Source: Pagrus major
Lineage: Eukaryota; Chordata; Actinopteri; Spariformes; Sparidae
Direction of reading: 5' to 3'
Length of the DNA stretch: 64,000 nucleotides
Assembly: GCF_040436345.1 (NCBI RefSeq)
Contig: NC_133215.1
Coordinates: forward strand, 25,471,806-25,535,805
Part shown: positions 1-64,000 of the stretch, one piece after another
Numbering within the stretch: position 1 is the first letter of the stretch
Layout: each line of letters begins with the position of its first letter
Position numbers and translations under genes: made by a program
The notes under the pieces: model-generated
The model's input: only the letters and a program-made list of their open reading frames with translations
Database searches by the model: none
Told to the model about the DNA's origin: nothing

Positions 1-410
1 TCAATTTGGCCGTTGAGAGACACTGACAACATTTTACACCATTTTCTGACATTTTACAGACCAAAGAAATAAACGATGAAATGAGAAAATAATCAACAGA
101 TTAATCAACAATGAAAAAAATTGTTAGTTGCAGCCCGACAAGGATGAAATGTTTTGGCTTCAAAGAATCCCTGTTTTCTGGACATGGAACAATGTTTGTT
201 GTAAACACGCCAGCCTCCTGCAGTCTGTTGGATGGGACATGAAACAGTTCAGGAAGGAGCTGCTTATGCTCACAGTGCTCTGTGATCGCACCACGTTGCT
301 GTGGCCCAATCAATCATTTAGTGGCAGCGGGTGACATTTTGTGTGTGCTTGCATGTGCACGTTTTGTGCGTGATTGTTGTCAATATCGTGCCCTTCTATT
401 CCGTCTGCAG
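1..410 (+). other. colgalt1 intron upstream of first visible exon
   Basis: This stretch is AT-rich with no recognisable coding exon. A pyrimidine-rich tract and acceptor end at 409-410, just before the exon at 411. The reading frame open from about 282 is only the intronic extension of that exon. Confidence 0.7.
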
Positions 411-3400
411 GTGGCTGACTGTGACAACCTGCTCACCAATCCGGATGTGTTGAAGAAGCTGATGAGCGAGAACAAGACCATTGTGGCGCCCATGCTGGAG
501 TCCAGAGCTGCCTACTCCAACTTCTGGTGTGGCATGACTTCACAGGTAGTACTGCATAAATCAGATTAAATATTTAAAATAGTTACCACACCCAGTCAGA
601 AGCACCTGTGAGGCTATTATACAAATATTATGCAGGGGTATGAAATGATGAGCTGCATGTTAGTACAGCTCTAGAAATATAAACCACATGACCACCAGCA
701 GTTTCACTCCAATACATAAACTAAACCTACAGACTGTGAAGGTTATTTATCATGAGTAGCTACTTCATAATGTCTAAGGTTTTTTTTTTTTTTTTTTACA
801 TCTTTGACAAATAATGCAGTCCAGATAATCGTTTGCTGTTGACTCTGTGGGTTACTGACGGTGAGTAAAATGTCACTTTTCATGCAGTCCTGCTGAATCA
901 TAGCGAACATCTTCCCCCATCGTCATAACACAGAAATACAGAATACAGAATTTTGTACACTTTTTTTTTTTTTTTACACACAATTTTTTTCTAACGCACA
1001 AGGAATTGAAATTTGTGCAATTAGCTCACTTAAGAAACACTTTAAATGAGTGAATGTGAAGGTGTAGGAGAGAGTGTTTCCCTCAGATTACTCTGCTAAC
1101 GTGTAAATGATTTGTCTCGCAGGTAACTGAATGTAATGACACAATATTTAGCTTTAATGAAGGTTTGTGATATGAGTGGAATGTGTGGCTGGTGCGCAGA
1201 CAACCCACACAGCTCATTATGTTTTATTTGCTCAATCTTCTCAGTCGGGCTCTGCGATATGACTTATACTTTAATCATATATTTGTTTTACACAGTATTT
1301 ATCTTGATATTTTGAAATCACAATACTTTTGAGAAAATACCTCAATATCAATATTGCTGTTGACTTTGTTCTCTCACAAAATATTAGTACGAAGAGATCT
1401 TTAGAAAATAATCATCAGTAATGTGGATATAATGACTAAAGCCCTATTTGCACGGGACTACTTTTACCAGGGGACCTCATGGGATTTATAAATTACCACC
1501 CCATGTTTGTGTTTCATGTGGCAGCGTCACAGTGACAGAATGTTTGAGCGGCAGGGGCGGACAAAAAAAATGCACCGGCTGTATGCGGTGGACAAAGTAT
1601 AGTGTGTGTGTATGTATATGTATGTATGTATGTATGTATGTATATATATATATAGTGAAATGGAAGGGTACCCAAGAGGGCACTTTATCATGTTTTATCT
1701 ACCATTGGGGCGTCCAAGAAGCGCAGCGTTTTTTCGAACATAGGGGCACAAGGGGGTCCACCAGTGATGTGGCATTTGCATAGAATAAGTGAAGTCTGTA
1801 TTTTACTGACATTTTCTCCCGGTATGATAGCTCTGTGTAACATCAACTAACAGAAGTGAACTGTCTGTTCTTCAGCAGCCACATCACTTATATAGCTTTT
1901 CCCACTTACTGCATGCGTTTGAAGCATAAATACACATTTTGCAGCTCATTTAGATAAAGTAAAATACGCCTTATGGCTGTACTTGAATGTGACAACCTTT
2001 CATTGCTCCTAACCTTCTCTGTTATCACTTTTAAATGTCAGTACCGCCGATCTCACAGCTCAGCTGTTGACTGCTGTTAAACATATGAGACGCGATCAAA
2101 TTTAATATTTTAGTACTTGTTCAGTTGTCTGACAACAGAAACATGCATATTCACACTAGACTAATATTATCACATGACCTCACAGTCACATGACTGTGTT
2201 TGGCAGAATATGGTCAGTGATATGCTTAATTATTAGAGGTAACCAGGTAATAGTCCCATGTGAATAGGGCTGTAGTGGGTAAAGGCTAGTATTAGAACAA
2301 GTAAAACATACTTCTCAGTCTGTTATTCCTGCTTTATCAGATACTTCTGCTGTCTGTGCTGCTGATAAGAAATATTCTAACTTAAGGCCTCTTTAAATTG
2401 ATGTGTCACCTCATTATTTTTTATCATTCAGCAGCAGTGTGAAAATGAAGGAGGTTTACTTGATATGCAGACTCTCATTTTCTTAAACTTGCACATCTGA
2501 TGTATCATGCGGCATTATGTATTTGCATGTCTTGGATACAGTTCTGTCTGATCTATTTCTGTCTAGACAGGATGCCTCTAAGTACTCATCGTTGCTTCTT
2601 TTCAAATTCGAGTAGACATATGGACATTGTCTATCCTCAAGCGCAAAATCAACCAACTCAAACCAAGAGTCTGTCTCTCTGATTCCTTCAAAGAACCTCT
2701 TCCTCTATGACAGTGAATGGGCCTGTAGCCAAAAGGCGATAAGCATGTCAGTTAATGTCTTTTCTCTTAGTCAATATTTCTCAGTCTCAGACACTTAATA
2801 TTTTTTTCACAATCAGGTTTTCATATTTCTTAGTAAATTTGTAATAAAATATAGAGTTTCAGAAATGTTCATTTGAGTGTTTAAAAATGGACACATGGAC
2901 GTACCTCACAGACTGGGCAGCCAATTATCTCAATCAACTCAGATATCTCAGATCAAGCTTCCCCTGACATTTTGAGTCTTCCTCCAAGCTTTTTTTTCAT
3001 TAGGAAACAAATTGGACTCGATAAAATCGTGTGTAACGGTACAGTGTGTGTGTGTGTGTGTGTGTGTACACGCGCTCACTCCCTGCAGGGTTACTACAAG
3101 CGTACACCAGCTTACATGCCTATCCGTAAGCGGGAGCGTCATGGCTGTTTCGCTGTACCGATGGTCCACTCTACCTACCTAGTGGACCTACAGAAGGAGG
3201 CCTCCCGTCAGCTGGCTTTCTATCCACCACACCCGGAGTACAGCTGGGCCCTGGATGACGTCATCGTCTTTGCCTACTCAGCTCGCATGGCAGGTGAGAC
3301 AAATACAGCAAGACTTGTTATGTGACAGCTGGTTAAATGTCTTTCTAAGCATGTTTTGTTCACATTCGTAAACATGTTTTTCCTGTCTTTTATCTTCTCA

Positions 3401-6400
3401 GATGTTCAGATGTACCTGTGCAACAAAGAAACTTACGGGTATTTCCCCGTCCCAATGCCCTCTCACGCCAACTTGCAGGATGAGGCGGAGAGCTTCTTGC
3501 ATACTCAGCTCGAGGTCATGGGTGAGTCAACGACCAAATGATTTCTTAGTGTTCTACTGTTAATGCAAAAGGCAGTGAGTTTGCTCATGATGAAGCATTC
3601 AAACAGACACTAGGCTGTGATTAGACCTGATTATGTCTTTATGATGGATTATTGCTGGTTTCAAATGGACTTTATCTTTCACTTGCAATGACATGTTGTG
3701 CTGATCTGCAGATTTTGCATTTGATGGATTTCTCCAGCCTACGTTTATCTAACTGGGTGTTTTTTTTCTGCTGTACCCATTATGAAAAGGTTTTCTTAGA
3801 GTTAACATATTGTGTGCCTCTGCCTTAAAACCAATCAGTTCTAATACTTGCCTTTTCCCACTTAGTCATTATATCCACATTATTGATCGACTATTTATCA
3901 AAAATCTCATTGTGTTAATATTTTGTGAAAGTACAGATAGTCGTCCCTACAGGATTGCCATAATTTCCATTTTTAAATTCCAATTTTTGAAGTGCTTTTG
4001 TGAAGTATCAGGATATTTATTGAGTATTGCAATATAGCCTAAAAATATTGTGATGATATTTAAATCTACTGTACTATAAAATAGTAATCACTATACATGT
4101 ACTCATCTTGCTAAACTCTAGAGTGTAAAATCAAAGCAAAAGTTAAATTATCTTTCATTTTGGGAGCTCCGTGGAAATCTCCTGAGGACCCCTGGGCCAC
4201 AGTTTGGGAACCCCTGTTTCAACACATTACTCATTCTCTTTGTAACCGTCTCCCCCTGTTTTTTTTTTTTTCTTTGAAAGTGAGAAATCCTCCATTGGAG
4301 CCCTCCAGCTTCCTGTCTCTTCCTCCCAAGCAGCCTAACAAGATGGGCTTTGATGAGGTACACACACTCAACCACAAGCACACACACGCAAAAAACACAC
4401 ACAATAACGCACGCATGTGTGTGAGGTTGTGCATTTGTGTGCTCCCAGGTGTTTATGATCAATCTGGTGCGGAGAGCTGACCGTCGTGAGCGAATGCTAA
4501 GAGCTTTGTACGAGCAGGAGCTCAGCTGTAAGGTTGTTGCCGCTGTGGATGGCAAGTACGTTTCTCATCTCCTTCCTCCCCCACTGCCTGTGTCTTCCTG
4601 ATTTGTGCCTCTGCAACATGCCGTTTAGATTGATGTAGGGAGGTTGAGCTGAGATAAACAACCAGGTGTAGAGTAGCGGCTGCATGCTGCCATTTAAGGA
4701 GTACCATAGTTTTAGCTCCTCTGTGAGGAAAATGTAGCTCTAATCTTTATCTCATTAGATTGCGTCATGTTTTACACATTTGTTTCTAATATTACCTGAT
4801 TTTAAAAGACTGTCATAACACCTGCACGGCTTTTGTTACATTTGTATTGTACATTTTCATTCAAGGCACACATCATCCATGTGATTTATTGTTTCCAGGT
4901 CTAATCTCTTTGTTTATCCCTTCCCTTTGTCTCAGAGCTCTGAACAAGACCGATATAGAGTCTATGGAGATTAAGATGCTGCCGGGATACAAGGACCCTT
5001 ATCATGGTCGACCTCTCACTAAGGGTGAACTGGGTTGTTTCCTCTCTCATTACAACATCTGGAAGGAGGTGAGACGCTTGGACAGGCCTCAGGCCTCTGG
5101 GTCTGTCTGTACCTGGTACTAGGCCTGTCACGATAATTACGATATTGACTTAACGTAAATATCTTATCGACTTACTGATGTACAGTATGTACTGCATATG
5201 ACCTTGATCATTTTTGCTGACCTCAGCACTGACTGTGTTTACATGAGAATGTAAACAACATTTTCGCTGACATAATGCCAGATGCACATTTAATTATTGT
5301 TTTGTTTGTGTGGTTTTATTTTATTTGTTGTATTTATTAAGGAGATCTAATTTGTTTTTCACATTTCAATAGACCTGGAATGATTAGTATATTCCAATAA
5401 ATGTCTGATAACTAAGAATTAAGTTTATTGCTCGTAGAAAAGTTGTACCTGCATTATTAAGCTCTTTTATTATCATCACATCGGTGGCATAAAATAATCT
5501 CTAAAGGACAGGAATATCATTTAGCGTTGTTATTTCTGGGATGATATATCTTCCAACAGCTTGTTTTCTCTTCATAGTTTAGCTGCACTATTATTTTCCA
5601 GGAAAAAGCGTCCCTCATGAGCACAACACCATAAGTAGAAGGATTTAAATCAGCTCCATTCAACCACCTCAATGAAGTTAATGCAACAATAGCACCATGA
5701 AAGGACTGGAAAGTGATTTTTCACAAAGGTTACATACAGTATATGCCTTTTTAATCTAAGAGCATGTGTGTGGATGTTTCTGTACTTTTTTAAAATTTGA
5801 AACAAAGGACTATTATCAGTAAAGGATTTAAGAAACCTTTCCATCATAGTAATGCTTATACCAGCTCACCATCACCTCAGCAACACTGTAATGCACTAAA
5901 TTTATCTGAATGTGTTTCTGTGTGGAGATTGTAGATCGTGGTCTGAAGACCTCCCTGGTCATTGAGGACGACCTCCGCTTCGAGGTGTTCTTCAAACGAC
6001 GCCTGCAGACTCTGCTGCAGGAGGTGACGATACAGAAGCTGGACTGGGATCTAATGTGAGTGATGCTTCAGAGACTGAACAAAAACATGATGCAGTAAAC
6101 AGAGAGGATTATTATCCCCTTACAGTCAAATCCGTCCATCTGTCACACGGGATATGTCAGACAACACTAATCAGATTCAGGAAGCACTTGTGGGAATAAT
6201 GCAACACTGAGCTGCTCTGGCATTTTCAGAATCAGAGATTGATTGGTTTCATTCAAAAGCAAACTGTTCTCTCAGACGGTAAAATTTTTCATTTTCAGTA
6301 CCTCCAAACTTGATTGGGCATGAAAGTCTCCAATCATCAGTACAAAAATGAGCGTCTGCAGTAGAAAATCTCTCTTTTTTCCAAAGTCGTGTGTGTGTGT

Positions 6401-7634
6401 GTGTGGCTCTGTGTGTGACACAGACCTGCAGCTCCTTATTAGAGCAGAGGAGAGAGACAGAGTCGTGTAACCTAGTCGCTATGTTTTTGTAGAGTCACAA
6501 CCTCACACCCTGAGTGCTGTTACTGGCTGTGGCAAACCCTGCATGTATTACCTTTAAATAGACTCAGTTCAGGGTTTTGACTAAGTTTGGATGAATTCAG
6601 CAACGGTGGAAAGTGTTTTGTTTGCGACTGAAGTGTTTTGAATTAGTTACAACTCTGATTTTCCTCTTTGTCCGGCATCTTTTCTTTAGCAACAGTGGTA
6701 GAGGCTCATGGATATTTTATTATTTCGAGCAATCCACTATAGCAAACTGAATAAAAAATAAGTCCAAACTGAAGGCTATGATCTTAACATTTCTTTCAAT
6801 TCATTTGTGGTGCCGCTGGAAGCTTGGTAATGTAGCAACCTTGGCTATATTGTAACATACTAAACAACTGACAGGAAGCTACACTTCCTCTCCTTTGCGG
6901 GAACTCAGATGCTGCCACAACGCTAATAAAATAACGTCCACCAATTTACACTCTCTGGGTCTAGGTCTGTTCTATTTTTTTAATTCTATAAATGCTGGTG
7001 TAACTAGGCTCCAATTTAAGTACTTGGGATATTTATTATCGCGTTTATCTTGAATACAGTTACATCGGGCGGAAGCGAATGCAGGTGGACCACCCTGAGA
7101 CGTCTGTACCGAACATCCACAATCTGGTTGAGGCAGACTACTCCTACTGGACACTAGGCTACATGTTGTCATTACAAGGAGCCCGGAAGCTCCTCAGGGC
7201 CGACCCGATGAGCAAACTGCTTCCTGTCGATGAGTTCCTCCCTGTCATGTACAACAAACATCCAGTGTGAGTATAACCCATCCGTCCCTTCATCCCTTTT
7301 TCTGCTCCTCTTATCTGTCTCTCTCATTAATCTAATCACGTCCCCGCTGCTCTCACTCATCAGTTCAGAGTACATGGACCACTTTGAGAGACGGGACCTG
7401 CGTGCGTTCTCTGCCGAGCCGCTTCTGGTGTATCCGACCCATTACACAGGAGACGCGGGCTACATCAGCGACACGGAAACCTCAGTGGTGTGGGACAACG
7501 AGACGGTCAAAACCGACTGGGACCGCGCCAAGTCAAGGAAAACACAGGAGCAGGGGGAGTTGAGCTTTGAGGCCCAGAACTCTGACGTGCTGCAGTCTGA
7601 ACTGGAGGACTGGAGCACACGGGACGAGCTGTGA
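411..7634 (+). CDS. colgalt1: Procollagen galactosyltransferase 1, 3' nine exons (5' end outside window)
   Basis: This ER-lumen enzyme transfers galactose to hydroxylysine of collagens and collagen-domain proteins. Exons read as 411-545, 3089-3293, 3402-3521, 4281-4357, 4449-4555, 4936-5068, 5928-6055, 7060-7266 and 7364-7634. Phases agree at every junction and sum to 461 codons including TGA, against about 622 residues for the human protein, so roughly the first quarter lies upstream of the window. The first exon carries a DCDN motif at the place of the DxD-type site of the N-terminal glycosyltransferase domain. It is followed by conserved NFWCGMTSQ and GYYKRTPAY. The C-terminal GT25 domain starts at MGFDEVFMINL, continues through [20 protein letters not shown] and EDDLRFE, and ends near VDEFLPVM. 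The protein ends in RDEL, an ER-retention signal, as in human COLGALT1. COLGALT1 rather than COLGALT2 is favoured by sequence and by nxnl1 next door. No frameshift or missing key residue is seen. Confidence 0.95.
546..3088 (+). other. colgalt1 intron holding an inverted-repeat element
   Basis: A 2.5-kb intron. It holds poly-T runs near 780 and 961, the inverted-terminus element described separately at 1439-2272, and a (GT)n tract at 3044-3067 that ends about 20 bases before the acceptor at 3087-3088. No other coding exon is recognisable. Confidence 0.7.
1439..2272. mobile_element. Non-autonomous DNA element with about 35-bp inverted ends
   Basis: The left end (AGCCCTATTTGCACGGGACT) and the reverse complement of the right end (AGCCCTATTCACATGGGACT) match closely, and similarity runs on into the ACC-rich sequence behind them. 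No transposase frame is visible, so this looks like a MITE-like or internally deleted DNA transposon. It contains a (GTAT)n tract at about 1613-1640. A block at about 1680-1770 resembles one at 12505-12655, suggesting a nested or shared fragment. The superfamily cannot be told by eye. Confidence 0.6.
5069..5927 (+). other. colgalt1 intron, no gene seen
   Basis: AT-rich intron. The stretch near 5125-5170 (tcacgataattacgatattg type) resembles sequence common in dispersed fish repeats. Nothing coding is seen. Confidence 0.6.
6056..7059 (+). other. colgalt1 intron, no gene seen
   Basis: A 1-kb intron between a donor at 6056 and an acceptor at 7058-7059. It has a short GT tract near 6389-6403. 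No exon or repeat structure was recognised. Confidence 0.6.
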
Positions 7635-8990
7635 TGAAGAGGAGAGGACGTGAGGAAGAGGGACGGGAGAGAACTCCTGCGTACAGAGAAAAGGATGAGG
7701 GAGATAGAACAAAGCTGTGAGAGAGAGGGGGGATGGATAAGATGGAGGGAATGTGAAATAGAAGAGGGAGGAAAGGCAGAGCAGATGAGGGACGGAAGCT
7801 TTTCCTCAAACATTTCTCTCTCCGATATTTGATCTTTCTCTTAAGAGAGGAGGTTAGATGCCGAGTTAACTCTTGAAGAGTCAGCTAGCAGCTTTTGTTT
7901 TATTTATTGCATCCAACGCACATCCCTTGACCACAGCCTGGTCCAAAAATAGTTTTTTTTTTTTTTTAAATAAAATTTTGCCCCCACCACATTATACATA
8001 ATTCCTACTTTGTGTAATGAATTGGAAGACGATTCAGCATTTGGCCCAAATCTAAAATGACTTCTTGTTACGTTTCAACAACTACGTTACCAAAACTTCA
8101 CCTGATTACACGTTAAAGCTGCAGTATGTTTTGTGTTTTAAACGGAAACCTCTAAGATATAAACAAAGATTATGTTAAGATTATGTTTTTTTCTATACTC
8201 TCAGTGGTTCCCAGCCTGTTTGGCTGGTGACCCCTTAAAAAGAAGCAACATCTAGTTGTAACTAGAGCTGCAACAATTAGTTAATTAACCAATGAGTCGA
8301 CGGAGCGATTGATCGTTTTAGTCTTTTAAGCAAAAATGTCAAAACATTTGCTGGTTCCAGCTTCTTAAATGTGAAGATTTACTGAAGAGTCTTTGAGTTC
8401 TGGGAAAATCTAAAAAGAGCATTTTTTTTACCTTATTTTTTTGTATTTCTTTTTTACATTTTATTGACTGAATGATTAATTGTGAAAATAATCGGCAGAT
8501 AAATGGATAATGAAAGTAATAGTTACATTGTAATTGTTAATTGTAACCCTTAATCGGGAGTCGCATGTGTCTACTGGTCTACCAAAGAGCGAGTTTCTAA
8601 ACAAAAGCAAATACTATGTGTAGAAGAAATCATCATCAGCCAGGTTGGGAACCACTGCTCTCTTCTTCTCCTGTGTGTTATTCAGGTAAAGTTGTTACTT
8701 AATAACATGGCATATTTTTTTCAATCATGACTACCAGTGTTTTCTTTTATTTTCTGTCAAACCTTGTAACAGTTTGACATCTTTAATGTTTCGGTTTAGC
8801 GTGTCAGTGTCTTCCCCTCACTACATATTGCAGTTTTAACCCAAACTCGCAGCTTTTGTTGCATTTTGTTTGTTGACAATCATAAAGAAGAAATGACTAG
8901 ATTTTTAGTAACGTTTCATGTTTTGTCTCCTTTGTGTTTAAAATGTTTCTTTTTTTTTAACCAAAGAATGAATAAAGACTTTTGTAATGA
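7635..8990 (+). other. colgalt1 3' UTR with two candidate poly(A) signals
   Basis: After the TGA at 7632-7634, AATAAA occurs at 7969-7974, directly after a T-run, and again at 8971-8976, followed by a T/G-rich stretch. Either could end the transcript; the distal one has the better downstream context. Between them, about 8262-8530, lies a copy of a dispersed repeat family also seen near 22060, 27790 and 32985. Confidence 0.5.
8262..8530. repeat. Dispersed repeat, family F copy
   Basis: The sequence beginning 'gctgcaacaattagttaat' and ending 'ataatgaaagtaatagttac' shares wording with 22060-22500, 27790-28050 and 32985-33305: 'cacatttgagaagctggaa'-type cores and 'cgattaattgattatc'-type ends. 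No coding capacity is seen. The class of element is unknown to me. Confidence 0.45.
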
Positions 8991-11900
8991 AAGGCTGGTT
9001 GTGTTGTACTGAATTTCGCTCGGACTACGAGGGGATAAACCCCAGCATCAGTCCCTCAAAATACATGGTAGTGCTGACAAATTGTTGGTTCATTTCTAGT
9101 CAGAGCTACAGTGGCTACAACATCAAAATACACTCTGCACTGACTTTTTTTTTGGCACACAGCAGTTTTATTTCAGCACAGACATGACTGTACCACAACC
9201 CAGTTAAGACCTGTCTTTTAATTAGTGCCTGCTGGTGTTTGCTTGCCCTGCCAGTGTATAATGGTCAGTTTGGGCTGCAGCAGGCTGCCATTACTCCTCC
9301 TTCCTCACTGTGTTTACACAGGCGATCCCTCATTTACTGTTAGTCCGTGAAGCAGGGTCATGCCTCACTGGTTGTTATACAGTTACACGATACAGACGAC
9401 AGATTTCATTGAGTTAGAAACAATATTGCAGTCGAAATTATACTCAAGACTTGCAATGAGTTCATTAAAAACACGTCTGGTGGGTATTTATTCTTCGTAC
9501 CAGATGAACTATTTGTACAACAGTTGCTTTTATTTGTCTCCACTGTTGCACAGAACGAGAGTTAAGTTTGTGTTCTTACCTTAAGAATAACTTCATTATT
9601 ACCTTTCTGAGATTTAGAATTTCTTTTCCAAAACTTCACAGTGCACCTTTAAAAACCACTCTCACTCTTTGAGCTGTTCAGGCACATCAGTGCTTCAAGA
9701 TAATTGCTAACATCAGCATGCTAACATGCTTACAACTGTAAGCAGTTAAGCTGGTGACATTTGCCATTAAGAGTGTTAGCATGCTAACATTAGCACTACC
9801 ACACAGTGCAGCTGAGGCCAATGGGAATGCCAATAGTTTTGCAGGGATAAGAGGAGATAGAAATGTGCATCTTGTGCCAGTGATAGCTCAAAATGAAGTA
9901 ACATAAGAATAAAGAAGAAAAATAGGTACATTTTTACACCTGTGCCGGACAGAACAACAATAAAAAATGTATACCAACTACTATATGATAAGGAGAAGTA
10001 AAAATAGAGAAGAGTAACATTGCATGTGACACCAGAAGTTTAATATTGTGTCTGATATTGAAATAGTAGAATTGCAAATGATATTGAAAAGTGAGAAGTA
10101 ATATTGCACATGATATTTGGTCATGTTGGACAAATTGAAATCTCAACCTGATGCTAGCACAAGACAATAAAAAAGTTAACACACCACCAAAGTTATTACA
10201 TTTCATCCTGAGGAGACGCTGAAAGACGTTTCAGTCTTGTACAGACAGACAGTACATGCGACTGGCATTAAGTTGTGTGTGTTTGCTCACATGTCCACAG
10301 TATGTTTATCATGCCACTGTGTGTGTGTGTGCGCGCGTGCTCACGTGCATTGGCAGACGTCTGTGTGACTCAGACTAATCCCATTAGACCTCTCTCTGCT
10401 CACCTCTATATTTACCTCACCCCTCTCTGAGATTAAGCCAGGTATTTTCTGCAAGTGCCTCTGCAGATCAATAGCCACTTTTCTACAGTAGCACCTGCTG
10501 GGGTTTTACTAGAACCAGGCTGGACTCAAACTATCGACTGCCTCAGTTCATTTCCTCGATGCTCCGCGCGCAAATCACCTCGATAACAGGATGCAGAAGA
10601 ATCATTAAAAAGCTCTGAGGGGTAAATGAGTGACTTCAGTAATTAGCATGGCCGCAACTTAGTGTAGCACCGTTTGGCTGTGGAGGAGAGGCTGAGGCAT
10701 GTTGGGAGGAGACCGACATAAAACATGTCTGTCGCTTATTGTTTGTGTCCTGTCTGTCTTACTTTCAACCGTTTAACCTGCATGTCAGTCCTCTCCTTGC
10801 AATCCAATTTGCCCTGTTCCTTCATCCTTCCTTTCCTTCCTCCCTTCTTCTCCTTAAGTAATAAGATTGCTACTGTTGAGCTGGAGTTTAAGGACCACAC
10901 ACACACACACACACACACACACAGGAGCAACCTCTGACTCTGAATTACAGCTCTGACACACCTCCAGCTATCTGTAATCTCCCTCGGCAGAACACAGAGT
11001 GCAGGGTGAAGAAATTACAGAGAGAGGGGTGAAGAGGCAGTGAAAGGTGTCACTAAAATAACAAACTTCAAAGGATTTAAAGGTAGAAAGAAAGCAAATC
11101 AAAGAAAGAATACAATGGCTTGAAAGCGAGGAGAAACTGGATATATTTCTTTTCTTGCAGGAGTCCAGGAGTTTCAAGGTGAGGTAAATTACTTGTGGTA
11201 TATGCAGCTGCCACAGTACGTACAAAGATTGATGGCCTATTAAATTTGCTACTAACAAAACAAGGCAGTTTGGCTCGTATATATCAGTTGCGATCGATCA
11301 GCTTCAAAAAGGGAACTGGATGATTGTGAAATACCTTTTCCAAATGTAGGATTTAAGCTCTGACCTTTCTGAGTCTTCCAGTAAATCCTCTTTTTTTTTC
11401 TTCAGGTAAGGTGCAACGCTGCTCAATTTCAAACATATTTCTTCTACATCAGCCTTGGAAGTTTCAGACCAGAGTTGTAGTCTCAAATGGATCTGGCACA
11501 GCTCAGAGCCAGAGAGCCAAATCTAATTTGTGAGGTTATCGCTGTCAATTCACAGCCTGCAGCGACTGCTGCGACAGTGAAATACAGGCTGGCTGAGACA
11601 GATAAAGAACATTTCTGAGCTGTTAGGGCTGAACTTTATTTCTATATCTGAAATTTATTTCTTATGTGGTGTTTTGTTCTGAGCCATAAGTCTGCTCTTG
11701 AAAAACACCGTCCCATAAATGGCTGATTCGTCCTGGTCAGCTGATCCTGGCTCGGCTGCTGTGTTGTATTTAGATAATGGTGACTTTTGTCCTCAAAACT
11801 GTCGTAGCTTATAGACTGGATGTCCTTTAGTGGGCTGCAAAAATGAAATGAACAGTCAGTCAACGAGCAGGATCACTTTCAGATGCAAGAAGCAATTCTG

Positions 11901-13471
11901 GTGAAAGATAGTTGATTGTTGAGTCTCTTTACCAGGTCACTGGTAGGTCAGGCTGGCCAAAACTTCAATATTTGGCAATATGTGGCGACTATCTTACCAA
12001 TTGTAGCTTTAAAGGGAACATCCACCCAAACTGTTGTTACCTTTTTTAATATAGAGGTGGTTACATTTCTCACTTGGCTCAGTGTTCCTCCTCTTGCTTC
12101 AGATGACTCAACCAATCAAACAGTTTCCTTATTTCACCAAAGTATTCTTTGTGTGCTTAGTGTTTTTGTTATCATAGAATGATCCTTTAAATCTACAGAG
12201 GCCGCAGGTCCTCTTCCACAGTCCGCCATGTTGCACAACTATGTTTCTACAGTAGCCCAGAATGGACAAAACCACTGTCTCTAGAGAGGAACTTTCACAT
12301 TTCCTATGTTTTTAACAGCCACTGTACGGGAGGTTGAGATGAAGGCTGTTACGATGGTTGATATCTGCAACCTCACCAGCAGATGCCGTCAAATCCTTCA
12401 CACTGGACCTTTAAAAACAAACCATCAGACAGTTCAAACATATCAAATGCTAACAACAGTCTGTATTGAGTGTTCCAGTGCCCAGATCTCAGTTTGTAAA
12501 ACCAGTTAACTGGAAGGGCACCCTGAAGGACACTTCATCTTCATCATCTTCATCATGTTTTATCTACCACATGGGGCATCCAAGGGGGCAGTTTCACTGA
12601 GTTTTTTCAATCATGCATTCACCCCCCCAGTGCCTCCCTAAGTCCACCAGTGTATTGTATATAAATCACTAGATTGCTTTAAGCGTCTCAACTCACACCA
12701 AGTTTATGAAAGCTACATCTGTTACTTTTGAAGAGATTCCAGTTCTGCACAAGAAATGATGCGTTTCATGTAAACAGAAGTGCTTTGTTCAGGATAAACA
12801 CGGAGGAAAAATAAGCAGGCTTTTATTCTGAGTGATGGACTCCTACGTGAGAATCTGCCAAAGTCAGAACCGTTTTTGTTTCTGCAACATTTGAACAGAA
12901 ATCATGACAGTTGTGGTGTTATGTTTACTTGTGCTGCCACTGTGGATCTGATTCAACCACTCCCACACAGTCCTGATGAGGCAGAGCTCTTGTGTGCTAA
13001 AGCTCTTGATAAGTAACGGCTGCAGATGTCTTTTCAGTGTTGATTCTTGCCTTTTTAATTCGAGAAGAAACACCAAAGATTTGAGGCCAAGTCTGACTTA
13101 CTTACTAATGTAATGCAGCCTCAATGTTTTCTCTTCCTCCTACTGTGCAGTCGTTATCCCTCTTCCCAAATACAGGCATAGATCAAAGCTGTATGCAGCA
13201 ACTTCACACTCGTTCTCCTTGAGATGTTGAAAGTCATTGTGGGAAAAACAGGAAATCACTAGTTACCCTTCGGCTAAACACCGGAGGCTGCACCAATAAT
13301 TTCAGATGATCACTTAATGGTATCCAACAGTGTGAGAGAGCTTTTCCTTTAGGGTAGAGCCTGAATGGATGCAGGCAATGAACTGCACTATGATTGGATA
13401 ATGATCCAACATGTATATCTGTATTTCACAATCTCTGCCCGACAGAGGACCTTTCCCATCCCTCTCCCATC
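8991..13471. other. Intergenic region between colgalt1 and nxnl1 copy A
   Basis: No gene was recognised in about 4.5 kb. It contains a partial end of MITE family A (9611-9653), a (GT)n/(GC) tract near 10320-10340, a (CA)n tract at 10895-10922, a family B element at about 12185-12417, and a fragment at 12505-12655 shared with the element at 1439-2272. Open frames here are short and unlike known proteins. The promoter of nxnl1 copy A should lie near the right end, but I see no TATA box I would trust. Confidence 0.55.
12185..12417. mobile_element. MITE family B copy (shorter)
   Basis: This is an inverted copy of part of the element at 56012-56450. The phrase 'tccgccatgttgcacaactatgtttctac', here in lower similarity, is the complement of the block near 56270-56310. 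It ends in 'cactggacctttaaaa', matching that element's terminus. Confidence 0.5.
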
Positions 13472-14463
13472 ATGGTGGACCTGTTCCTGAACCGAGTTCT
13501 GGTGGAGAACAACTGGGACCAGGATGAACTCAACACGGAGCGCGAGATCACCGGGATCCTCGAAAACCGCATCGTGTTGCTGTTCTTTGCGTCTGCTAAG
13601 TGTGACAAGTGCCAGGAGTTTTTGCCTCCTCTCAATGACTTTTTTAAGAGACTGAAAGATCCAGCGTACATCGAGTACCCCAAACTGCTCGCCCTCATCT
13701 ACATCAGGTCTGTGGTTTTCCTTTTATCTCTTCGACGCACACATGTGGTCGCATAAACTCACATTGGCACCGTCTTATCGTTCATGAGATTTCCATTTCC
13801 ACCTCCTCTCTCCAGCTTGGACCAATCAGAGGAGCAGCAGGAGAGATTCCTCAGAGAGATGCACAAAAAGGTTCTGTTTTTGGCCTTTGAGGACCCATAC
13901 AGGAAGTAGGTGGATGAAGAAAAGAAAGTCTTTGTATTTTGTGACTATATTTGTATGTTAAACCTTTTTGAATGTATGTTTCTAAAGCCGTATGAGAAAA
14001 AAAACACAGAAAGGTCAAGTTCCAACATTTCATTCCAACTGATTATACATGAATGGTTTGTGTGTGTGTTTTTCTGCTTTTCAGAGAGTTGCAGGCCATG
14101 TTTAAGGTGAAGGACGTCCCCACAGTAGTGGTCCTGCGTCCCGACGGCTCAATCATCTCTCCGAACGCTGTGCAGGACATCTGTCGTTTCGGTGCCGACT
14201 GTTTCCGAGACTGGCAGGAAGCAGCAGAGCTCATTGAGAGGACCTTCATGCTCAACGAGGAGTTCGACAACCTAAATATGCGGACCGCCACCGACCCTGT
14301 GAGGAGACTCAAGTACAAGACAGAGGACGACAAGAGGAAAAAGAGATGGTGGAAGCCATGGGGGAAGGGCAAAGATAGAGATGAAGAGGAGGAAGACAAA
14401 GATGGGTCGTGGGATACAAAGAGAAAGGAGGGAGATAAAGGAACATGGAGGAGAATTATATAA
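13472..14463 (+). CDS. nxnl1: Nucleoredoxin-like protein 1 (rod-derived cone viability factor), tandem copy A
   Basis: A thioredoxin-fold photoreceptor protein; in mammals the short form acts as a secreted cone survival factor and the long form as a redox protein. Exons are 13472-13707, 13816-13905 and 14085-14463, giving 234 residues against about 212 in human. The start is the ATG in 'catcATGgtggac', matching the family N-terminus (MVDLFLNRVLVENN, then DQDELNTE). The redox site is CDKC in FFASAKCDKCQEF. The strand PTVVVLRPDGS and the block WQEAAELIERTF follow. The C-terminal tail is basic then acidic and ends WRRII, unlike the GGAGGLF-type end of human NXNL1. Reading through intron 1 adds about 15 residues before a stop at 13754-13756, giving a 94-residue truncated thioredoxin like the mammalian short form. 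NXNL2 is excluded by the DQDELDTE-type N-terminus and the tail. Confidence 0.92.
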
Positions 14464-16517
14464 ACCTTCTGTGTTCATTGTCTTAGATCACATATTCAAG
14501 CCCAACACCTAATTCTTGGCTGCTGCACTGCAGCCTCTTTACAGGCTCCGTAAAAAACACTCATCTTGTCTGGATGCAATTTTATGTGCAGTAGAATTGT
14601 AAAGAATCCACATCGGAAAGAGCTCAATTGTTCCAGCCAGTGGTAGCCAAGTTTCTTGGTATGTAGAAGCATACCTGTGCCTCCCTGCAGAGGTCACACA
14701 AAACATTTAAAAGGATACTAAATATATGTGCATTAACAATGGATTAAATGAGGAAGTGTAGAGAGAAAAGGTTTTCGCTTTGTGAATCAGGCGGCTGTTC
14801 TCAAGCTGCCCAGCAACAAATGGCAAACAGACTAGATTAGCGACTACAGTGTAAAGAGAGTCATATATCTGTGTGTCCCCTGTGCGTCTACATTACATAC
14901 AAAGCCAGCACCTATTCAAGCCGGGCGGCGCAAGTAATGTGGTGGGGATGACGCAAATACGTGGAATTTGCGTCATTCGTGTATAAAGGCCAGTTGGAAA
15001 TATTCAACCTTTAGCAAAAAAGGGCTTTGCTGAATGTTGAGCGGGGAGAGCCGGGTGGGACGGGGAGGGGCAGCTGATGCTCAGGTGCTCACATCCAGCC
15101 AGCTCTGGAGGAGAGTCAGGTGCAGAGCCAGATCTTCTGGAGGAATTAACACCCGGAGTCACATCGGATTCTGCTCTGATTCAGAGCCGCTCACCGACAG
15201 GAAGAGAGCTCAGAGATGACTTTTTTAACTAAACACAAATAAACACAAATGATCCCACGACCAAACTTACGCAAGCAGTGCCAGGTGAAAATTCAAATTG
15301 CATGTGGTGTGAACACACCGTTATCCTGAACCGAGCTAAAGAATCACATATGTTTCTCTGGAGAACCCAGAAACCAAACCAGAGCTTAAGAGAGTTAATC
15401 TGTGTCTGCTGTGTGTGTAAAAAATAGAAACGTGTAACCAAATCTTTCCTGGCATATTATGGCTGTGTTGTGTTTTTCTTTTTAAGCTATCTATGCCCCC
15501 AAGTGGCAAAAAAATACTGCAGACTTTAAGCTAAACTTAGGCGCTGGCGCCTGCTGGTGTCTTAAACTTCAAGCTCTCTATATTTAATGGATTTTAGCAT
15601 TATTTTTCAATTTCCTGTCATGTCTCTTGAGATCCTTTATATTTTGTTGATAAATAGTTAAACATAAGTTGTATTGATCTCCAAAAAGGAATAAAATCTC
15701 TCTCCTGCCAACATGAATTGTGTCTGTACGTCTCTGATGAGGTTTCGTGGGCCACATTGTGCTGTTCCCAGCAGACAGAATCCGACTATCACTAACCAGA
15801 TATTCCCTGTGGTTCTGCTCCTCCATTAGTTACTGAATAATAAAGGTCTCACTGTGGCTCACTTCATTAAGGCCTTTTTATTTTTTTTAAACACGTCTCT
15901 CAGTCTGCTCCTCTATGTTCTTCTGTGCTTTTTCTCGCTCAGTCACTGCCTTCACACAATCACCGAGCACTTCAGGTCCCTTGTCCCTCTGTCACCTTGT
16001 CTTTCAATCCCTCCCTCTCAGACAGAGGAAGGGAGGTGGAGCGCCGAGGCACAAAGGGAGAAGGAGCGAGTGGCATTCACTCATCAAGGTGAAGGAGACT
16101 CAGTCAATGAGTGAACGTGATATGAACTGACAGGCTGGGAGCAGGTTCAAGTACGACCCAGGAAGAGTTGAGGAGAAAAAAAATATTTTGAAGGCTGTTT
16201 TCTTTTTGGATTTGTGGTCTCAAGGGGAGATAATATTTGTGTGAGGTAAGCAACTGTGAGGATTATCCGATTTAACAGCAAGCAAGACGGGCTCATATGA
16301 TTAATGAGAGCTCTGTGAGACTGACTGAGTGGAATACACAGTCTAATTTACAGGGCAGGGTCATCAAATAACACAGTATGCAGTTATAGACATTTGCAAA
16401 TGTTGTCATGTGTGTTGTGGTTGCCAGTCTGTGCTCTCCTAATGCATGTGAAAACCCTCATAAGTTATCTATACGAAAGTGTCTTCCTATACGCCTCAGC
16501 CCTGCACCAACTTCATC
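14464..16517. other. Spacer between the two nxnl1 copies
   Basis: 2.05 kb holding the 3' UTR of copy A and the presumed promoter and 5' UTR of copy B. No classical AATAAA was pinned to the end of copy A. A promoter-like block with a perfect inverted repeat and TATA box is listed at 14949-14987. AATAAA-type motifs occur near 15238 and 15838. No further coding exon was recognised. Confidence 0.5.
14949..14987 (+). promoter_or_regulatory. Candidate promoter: TGACGCAAAT inverted repeat plus TATAAA
   Basis: A perfect 10-bp inverted repeat (TGACGCAAAT at 14949-14958, ATTTGCGTCA at 14966-14975, 7-bp spacer) stands seven bases upstream of TATAAA (14982-14987). TGACG is the core of CRE/bZIP-type sites. 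About 30 bases downstream a purine-rich stretch begins, with a possible splice donor at 15120. The position between nxnl1 copies suggests a TSS and leader exon for copy B, but no link to a transcript can be shown here. Confidence 0.35.
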
Positions 16518-16757
16518 ATGGTGGACCTGTTCATTGACCGGGTCCTGGTGAAGAACAACAAGGACCAGGATGAGCTGGACACAGAACGTGAGATCGTCAT
16601 GCGCCTGCAGAACCGCATCCTGATGCTCTTCTTTGCGTCTGCTGCGTGTGAGAGCTGCCAGCAGTTTGCTCCCACGCTCACCGACTTCTTCAAACGGTTG
16701 ACAGATGAATCCTACGTGGATCGCTCTGCTCAGCTGGTTCTCCTGTACATTAGGTAC

Positions 16758-16835
<78 letters not shown>

Positions 16836-17525
16836 TTACATCTCTTTCTCAGTCACTGCCTCGTCACCACATAAGAGTAGGAACACACACACACAAACAA
16901 ACATTTGGAGAGATATTCTGGAGTTTATCTGCCCATCCCATATCTCCCAGCAGCACGATCTACCTTTTTCTTTCATCTGTCAGTTTGGACCAGTCGGAGG
17001 AGCAGCAAGAAAGCTTCCTCAAAGAGCTGCCCAAGAGGTGCCTGTTCCTGGCCTATGAGGACCCCTACAGGAGGTGTGTGGCACTCTCCAGTCACTTGTG
17101 TGCACAACCTGCTGGTGGATGATTGCAATGTAAATACACCTAGCTGAGTAAATACATTAGTGTGTGTGTGTGTCCACAGGGAGCTGGAGGCCATGTTTAA
17201 TGTGGAGGAGCTGCCCACGGTGGTGGTGCTGCGGCCCGACTGCTCCATCCTCATAGAGAATGCAGTGGAGGAGATCCTCGACCTGGGTCCGGGCTGCTAC
17301 CGCAACTGGCAGGAAGCAGCCGAGCTCATCGACAGGAGCTTCATGATCAGCGATGACTATGAGCAGAAGTCCATGCGCAGCTTCACCGACCCTGTGAGGA
17401 GACTGAAGTACAAGGTGGAGGATGAGAGGAAGATGAAGAAGAAGAAGAAGAAGCACAGAGGCTGGGGAGGAGGTGGAGATGATGATGCAGAGGTGGAGAA
17501 AGAAGGAGGAGGGGCACCGTTTTGA
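16518..17525 (+). CDS. nxnl1: Nucleoredoxin-like protein 1, tandem copy B
   Basis: A second full nxnl1 gene, 2 kb downstream of copy A on the same strand. Exons are 16518-16753, 16984-17073 and 17180-17525, encoding 223 residues. Exons 1 and 2 have exactly the lengths (236 and 90 nt) and phases of copy A, which shows duplication. The start is ATG in 'catcATGgtggac'. The in-frame sequence upstream opens only with GTG and is not conserved. The thioredoxin site is CESC in FFASAACESCQQF. Conserved blocks are DQDELDTE, PTVVVLRPDCS, WQEAAELIDRSFM and TDPVRRLKYKVEDE. The tail is lysine-rich, then GWGGGGDDD, ending EGGGAPF, close to the glycine/acidic end of human NXNL1. This copy therefore looks the more ancestral in its tail. 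Intron 1 carries a 76-bp (CA)n array starting 4 bases after the exon, so retained-intron product would be a Thr-His repeat. Confidence 0.92.
16757..16832. repeat. (CA)n microsatellite in nxnl1 copy B intron 1
   Basis: About 38 uninterrupted CA units immediately follow the splice donor of exon 1. The array length alters only the retained-intron isoform, not the spliced protein. Confidence 0.95.
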
Positions 17526-19599
17526 TGGAGACCGAGGCTCAATCCCTTTTCGAGTTCCCCCCTTGCCCCTCAGAACAGTTACAAGGGGTAGTGGTTGAAA
17601 TCTCCCCACATGACGACCCTCTTATGTCATCAGTTGTCATCGATGGCGATTATGTTAAGAGACGTGACCGGACATTTTTAATATGCCGTCGTCAGTTGTG
17701 GTGATTTCTCTTGTGTTACTGTAGCAATCCTGGTGTTATCACAATGCTGTTATCTGACGGAGATAGAAAAGCATGGACGCTCGTTCACAACTTATCAATC
17801 AAGTCATCAAATAAAAGAACACGGCTTCATTACCTGGCTTCTAGGGCTGTTCTGTAGGCTAACGTTAGCAACATTGAAGGCCCAATCCCACTCAAGTCAT
17901 GTCAAAGAACACATTACCGGCCGCTAGCATTAGCGTTGCTTTATGGCCTAACATTAGCAACCCGTGCTCCTACTCGTCTACACTGATATAAGAGGAGTAG
18001 TATCAAGTGCAGCGTCTTCACTGCTGGGCTGAAATACGTGAAAATGTGGGCCTGTCACGCACAAATCAGTAACAGCAATGTCACGTTTGCGAGCTAGCTA
18101 GTCAGTCACCAGGACATCAGCAAACTAGTGGCAATTGTTTCATGCTTGAAGAAAGAAAAGTGCCATAATACACTGAACGGACAGTTGTCATAACCCCCAT
18201 TTTGACTGTCATGCATAAATCAGCAATAACAATGTATCGTTAGCGAGCTAGCTTGCTACTGACCGAGACATCAGCAAAGCAGTCGGGGTAGGAGTGCACA
18301 CGAGCACTCCTCTGGATTGATCTTTGGAATCAAGTTGCCACGATTAGTCATGAAAGACACAAAGTTTTGTAGTCGTATTTAGCCAAACAAACCTTTTTCA
18401 CAGCTGAATGTCAGGAAATAATCTCTCACCATATTCAAGAGCCAGGAAGGCCCACCCCATGTGACTCGCTTTGCTTTTCTCTCTCAGCGCTGTGGTCTTC
18501 CTGTAGCTCCAGGATAAGTGAGTGTGGATATGCCAACAACCAATAAAAAGTTATGTAAAACACTATCTAAAGGAACTCTGAATACTGCTAACCAATGCTT
18601 AGGATTGGCTGTCTTTTAATGTCTCTGAGTGCTGCCAAGTACACAGTCAAGCCAAGCTCAGCTCAGAGCCAAGTCTTGCCATTATGGCTTGTTTTATGAC
18701 ACCCGGGAGATTATTCAAACTGCTCCTCCATTTCTTCAGCGACACGGCTCCGTAATGCAATACACTTTTTTCCCTCTTCTCTTACACGATCATTTGTGCC
18801 ATCCAATCAAAACATGGCGTGCATAATCCGAAATCAATGAATTATTCAGCACCATTGAAATAATAATATTGGGGACTGTTGTGCTTTGAGTGTTTATGAA
18901 GTCTATAACTCCACGTTAAAGACTACACAAGAAGCAATCAGAGGCATTCAAAGGGAGTTGAGTCAAATTATGGAGAAAATGGCTTCTTTAAATGATCAGT
19001 GATTTCATCGGGGTCGTCTTCTTTCACACTGTTTTGCCTCTGCACATGTAAACCGCATCCGATCAGTCCGGATCTTCATTTGATCTCTCGGCAGACGAGG
19101 AGGCTTTCTTCCCTCCTTCTATCCTCTGAGTGACCTGAGCTTTAACTACGCCATATCCTGCCATTACCTCCTAAAATGAAGATATGAAAAGCAGCTGCTA
19201 GAGTGGCCCTTTCCTTTTAGGCATTATAGGGAGTAAAGGCAGGAACAGGGATGGTCAAAAGTGCATGATGATGAAACCGGAGTGTCATCAGGTGTCATGG
19301 AGGTGCTACTGTGTGAGAGGGAGGTCTGATGTGCCAGGCAGCGGTTTCCTCTCAGAGCTGCTCTGAACAAAGCTCCTCCAAAAGGTTGATGGAAGTCCTG
19401 CAAAATGCCTGTGCATGCTGGATGTGCAGGCAAACACAATAGCTCCCCTCTCTCCTGTCACTGGAGGAATGCATGTGCTAAAACCTCAACCCGAGCTGGT
19501 CAGACCTGCATAAAGGCACGGAGGCCTACATAAACATGAGCCGCGGTTTATTCCATATTGCTTCCCTTTTGCCTACACAGCAGCTTATTGTTGCTCACT
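17526..19599. other. Intergenic region between nxnl1 copy B and adgrl1
   Basis: About 2 kb with no recognisable gene. Degenerate internal repetition is seen: 'cattagc', 'gctagct' and 'atcagcaa' phrases recur between 17860 and 18290, with similar 'caaatcagtaacagcaatgt' and 'aaatcagcaataacaatgt' blocks about 150 bp apart (near 18061 and 18215). The 3' UTR of copy B lies at the left. Confidence 0.5.
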
Positions 19600-20701
19600 C
19601 AGACAAACCTTCATAATATAGTCGAAGCCCCCACACTCCCTCTCTCTCTCTCCCTCTCTCTCTCTGCACACGCGCACGCACAATTGCGCGCACACGCACA
19701 CACGCGTTGCGCGCTCTCGAGTGCAGAGCGCGCAACAAGCGGACCAGAGAGAGAGAGAGAGAGAGAGAGCCAGAAGAAGAGGAGAGAAGGACGGATGCAA
19801 GGCGAGGCCAGGAGCGGAAAACCTTATCTCTCCTGGTTGTCCAGCTCTTCTCCTTTTGTTTTTTTATTATCATTATTATTATAATTAGCACTACTGCATC
19901 ATTTTATAAAACGATTCCTGCCTCTTTTTTTTTTGTTTTTAAATATATATATATATATATAGAAAATCGCCTGATACATCCCCATGTCCGTCCTGATGTG
20001 CTGCTGCGCCTCATCACGATTCTTCAAGGATATGCAAAGCGGCTGCTCTCACGTCGACGCTATTCTCCGTTAAATGCAAGGATGTAACATGACCAACAAT
20101 GACAAACGACGACCGGGCTTGATGAGCTGTAGAAATCGACGGACGGACACGGAGCAGCGCGGGTCTGTGCGTTAATTTGCGCCTAATTATTGTTTCCGCC
20201 GCGTCTTTTCCTCCATCCATCCATCCATCCACCCGTCCCTCCATCCATCCGCTGGAGCTACAAAGGCCTATAAGCCCGCACCATCTCCGGGCATGAAACC
20301 CGTGGGAATTATGATACCAACGTGACGCACAGTCACACAGCGCAGCGGGGAAGACATCGAGCCTCGACAGGACGGAGGGAGGGTGTGAGGTCCAGCAGAG
20401 CAGAGCCCCGCACAGTACACTGCTCATAAAAGGGGGGAAGAAGAGGAGGAGGAGGAGGAGGAGGAGGACGCCCAGTTGTTGTTGGACACATCGCGCTAAT
20501 GACTGCCATATAGCCCAGCAGCAGGTATCGCCCACCACATTTTTTCCCCCCATTGAATATTTTATTTGTTTCATGCATCGGGCGGAGCGGAGCGGGAGAA
20601 AGGAAGGAGAGTGCAGTGGGTGCGCGAGGGCGCGGAGAGACGGGATGCGGGAGACGCAGTGAGCGAGGAGGACGAGGAGGAGGGAAAGCGGAGGATTGAC
20701 G
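19600..20701 (+). promoter_or_regulatory. CpG-rich candidate promoter and 5' non-coding exon of adgrl1
   Basis: CpG density rises sharply from about 19670 and again from 20090 to 20700, unlike the AT-rich flanks. Purine-rich GC sequence runs to a good donor context (GACG|GTAAGA) at 20701/20702. Long-intron neuronal receptor genes usually have such a CpG-island first exon, and the next exon on this strand (30844) carries the latrophilin start codon. The assignment to adgrl1 is inferred from position only. A (CT)n and a (GA)n tract lie at about 19640-19665 and 19746-19770. Confidence 0.45.
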
Positions 20702-21800
20702 GTAAGATATGGATATAGGCTATGAGGATGCACCCCGCCCCTCCTCTTCTCTTTCTCTCTCCCTCTTTCACTCTGCCTCTCTCAGAGGTGCCCTGCTCCT
20801 CTGCTGCTGCCGCCGCTGCTGCTGCTGCTGCTGCTGTCAGGGGCCATTTGATCAGTGAGAGACAGGGATCTGATGTGGCCTCATACTCCTGGATGCCATT
20901 AAAAGCTGGGTCAGTAGTAGTGTAGGAGCGTGAGTGCATGTGAAATATTCATGGGCACGTGATTAGCCTCCTGTGGGCCCTCAGAGGAGCGCTGGGAGAA
21001 AGTGGCGTAATGACTCAGGGTGTCCCACGCTGGCCTCCCCAGAGGGGTCTGTCTGAATTATGTTCACTGTCACACGCCGTCAATGCAGGGTCTGGTGTGC
21101 TGCAGTGAAAAGTGGTGTAAACACACACACACGCACGCACGCACGCACGCACACACACACAGAGGTACAAATGCAGGTTTTGGCTCTAGTGTTTGCTGGT
21201 TGGTTTGCTTTGCTGATTCACCACAGATGGGAACATGAGGCGAAAAGAGACTGCGAGGAAGAGAGTGAGAGTCCATTATCAATATTTCAGAGAGAGGATG
21301 AGAGGACTGGGTCAGTGGAGGAGGCCAGGCAGGCAGGAGTGACCGTGAGGAGGAGAAACAGGGAGAGAGATGCAGAGGAGAAAGCAGATGAATGAGGGAG
21401 AGGAGAGAGAGGGATGAAGAAACAGGAATCCTGCTCTTCTGCTAGGATGGATTTCTACATCTGTAACCTTGTGTGTGTGTGTGTGTGTGTGTGTCAAGGT
21501 ATTGTTTGTGGCGTGTAATGTCATGTGTGTGTCATACTAATAGCACGCCGTAGATTTTGTGTGGGAGGGATGAAAAGAGTGACTTGAACTGATTTATTTG
21601 TAGAAATGTGAGTGAGCGCACATTTTAATAAGGTGACTCACCTAGCTGTGTGTGTGTGTGTGTGTGTGTGTTTGTGTGTGTGGGCCTGCTCCGTGCATGT
21701 TAGATTGAAGGAGCAAACAAAGGTACAGAGGTTTGTTTCCATGTAGGGATCATTTACATTTACCACTGAGGAGAAAAAAAAGCAAATTCATTTGATTAAG

Positions 21801-21851
<51 letters not shown>

Positions 21852-22059
21852 GAGTTTGGATGGATTTTCTACCATTTGACTTGTAAAACGCACCATATTT
21901 GTGTCTCTGCTGTGCCGACCACCTCACACAGGTTCCTATCATGTCTCTTTGCATCAGTCGGACGCACTGAGTCAGTCGCTCTGCTTGTGCTGTGAGCGTT
22001 CATGCAGGCCTGTTCAGAGCTGGGGGGACATCAACTGGGAATTTAACAACACTGTAAGG

Positions 22060-22500
22060 CTGGAGCTAATTGATTATTTTCATTCTCGGTGACAAAAAAT
22101 GATTAGCTGATAAGTCGCCAATGACATGAAGAAAAAATAAAGTGGAAAAATGTTTCGCAGAGCTCAAAGTGACATCAAGCTGCTTGTTAAGTATCGAAAT
22201 CCTTGATATTATATGAAGAGGTCATGAGACAAAACAGATGAAAAACATTCTTTAAATGAATAAACCGACATCAGTTAGACTGATGGTTCCTCAGGTGCAC
22301 AAAAAATGATTTAGAAAATAAAAAAGAGATATCTGTTTCTGCAAATGAATGTCACCAATGTGACTAGAAATCACAGAAATGCTGCAAATTCTCACATTTG
22401 AAAAGCTGTTGCCAATAAATGTTGGCTCTAGAAATGATTTCACTGAGTAATCAGTTATTAAATAAGCTGCAAATGAATGTTCTGGTAATCAACTAATTGC
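22060..22500. repeat. Dispersed repeat, family F copy
   Basis: The 'aattgattattttcattctc' start, the 'tctcacatttgaaaagctg' core and 'aatcaactaattgctgtgat' end match the wording of copies at 8262, 27790 and 32985. It is non-coding. Confidence 0.45.
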
Positions 22501-25500
22501 TGTGATATTTCTTTATACTTTATTGCTGTGTTGTCCTGGGATTGATGGCAGGGTTAGTTGTCGAGTTCGGGTATATCTAATGTGTTTGAGTCACATGCCG
22601 ACAACCTTACCTCCCTTATAAATGCTGTGATGATTCAACTCAATATGCCAAGTTAGCGAGATAATGTCCCTGTGTACAAACTGGAACTTGCAGCTTTTCG
22701 GCCCCTGCTGAAGGCTGCTGGAAGCAGAACAACAGGAAGCTGTGGTTATCTGTATCTGGCTGAGCTCTGCTCTTTGCTATTTTCAATGTAAACATCTAAA
22801 GCTGAAACTGTCCACTAAGACCTGGAAACTCTTTTTTATGTGTTGTTTTCTAAATTCTACGAATCGTGATGTGAGACGGAAACAGGAGATATGAATTAGG
22901 CTGATGTTCGAACTGGTGAACCAAATACAGACGTGGAGACGAGAGAAACTTCCAGACTGAGGATATAAAAGCAAGGACGAGACATTCTGATCAGAAACCT
23001 CGTCGGTGTCCTTTTTCTTTCTTGTAACTTGCTAATCCGATTTTCTATCTTACTTTTTACAATCTTAAATCTGAGCATATCTTTGTTCAAGCTTGAATAA
23101 AAACTGCTTTGTATTTTATATACTCCATACTTGCCAAACTGATATCTAATTCTTGTAAGGGACTTGACGCTGCCCTTTTAACGTCCAGGCGAGTATCCTC
23201 GACAGACAGAGAATCTCCTTCAGAACGAACCCTTAAAAGCGTTGTTCTGACAGCAATGTCAATCCCACACCAACTATACTGCACACACTCCATTGTTAAG
23301 CAGGCTCGTTAGATATACTAACATAAAATAAAAATACCCGTCTCCCTTACAGGGTCATTGCTGGCATGAGTGTCGATTTTGGGAGGCCTCCGTTCTCCAG
23401 CTGTCTCCTGTGGTGTCTTTTCATATCAGGAAAACTTTCCTGAGTACATGGTTTGTTCAAGGTCCGTCGGAAATACAAAAAATCTGACAATAGTTTCTTT
23501 TTTGATTTACAGCTTCTGGCTGTAATAAATAGTGTCCTTTTGGTAATTTGTTTAAAGAAAGCATGGGGTTGTCAGGGTTAAATATAGATCATTATTTGGT
23601 CACAAAGTATATTGTCCAGTAGGTGTTGGGCGATATAGATAACTTTTTACTATCACAGGATATTATACTGATACTGTGGTGTAGCAAATGTTCTGAAAAC
23701 CAATTTTATAAAACTGCTTGGATGAAATAACCAAGAGATCAGTGTGCAAAACACACATTATTGTACAGGTGCTGAATCCAAAAAGCTGCGCTGTTATTTC
23801 CGTAGAACCTCCCTTTCAATTTCTTTGTTCTTCATGACATTTAGAAAAAGTACAGCGTGTGGAGCCCAGATGGGCTCTTCAACATGTACAGAGTAAAACA
23901 CTCAGACAGACCAGAAATGTCTACCTTTGGCAAATCCAGACAAATATATAAATCCTGCATTGACATTAAGCAATGGTGGTTTAAAACTACGAGAGATATT
24001 CATGGGATGGCTTCCATTTTATACAAGTTATGGCAAGATCTCTGTCTGTCATCTCATCATGTAAGTCGTCGTACTGTCACACCTATTGTTGCCCAGCTCC
24101 TGCCTCTTCTGCCTTCCTGCGAACAAATGCTGCTGGATGCACTCGGCTCTGCTCTGTCACTCCTCTGGCAATGATTTCAGACGAAGAACAAGCAGTTTTT
24201 GTAGCCGTGACGTTTTGTCACACCTCAGGATCAAAGTCGCGTTCTGCGTGCAGGAGTTCAGACTCGATGACGTGTGAAACAGGCTCAGATTGTAGTAACA
24301 GCTTCTGCTGACATACAAATGATATTTAGCACAAACAGGCAGGACGAACAGACAGCTGACTACACGTCATCTCAATGTCTGAATGCCTAATGCACAAGGT
24401 TGTTCTTGCTCTAAATACATAACCTCAGTAAAATCATAAAGGTTTCTCATGTTATTCTTCCACAAAATACATTAAAGTCATGAAAACATGGCCAGTGTGT
24501 AAAATATGCAGACGTTCAAAATGCTGTAAGAGCAGGGAAAGCTTGCATACACACTCCTTTTGTGCTAATTTCTAAAACTCTCCATGACAACACACATTCA
24601 GACACTATCACACTGCTCATACATTAATACAACTGTGGATGTGTCATGTGTTTAACATTAGCAATCCATTATAAAAAATTAACCATCCCCTGAGACATTC
24701 TGTTCCCGGTCACTTCACATATTGGAATTTACATTTTCCACGAGCTGCCACATCTTTTTGACCTTTCCTTTATTGTGAAAACTTTGAGCTGACAGCTAAA
24801 TACAGGAACGGTGCACTACAGTGAAAAGATTCCTTTTTTTTCAAATCTCTCTCACAGTATGCTAATACGAACACGCCCATGTGTACATTAAAAGAGTTAT
24901 TAGCAGCTGTAATTGTTCCAGCTGTGTAGAGATGGGCCATATGGACAAAATCCTAAGTAAAAGTAAATGTAATTTTATACTGCGAAATTGATACGGTATT
25001 TGAAGTGACATCGGCAAGTGACATTCAAAAGGATATCTTACGGATAAGGTTAATAGTCATATTTATCCAAAAATGACATAGACATCCAATAAAATAGTTC
25101 TGCTCTCACAGTGTTGTCAACAATAGCCTGGTAAACTCAGAGATACAACCCAATGCCTGTCCACGACCAGATCCGTCCTTAATGAGATGGGAAACAAAAT
25201 CTACAGTCCTCAAACTGTGCATAAAAACATTAAAGTGAGTCCTCAGCAGTCAACACAAAGTGGTCATTTTGTACTAAAAAGGACAAACTTTTGGAGGACA
25301 GTGACTTGATTGGTCTAATTCAGACTGCGAGGAAGTGGGTTTTCTAGTGGCTGGTCCTAGTTAATGAGCCTCTGTAGCAGCAGACCAGTTAAACACAAGG
25401 ACTAAAGAGACATTCAGCCATTCATTATATTCCTCAAGGATTTGCACTCCTCTGTCTCCTCTTGGTGACCATTGCAGATGAATTTAAAGCTTCAAGGCAA

Positions 25501-25543
25501 CTGAAAATTAGAGTCTGATCGTTACTGCACTTCTGGTTGTTTG

Positions 25544-25548
<5 letters not shown>

Positions 25549-25627
<79 letters not shown>
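25549..25627. repeat. (TA)n microsatellite
   Basis: About 40 uninterrupted TA units. It is self-complementary, so it could form hairpins or cruciforms and be length-unstable. Confidence 0.95.
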
Positions 25628-25631
<4 letters not shown>

Positions 25632-25883
25632 CAATATGATTGTGGATTGTGCTTCACTACTGCTAGCTACAAAAGCTAGATAGTTCATCCAAAGCTAAAA
25701 ATTCAATGAACTTAAATGAATCAATACATTTTTACTGGTAAACCATCCATCCATTTTCTGATGCCTTTTTACGCCCAGGCAATATTATTTTAATTATTAG
25801 TATTTTAATTCATTATATTATTAAAAATTGTTAAAATGAATGTTAAGTCCTGCTGTGAAGTACTGAAAAAAGATGTATTCACC

Positions 25884-26310
25884 AATCAGCCACGACATTA
25901 AAAGGAGTAAGAAATAACACTGATCATCTTGTTACAATACATTGTTCTTCTGGGAGTACTTCCTCAGTCCTGGCCACTCGACACACACCACCCACCCAAA
26001 CACCATTGCAGGAAGATAACAGTGGCCTCTCAGCAGCACAATGTGCCCTGCCACACTGCAAAAACTACTCAGGAACGGCCTGAGGAACATGACAAAGAGC
26101 TCAAGGCGTCGACCTGGGCTGGATCCCGATCCGTGGAGGCCCCATCTTGCAACTCACAGGACTCAAATGATCTGCTGCCAGTGTCCTAGTGCCAGACACG
26201 ACGGGACACCCCGAGAGCTCCTGTGTCCATGCCTCGAAGGGTCAGAGCCAAGTCTGATGCTCAGTGGGGCCTCCGTGAATCAGACTTGTTCCGGCACATG
26301 CTGTGGATGC
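25884..26310 (+). mobile_element. Degenerate transposase-related repeat fragment
   Basis: Sequence starting 'aatcagccacgacattaaaa' is a terminus widespread in fish genomes. Inside, pieces translate in different frames to EHDKELKAST, RSVEAPSCNSQDSND and SMPRRVRAKSDAQW. These resemble the C-terminal end of Tc1/mariner-type transposases (a SMPRR...AV..A.GG pattern). Frame changes between the pieces show it is dead. Recognition is from memory of the family, so the class is uncertain. Confidence 0.5.
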
Positions 26311-27789
26311 TCTTACAGTGGAGTCACGCTAAGATGGGTTTGCTTAATGGTCAGTATGGCAGAGGAGGCACAAATACAGCAACAAATAACTCCGTCATTA
26401 TACAAATCAGAGTGTAAGACAGACGTGAACCTATCCCTCTTGTTTTTCCCTGTGTGCATGTGCATCTTTGGATTGACAGTGACAGATTTGATCTACTTTG
26501 CTTCATAATGTGCAGTGATCAGGTAAAAACAAAACAAAACAAAACAGTGATAAATGACCACACACGCTCCAGAAATTCTGGAGATTTTCCCATGCCGAGA
26601 AAGTGCTTATAGGGCACTAAGGCATGGTGTGCTTTTAACTCGGAGAGCGTGTGCTGAGAGCAGGATTACGATCTTGATAAATATGTGAGGAAACCTATCA
26701 ATGTTTAATCAACCTTCCTGCAGTCTTTAGAAGAGGCTCAACTCTTTTGGTGGATGGAAATCAAATTACTTCTCACGCAAAGCCTTCACAGAAACCATCT
26801 CTGTCTGCCACACATACTGCGTTTACAATAATACAGAAATCAAGGGAGGGTTTTTGGCAACATTATCCATGTTTAAATCTGCTCGTATTAGAGGTTTTTA
26901 CATATATTATTTATATATATATATATTTATACAGTTTGATCTTATAGCAGAGGGATATCTGTGAAACTGATGGATAACATCATAGATGACAATGAAAATG
27001 ACTTGATCTGGATATATCTGCAAGCAATTTCCTTCATTCAGTATAACCCCTAATGCTCTCAGGAGCCTCCATCATGCAGTGCAGGTCCTAATGCTCTGAA
27101 CTTGGCCCTGAGCATCGCCTCTGTTTCCTGCCTGCAACAAGCGAATGATTGACAGAGGGCGACACCTCCGTTCCCCAGAGTCTCGCATCGACCAGACAAA
27201 CATACAGGCTCTAAAACCCTGTAAGTGGCTTTGACTGCGGCATGTAGGCCTCGGCCCTCTGGGAGCCATAGAGGTCAATGGTCTGAAACGGGCTCGCAGT
27301 CACAGAGGACACTGTAGTGTGTTTTAAAATCCTTTCTTAAGCCTAAAATACTATTGACAGCGACAAGAAAATTCTCAACACTGTTGTTATTAAAAAACTA
27401 TTCCAGCCAATAAAGCTTTTGCGCTGGCTGTGCTGTCAGAAGTCTAATCTCTACATCTCTCCCTCATCTCTTGATTGCTCTCTCTCTCTTTCCATCACTC
27501 TCTCACACACACACAAACACACACAATCACTCCTCCATTAGGAACATAACACTACAAGGCTGTTTTGTCACTTTGTGCTTCACAGTGATCTAGCCTCAGG
27601 CACTGATAGCTCTCTGACCAAAAGAGGGGGAGGTTACTCTCTTTCTCTCTCTGTTGATTTTATGGCCTCCACCTCCAACAGCATGAATCTTTGTACCTGG
27701 CTTGATTCAACATCAGTTTGAATGATTTCCAACAGGCTGACTTTAATGGCTTTCAGGTATCATTTGCTTCCAGCAGCAGTGAGTCAGTC

Positions 27790-28050
27790 AATTTTCAGTT
27801 GTATTTATTGCTCAAAATTTTGAGGAGCCAAAACCGCACAGGAGTTGTTTGGCAGACTAAATGTTTATTCTGTGTCAGAAAATAGTGAAGACGCCTATTA
27901 CAATTTACCACAGCCTGAGGTGAAATTGCTTGTTTTGTCTGACAAAACAGTTTAAACCTCAGAAGATATTGAATTCACACGGAAAGCAACGCATTCTCAC
28001 ATTTGAGAAGCTGGAACCAGCAAATATTTGTCAATTTTGCTTCATAACCC
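27790..28050. repeat. Dispersed repeat, family F copy
   Basis: It contains 'ttctcacatttgagaagctg' followed by 'gaaccagcaaatatttgtc', the core shared with the copies at 8262, 22060 and 32985. It lies directly left of a MITE A copy. Confidence 0.45.
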
Positions 28051-28126
28051 TCTAAAGCCCTCTGGTGTCTGTCATTACTAGCTCGTGTTGTGAAGCCAGA
28101 CATGGATGAGACCCAAATAACTTCAA

Positions 28127-28468
28127 TTTAAAGGTGCACTATGTAGTTTTGGGAAAGAAAGAGAAAGATCTGCATTGACTGATTTTTTATGCCTAAATAA
28201 ACTAAATAAACAAACTCTCTTTGTTTCATGACTGAATAAACAAACTGACCTTAAAGGACAAGACAGTCTCATACTGTTTTACTTTGTTTATATGTGGCGG
28301 ACCCTGCCACCTTTCTAGCTCCAAACAGTGTTACTTAGCTGTACACAGCTTGTTTATCCAGTTATGGAAAAAAAAAATTGTGAGTTTGTATTATTACCTC
28401 ATTTATATTGTAAATATTGAAATTCTGAGTTTGAATTTCTTCTCCAAAACTACATAGTGCCCCTTTAA
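28127..28468. mobile_element. MITE family A copy 1
   Basis: Inverted ends TTTAAAGGTGCACTATGTAG (left) and ACTACATAGTGCCCCTTTAA (right) bound about 340 bp. The interior phrase 'atatgtggcggaccctgcca' also occurs in the other copies (44673, 53590) and as its complement in those at 57861 and 62090. There is no open frame. The TTTAAA at both ends may include a TTAA-like target duplication. Confidence 0.75.
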
Positions 28469-30525
28469 GTTTCTGGTGGTGATCTAGTCTTGTGTTTGAA
28501 TATCACACTGAGTGAACATATATAATGCTCGAGCAAGAATAATTTGATTTTAACAACCTTAAAACTACTTAATGGGTCTCATAGGGTAAAATGCTGTTAA
28601 ATACATACAGATAAATGCAGTTTATACTGTATGTGCGCATGTTTGTGTCTATGTATGTGCACGCGTGTAATTTATTTCACTCCAGGCCCACTACTCACAC
28701 ACTCTCACTTAAAGACTGCTGCTCCTCCAAGTAGGCCGGCCGGTGGCCTGGGGCTGGATTTTGGTTGCAGGCAGGGCGCATGGTGCCGCGAACAGGGGGA
28801 GTGGGTGTGTGGCTTTGTCAGGGCCCATCAGTGTCCTTGCTCTACTTACTCTGCATCAACACTTAAGGGTGCATGCATGGGTGTGTGTGTGTGTGTGTGT
28901 GTCTGAGAGAGAGAGCATGGGGGTTGCAAGCAAAAGAACATGCTGCCATAAGGGTTTTGGATGAGATGAGACGTATTGTGTGTGTGTGCGCTCATCACTG
29001 TGTGTTGTGAAAAATGTATATGGATAAATAAATGTAATGCTATAGGTTAAGGGTTAACTGTCTGTGTGTAATCAATGTGTACCCACACAAAGGAAATATG
29101 TGCTTAGAATATGAATGTACTCAGCAGTTAACAATACAGCAAAGGTCATTTTTTCTGAAGCAGCTGTTGAGAAAAACAAGTCTGGTGGTTTTGTAAGAAT
29201 GTTCAATAACATGAAGATATTATGAACTGTTGTGAACTGAGTGTTGTGCGGAAAAAACTTCACTTATGGTAACTAATACCCCAGGGGACGGGACAGCCGG
29301 TAAAGATCACATCCCGGGAGCCTGTGTAGGTGGCTAAAGCTCTAAAACAGCCTCCATCTGGACAAAACTTTATCTAGAAATGCAGAAAACAAGATCATGA
29401 AGTTGCTGGGAACTGTCAAATAACAGGAAATGATAGTGACTTGGGAGAAGGTCCGTTGAAGACGATGGAAAAAATGTGAGGGTGTGGAGATAATCAGTAA
29501 CACACATGGACAGTTTACAGTATGAACATTGTTAAAATTGTCCACAGGAAGTAAGGTTTTTTTTACTTTCATGAGTGCAATAAACCCTTAATTCCTGTAG
29601 CCTCTGAGTTCTTAGAGAGAACGGAGTTATCCTAACAGTACAGTTGATAGAAAGGGAAAAAGCCTCCACAGTGTACATGATGAAAAATACTCATTCTGTT
29701 GAGCCTTTTATGTCCTGTGTCTCGTGTGTGTGTGTACATGTGTGTGTCACGGTGGTCCTGGGGCTTTTGTTACAGTCTTGTTGGTTCAGTGGACTTAAAG
29801 AAGGCAGAGGTCTCTCTTCTCTTTCTAATGTGTGCGCATGTGTGTGTGTGTGTGGGTCCTGCACGGGCACAAGACTTTGAATGCATGTTGGACATTTGTT
29901 GAAGAGTGACCTAAATCTGTCTGCCATCATTACCTAACAAGAAGACGGAGAGAAAAAGGAAGTCGCAAATAAACACACGCTAGCACACATATGTATGTGT
30001 ACACCAGATCCACGTGCACACACTGCAGCAGCAGCAGATTGCTAAGCAGGGGGAAAAAAATAAATAAATGTGATGCCGTGCATGATGCAGTTGAGCCTCC
30101 ATCCTCCCTTCTGTCCGGGGCCAAGAGTTCAGTCTATATTAAGGAGTCATATTACTGTTGTTCTCTTGTGGCTCGCCCGCCTGCGTCCCGTATGTTCCCT
30201 CGTAAAATCTCCACAGTGCAGCGTCGCCCTCTGATCACCTGCGCCTCCAGTCGGCTGTTTACCTCGTTACCCCTGCTGGGGAAGAGATCTTCTCCACGAC
30301 ATCATTTATTCAGGATTACTGAAAAGTGGCCTAAGCTCCCTGCCTGACTCTGTTTGTGTGTGTGTGTTTGTGTTAATATATATGTGGGTGTGTGTGTGTG
30401 TGTGAGGATCGAAAGATTAAGACTCTTTTATGGGTCAGTAGCCACTGTTGCTCCTAGCTAATTACGGACTTAAAACACGTACTCACACGCACACGCACAG
30501 ATACACACTCGCCGTATCTCCTTGC

Positions 30526-30574
<49 letters not shown>

Positions 30575-30843
30575 CTCTCAGGCTGCACTGGGCTATCACC
30601 ATGGTAACAGCAGATTGAGGGACTTTTCGCTGCAACGATTGCTCAATTGTTATCTCTTTTTCTCTCTCTTTCTTCTCGGCCTGTCTCTCTATTATTCTGT
30701 CCTTCTCCCACCCTGCTGCGTTTTCTCACTCGTTCATTGTCAGTGTGTGTCGCCGACCATCCAACACACACACAGATCTGCACACAAGGAGAGGCCGCAG
30801 CTCTTCACTCTCAATCTCACACTTCCCCTCCTTCCTCCCACAG

Positions 30844-30963
30844 GCTCTCCTAACGTGGCTGCTGGTGTGACGTCCTAACTCTTCCTGCCCAGCATGGCTG
30901 TGTCACTGTGGTTCCTGGGGGTGTGTGCGCTCACTCTGGCTCACGTCGCCCCCTCCGGCCAAG
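30844..30963 (+). other. adgrl1: adgrl1 exon with start codon and signal peptide
   Basis: The acceptor CCCACAG ends at 30843. 50 nt of leader precede the ATG at 30894. The exon encodes 23 residues with a hydrophobic core ([12 protein letters not shown]) and ends in phase 1 before GTAAGAG. The next exon (33595) completes Gly/Ala and enters the lectin domain. Confidence 0.85.
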
Positions 30964-33900
30964 GTAAGAGCCCAGGCGCCAAGGTGGTGTCATAACGGGT
31001 GTTGATCCTGACACAGCAATCAGCAGTTTGGATCACAAATAAGGGAAGCAAAAGAATGAGCAATGTCATCAAACAAAAGCTTAGCAAAACATGTGGAGGG
31101 TGCAGCTCTCGGCCAAAGGGAGTGTTTCAGGAGAAGCGCCTGTAGCATCTAGTTAATAAACAATCAGTCATTCAGCACCACGGACAGTTACAGTACACCG
31201 GTAGCATACTGATCACACTGACGTGTTTGGTTTTAATGTGGCTTTAATCCGGACACAACAAAAGCACCTTTTCACGTGTTCAGGATGCTCAAGCTGATGT
31301 GAACAACCGGATTAAGGTAATGGTAATGTGATTTTCTCCAATAACCCTGCTTTACACGGATTAATATGGCAGTCAGGAGAGATGTGACAGCCTTCGAAGG
31401 ACAGAAAATAAAATCTTACACTTGTCAGGTTGTGTTTACCAAACGTCACATAGCCAGCAGCATAAGCCTTATCCTCCCCACTGACTTGAGACACAAGATA
31501 CTGCAATGTACCTACGCATCAGATCACATGTAGGTGTCACAGTGGAGGTGCTATGTGATTTATGTCAACAGTCGCACTCTGTTTTCATCTGGGAACCCTT
31601 CCAGCGTCAGCTTTCACACATGTCTGCATTAGAATTAAATTAAAATGAAATTAAATCACACCTGAGGTGTTAACAGTGCAAGAATATGTGATAGCTATAT
31701 GCTAACATTAAATGCTGATATGGGCTTGATTAGATAGAGATAATCACAGCATGGTGTTTGCATCACATTTATTGTGAGTGCAGCATCTTTGTAACATACC
31801 TGCCCATGATTGCGCAGGCTGATTGTATCCTTGTTACATGTATTCAAAGGGGAACACATCGTTTTTACATATAAAGGTTGGTGTAACTGCCCTTGGGAGT
31901 ACTATGATGCCATCAGGTTTCTCTCATTTTAAGGATTTTAGACCACAAATTCATGACATGCACATAGAAGGGACCATTATTATAAAAACAAAAGTCATAC
32001 TGGAATAAAACTAAAGTTATCGTTTTGAAATATTACTTTGAGGAAAAGTCACACCCACCTATTGTACTTTATTTGAATTTACATCTGTTACATCTCAAGG
32101 GTGGCCCCTCGAGATGTAGCATCTCATTTCAAGGGGGTCCTTTCGACACAAATATAAACAGAAATAGTATAACATGACAAACACTGCAAATACACAAACA
32201 CAGACAATTTGCTCACCCTCTCTCACCCACTCCCCAGCCCTTAACCCTTGTAGTACAAGAAACAATGAAATGCAATTTAAAAATGTAAGTACAGAAATAA
32301 AAATAAAATAAATAAATACAATGACCCAGGTAATCTCCAGTGATGTCACTCAGTGGCTAAGATGCATTGTGGGTAATGTAGCTGACCATTTGTTTTTAAA
32401 CTGTCCATAATGAGTCCAACAGAGTTATAGGAGTGCAATGCTTGACTAGTGGACTGCTTTTTTAGACCCTGCTGTCTACATGTAACTTCCTCTGGAGCAA
32501 CAAAAGGCTTTATACTACTTTTGAACCTAAATGAACCTAATTACATTCCATCACTGCAAGAGAAAAAAGTCAGGATATTTCAGCCTCTCTGCTGCTTTTG
32601 ACCACTTTTTAGCCGTGCTAGCAGTGTGGCTTGATGGATGGCATGTTGCCTTTAATCACTTTGCTCCACAGTGAAGTGACTCAGCAACTAACAGATGGAT
32701 TGCCATGAAATTTTTATGCAGGCTTTCATGGTCCCCAGAGGACAAATATTAAAGACCCCCTCCATTGAAAATGTTTAGTTTTTAACCTTGTTAACCTGTC
32801 CATGTTTTTTTTATATTATACAAGACATATCATGAGCAAAATATCCAGTCAACGCCATGGCTGAGCATTTCTGCTTTAGAAATGCAGTCAGACAGCCAGG
32901 GTTTCATATGTCACAAACCTAAGGAACCAATCCCGTGGTCCGTCTCATTAACACGCCGTTGCTGGGAAACAAGCTGTATTCAGAAGAAGTCACTGCTGAT
33001 TATTTTCACGATTAATTGTTAAGTCTATAAAATGTCAAAAAATAGTGACAAATGTTCATCACAATTTCTCACAGCCCAAAGTGACCTCTTTTAACTGCTT
33101 CTTTTGGTTGTCGAATAGTCCAAATCACAAAGACTCTTCATTTACTGTCATTAATGACAAAGAAAAGCAACAAATCCTCACATTTAAGAGGCTGGAAAAC
33201 AGCAAATGTTTTTGCTTGAAAAATGACTTAAACGATTAATTGATTATCAAAATACTTAATAGGTGATTAATTTTCTTTAGATCGACTGATTGTTACAGCT
33301 CTAGGCCTTAGATTCTACCTCTCCTGAGTCCTCCGACATTATGGAAGTGCAGTATTAAATAGTTAGATTACCCCTTTGGCTTATCATACAGGCTGCTACA
33401 AATCACATTATCCACTCTTCCTACGAAGAGATAAAAGCAACTTTGACAGAACATAACGATTTCTGTCAACTGGATTCTCCAGCTCATTGCAGTCTGAAGA
33501 CATATTAAATGCTAATTGTCCTTAAATTGCTCTTTTCTCTCCAACCCTCGACCTCATCTTACTTCCCCCCCATCTCCTCCAACTCCATGAGCAGCTATGT
33601 CCCGGGCCGCCATGCCGTTTGGTCTCCTGCGCAGGGAGCTGGCGTGCGAGGGTTACCCCATAGAGCTACGCTGCCCAGGTAGTGACGTGGTTATGGTGGA
33701 GACCGCCAACTATGGACGCACCGATGACAAGATCTGTGACGCAGACCCCTTCCAAATGGAGAACACACAGTGTTACCTCCCCGATGCACTAAAGATTATG
33801 GCCCAGAGGTGTGTATGCGCTTGGTTTGTATTCTGTGTTTGTACAAGAGCTTAAACTTAAATTATACAGCAAAGATGCGAATTGTAATGTCATTTGTGTA

Positions 33901-35104
33901 CGTGCAAACATCTTGGAAGCAGTGTAACCAATCAATAAGAGCATCTACTGTTTCGTACATACAGCGTGTGTGCACTGCTGCAAAACATACATGTGGATTC
34001 ATGTCAGAGGAAACGTTAGACGAAGCCAATGCTTGTGTTGTAAGTCGTGTGCGCGTGCAGTAATCTCTCCAGCTGGGTCTGAGTGCCTGGCTGCACCATT
34101 AGCTGTGTACTCAGCAGTGTTTTCCTAGAAGAACTGATCAATATTTAGCGAGTGGGAGAGGGAGAGCAGACAAATGGAGTGTCCTTTGCTTCCCCTTTCC
34201 TGTCCGTTAATCACTCTCCTTCCCTCCTTTGTTTTCTCATTCTATCATCCATCCATCCATCCATCCATCCATCCATCCATCCATCCTCTGTCCTCCAGGT
34301 GTAACAACAGGACTCAGTGTGTGGTGGTCGCCGGGGTCGACGTCTTCCCAGACCCCTGTCCTGGAACATACAAGTACCTGGAGATCCAGTACGAGTGTGT
34401 CCCTTACAGTGAGTATGCATTCATATAAATACATAAATAAACACACAACATACAGTACACACACACACAGACATGATTACATGAAATTATGTGCATGTGC
34501 ATGCAAAACCACAGCAATTTAACCTATTTTTGTCGAGCTACATTTTAGGTTGAAGGTGTTTTTTATGTTCTAATAACCTCTGATGTCGACTGTATCCCTG
34601 AGAGATTGATGGATAGAAAGGTGTTTTTTTTCTCAGGGAGTGCGTGCGTGCGTGCGTGCGTGCGTGCATGCGTGCGTGCGTGTGTGTGTGTGTGTGTGTA
34701 TGTGTGAAATACGAAAAGAAAGTTGGATGGAGAAAGTGCAGAGAGGGAAACTGTAGTGCATTTGCATACTGTGTGTCGTCTGTGTGTGCGCGAGTATGCG
34801 AGAGTGCGCGGATGCACTCGCGCGTGCATGCGTGTGTGTTTTCTTTTTCAGATTCACGCCACAGGAGTTGCTCTCTTTTCTCCACAGGAGCCTGATTGAG
34901 GGAAGGAGAGATCAGGGGGGAAGAGGTGGAGGGAGGGATAAGGGGGAGGATGGGGCGGGGAGGGGAGGGCAGGGGGGAGGAGAAGAGAGGAGAGGAGAGG
35001 AGGGGAGGGGAGTATGCTGGGACTCCTTTCGTGCTTCTTCTTTCTTTTATGTGAACTATAATGTTTGTGGTGAGAATGAGATCCAAAGTCTTTATCTGTG
35101 CAAT

Positions 35105-35152
<48 letters not shown>

Positions 35153-35758
35153 TCCTTCTTGCCTTCTTTCCTTCTTTCTTTCTTTCTTTTTCTCTTGCTT
35201 GCTTTCTTGCTTCTCTTTACTTCCCTTCTTTCACCCTCTGACTTCTCTTTCTTTCTCTCCCTCTTTTTTTTCCTATGCTTGAGTAGAAGTGGACCAAAAA
35301 GGTAAAGACAATACATTGTAGCATCTTGATCTCTCCTTACCCCGACCCCCCTCTTTTTCTCTCCTTCTCTTCCTCTCTCCTACCATTTCTCTCTTCCTCC
35401 TACCCTAGGACGTTGTTTCGTAGTCATGCTGGATGTTGCCCCCCTTTATTCATTTCCTCCTCGGTTATTATTTTCTTTTCCCCCCATATTATCCATCTCT
35501 TGTTGTATGGAAACCCGTCCTTTTATCCAGTTTTATGCAGGTTCTGCACATCTCTTTCTCTTTCTTCCTTTCTGTCTCTCTCTCTCTGCAGTTTCCTCCC
35601 TTCTTCTTCTCCTCTTGCACCTGGTCGATCTCTCTGTCTCTTATTTCTCTCCCTCGGTCTCTCTGTGCACACACAAACATAAACACAACTGCTCACGCAA
35701 ACATAAACATAATCTTCTATGCTCTCTCTGCTCTATTTCCTTTACACACACAAGCACC

Positions 35759-35829
<71 letters not shown>

Positions 35830-38800
35830 TCCTTCAAATCCTTCCTTCAAATCCTTCCTTCTTGTCCGATCATCCTCATCATGCTTATTTTCCCTTTTCT
35901 TCCCTTATAGGAAGAGCCCCTTATTTATCTTCATAGGAAAAATAAGACCAAATGTGTGTGATTATTTATCCGTCTGGATGTGTGCTTACCAAGCACTGCT
36001 TATGTGTGTGAGTGTGTGTGCATGCCTTCTTGCATGCCAGTGTGAGACTGTACAGTATACATATGTGTCCATACAGTTATTGACATGTGGGGTGGACCAA
36101 TCGTTGTGCCCGGCGTAAACTAACCTGCCCTCTCATTCACTTCAAGGCAAAATTTAGCCCCGCCTTCTGCGTCCCTGATTCTACCTCACACTCTTTTTCA
36201 CTCTTTTTGCACTAACCCACAAACACACACACACACATATGCACACATGCATACACACACAAAGCACATAAATCCTCTCACACACCTTTCATTGCAGTGT
36301 CCCTGTTGTATTACTCACCACACACACACGAACAGTGTGTGATTTCAACACTTAAACGTCTCTTCTGTTGCTTGTCTCTCGGGTTCAGCACAGGTGTTTT
36401 AAACCCCTCTCTCTTTTTCTCTTCATTCCTTTTTCTTCTTGCTGCATCAAATGCATCTAATTCAATCCATTTTTCATGCATCGATCCATTTTCTCTCTGC
36501 ACCTGCCTCCACTATATTTCCACTCTTTTCTCCCCCTGCTCTTCTTCTTCTTGCTCCTTCTCTCTTCTTTTCTCTCTCACATCCTGCTGTCTACCCCTCC
36601 TAACTCCCATCTTCCAGTTTTCGTGTGTCCCGGCTCGCTGCTCAGCATCCAGCCGGCCTCCTCTCTCCTGGAGGCGGAGCATCAGTCGGGGGCGTGGTGT
36701 AAGGACCCCCTGCAGGCTGGTGACAGGCTGTACGTCATGCCGTGGACGCCATATAGGACAGAGGTGCTGTACGAGTACGCCTCGTGGGACGACTACCGAC
36801 AGAACAGAGTCACCACCACATATAAGTGAGTAATGTCCACGGTGTGTAGATGTGTTAATTAATTTATGAGGCTCTTTTGAATTTTTGACTTTCTGAAACA
36901 GAAATTTGAAGATGTGACCTCGGGCTGTGGAATCTTGAAATAAAATAAAAAATAGTTGTTAGTTGCAGGCTTTGGGGGCTGATTTCATATTCGGTAACGT
37001 TAAAGTGCAATGTGTAAAAATTTTGGTTGAAAACATTCAAAACGTCACTGGAATTATCAATAGAATGTGTGAGGTAATAACAGCTTTAACATTACGACAA
37101 CTACGTATTATGTTGAAAAGCATGTTTAGCATGCTAACCAGCTAGCCCTGGCTTTAAACAGTGTGCACATGCAGGAGGAATTCACAGGAAACTACACATG
37201 TAAATGAGTAGCTGTCAATTTAAGGTCATTTCTAATGAAACTGTTGGACTCATGCTATTAAAACATTAAAGGTGTTGCCACATCAACCAGGACAGAAATC
37301 TAAAGGATTTCAACTTTAAACGTCTGAAAAAACATCCGTAGATAATATTTATGAGTATTACTAAACCAGTGGGCTGACGTGAGCAAACAAAAAAAGCACA
37401 AATTCAAAAATCTTTCATGTCACTTAACCAAAACTGTTGTCACTTGAGAAAATCGTTTTTTTTTTTACCTTTAATTTGCTTTTAATAATATGTATTACAT
37501 TCTAATATAAATAGCATAAATTTGCATGTGCAGTTCATATTTTTTTTCTCATTCTGTGTCATAGGTTGCCGAGCCGCGTGGACGGTACTGGTTTTGTGGT
37601 GTACGACGGCGCCGTGTTTTACAACAAGGAGCGAACGCGTAACCTGGTCAAGTACGACCTGCGGACACGCATCAAGAGCGGCGAAGCAGTGGTGGTCAAT
37701 GCCAACTACCACGACACCTCTCCGTACCGCTGGGGAGGGAAGTCAGACATTGATCTGGCGGTGGACGAGAACGGCCTTTGGGTGATCTACTCTACTGAAG
37801 CCAATAATGGACGCATCGTAGTCAGCCAGGTGCAGTGGAAGCAATGAAAGCAGATAATGATTAAAAAGACACAAGAAGGAATGTTTTAATTAGAGTCCTC
37901 TCATCTTCTCACGTCTTTTCTGTCTTCCAGGTGAATCCGTACACCCTGCGCTTCGAGGGTACGTGGGCCACCGGCTTTGACAAGCGCGGGGCGAGCAACG
38001 CCTTCATGGCCTGTGGCGTGCTCTACGCTGTGCGCTCCGTCTTCCAGGATGATGAGGGGCAGGCGGAGGGCCGAGTTGGCAGCGACATGGTGGTTTATGC
38101 CTACGACACCAGCCGTGGACAGGAGCTGCCCGTTCAAATACCATTCCCCAACCCTTACCAGTACATCTCCTCCATAGACTACAACCCCAGAGACAACCAG
38201 CTGTACGTGTGGAATAACTACTACGTGCTGAGATACCCGCTACAGTTTACGCCGCCACCGCCCACTAAAGGTATGTGGAACAAGTGCACTTCTGTATTTG
38301 GACATATGTGATGTAACAAGGGAATCAGCAGTGTTTCCTTCCCTCCAGGTCCCCTCTCCTCTCTGATGACGACCGTACGCTCCTACACGGCCACCGTCGC
38401 GCTGACCCCAGTGCGACCATCGGCCTCTCACCCAATAGGCGTCATCAACCGAGGGCCCTTTGATCAGCGGCCGATCACAGCCATGGTCCCTCTGACCCCA
38501 CGTCCACCTCTGCGTGTCCCCTTGGCTCCAGGGAGCCCCGGTCAGGTGGGCGGATGTGAGGGCCGGGTGGCACGAGGGGTGCAGTGGCCACCCACGCTGA
38601 AGGGAGAGACAGTGGAGAGGCCCTGCCCTAAAGGGTCACTGGGTAGGTGGTGCCCATGTGTGTGTGTGCAGCATGCCAGTTTCTGTGTTGTGTTGTGTGT
38701 GTGTGTGGTATTTGCATGTGTGTGTCTATATCTTGTTTCCCTTTGAAATGTAGTCGAATGTCCTCTCTTTGAACTCGCCTTCAGATGAGAGAGAAGAAGA

Positions 38801-40057
38801 AAGTAGTGTTGGGAGAAGCTGGGTTCGTCCACTCTTCCTCTCGCTGTGCAGCTGTCTTCAGCCCAGCGCTCCCTCGGAGGAAAAGCTGTTATGCTGATTA
38901 TGTAGATAAGCCTGTGGAGCATTTTGCCTCGTCCTAATCATGTTGAATGGCTTGGACATGGTTTCAGCACAGAGATGATAATTACACTGGGAATAATCTT
39001 ATGTTAAATCTGGTTTAGAACTGAAGACGGGTGTCCTATGTTTACACTTACACTGGCAGAACTGGTGTATAACAGACACTCTAGTATTATATGTATTATT
39101 ATATATATATAAACACAATAAGTTTCTTTTTCTTTTTTTTTTCTTTCTTGCACTATATAAGAATTGGCCATCTGTTGACTTCACACGGCCAACAAATAAG
39201 GGCAGCATATCACCAGTGACTATTGTGTTCATACATCCATGACTGAAGCTACTGTTAGCTTGGTTAGCCATACATTCTTTACAATTTATAAAATTCTTAC
39301 ATGAAACAATTAAACGGATCAGATAAAGCACAACACTTAACTAGCTTTGAATTATCACCTGACTGTTGCTGTGCGGTGCTTTTTAGCCTCGTGTAGCTTA
39401 TAATTTTTTTTTTTAGGGAAATGCAAGGTTCAGTCTCAGCGCTCTAAGCATCATCATTTCCAGCAGCAGCTCTGCCCCGCCCTCGGCCAAACAGACATGC
39501 TGCTCTTTTTGATAGACTGAGAGCAGAGATCAAACAGCGATGTAATTTTGTGAAGTCACTTCACACTGTTATTGGCAGGGGGCAACTCACCCACTGCCCG
39601 AAGGCTGACACCCAGAAACATCCTGAACGCAGCAAAATACTGAGATCAGTTAAAACAATCCTGCATAGTATACCCTTCATGAAGTGACAGTTCATCTAAA
39701 AGACACATTTAATTGTTGGTTTTTGTTATTAACTGGTAAAAAAAATGTAGTAGCTATATTTGGTCGTCCTGTAAGGGTAAAAGACACATGGAAAAACATG
39801 TGCAGGGAGAAAATACAAAGTGACAGACGACTTCAGGACCTTTTAACACAAACTGTTCTTTCTCTCTCTGTCTGTCTGCACCACCCTGTCTGTCTCTGCA
39901 GGTATAGCCTCCTATCAGTGCATGCAGTCTCCAGTGGGTTGGAGCTCCAGAGGGCCTGACCTTTCCAACTGCACCTCTCCCTGGGTCAGCCAAATTGCAC
40001 AGAAGGTTAGTCACACATTCACACAAACACATTTACACACATTTACACACACACGCA

Positions 40058-40089
<32 letters not shown>

Positions 40090-40528
40090 CACACACACAC
40101 TGTGCAAATGCCCCAAAGCCAGTCAGCAAGCAGTTCTCTCTTAAATGTCAAAATATTTGACATTACAAACACCCCCGCCTCACTCCAGATCAAGAGCGGA
40201 GAGAACGCAGCCAACATCGCCGGGGAGCTGGTCAACCTGACGCGTGGGCGGATCTATGCCGGTGATGTCAGCATGTCCGTCAGGCTAATTGAACAGCTAT
40301 TGGACATCCTGGACTCCCAGCTCCAGGCATTGAGACCAGCCAATAAAGAGTCAGCGGCACGCAATTACAACAAGGTAAATTGTGCCTGTTGTCAGAGCAG
40401 ATGTGTGCTTGACCTTTCTTGGAAATGAAAGCAGAAATGTCAGTGATGATGGCTTTAACAATAGATGTTTTTTTTTTCCTTTTCAGCTGCAAAAGAGGGA
40501 GCGCACATGCAGAGCTTATGTTCAGGTA

Positions 40529-40565
<37 letters not shown>

Positions 40566-43500
40566 GGTAAATTGATCATTTTCAGGAGCAAGAATAAAAC
40601 ACTTTTTCCTGCCTTTCTCTCCGTCAGGCGGTCGTTCAGACAGTTGATAATCTGTTGGGTCCTGAGGCTCTTGTGTCCTGGGCAGATATGAGCGGTGCTG
40701 ACCAGTCCCGCTCAGCATCACTACTGTTAGACGCAGTAGAAAAAGGGGCATTTCTATTGGCTAACAATCTCTATGAAGGTCGTTTCAGTGACAGGGCACC
40801 AAATGTCGGTACGTGGACGTTCTCTTTCTTATCAGTTATGCTCTAAACATTGTGTAAATTATCAGTTCAGTTAAGATTTTGTGTTCTTGTGTGTGCACAG
40901 ATCTGGAGGTATATGTACTCAACACAGAGGCAGACATACAGGACCTGAGGTTCCCTCACTCCTACGACAGTGACAGCATCTTGCAGATATCAGCACTGGC
41001 TCTGCAGCAGTACAGCAACAATGGTCTGTGGCACACACCAAACAAATCAACATTTTGTACTTCACATATTAAAAATCTGAATTATAAAATATAAGATGTC
41101 TCATCTTGAGTGTGATAAATGAAAGTAGAGTAAAAACAGTAGAAATAAATCTATGTTGTGTCTCTCTCTTTCCTCTGCAGGCCAGGTGAAGCTGGTCCTC
41201 ACTCTCTATAAGAACCTGGGCTCCTTCCTGACCACCCAGAACTCCACTCTGCGGCTCGGTCTGGGGCTGGGCCAGGGGTCCGATGCCAGGCGTAGGAGCC
41301 TGGTGGTCAACTCCCATGTCATCTCTGCGTCTGTGCACAGAGGATCCAACAGAGTGTACCTTTCCGAGCCGGTGATCTTCACTCTAAGGCACCTGCAGGT
41401 CTGAGTTTACCTCAAAATGAATGTTTAGACTGTGCAGAATCCGGTTCCTGAGTATCTTTTATAGGCACTAATATGTGTTTGCCTCCGCAGCTGGAGAACC
41501 ACTTTGGCCCCAACTGCTCTTTCTGGAACGCATCAGGGGTTTCTGGGAGCGGCAGGTGGTCCACACAGGGCTGCCGCCTGTTACACACCAACAACACACA
41601 CACTACCTGCGCCTGCAACCACCTGTCCAGCTATGCTGTGCTCATGACGTATCAGCAACCGGCTGTGAGTAACACACACCACAAAAACAGCACGTGACAG
41701 TGTTTAGTTCACATTCGCAGCCGATAGAAAGCAGATTTAGGGCTTAAGTGTGATTTTTTTGCTTGATATGTGTGAAACTTGTCTCGACCAGAACAGAAAG
41801 ACAATAGACCATATTCACACGGCAGCCATTTTCCAACTGTAAAGCAACTGTAAAGAAGATAGTTAGTTTCATCCAGATGGACACCGGACCATATTTCTAG
41901 GTAAAACAACAGGTTTGATAACCAATTAGCTTCCAGTAAGCAACAGCTAACGTTAGCATTCAACCACATCCTGGCTAACGACACTGGTTTGAAGCAATAC
42001 GATTAGGAAAGGCAAAAATTAACTCAGAAATATCAACACACATCTTGGAGACATTTGTCTAAACCTGGAAGTGAAACACACAGGATGTAAACAAACGGTA
42101 ATGTTAGTTAGGAAGTTGTTGAATGCTAACATCAGCTAACGGGCTATCGAATATGTTGTTTTACCATGAATTATGGCCGAATGTGCCTCCAAATTTTCAC
42201 TGTCCATCATCTTTCCGGTTGCTGATCAGTTGGGAAGCTGTAAAATGACAACAGTTTGTCATATAACCCTGGAACACAGCAGCATCACATTATCCAGCAT
42301 TCAAGCTTCCCACCCTGAGCGTGACGATGGAGGAAAATGTTGTGAAGCAAAATTTAGCTTTATCTGAACCACCTTTGATTTGTCAGTGTGTTTAATTTGT
42401 ACAAATATTGAGCCAATAGCCACGGCATGTGCTACACATTATTACTGCCAACGTTTTTTTTTTTGAGATGATCAGGTGCCAAACGTGAATCTCATAAATC
42501 CAGCTCCATCTTCGACCACCAATTGCGCCCCGGCTCCACCCTTGTGCACTCATTTGCTGTAGCACGGTTGGACTCCACCACCATGGAGCTCTCCAAAATG
42601 TTGTTTAAAAATCAAGCTCAGAGGGGGTGATAATTGTGGGTTGTAGCTGCATGAGGGAGAGAGAGTGATGAATGCTGCAGGGTATTTTGTCCTGCCATGA
42701 AACTGAATTCAGTATTTCTCTGCAAGATGTTCTCTTTGTTAGGTGTGATTTTATTCATCTGAATGGATGTTATGTAACACGCAGGGTTACGCAACCAGAG
42801 GCAAAGACACACGATGATCCACATATGCTCTACATTCATACACTCTTTATGATCTGATGTAAAAAGAAAAATGGTCTCTGCTCTCTCCTGCTCCTCCTCA
42901 TCAGTTCGGGGTCGGTGTCGAGGAGCTTCTCGTCTATGTGGTTTCCTGGGTTGGCATCTCTGTAGCACTGGTGTGTCTGGCCACCTGCCTTACCACCCTG
43001 TGCTGCCAGGGGGCGCCCTGGCACACGGACCACAGCACCATCCACTGCAACCTGTGGGCCAACCTGCTCATCACTGAACTGCTCTTCCTGGTCGGTGCCA
43101 ACAAGACTCAATACACAGTGAGTGCTTTGACTGAACACATACAGAATAGAAGAGTACGATATTCTGGATCTTTCTTGTATGTTAAAGGATTTTGTGAAAT
43201 AATCCTCCTGCTCTGTCCAAATTTCCAGGTTGTGTGCTCCATCATTGCTGGCCTGCTGCACTTCTCACTGCTCTCAGTGTTTTGCTGGTTGTGTCTGGAG
43301 GGGGTGGAGCTGTACCTGCTGCAGCGGGAGGTGTTTGAGGGACGTAACTCCAGGAGGAAGTATTTCTACCTGTGTGGCTACTCTATTCCTGGGCTGGTGG
43401 TGGCCGTGTCCGCAGCCATAGACTTCAGAGGCTACGGCTCAAAAACTGCGTAAGTTCTCTGTTCTGTTCACTTTTTGTTTCGGCTCAGAATGACTTTGTT

Positions 43501-46500
43501 ATTTTAGGGGTTCTTAAATGTATTGTCAATTGCTTGTGTGTTTCTATGTGTGTGTGTGTGTAGATGCTGGCTGCGAACAGATAATTACTTCATCTCAAGT
43601 TTCCTTGGACCCGTTGCTGTCATCATTACGGTGAGATAGAATGCTCTCATGAAGATACATCATTTCAGATGTTTACATTTATTTTTATGTAAGTCATCAG
43701 AGTGTAAAAACATCATGTTGAGTCATTATGAGGATTTAACGGTCTTGCTGTTTGTTCTTTTTTGGGCCTCAGTTGAACCTGGTTATCTTGGTGATGACCT
43801 TACATAAGATGCACAGCACTGCTGCTTTGAAGCCCGACTCCAGTCGCCATGACAGCCTGAGGTATGTACAGTGTGTCATGCTGATGTGTTGTGGTTTTAT
43901 AATGTGTAGAGCTCTATTTTTGGTAGCTTTTGCATAAGAAAAAGAAAAAAAAGTTGAATTTCTGAACTGAAAAAGGGCCTGCGTTGGTAAAAACTTGTTG
44001 CATGCTCATTTGTAATATCAGATAGTATTTTAATAGCTCTCTGGGCTTTTGTTCATTGCTGTGCCCCAAAACCTGATTAAACCAAAAAAAATGAAAGAAA
44101 ACTTCAAAAATGAGTTTGAAAATGAATGTCTCCTGAGCTGGAGGCAGTCTGTTATGTATGAAAAACCTAATCTCTATTTAGAGATATTAGTTCATTAAAA
44201 TATTTAAGACTTATCCTAGCTGAGACAGGGAGCCGGTGTAAAATAGATCAAACAGATGTAATTTGTTCTTTCTTTTGTCTTAGTAAAGCTCCAGCAGTTT
44301 GTTAATGAGCAGCATTTTGAATAGTTTCAATTCTGGCATTCAGAGCTTTTAGAAGAGCAGAATAAAACACGCTGTAGCAGGCTTAATAGTCTGATACTTT
44401 GAGTGAGTAAAGGTCAAAATTGAGCAATGCTAAAATAGAGGGGCAAAAGTGCACTCAACAAAGGACAAAGAGAGCTTGGGTGTGTGTTAGTAAAGTCAGG
44501 GAATTTTGTCAGAATGCTCCTTTAGTTGTAGTTTTTCAGTGTCTTTTTAACCTCAGGGGAGCTTGACAACAGTGGCACTGATAGATGTGTGCAAGTCCTT
44601 TACTTGAAATGTGTTGCACGCACCCCAGCTCTTTTTTTTTTTTTTATCCTTGTTTTCAGCTCATCAGTGCTTTTTAAAGGGGCACTATGTAGTTTTGGAG
44701 AAGAAATTCAAACTCTGAATTTTCATATTTACAATATTAATGAGGTAATAATACAAACTCAGACTTATTTATTTTTTCCATAACTGAATAAACAAGCTGT
44801 TCTCAGAGGAAAATAAGGTCCCAGAACACTGTTTGAAGCTAGAAAGGTGGCAGGGCCCGCCACATATAAACAAAGTATAACAGTATGAAAAGTGTTGTCC
44901 TTTAAGGTCAGTTTGTGTATTCAGTTTATTCATGAAAACAAAGAGAGTTTGTTTATTTAGTTTCTTCAGTCAATGAAGAATTTCTCTTCTGAATCAAAGT
45001 TCTACCCCCAAACTACATAGTGCCCCTTTAAAGCAAGAAATCTAATGAGAAAAGCATTCTGACAGATTAAAGGTGAGTGAACTGTCGTTAAAATTGCTCA
45101 TCAGAATGAAAGTACAGCGTGTTTTATCTCGTGTCCTGTTGTCTTCAGGGCGTGGGCGGTGGGCTCCCTGACGTTGCTCTTCCTGCAGAGCGTCACCTGG
45201 TCCTCGGGCCTGATGTTCCTCTCTGCTCCGTCTCTCCTCCTGGCTTACCTCTTCTCCTCCCTCAACACGGCCCAGGCCCTCCTCATCACCATACTGCACT
45301 GCACCCTTGCCAGGAAGGTGTGTCTCTGTGTTCATATGTCATTATGCAGGAATCCTTGTGTTACGTCATCATTTGTGACTAAACAGATATGTTTAAACGT
45401 TGCCTGCAGGGTCAGAAGGACTATGGCAGATGCCTGCGTCTCTCGCAGTGCTGTGTCACTTCTTCTTCCAGCTCTCCAGACTCAGTGAAGGGCGCTGCCC
45501 TGCGCTCCAACAGCCGCTACACCAGCAGCCAGAGTCGGCGAGCTACAGCTAACAGACAGGTGCATTATAATACACTGTACCTCTGTGTTTCTTTCTCTCT
45601 GTGTGTCTGAATCAGTTCTGACCTTATGTGGGATAATCCTTTTCCAGAGTCGTATCAGGAGGATGTGGAATGACACTGTTCGCAGACAGACTGAATCGTC
45701 TTTCATAGCTGCAGACGTGAACAACACCCCGACTCTTAACAGAGGTAAAGATTACTGCCTTTTTCTTTCTTTTTAAATCTCAGCGTTGCCTCCTCTACTG
45801 TTCAAGGTTGCTACATTTATTTTTCTTCCTCTCTCGCTCTCCATCCTCAGCGGCTTTGGGGAACCATTTCCTTACTAATCCAGTTTTGCAGACTCATGCT
45901 GGAGCCTCTCCTTATGACACAATGCTGGCCCAGGGATACAATCAACCCTTCACCTCCACAGGTATGTTTCACTATAACTTTCCCTTGATGCATCTGTGTT
46001 TCTACACAGCTAACTGACTCTCTCACTTTATGTTTGTTTCTTTGACTGTCCTTTGTTTATGTGTGCTCACAGTACTTTGCAAAACCCTTATGCCACATTG
46101 AAAAATGTCTTTGTTAAGTAACTTACATACGTAGTAACTATTTAGAAGGAAAAAAAAGTTGGTGACTTAAAGGTCAAATATTGTAGAAAGCAAAATTTCC
46201 CTTTAGGTGCTACATAAATACTGTGACACTGTCAAAACGCCCAAATCCACGGAGACATGCACACAGCCTATATTCACAAACTGCACCTTCAAATGAGTTG
46301 CCAAGACGTCTGTAAGGTTGTGATGTCACAACTATACTTTCAACAGCCCGCAGCACAGCTGTGATTGCAAAAACACAGACAGACCTGATGCAGAAACACG
46401 ATAGGTGGTGCTTGCTCAGGCCAGTGAGAGCTGACCAATCAGAGCAGACTGGCACTAAATCCTTCAAACAGGGGGTGAATGGAGGTAGTGCAGGAATGGA

Positions 46501-49418
46501 CAGTATGAGAAAATAATGTATTTTTTGAACATTAAAGCATGTAAGCATTTTCTAATACACACAGTGAAGCTGGTAATGGGCATAATACGGGGCAGCACAT
46601 CATCAAAGAAACCACCAACTGCCAGCATCTTTCCACATCTGCGGGGCCCGGTCACCTTTGGTCATGAGTCCAGATTTTGGAACCATTAGTAAGGTCCTGC
46701 CAGAAGATTTCAAGCAGCCATCAGCCTCATAAGGAGTTAGCAACTCACAGATTCAGACAGGAGCCAGGCCATTCAAGGTTTCAAAATATATACCTGTATA
46801 TCTGTGATGAGATCATCTTGGCCAGTAGTATCAGGTGGTTGTTTTCGTTCAGGCTCTACTGCCTGAATTTCTTCTTTGTGGCCTAAGACTTCTGCTCAGT
46901 ACAGTTTGTTATTTTTTTGTCTCTGATCAGTATGCATATTTATAATTTAGAGGTCCTAAAATGTTTTTGCTTTATACCAGTGTGGTGTTCTGTTTTTAAG
47001 TTTTTGACCTTGAATCGTTGTCTTTTAAATGTTTTTTGACACTCTCCCTCTCTGTCTCTCTGTCTTAACGTGGACCAGTAGGAACCTTCAGAAACAAGCA
47101 GAGTATGAGCTCTTTTATTGTGCTCTCTCAAATCATTGAGCGCCACTTCCTCGTACACTGTCCTTCAATTCATAGACTATCTGTGCAATATTTGCACACA
47201 GTAATTATTCATAGACCATGAAGACATAGCATACATAACATCTCCTTCATGTGGCAACATTACCATACTTTTCATCAAAGAAATTTGTTAATATCTAAAT
47301 ATTTTTGGTAAAGCCACGCCCTCAGTAGGCACATGTACCCTGAACTCTCTCATTCATACATTCACTCATGTAAATCTCTTTGTGTAAAAATTTCATCCAT
47401 GTTTGATAATTGGTATCTTCCTGTTTCTTCCAACAGAGGGTGTTGTGTCCCAGAGCCAGGAGTCCTGTGGACTGGACAGTGTGTGTCTCAATGGAGGCTA
47501 CACCCCTAACACCTTCACCCTGCACGGTCTTGGAACCACACCCGGCTCCCGAGCTGGAGTGGTGGGCAGCACCGACCTTCTGAGGGAGGGAGGAGTTGGG
47601 ATGGGAGGGGATGACATCTCCCCAGCCCTCCTCACCCCCCACGGGGCCACGGATCTGAGCGGTGGTGCTGGTATGCGTCGTAACCTGTCTGATGCGGCAG
47701 CGCTGGAGAAGATGATCATCTCTGAGCTGGTGCAGAGCAACCTGAGGCCCTCGGTCCCCATGCCAGTTCCTCCTGAACGCTACGGAAGCCTGGCGAGGCC
47801 TCACCACCACGACAGGGCAGCTCTCACTCACACTGCCACTTTAACCCGACATGCACAGCCGCCCCAAGAGGGCTGGGCTGCCACCATGCAGCCGAACACA
47901 CGCCCAAACGCACAAGAGGGCTGGCCGCATACGAGACATCACACACAAGACGCTGAGACACATTCCACGACACGTGGACAGGATCAGGCTACTACGCCGC
48001 GATTACAAGATGGCTGGTCACACACACGTGTTTCTGGAGAATCTGAGTCCCGTGAGCTCCTTAAAGACGGGGACAGGGTGATGCAAGGCACTCTGGGTCG
48101 CCGTGGGCTCCAAGACAGGCAGCAAGCGCGTCCCCCTGATGTTCAGGCTAGGCCCTACTCCACCCTCAGCCGCACCCCTGGAACTCTGTCCCGCCATCGT
48201 AACACAGTGGAGTCGAGTGGAGGGACGGACAGAGACAGAGAGAGAGACAGGGAGAGAGAAAGGGACCGGTACCGAGACAGGCCCCTCCCACCTCCTCCTC
48301 CGCCTCCCCCACAGGAGTCAGAGCCCCTGTACAAGGCCCTGGAGGAGCCGCTGCTGATGAAACAGAGGGAGGCAGGCGTAGAGACATGGAGGGGCGGCCA
48401 GGACAGAGAGAAGGACGAGACGTTTCTCTTGAAAAGAGACGGGGTGATAGACGAATGGAGGGGAGGAACCGAGAGAGTGAGGGACGAGTCTTTTACCTCT
48501 CAGAAGAGAGATGGAGAGATGGACGAATGGAGGGGTGGAGTAGAGAGAGGGAGGGAGGAAACTCATCTGCTGGAGAAGAGAGGAGGACGGATGGAGGTGT
48601 GGCGGGGAGGATCAGACACAGAGCAGGAAGAGACTTTTATAACGCAGAAGAAAGATTTTGCGATTGAAGGATGGCGAGGCGGGGTGGAGAGAGAGAAGGA
48701 CGAATCCTTGTTTTTAAAGGACAGAGATGGATGGAGGGCAGGGATCGAACGAGAGAATGACAAACACAAGGACAGAGTGCTGGATGTGTGGAGAGGAGGG
48801 TTGGATGTAGACAGAGAGGAGCCTTTCCTCTTTGAGAGCAAAGATGGAGGTCTCGACGCGAGGAAAAGAGGATCTCTTCGTTACCATGGCGAACGAGAGG
48901 ATTCTGACAGCTTTGCTCTGCCTTTGACCCCTGACCTTGACCTCGACCCTGACTCCTCACCTATCTACGCCCGAGATTCAAACCCCTCCCCGCTCTACCC
49001 CGGAGACCGCCGCTCGCCGCCACTCAGCATCTTCCCCCGAAGCTCTCCCCCGACGAATATATTCGCTCCTCGAGACACCAACTCGCCTCCGAACAATCTC
49101 TACTCCCGCCACTCCCCCCAGGTGTACAGCCGAAGCAGCTCCCCTCCTCGCTTCTACACCCGCACCTCCCCTCCGACCCTCTCGTACCCCGACAGCAGCC
49201 CTGAAGGTCCAGAAGAGGTCAGCCCCACTGGCCAGCCCCAACGACCCGCTCTGGAACTTCCCTACAGCCTGGGGCGACCCCCGCTGGGTCCTCGGCCCAA
49301 TCACCTGCAGACCTTCTACCAGCCGCCGCCGCTGGCATCCAATGGAGAAGCAGTGTACACAGCAGAGCCCGCCTCTGAGGGAGAGGACGGACAGATGCAG
49401 CGGGTGACGAGCCTGTGA
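30894..49418 (+). CDS. adgrl1: Adhesion G protein-coupled receptor L1 (latrophilin-1)
   Basis: A synaptic adhesion GPCR that binds teneurins and FLRTs. Coding exons: 30894-30963, 33595-33808, 34299-34408, (35287-35301), 36618-36825, 37565-37829, 37931-38270, 38349-38642, 39902-40005, 40189-40374, 40487-40525, 40628-40808, 40901-41023, 41181-41398, 41491-41664, 42905-43117, 43229-43449, 43564-43630, 43773-43861, 45149-45317, 45410-45559, 45648-45744, 45851-45961, (47079-47102), 47437-49418. Phases agree throughout; without the two microexons this gives 1874 residues (human about 1474). Order: signal peptide ([19 protein letters not shown]), Rhamnose-binding lectin ([16 protein letters not shown]), olfactomedin ([20 protein letters not shown]), hormone-receptor domain, GAIN with GPS ([14 protein letters not shown]), 7TM (WVGISVALV to LHCTLARK), and a tail with [28 protein letters not shown] and the PDZ ligand VTSL. 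The extra length is in the last exon, which holds tandem repeats. TM6 is diverged (TWSSGLM for TWAFGLL). The ATG has a good context (cagcATGg). Confidence 0.96.
30964..33594 (+). other. adgrl1 intron 2, repeats only
   Basis: 2.6 kb with no coding exon recognised. A family F repeat lies at 32985-33305. AT-rich sequence near 32260-32330 includes short AATA runs. Confidence 0.6.
32985..33305. repeat. Dispersed repeat, family F copy
   Basis: The best preserved copy in the window. It runs from 'cacgattaattgttaagtct' to 'gactgattgttacagctcta' with the 'cacatttaagaggctggaaa' core. Related copies are at 8262, 22060 and 27790. Confidence 0.5.
34246..34286. repeat. (CCAT)n microsatellite next to adgrl1 exon acceptor
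   Basis: About ten CATC units end 12 bases before the acceptor AG at 34297-34298, so the array supplies the upstream part of the polypyrimidine region. Confidence 0.9.
35105..35153. repeat. (CTTT)n microsatellite upstream of the microexon
   Basis: About twelve CTTT units continue into interrupted CTTT/CTTG sequence up to the microexon acceptor at 35285. The strand is pyrimidine-only in the sense direction of adgrl1. Confidence 0.9.
35287..35301 (+). other. adgrl1: adgrl1 15-nt alternative microexon (splice site A, KVDQK)
   Basis: AG|AAGTGGACCAAAAAG|GTAAAG: with the A left by the previous exon and TT of the next, it reads K-V-D-Q-K-V. Skipping it gives Y-I-F-V-C-P-G. This matches the mammalian latrophilin KVEQK insert between the lectin and olfactomedin domains, which is known to tune teneurin binding. 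Length 15 keeps phase 1 on both sides. It sits where the family predicts, with one conservative change (E to D). Confidence 0.9.
35758..35830. repeat. (CTTT)n microsatellite downstream of the microexon
   Basis: About eighteen TTTC units, 0.46 kb 3' of the microexon and in the same pyrimidine orientation as the upstream array. Confidence 0.92.
36826..37564 (+). other. adgrl1 intron inside the olfactomedin domain
   Basis: 0.74 kb of AT-rich sequence. 'tgctaaccagctagc' near 37132 is a common dispersed-repeat phrase in fish. No exon was recognised. Confidence 0.6.
38643..39901 (+). other. adgrl1 intron before end of hormone-receptor domain
   Basis: 1.26 kb, with a GT tract at about 38660-38720 after the donor and a pyrimidine tract (tctctctctgtctgtctg) before the acceptor. 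No exon was recognised. Confidence 0.6.
40530..40565. repeat. (GACA)n microsatellite merged with a splice donor
   Basis: The donor of the 39-nt exon 40487-40525 reads CAG|GTAAGACAGACAG and runs straight into nine GACA units. The array contains no GT, so it does not offer competing donors. Confidence 0.9.
41665..42904 (+). other. adgrl1 intron between GPS and first transmembrane exon
   Basis: 1.24 kb. A fish repeat-like block at about 41800-42160 has 'aacgttagcattcaacc' / 'ggttttgaatgctaac'-like inverted phrases. No coding exon is seen, though mammalian latrophilins have a few more residues at this junction. Confidence 0.5.
43862..45148 (+). other. adgrl1 intron between TM5 and TM6 exons
   Basis: 1.29 kb. 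It holds MITE A copy 2 at 44673-45032, ending 116 bases before the TM6-7 exon. 44220-44460 resembles other dispersed fish sequence ('agacagggagccggtgtaaa'). Confidence 0.6.
44673..45032. mobile_element. MITE family A copy 2
   Basis: The left end is TTTAAAGGGGCACTATGTAG and the right end CTACATAGTGCCCCTTTAAA. These are near-perfect inverted repeats continuing about 40 bp inwards (AATTCAAACTC against its complement). 360 bp long, no coding frame. Confidence 0.85.
45962..47436 (+). other. adgrl1 intron in cytoplasmic tail with candidate microexon
   Basis: 1.47 kb. 46167-46760 looks like a dispersed fish element (it starts 'ttaaaggtcaaatattgta'). A pyrimidine tract at 47039-47066 precedes the 24-nt candidate exon at 47079. 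Confidence 0.5.
47079..47102 (+). other. adgrl1: Candidate 24-nt in-phase microexon in adgrl1 tail
   Basis: The acceptor 'ctctgtcttaacgtggaccag' and donor GTATGA bound 24 nt. With the phase-1 G left by exon 45851-45961 it reads V-G-T-F-R-N-K-Q and leaves A to join AG of the last exon (Lys). It keeps phase and has no stop. A matching insert in other latrophilins is not something I can recall with certainty, so this rests on splice signals and phase. Confidence 0.5.
48387..48860 (+). repeat. adgrl1: Coding minisatellite in adgrl1 last exon (WRGG repeats)
   Basis: Seven tandem units begin with Trp codons at 48387, 48456, 48528, 48600, 48672, 48732 and 48789. Spacings are 69, 72, 72, 72, 60 and 57 bp, all multiples of three. 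The consensus unit is W-R-G-G-x-x-R-x-x-D-E-x-F, then L/K-rich, then K-R-D-G-x-x-D-E. WRGG is kept in six units and WRAG in one. The block lies between the conserved YKALEEPLL and PDSSPEGP motifs of the family and is absent from human ADGRL1 as I know it. Confidence 0.92.
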
Positions 49419-49509
49419 CTAGGGCGGTGGTGATCGGGGCATAGAAACCAGGCAGGAGGAAGAAGATGGTGATAACAACAAATAAGGATGATCAAACTGA
49501 TGGAAAATG

Positions 49510-49540
<31 letters not shown>

Positions 49541-50400
49541 CAATGTTGAGGATAGTGACAATTGATGATGAAGGTAACGATGATGACAGTGACGGCTCCT
49601 TCCTGCTTCTATCTCCCGATCACCACGAGACTTCCCCCTTTTCATGTTTTGTTACTTTTCTATGACTGTGATCCATTTATAACTCTTCCTCCTCCTCTTC
49701 CCCTTCCACTTTCTCTCTTTCCTGAAACCCTGATGTGTCTTCCCATCTCATCGGTGCTTATCCTTATTTGCCCATCGTCCATAAGTTTCTATTGGTTCAT
49801 CGGCTGGGTGTTTTTCCCTCCCTGTAGCAAGCAAACAGTGTGTCAAAGAAGCACTTGTGTGTTGCCAAAAAATCCTTTCAAAGAACATGTGCATGACTTT
49901 ATAGTGGCTTTACAAGGCTACATACTGTAGGAGGAAAGTGCTGAAGTGTGTGTGCGAGCGAGCGAGCGTACGTGCGAGTGTGTGTGTAGCTTGATGAGCA
50001 TGCGTGTGTGCCAGGATGTGTGTGTGTGAGTGCGTGCCTGTATATACATCATTCTTGTATAATTAATGTATCACAGTGAAGCATTTTATCAATATCAACT
50101 GGGGGGCCTCTTACACACATTCCCTCTGACTGATTTTGAACTCTTGACCAATCCCATTTTCACATCAAGACCAAACCTCCGCCCCTCCGCCCTCCTCCAC
50201 CTGCCACTGACTGTTGGTGATGGAACTCATAGCGACAGAACTCTTGACTCCAGAGCCAGAGATCATATGAAACCTCAGAACTTTTCTGCAACCCCCTGAG
50301 ATCCTTGTACATATCGACCTCGAGTGTTCCGATTCTGTCTTGTATTGCTATTGAAGTTCAAGTAAACATGTGAAATAAATGTTCCCGTCTTTCTCTCTGT
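49419..50400 (+). other. adgrl1: adgrl1 3' UTR
   Basis: It runs from the TGA at 49416-49418 to AATAAA at 50374-50379, followed by a GT/T-rich stretch (gttcccgtctttctctctgt) fitting a cleavage region. It contains a (GAT)n tract at about 49506-49540 and a GT-rich tract at 49948-50040. Confidence 0.7.
50374..50379 (+). terminator. Poly(A) signal AATAAA of adgrl1
   Basis: Canonical hexamer 956 bases after the stop codon, with downstream T/GT-rich sequence. It is the first canonical hexamer seen after the stop. Confidence 0.7.
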
Positions 50401-52309
50401 GTGGATGTAGCGGCAGTGGGAGGGTTTCGGGAGAGGGAGAAAGATATATGCAGAGGAAGCGGAGAGACTGATGAGGTGTATACTGACGAGAAAAACTCAA
50501 AGTCAAATAAAAAGATCAAAAAATACTGGTAACTAAGTACATTTACTCAATTATGCACTTGTAGTTTAGTTGAGTTCTTCCATTTCCAACATTGTTCTTG
50601 TACGGGAAATATTGTACTTTTTTACTAACAACTAAAGTTATTTTCAGATTAAGGTTTTACACACTAATCATACACTGATTTCATCAGCTACAACACTGAC
50701 ATGCTTCTTACACATCTATGCACCAGTGCTAATGCTCAAATATATTAGTTATAGTTATATAACTCTCACAGAAGCCAGTCGGCTGCATAATGAGTACTTT
50801 GACTTCTAATTATGTATACAAAACTCTTAATACTTTACTATAACTTAAAGATAAAATATGTAACATTTCAGCATTAAAGGTGCACTATGTAGTGCGAAAG
50901 ACATTTTAATCAGAAGAGCAAAATCTTCATTGATTTTTTTTATTCCTAAACTAAAAAAACAAACTCTCTGAAACAAGCCATCTGAAATGTGATTTATCAG
51001 AAGAGAAAGATCTTCATTGACTGATTTTGTATGCCGAAACAAACTTAATAAACAAACTCATGACTGAATAAACTGAATAAAAGGACAATACAGTTTCATA
51101 CTGTTTTACCTTTCTAGCTTCAAACAGTGCTCTGGAGACCTTATTTTCCTCTAAACGGTTTGTTTGTTCAGTTATGGAAAAAATAAATCTTTCTGAGTTT
51201 GTATTATTACCTCATTAGTATTGTGAATATTAGGGAGGGATGTGGAAGGTCTCATTTCTCACGTCACGTTACAATCTGCTCATATATAGCCAATATAAAA
51301 GTGATTAATACATTTAAATTGCTGCAAATTGTTTCAGTGAGCCCCTTTAATGCAAGTTAACGTTTGGACCGTGAAATTGAAAGATGCACAATAAACATAA
51401 AATAAGTCTTCTTCTTAAAATGTGTATGAAGTGTTGATAGTTTACAAGAAAGAGACAATAAGTTTAAAAAAAATCACATTTTCTTTAATGATCTGTGTGC
51501 TCTTGGACTGGTAAGTAGTCTAGCAACATAGATTAGCATTATGAAAAAAAATATTAAAAAACTAGTAGTGGCTGTTCCTTCAGGGATTATATCTATTGTG
51601 TAAACATTCTCATAGTCATTCTCTTGTTAATAAGCTACATACACAACACACTTGCACATAGAAGGACGGACGGACTCATCCCACTACATCTAAATGCTAC
51701 AACACATCAGGAAAATGAGTTGCTTTCTCGCTATTTGTGCTTTCCTTCAACACCATTACATTCACTGGGTTTATGTAAAAAAGAAAAGAATAAAAAAAAG
51801 CTACAAGATATATTAAATACATGTATAAAATATATTACATCCTACGTACCAAATCATCACAAAGGGGTAATTAATAGTACTAACATGGAAATCAACAAGT
51901 GCTTTAACAGGATCATTCAAGTTGTACAAAAGCTGTATATATTTACAGGTGATGTATAAAGTGGTAGTGGTTGTGTTCAGGATTCAGTCGTCTCATCTCA
52001 CAGGTAAGAATCGCATGTGAAGCGAAGGTCAGTCACAAGGACAACGGCTCCAGTGCTCAGGCTGATCACGCAGCACTCCAGCCGGGCAGCGGGGATAGTT
52101 TTCAGGACCCTCCCTCTTCGTTTCTCACAGTTTATATGTTTTCTCTTTTAAGCCACATACAGGATCTCACAAGCTCTGCTCTCTCTCTCACACACACTCT
52201 GTCTGAATACTGAGGTATGTGGTTTGACTTCACAGGAAATGGTCTGACATTCTTCAAATCTTCTGTCTATCCAAAACCAGGCTACAGGCAGGGGTTGGTG
52301 GGGTGAGGT
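50401..52309. other. Convergent intergenic region and 3' UTR of the phosphatase gene
   Basis: adgrl1 (+) and the phosphatase (-) converge here. MITE A copy 3 lies at 50874-51350. On the minus strand ATTAAA (complement at 51484-51489) is a possible poly(A) signal for the phosphatase, which would give a 3' UTR of about 0.8 kb. No gene was recognised. Confidence 0.5.
50874..51350. mobile_element. MITE family A copy 3 (rearranged)
   Basis: The left end 'ttaaaggtgcactatgtag' and right end 'gagcccctttaa' bound a longer interior. The 'agatcttcattgactgattt' segment occurs twice (near 50926 and 51009), a partial internal duplication. Confidence 0.65.
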
Positions 52310-55300
52310 TTAGCAGACAGTATGGTGGGGTGACAAGGGGCTCTCCAGGGTCTCGGTCGGAGACAGATCTGACCTCGAGCTTTTAAACATGGACGAGATG
52401 TGGAAGGCCTGGGAAACACGCACACACACATGTCCAGTCGTGAGATTTTAACAACAGTGACATGTGGACGCACAAAAAACAAGCAGGCAATGTATGTAAT
52501 GTACTCACCACCCAGTAAGCAGTGAGGGCTCCTTGTATGTAACCCGTCAGCACGTCGGACGGGTGGTGCCTGTAGTCTGAGATGCGGGTCAGGCCTGTGT
52601 AGACTGCCAGCAGAACCAGGAAGAACTGCAGCGCCGGCCTCAGCAGCCGAGCCCCACGCCATGTCAACCTCGCCTGCAGGTAAAACTACATGACAGAAAT
52701 GAGCATGATGTTACTTGGTGCAAAGAACAATATGAACATCATCTGCTATTGTAAATAATGACCAAGATGATTGCAGTTAACTTTATTCAATGAAGGGAAA
52801 CAATCCTTCAGACTGGTAGAATTTAACATAGACTCCCTCAAACAATAGCTGAAATCTTAAGTTCGATTTCACAACTATATTACTTACTTTATTTGCCTAA
52901 ACTCCATAAAGAAACAGGTATTTACTTGAAAGCCTTTAAAGGATGAGTTCACCCAAAAATGAAAATTTAGTCATTATCTACTCACCTCCATGCGAATGGA
53001 AAGTCTGGGGAAGTCCACAAAACTTTCCTGAAACTGCAGCATTCTCCTAAACTACTGAAGAAGATGGGGAATTGTTTTAAAATGTTAAAAAAATAACCAA
53101 ATAAAACCATAAAATGTCTCCATACAGCTTAATACAAGTCTGTTAAAGCCCTGAGTTCCAAAACTGATTTGAAAAGACGTTATGTACACCCTTGATGTGC
53201 CGTCGAGCTAGTGCACCCACTTCAGGCAGGTTACACGCTATCACCCTTAGCTTAGCAACTACAGCGAAGATTTCAACTTTGAAAGGGTGTAAATAATGTC
53301 TTTTCAAATAATTTTACTATCCCTGGGCTCCTGGAGACTTGGATTACGTTGGACGAGCTGTATAGAGCTATTTTGTGTTTTGTTTTTGGTTGTTTTTTTT
53401 ACATTTTAAAACAAGTATTCATCTACGTCAGCTGCTCTGAGAATGCTGCAAAGCTGTTTTGCTGTGAAGCCCCAGAAATGTTTGGTAGATGACAAAACTT
53501 CATCCAGTGTTCCATCCACAAGGGGTGTGAGTAGATGATGAATGAATTTTCATTTTTCGGTGAACTGTTAACCCTTAACCCTAATTTCTTAAAACAGATC
53601 TTTATTGACTGTTTTTTTTTTTTTTTAATGCCTAAACAAAGACAACAAAATCTCTGACTGAATAAACTGAATAAACAAACTGACCTTAAAGGACAACACA
53701 GTTTCATACTGTTTTACTTTGTTTATATGTGGCGGACCCTGCCACCTTTCTAGCTTCAAACAGTGTTCTGGGACTTTATTTTCCTCTGACAACAGTTTGT
53801 TTATTCAGTTATAGAAAAAATAAATATTTGTGTTTGTATTATTACCTAATTAGTATTGTAAATATTAAAATTCTAAAAAAACTACATAGTGCCCCTTTAA
53901 TCGTCACATGGTGAATCTTGAGTCTCTTTTAAGCAAAAATACTGTCCATCATTTATTCACTGCAGTAGGTTTGGTAATTATTTAAACACAGGCTTTTATC
54001 TGGAAATTAAAACGTGAATATAGACACAGAATATCCTTCAGATTCATCATACGCAGTGCATCAGATATGTTAAGGTACTCAGTGCACTTTATGGACTTTC
54101 CAAGATCTCATGATGTGGCGAAAACAAAGATAAACACACAAACGCTAAATATAATGCAGCAGTATTGTAATAAAAAGTTGGAGAAAGTGGTCATGAACAG
54201 GCACACAGACAAGATGGCACTCGCATTAATATGCTGCTTGTACATATGCAGGCCCTGGCATGGACGCACACAAGCTGCCATAAACACATATAAATGCAGA
54301 GAGCTTGCACACACACACTCACACACACACAATGGAGGAGAGCAGTGAGGCGGTGAGGCGAGGTCACACTCCTCCCACAGCAGAACAAAGCTGTCTCTGT
54401 TTGTCCCATTTCTCCTTTCAGCCCTTCTCTTTCTCCCTCTCCTCTTTCATTCTCTCGCTTTCTGCTGCTAACTGGACTCATGATGGCTCCCCATTTCATT
54501 CATTCATTCGCTTGCTGCATTTTGTAGAGATGTGGTAATTGGAAATTGGAGAGACAGTAAATTCTGTTCTGCCAATGTTTGAGTGTGTGTGTGTGTGTGA
54601 GAGGAAAAATGGGTGAACGAGAACGCGATGGATAGATAGATAGAAATACTCACTGCTAAATACAGCATTGTGTACATCGCGAAGGAAGCGTGGCCAGAGT
54701 AGAAGGACTTCCTAAAAAAATTGAGAAGTATTTAGATTAACAGAACAAAAGCCTGATACATAACACGCAATGCATAAACACACACACGCACCTGGCCTCC
54801 TCCTCCAACCTGTGGTCAGGCTGGCGGCAGTTCACTGTTGCAACGTAGGTTCCAGGTGTGCAGTTAAGCGACGCGTAGGTGACACCGCACACATTCAGGA
54901 AGTGCGGTCGCAGCCGCCCGACACTCAGCTTGGCCATGTTGGTCAGTGATTGGCCGACACAGCAGCCGAACAGGAAGCAGCCCAGCTCCTTGTACAGACA
55001 GGACACGTACAGGTTCCTGACAAAGGCCTTGGAGCTGACGCCTCTGAAACGTACCCGGTAACACTCCCCGAGGGCGATCTGGAGGTAGTCAGACACGTCA
55101 CGTGACTCCACATGGTATGAATTGAACAATGGATTGAATTCTAAGACAGGGATGATAAGGTCGTTGAGTACTCACAGTGAGGCCGGTGATAATGATGCCA
55201 CCAGCGATGAGCAGTTCGTCTGATATGGCCTCCTGGTGCAGATAAGGATAGGTGATGCTGGGGTCCCCGCACATGAAGCCCCTTCTGTAAGGACTCACTG

Positions 55301-57090
55301 CCTTCAGCTCACACGCAAAGAAAGGGATGGAGGCTGCACAGGAGGAGGAGAAGGGAGATTTGATATCACAAACAATCCCCAGTGGGAGTACAGATTTGTC
55401 TTTGTGATGAGAAACTGGACATGACGCGTGGGAGGAGAAAAGAGGAGCAAAACTAGAGGAATCGCAACCTGAAACATCAACGTTTAAAGCTCTTAGCATG
55501 TGACATTCAGTGTCAGCCATACATACGTGTGGAAAAGGGCTGGATATCATTTCTTGAGCCACCTTAAAACCTGTGACTCTGTACCAAAACCAAAACCAAA
55601 ACAATTTTTTTAGTTTTTCTACACTGTGCTTTTTAGCCAAACTCCGGCCAGGATGAAGATATTCAGAAACGCCGTTTTCAGTGTTTTCGTCTGAATGGGC
55701 AGAAAGCAGAGATTTTTGGAAACGATGATGCGGACACACACGCTTATCAGTGTTTGTAGCATCAGCTGCAAATGTGAACTTGGAGTAGGTATTATGATAG
55801 AGTAATTGAATTTGTATTTTGATTTTTTTTTCTAAACTAATGCCATTCCCATCACCAATTAGCATGGGTGACAAAGGGTGGTTGAGTTGGTGACAAAGGA
55901 GTCACTAGGAGCAGTGTAATCATTTAGCTCAAGGCACCAAAATGCCAAATTACAGTGCTGCTAACTTGGCTGTAGAATTTTTTATTCATAAAAATATAAA
56001 TAGTGTAATTTCAAAGGTCCAGTTTGTAGGATTCAGTGGCATCTAGTGGTGACGTTTCAGACTGCAACCAACTGAATACCCCTCACCTCAGCCCCAGACT
56101 ACACAGGGTATGTCTGTGTTGTGTTATGGATGCTTCACGGCCGCTGGAGCCAAATGTAGGTGTTTGAGACAATGCTCATGGTCCTACCAGCTGCGCCACG
56201 GCACGTTTTAGCAACGTCCCAGATACAGTCCCAGAAACACTCTCAAGCGTGTGTTTGGTTGGTCTGTTCTGGGCTACCGTAGAAACATGGCGCTGCAACA
56301 CGGCGGACTCTGTGGAAGAGGACCCGCTCCCGAAATGAAAACACAATTCTTAGTTTCAGATGATTGTACACTAAAGAAAACATAACTTTGAATATTATAC
56401 TCCATTTCTGCTGATAGATCCCCCTAAATCTGACACACCGGACCTTTAAATGTTGTCTTCAGATAAGCAGTCGTGCACAAACTAGCTTTAAGAATAATTT
56501 TAAAGCTACAGAACCTTTTTTTGTCAGTACCCGAAAAGCATCGATGTTCAAACCAAGAACCAGCCCTTCATGCATTCAGCCTCTTCATCCTGGTAACACA
56601 CCAGGAGACAGGCATTAAGTATCTCCTTAATCGCAGATGAAAGTAATAAGTTCGACAGAGGTAGTAGATGGTCGAGGATATTAGAAACTGAGAGGGAGTA
56701 TGACAGGCGGAGACTGGGGAAAGGAGAGAAGGTCAAACGAGGAATAGTTTCACAGGAAAACAAGGGTGGGAACCCTGAGCTTTTCTCTGGAGAACCCAAC
56801 TAGTTCGACAACCATTAGGAATGTGAGGGTCAGGAAATAGAAGAGTCAAGTAGGCAGAGCTCAACAGAGACCCAGCTTGAACTGCGCATGTGTGCATTTG
56901 TGTGTGTGTGAGCATTTGTGTGTGTGTGCGTGTGTGGGTGGGTGTGTGTTTCTGTTGATGAGGAGAGAAAGGAGGGTTGTTTGTGACTTCAGTTCAACTC
57001 TTCCCTACAAAACAAAGAGCAAATGCTGCAGCAGACCAGAGCCAGAACCAGCCTCACACTGTCTCTGTTTGTCTCTGGATGTCCTTACCT

Positions 57091-57121
<31 letters not shown>

Positions 57122-57164
57122 GCTCACCCTCTCTCTGTCTTGCATGCCTGCACTCACACATAAG

Positions 57165-57207
<43 letters not shown>

Positions 57208-58948
57208 GTAGCATTGCTCCCTCCCTCCTGCACATGTCCAATCTGTTGTTAATACAGACTACTTCTCCATCCAGCTTTTTCCAATTAGCCAACATTACAT
57301 AAGGGGCCACATATAGGGACCATGTGAGGGATGGTCAACAATTACAGTCATGCGCGCGCACACACACACACAGACACACACGCACGCAGTGGATCGTGCA
57401 TTTATTTATTTATACCAAATACAATTCCCCGCGGCCCGGCTCTACCCTGAGAACTGGAGGTTGTCATGGAAACTGTAGAATTCCCTGGGCAATGCACAAG
57501 CCAGCTGGCACGGAGCGCTCGGGAGCGCGCACGAGAGGGAAAAAAAAAAGAGTCAGTAAGAGACATGTAGCTGCAGAGAGAACTTTATTTCTGTTTTACT
57601 TTTCTTTCTCTGTTTTTTTTTCTTATCAAGCTGTTGTCGATTTGCTGCTCATATCCTGCACGCCCACATGCCTGAACGCAGCAACTAAACTGTCTTTAAT
57701 GGGATGGGAACAAAGCAGAACAGAGCTCAACAGGGCTGATGTCAAATGATTCACCTGTAGTCCTCAAAGCTAACAAATAAATGTATATGGTATGAAAAAA
57801 TATGCCACTAATGACTGCTTTCGTTGTTGATCCATCAATCATTTTCTCAATTTTTTGTTCAAAGGGGCATTGTGTAGATTTTGGGGAGGAATTTAAACTC
57901 AGAGTTTGAATATTTACAATATTAATGAGGTAATAATACAAACTCAGAAATATTAATCTTTTCCATAACTGAATAAACAAGCTGTTCTCAGAGGAAAATA
58001 AGGTCTCCAGAACAGGAGAAAGGTGGCAGGGTCCGCCACATATAAACAAAGTAAAACAGTATGAAATTGTGTTGTCCTTTAAGATCAGTTTGTTCAGCCC
58101 TGAAAAATTAAGACAATTTGTTTGTTTAGTTTTTTTAGGCATAAAAGGTCAGTTAATGAAGACCTTTCTCTTCTGATTAAAATGTCTTCCCCAAAACTAC
58201 ACAGTGCACCTTTAATTATTTGTTCCACAAAATGTAAGCATGTACTGAAAATCACAATTTTTAAACAGTGTCTGATTGCTTATTTAATTTCGGAACAAAA
58301 TATCTAGATTTATTATCACATAAGAGACCGTACCGCTCTAAATCCTCACATCTGGGACACTCAGAAAGTTTTTGGTATGTTCGCTTAAAAAATGACCTGA
58401 ATCGTTGATTGATTTCTCCGAATCCATTGATTGATTATTCATATACTGCTTTCAGCTCAAAAATGCATACAGATATACTTACATCAGTAAAAAAATACTT
58501 ATCTACTGTCTAAAATTAAATCAGTTTTCATTTTTTTAAAATACCTTCAGCACATCAGTGTATGCTAATCTGAGTATTTGTCCAGTCCAGCACATGGACC
58601 TCTGAGTTGTATCAGCCCCTCTTTGGGACACACTTAACTATTATAAACTTACACATACAGTTTGTTGTAATGAAATTACACAGGAGCTTTTTATACATCA
58701 ACAGAGCTAACAAGTGAAATAAGAGATGTGATGTATGTGTCTGTGTATTTACCGAGGAAGAGGCAGAGGAGGTCTAAGCCGACCAGGAGTTTTCTCTTGG
58801 ATAAAGCCGGTCCAGTTATCTCTATGAGTTTCTTCCCACTGCCGTGCTCCATCCCCATCCCTGCTGTCTTGTTGTCCGTAAGTTTGAGCTGGAGGTCGGC
58901 GCTGGAGACGGCCACACCGGCGCTCTGCGACCCGAATTTGTCCAACAT
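52310..58948 (-). CDS. Phospholipid phosphatase (lipid phosphate phosphatase, PLPP3-like)
   Basis: A six-pass membrane ecto-enzyme that dephosphorylates phosphatidate, LPA, S1P and ceramide-1-phosphate. Minus-strand exons: 58948-58753 (start ATG), 55333-55176, 55078-54792, 54711-54654, 52685-52509 and 52408-52310 (TAA). Phases agree; 324 residues (human PLPP3 311). The 58-nt and 177-nt exon lengths are typical of the family. Motifs are KLSVGRLRP (domain 1), YSGHA (domain 2) and [12 protein letters not shown] (domain 3), so the catalytic set is complete. TM1 is [18 protein letters not shown] in the loop before domain 2 is a likely glycosylation site. Human PLPP3's RGD integrin site is replaced (CRQPDHR). 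The last exon encodes a divergent tail, [20 protein letters not shown], ending TVC. By eye it is nearer PLPP3 ([14 protein letters not shown]) than PLPP2, though human-19p synteny would favour plpp2, so I give no symbol. Confidence 0.9.
52936..53570. mobile_element. MITE family C with about 40-bp terminal inverted repeats
   Basis: Left end AGTTCACCCAAAAATGAAAA and right end complement AGTTCACCGAAAAATGAAAA. Similarity runs on to ATCTACTCAC on both sides, about 40 bp in total. 635 bp, no transposase. The same ends are very common in fish genomes from general knowledge. Confidence 0.85.
53590..53900. mobile_element. MITE family A copy 4 (left end truncated)
   Basis: The right end 'aactacatagtgccccttta' and interior 'atatgtggcggaccctgcca' match copy 1 in orientation. 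The left terminus is missing where it abuts the family C element. Confidence 0.7.
56012..56450. mobile_element. MITE family B copy (full)
   Basis: The left end AAAGGTCCAGTTTGTAGGAT and right-end complement TTTAAAGGTCCGGTGTGTCA form imperfect inverted repeats. It is non-coding, and a shorter copy lies at 12185-12417. Confidence 0.7.
57094..57203. repeat. Complementary (CT)n and (GA)n tracts forming a hairpin-prone pair
   Basis: About 14 CT units, a 47-bp spacer, then about 17 GA units. The two arrays are reverse complements, so a long stem could form in DNA or RNA of either strand. Confidence 0.85.
57861..58215. mobile_element. MITE family A copy 5
   Basis: Left 'aaaggggcattgtgtagatt', right 'aactacacagtgcaccttta'. 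The interior 'aaggtggcagggtccgccac' is in the same orientation as copies 2 and 6. Confidence 0.75.
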
Positions 58949-59250
58949 GACGACTGGCTGCGGGTGAAAGTGTGAAAGTTGTGGGCATCAGAAAGTTGGG
59001 TGCGCCCTTGAACTACTCATGTGCAGAGCTGCAGGGACTGTCAGTGAATCCACAAGTTGTCACACTGTTTAATACGCTGCCCGCGGCACGCGCTGCTTGG
59101 CTGTCAGAGGAAATTGTCTTTTTTTACGCATTTTTAATGTCATCACATCGTCTGCAGGGCTCGCCCTGACTCGTCCCAGGGCATCCGTCACCTTGAAGAA
59201 ATGTATCACGGTGGAGCGGAAAACTCCAGACTGGTTGCGAAACACACAGT
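58949..59250 (-). promoter_or_regulatory. Presumed 5' UTR/promoter of the phosphatase gene
   Basis: The 300 bp upstream of the minus-strand ATG include a modest CpG-bearing stretch (59078-59105, 59140-59175). No TATA box is convincing. It is assigned only by position. Confidence 0.3.
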
Positions 59251-59270
59251 GAGGGATAAGACCTCTCTCT

Positions 59271-59325
<55 letters not shown>

Positions 59326-59912
59326 TCTCTCCTACAGGGTGGAGGCAGAGGCTTTCAATTCCAGTGATTTGTAATTTAGCTGAGAAACACATGCATCATG
59401 CACATGTCACGGTGACGGTGGCTGATGGAAGCAAAACAGCTTATTTCTCCATCACAGTGAATCACTTTCACCTCTATTCTTCTTTAGATAGCTAAATACG
59501 CAAAATCCCACATTTACCAAGGAACCGCTATTGCACAAAAGAAAACTAAACAAACAAACAAACAAAAAAAACCCTTACAATCATTGAATAACTCAAGGAT
59601 CAGACATTTAACAGCATTTGCAACAAACTAGATCTGCATTCTCATGTCTTTTCTTATTACCGTCACTCAGCAGCATGGCACATAACTGTTGCTTATCAAA
59701 CTGGTTAGCACCTGGTGTAAAAAATAGGCTAAATGTGAACTTATTATTATTATTATTATTATTATCGTTATAAAAGCTGGTACAAGAGCTTTAATTTTTG
59801 TGTTGATTCTGGCACTCCCTGTGGACACCATTCACCCTGTTACAAGACACTGTACCATCAACATGATTTTGAAGCTGTTATTTTAAGGTAAAAAAGTTAC
59901 ATAATGTTGCTT

Positions 59913-60250
59913 TAAAGGAACAGTTCGACATTTTGGGGAAGTTTACTTCTCCACTCTCGTTACGAGAGTTAGATGAAAAGATCGATACTCCTCTCAATCT
60001 TTCACAGTAAATATGAAGCTACAGGCAGCAGCCAGTTAGCCTAGCTTAGCACAAAGACTGGAATCAGGGGAAAACAGCTAGCCTGTTTTCATCTAAAGCT
60101 AAACAATCTGCATAGAAGCACCCCAAAAGTTCACTTGTTAACCTGTTATATACTTTGTGTGTTTGAGCGTGTATTAAATCGGAACACAGAAACGACAGGT
60201 TGTGGATTTTACCCTGTGTTAAGACTATGAGCTGGACTACTTCTCTGCTG
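59913..60250. repeat. Dispersed fish repeat
   Basis: It begins 'aaaggaacagttcgacattt' and contains 'agctagcctgttttcatcta' and 'gccagttagcctagcttagc', phrases common to dispersed repeats in teleosts from general knowledge. The right boundary is uncertain. Confidence 0.5.
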
Positions 60251-61342
60251 GATGCTTGGAAACTTCACTGCAATTGTGCCCAGAATAGAAATAAGAGATT
60301 AATTACAAGTCGTACTTAGTAGTATGTAGTTTTGGGGAATGTACACAAGCTAACTAACTGTAATATGACCCTGTCAGATACTCCTTTCTGTTCTGTTATT
60401 TTTCTTATTGCTCTGCTTTCATTTTTCTTCTTTCCTTGTTTCATTTCTTTTCTCTGGGAGTGCTTCATAGGGAGTTTCTAAGTTTGAATTTCTCCTCCAA
60501 AATGACATAGTGCCCCTTTAACAAAGCAGGAAATGAGAAACAAGAGTTTCCTTAAAGTAAAAGAAAAATGCCATGTCCTATTCTCCTTTCTCTACCCGAG
60601 TAGTGTATAAGAAATTAATGAGTTTATGCAAAGGCTTTGTAATTTAACTATAGTAAGAGTGAGGAGGTTTTTTATGAAATTGCAGTGGCAGCAGAGCTAT
60701 CAGGACAGATGGGTTCTCTGCTGTAGGGGGCAGCAGAAGCACTGCCAGGGGAGGTTTCATTTGTCTCCTCTAGATGGTCAGCAGTTTCAGTAGTAGAGGA
60801 ACATAGAAAGAGAGCATAAGAGAGAGCACGCGCGCGCGAGAGAGAGCAAGCTTCGGGGTGGGGGGTGGAGTGGATACTTGTACTTTTCTGAATGTGAAGT
60901 GAAAACAGAGCCAGTGACTTCCCTGTGAGAAAACCCAGCACATCACGATGGATGTTGTTGTTTTTGTCAAAAACACCCATACGTAATCCTGACCACAGAA
61001 AATCCAACAATAGATATGAGAACTGTGTGCGTGCGCTTTATTATGTGTTGCCTTAAAAGTGCAGTAATTGGCCGTTCAAAAATGACGTCACCCTCAAAAC
61101 CTCTGCATGATATTTCATCACTGACTGTAAAGGAAAACTGGTATCAATTATAAAGCTATTTTCCTCCACATGACACATTACAGCACTCGCTGAGTAATGC
61201 TTCTTGTCACTTCCTGTGATGAAAGGTGGAAAGCGTAAGTCTGGGAACTCATGATTTCTTCTACCGACAGGCTACACCAGCAGTCCACTGCATACATTCA
61301 CAAGAGTTATCTAAATAGACAAACTTAAACACAGTTATAACA

Positions 61343-61459
<117 letters not shown>

Positions 61460-62089
61460 GATATTCTAAAAACTCCCCAAACACACCTACACTCAGGATT
61501 TAACATTATAAAGTAAGAGCACATCCAGTCAGGTGCTGTTGTTTTTTTTTTTTTATTGGCAAAATTAAGCTTTCTTTAACAAATCTGGAAACTTCTGAGG
61601 GATCTTTATGTGTGGGTGTGTGTGTGTGTGATGGTGCTCATGTAGCTAAAGTGTGGTTGGTTTCATTAGGGAACAGAAGACTTGGGTTTTTGGCCAGTAG
61701 GAGCATTTGACCTTCTATGAACTGTATGTCATTTACTTACATTTCAGTTTTTCTCTGTTTCATGACTTCCCCGACAGTCCCCACATTTTTTCCCCATCAT
61801 ACCACCCAGCCTTTTCTCACTTGTTGTCACTCTTCATGATATTTGGACTACCAAAGCCTGTTCTTTTTTTTCTCTTTTGGTGTGCACAGCATTATGCCAG
61901 TGGTTCTTAAATTCTTCTCATGCCTTCAAAAAGGATCCAAGTTGAATTATAAGTAATATTTTAAGAGATAATGGACAGCACAATAGCACCAGCTAGCTCT
62001 TCCACATCCCCCCTTTAGTGGCTCTATGCCCCCCAGGGTGGTACCCCCTGAGTCTGACAGCTACTGGATTATGTTATTTAGGAAAACAT

Positions 62090-62450
62090 AAAGGGGCACT
62101 CTACTTTTGGAGAAGAAATTCAAACTCAGAATTTTTATATTTGCAATATTGATGAGGTAATAATACAAACTCAGAAATATTTACTTTTCAACAAGCTGTT
62201 CTCAGAGGAAAATAAGGTCCCCGAACACTGTTTGAAGCTAGAAAGGTGGCAGGGTCCGCCACATATAAACAAAGTAAAACAGTATGAAAGTGTGTTGTCC
62301 TTCAAGGTCAGTTTGTTTACTCAGTTTATTCAGTCACAAAAAGCAAACAGAGTTTGTTTATTTAGTTTGTCTAGGCATACAAAATCAGTAAATGGAGATT
62401 TTTCTCATCTGATTTAAATTTCTTCCCCAAAACTACATAGTGCACCTTCA
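62090..62450. mobile_element. MITE family A copy 6
   Basis: Left 'aaaggggcactctacttttg', right 'aaactacatagtgcaccttc'. The interior 'aaggtggcagggtccgccac' matches copies 2 and 5. Confidence 0.75.
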
Positions 62451-64000
62451 ATGTAGTGGAAGAACTTCCTCAATTCATGTCATGTATATTGTAATATCGC
62501 ACACAATGTCTCACTGTGCTTTGTAGACCTGAAACAGCAAAGGACCCTGACCTAGGCAAAACTCTCTAAGAAGATGGAGAAAATAGTCCTTAATCCTCAG
62601 CACAGGAAGGAAAAACACAGAGGAAACCTCAAAAGAGATCATTACAAAATCAATAGAAAGTTGTAACAGAGGATGAATATGAAATCCATAATGGTTTGGA
62701 GGATGTGCAGTTTGATTGACAGTGTCAGGGCATGCAGGACAGGGAGCCTGGTGGAGATAGAGCAACCTAACCTGATGCCAAACTGCTCAAAATGTACCCT
62801 TTCGTTGGATTGGAGATTAAAGTCAGAGTTGATCAAAATATTATGGACTATAGTTGCCAAAGAAGTATTCAGATAAATGAGGTGAATTAAAAGCTACACG
62901 TGATGTAGTAAATGTACTGTAATTCTAATACTATACAATGTTAGTACCAGGCACTTAAGCAGAGTACATGAGTAAATGTACTTTCCATCTTTTGATATTG
63001 CTTGACAGACTCAAATATAAATGTTAATAAACTTTGTAGCATTTCTCATTCGTAGTTTACATGCAGCCAAACAAGCATTATTATTTCGCAAGGACAAAAA
63101 GAATATACATATGAAACATTTACACAAGCACAAATATAGTATATTTTATACATTTCTAAAAAAAAAACATACAAAAAAACAGGACATAGACTTTCTGAAA
63201 AAAATCCCTCTCAACCATCACGTATGACCCACAGAATGTGTGTGGTGTCGTCTGTATCTGAGACCCTGCCTCCTATCTGCATTTTCTTATTTTTCTAGTA
63301 TTTTGCTATGTTCTGGATGTTTTCGGGTGTCGGCCTTTGGGCAGTGGGTGTGTAACCCCCAGGAAATAACAGCGCAAGGTCCACACTCTAAAAAAACGTA
63401 GCAACCAGGTTACATTGCTATCTCATTCCTGTCTTCAACTCTACCCTGTGTCTGTTTGACTGCAGGCGGGGTGAGCTACACACACAAACACACACACACA
63501 CATGCAGGGTAGAGAGGCTAACAAAGAACAGGATGAAGCGTGCACTGCAGCTGCTTTCGAAATCAACATCTGAAGAGCTGTCAGAGGTGTGGGCCTGTTT
63601 ATTTGTGCTTTTGAACATAACGGCTGTGAAAATAAGTCAGAAAATAATGTTTAATTACTCTGATTTCACTGCCATGTTCTCGCTAACGCCGCTCCTTCTC
63701 TTCATTCTCTCTCTAGAATGACCACGACCACTGCTGCTCTCTTTGTCTGACTGTTGAGCTGGGGAGGGGATGGTCAACTTTGAATGATGTGTTTACCAAC
63801 AGCAACTCACAAATCCTGCATAAAGAATTGTTTTTGTTTATCTATTGTTCTGCATTGGGCAAAAATGGCACATGGTCATGGTCCCGTTCGGTCTGATTAC
63901 TCACACGCGGATGACTTTCAAGGATTGATGCTTCATTCTGTATTTTGTTGTTACATGCTTTGTTTATTTGCAAATTAAACAATTATAATACATTAATCCT

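Follow-up and report, generated by a model that had tools for sequence, protein, structure and literature searches.

The window, the 64,000-nucleotide stretch of Pagrus major DNA analysed here (NC_133215.1, 25,471,806 to 25,535,805, forward strand), carries a gene for latrophilin-1 (ADGRL1), a brain receptor. The SUEL lectin, olfactomedin (OLF), GAIN, GPS, 7TM and tail regions lie in the order of a latrophilin/ADGRL on one strand (Table 1); eight of ten upstream frames matched latrophilin domains in Pfam, and the frame at 45110-45379 gave no Pfam match. The tail family profile, PF02354 (Latrophilin), matched 45721-46014 (E 3e-9) and two stretches of the last exon (profile 114-180 and 294-372, E 6.2e-18), which is contained in the open frame 47388-49418. 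Cleavable GPS regions of adhesion GPCRs are reported to carry an H-X-S/T motif (PMC13062082), and the receptor reads HLS there. The C-terminus, MQRVTSL, fits the Shank-type PDZ ligand motif and is a putative ligand. Reading frames, GPS site and C-terminus are all intact in the window copy. A donor-like site at 48477, within unit 2 of the repeat described below, and an acceptor-like site at 49121 would, if used jointly, excise 645 bases in frame.

Table 1. Features of the ADGRL1 gene, in window positions. For the upstream exons (33591..43450), only some exon borders are delimited.
Feature	Position	Strand	Details
SUEL lectin	33591-34425	+	Pfam
Olfactomedin	37515-38308	+	Pfam
GAIN	40598-41401	+	Pfam
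GPS	41452-41694	+	Pfam
7TM	42863-43450	+	Pfam
Penultimate (cytoplasmic-tail) exon	45851..45961	+	donor CACAG/GTATGT, phase 1; start estimated by eye
Last coding exon, ADGRL1	47437..49418	+	acceptor CAACAG/AG, compatible phase; ends GQMQRVTSL stop
Charged, threonine-/proline-rich expanded segment	47760..48317	+	self-alignment; three Q[ED]GW (W 47874, 47922, 48015)
Conserved EEPLL segment, like the back half of a unit (possible seed)	48342..48386	+	15 residues; unit PSSM 10.7
Unit 1	48387..48455	+	23 residues
Unit 2	48456..48527	+	24 residues
Unit 3	48528..48599	+	24 residues
Unit 4	48600..48671	+	24 residues
Unit 5, shorter by four residues	48672..48731	+	20 residues
Unit 6, without the E[ST]FLL part	48732..48788	+	19 residues
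Unit 7	48789..48860	+	24 residues
Second degenerate repeat, adjoining the array	48954..49211	+	self-alignment; about eight units, each about 10 residues long, [YF]x(R/D)xSPP
Conserved latrophilin C-terminus, VTSL end (PDZ-ligand-like)	49212..49415	+	PF02354 profile 294-372 on 49131-49415; C23 tail alignment (LVTSL end)

The last exon contains an array of seven units in one shared frame, each opening with WR[GA]G (WRGG in six, WRAG in the one at 48732), with successive starts 69, 72, 72, 72, 60 and 57 bp apart. From 48387 to 48860 the coding frame is free of stops, and the remaining five frames hold 8, 3, 2, 2 and 2. Self-identity of the DNA peaks at lags of 72 and 144, and the self-alignment of 48318-48860 scores 312 versus 42 ± 8 in shuffles, none of 60 being as high. 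Tandem units of 10-100 bp in a single open frame define a coding minisatellite, and the array is one; TRF on its own reported just 2.1 copies (48431-48582) because the units have diverged. A chance origin was rejected, since no codon shuffle of the exon, among 20000, held more than one WR[GA]G, and first-order Markov DNA matched to the array in composition gave no more than two in its best frame across 5000 trials. In a six-frame scan of the window, the sole WR[GA]G outside the array was at 45478 on the minus strand. The coding strand of the array is 72% purine, and its surroundings are purine-rich simple sequence. With a charged-residue fraction of 0.47 and a negative Uversky value (-0.257), the latrophilin-1 tail with the array is of disordered-type composition. 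The coordinates, frame and six spacings of the initial annotation were thus reproduced exactly, and its description of an in-frame 72-bp coding repeat in a disordered-type latrophilin-1 tail is borne out by frame, lags and composition.

The last-exon product measures 659 aa in the window copy versus 305 aa for C23, the other ADGRL1 copy of the genome, as expected if the tail is longer by about 350 residues. That the tail had lengthened was already proposed and holds; the array itself, though, supplies only about 166 of about 354 extra residues, under half. The remainder lies upstream (47760-48317) and in a downstream proline/serine/tyrosine-rich repeat (48954-49211). The upstream segment scores 62 in self-alignment versus 38 ± 8, with none of 60 shuffles as high (largest 60). 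Its three Q[ED]GW sites were considered as array members on the strength of one PSSM match (48045, score 11.0), which hmmsearch did not back; when the columns of the profile were permuted, the best PSSM score was equalled in 5 of 500 controls and the second best in none of 500. Downstream, 48861-49211 scores 115 versus 42 ± 7 (0/60 shuffles as high), and the repeat there shows no excess divergence at third codon positions (16906 of 20000 permutations at or above the observed value, six of its eight units being used).

The expansion is confined to one of the two ADGRL1 copies, a restriction to be added to the earlier claim of a tail expansion in ADGRL1, since the C23 tail is ordinary. The 7TM exon matched 25 places, and we examined the surroundings of five as sister loci (C21, C23:24.0, C10, C11:18.1 and C1:18.9 Mb); the weaker places were assumed to be other receptors, and a further latrophilin tail may have been overlooked. 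WR[GA]G occurs in none of these five other latrophilin tails, the C23 copy included, and we rejected the array as a repeat general to latrophilin tails. The residues that flank the array adjoin each other in C23, which has 29 contiguous residues where the window has 15 residues, the array and 15 more; YKALEEPLL and QTFYQ are common to both tails. A genome search with the array returned itself as the sole match (1 from 17 scored candidates). The C11 region does contain a lone WRGG, within an open frame of 172 aa (L020 reverse strand, 7243-7758), but it lies before 7TM-like sequence and outside any tail.

The unrooted tree of the six copies places window and C23 on one side with a support of 91 (IQ-TREE) or 0.939 (FastTree). 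By this grouping with the ADGRL1-type copy among six, the window receptor is assigned to ADGRL1 and not to ADGRL2 or ADGRL3, where we presume the usual naming of latrophilin pairs as ADGRL1, 2 or 3. Its IQ-TREE branch is 0.505 versus 0.085 for C23, about six-fold, over 254 aligned residues of GAIN, GPS and 7TM. Judged by this alignment, the whole receptor copy is fast-evolving, beyond the tail alone, and, being so, may be partly under relaxed constraint.

A possible source of the array is the conserved EEPLL segment that borders it on the left. The PSSM score of that segment in the window was reached by 4 of 1000 shuffles, column-permuted controls being run as well, and in C23 the EEPLL site is the top-scoring one for the back half of the unit (6 of 300 shuffles as high). 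We hold the proposal with moderate confidence, because hmmsearch with the full unit recovered neither the EEPLL segment nor the upstream site at E <= 10, and because the C1:18.9 Mb tail contains an equally good match to a shortened profile (columns 10-19) in an unrelated place (8.9, 5 of 300).

The units differ at 0.37 of nucleotides on average between pairs and are, by that measure, old. Across their 24 codon columns pS is 0.66 and pN 0.30; the observed pN/pS between units, 0.453, compares with 0.80 ± 0.14 in neutral simulations, none of 500 being as extreme. The WRGG columns give a pS of 0.82 and a pN of 0.03, a contrast inflated by the units having been picked for carrying WRGG; when these columns are left out the signal weakens to 0.58 versus 0.80 (13 of 300 simulations). 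WR[GA]G is kept in seven of seven units, compared with a mean of 1.0 and a maximum of 5 in the simulations, and where the simulations were free to acquire stops, 495 of 500 had one. Divergence at codon positions 1, 2 and 3 is 0.29, 0.29 and 0.54, as extreme as in 12 of 20000 permutations, or 93 of 20000 after dropping WRGG. All seven units have D or E in columns 6 and 10, and six of six have one or the other in column 23, despite a varying third base; columns 5, 14-16, 21 and 24 vary freely. Unit pN/pS and the third-position excess lend codon-level support to the initial suggestion of selection on the protein. As mutations between units kept the protein pattern, the array is probably retained by selection on that pattern, and thus probably used for something.

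Taken together, these comparisons make it very likely that a segment was tandemly duplicated into a coding minisatellite in one ADGRL1 copy and its protein pattern kept by selection. If the array were instead a neutral relic, born by slippage in a relaxed and degenerating duplicate whose frame was kept only for the needed downstream C-terminus, the long branch of the window copy and the purine-rich simple-sequence neighbourhood would be accounted for; but no stop-rejecting neutral simulation matched the observed pN/pS, and the third-position excess and the intact frames, GPS HLS and C-terminus also speak against such a relic, which we disfavour as improbable. If the constraint were on the DNA or RNA (structured DNA, or an exonic splicing enhancer rich in purines), the protein pattern would be a by-product; this agrees with the purine content of the coding strand and is still a very remote prospect, given that divergence is concentrated at third positions, as expected under protein selection, and that the neighbouring repeat of the same exon is without third-position bias.

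What selection acts on is harder to settle. An entropic or charged spacer would require only composition, length and absence of stops (for PDZ-ligand reach or as weak condensate stickers) and no docking motifs. The charged fraction and Uversky value suit such a spacer, as do the freely varying columns, units 5 and 6, which are shorter or without the hydrophobic block, and the two more expanded segments that flank the array. Nonetheless, the WRGG opening is retained in seven of seven units at saturated silent divergence, and an invariant tryptophan would be needless in a pure spacer, which leaves this account unlikely but not negligible. Overall, the reading we favour (probability about 0.6) is a protein-selected coding minisatellite that probably serves as a multivalent docking array, in an ADGRL1 duplicate that evolves fast; its docking mechanism, taken separately, is plausible at somewhat under even odds.

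Homology does not suggest a partner, because the array matched no Pfam family at E <= 10 and no solved structure; the whole exon matched two huntingtin fusion chains only, by low complexity (E 0.045 and 0.079). Pattern scans gave 28 matches in genome contigs and 6 in viral contigs, none confirmed in either. Hydrophobic-moment sums over the consensus unit were weak and uninformative. None of the titles and abstract openings searched describes a repeat of this kind in a latrophilin from fish.

Latrophilin-1 as represented by PF02354 shares with the window copy the lectin, olfactomedin, GAIN, GPS and 7TM regions and both conserved tail ends, but about 468 residues separate the conserved blocks here versus about 112 profile positions. 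Cephalopod rhodopsin, also a GPCR, carries tandem PPQGY repeats in its C-terminal tail, but these are short proline/tyrosine units, unrelated to the array in sequence and in receptor class. An RGG box has several RGG triplets in close succession, a few residues apart; the triplet of the array, with an aromatic residue before it, is similar, but its copies are 19-24 residues apart and unclustered, and we rejected this identity. We also rejected an array of acidic dileucine sorting signals, [DE]xxxL[LI], as by eye the motif is present in two of seven units (DETFLL in unit 1, EETHLL in unit 3). The 48-bp VNTR in exon 3 of DRD4, in the third intracellular loop, is reported to contain linear binding motifs (SH3 ligands; PMC3698457). 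Like the array, it is a tandem repeat translated in frame within an intracellular region of a neuronal GPCR, but its units are 16 residues long, proline-rich and polymorphic in people, whereas those of the array are of 24 residues, rich in W and charge and strongly diverged.

According to the docking-array reading, a 72-bp segment, probably with the conserved EEPLL-coding stretch, would have been tandemly duplicated into seven full or near-full units, which then diverged far in DNA while protein selection would have held W-R-G-G, acidic and basic residues at fixed places, an E-[ST]-F-L-L-like hydrophobic block and K-R-D-G. The units, placed in a disordered tail that leads from the membrane to the C-terminal Shank-type PDZ ligand, may each expose a short linear docking motif, such that the tail would become a multivalent binding string altering clustering, trafficking or postsynaptic-scaffold coupling of this receptor copy. 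More speculatively, and rather doubtfully, a fish-specific duplication might have allowed one ADGRL1 copy to be wholly remodelled, with a six-fold faster core and a 24-residue docking module, WRGG x7, tandemly copied from its own EEPLL segment, as a new scaffold-binding string with its own partner and a distinct synaptic role.

Latrophilin tails decide whether the receptor is drawn into Shank scaffolds, as reported for LPHN3, whose long tail and PDZ ligand are required for joining Shank condensates (PMC10830413). An ordinary and an array-bearing ADGRL1 in one genome offer a natural comparison for the effect of tail valence or length on an adhesion receptor. They also illustrate how gene duplication may be followed by the growth of a repeat array out of a conserved linear segment, the array-less copy persisting in the same animal.

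The last coding exon of the latrophilin gene in the window gives a product of 659 residues, both ends of which match Pfam PF02354 (profile 114-180 and 294-372 of 372), and the array within it gave no Pfam match at E <= 10. The seven array units open with WRGG in six cases and WRAG in one, and measure, in order, 23, 24, 24, 24, 20, 19 and 24 codons; all 10 tryptophans of the product lie in a motif, seven in WR[GA]G and three in Q[ED]GW upstream. Since WR[GA]G never occurred more than once in the codon-shuffled exon (20000 shuffles) or more than twice in Markov DNA (5000 trials), the array did not arise by chance. In region 48318-48860, among lags 50-159, DNA self-identity exceeded 0.42 only at lags 72 (0.50) and 144 (0.45), and self-alignment of the array region scored 312 vs 42 ± 8 in shuffles (reached by 0/60).

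Features of the window, with positions counted within it
Feature	Positions	Strand	Remarks
Glycosyltransferase family 25 fragment	4790-5119	+	neighbouring gene
Thioredoxin-like gene, first of tandem	13394-14460		Pfam Thioredoxin_8
Thioredoxin-like gene, second of tandem	16464-17522		Pfam Thioredoxin_8
Latrophilin gene (ADGRL1)	33591-49418	+	exon order: SUEL lectin, olfactomedin, GAIN, GPS, 7TM, two tail exons
Donor of penultimate tail exon	45961/45962	+	CACAG/GTATGT, phase 1
Last coding exon	47437-49418	+	acceptor CAACAG/AG, phase 1; C-terminal end ...GQMQRVTSL
WRGG array	48387-48860	+	seven units
Second, degenerate repeat adjoining array	48954-49211		roughly eight units, each of some 10 residues; pattern [YF]x(R/D)xSPP
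PAP2-superfamily fragment	52386-52685	-	neighbouring gene

The second repeat self-aligned at 115 vs 42 ± 7 in shuffles. The three Q[ED]GW sites lie at 47874-48125, where the 15-residue stretch after the third scores 11.0 on the unit profile; this region is possibly a decayed portion of the array. The last exon also holds a donor-like AGA/GTGAGG (48477) and an acceptor-like site (49121) with 645 bases between them, a multiple of three, and through these candidate sites most of the array could be removed in frame. The tandem thioredoxin-like genes, which we take to be similar to nxnl1 (rod-derived cone viability factor), are identical at 51/80 and 66/121 aligned positions in two exons.

In the whole genome (785.9 Mb, 25 contigs, the window sitting in C1), the sole match to the array was the array itself (E <= 0.001). 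A 7TM exon query matched 25 places, and the surroundings of five latrophilin-like ones yielded five tails with a [VI]TSL end (C23, C21, C11, C10 and C1:18.9 Mb), 0/5 of which contain WR[GA]G. The C23 tail has an open frame of 321 codons including the stop. C23 is the second ADGRL1 copy: the tree places it beside the window copy with support 91, and across both conserved ends its 305-residue tail can be aligned with that of the window. At the insertion point C23 reads EEPLLLQRAQ-SVLYQSDPEESES, without the array. The window exon exceeds that of C23 by about 354 residues; about 166 of these belong to the array, and the remainder lies in 47760-48317 and the downstream repeat, which occupies the place of RDSLYTSITNLRDSPYPDSSPE in C23. 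The array was compared here with PF02354 and the sister copies; human ADGRL1 is not known to have such repeats.

In an alignment of 254 GAIN, GPS and 7TM residues across all six copies (tblastn pieces, no curated gene models), identity was 61% between the window copy and C23, vs 67-75% between C23 and the other four. The branch of the window copy was 0.505 vs 0.085 for C23 with IQ-TREE LG+G, and 0.467 vs 0.083 with FastTree, so that the whole copy is fast-evolving, at about six-fold the branch of C23. It retains HLS at the GPS, open frames and a conserved C-terminus, and looks intact.

The seven units were aligned by protein and their codons compared pairwise, giving pS 0.66 and pN 0.30 over all 24 columns, with silent sites saturated and the seven short units having a common history. 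The WRGG columns gave pS 0.82 and pN 0.03, WRGG itself being the criterion by which units were recognised; the [DE]E[ST]F columns gave 0.80 and 0.24, and in spacer columns 5-9 the two were similar (0.48 and 0.41). Neutral evolution of the consensus was simulated on a star tree, with base composition and divergence matched to the units and stop codons disallowed; 0/500 runs reached the observed pN/pS, and 13/300 did so with the WRGG columns left out. Divergence by codon position was 0.29, 0.29 and 0.54 (12/20000 permutations; 93/20000 without WRGG), and columns 6, 10 and 23 are acidic in every unit possessing them although the third base changes. In the same position test, run on six of its eight units, the neighbouring repeat (48954-49211) showed no third-position excess (16906/20000), and therefore the selection signal of the array is not general to the exon.

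In its back half the unit reads E-E-[TSP]-F-L-L-x-K-R-D-G, which is similar to the conserved EEPLL segment at the left edge of the array. That segment of the window scores 10.7 against the unit profile (reached in 4/1000 shuffles). Column-permuted profiles on the non-array exon reached the top score in 5/500 and the second in 0/500, and the EEPLL segment is also the best-scoring site of the C23 tail (6/300). Other results count against this link. The full-unit HMM did not recover the segment at E <= 10. A 15-column profile scan of three of the four ADGRL2/3-type tails (C21, C11 and C1:18.9 Mb) gave no such match (97/300, 177/300 and 67/300, respectively), and when the profile was shortened to 10 columns, C1:18.9 Mb gave an equally good score at an unrelated site (5/300). 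The EEPLL segment was probably the seed of the units (probability roughly 0.6).

The tail has a disordered-type composition, and the array sits in it about 185 residues upstream of the PDZ ligand. In LPHN3, the long tail together with the PDZ ligand mediates entry into Shank condensates (PMC10830413). In adult zebrafish, lphn1a and lphn1b are each enriched in the brain and the eye (PMC4335454). Repeated intracellular motifs with binding partners have a precedent in the GPCR DRD4 (PMC3698457). We predict that the array would supply repeated docking sites in the tail of the window copy, and such a docking array would change the clustering, sorting or coupling of this receptor.
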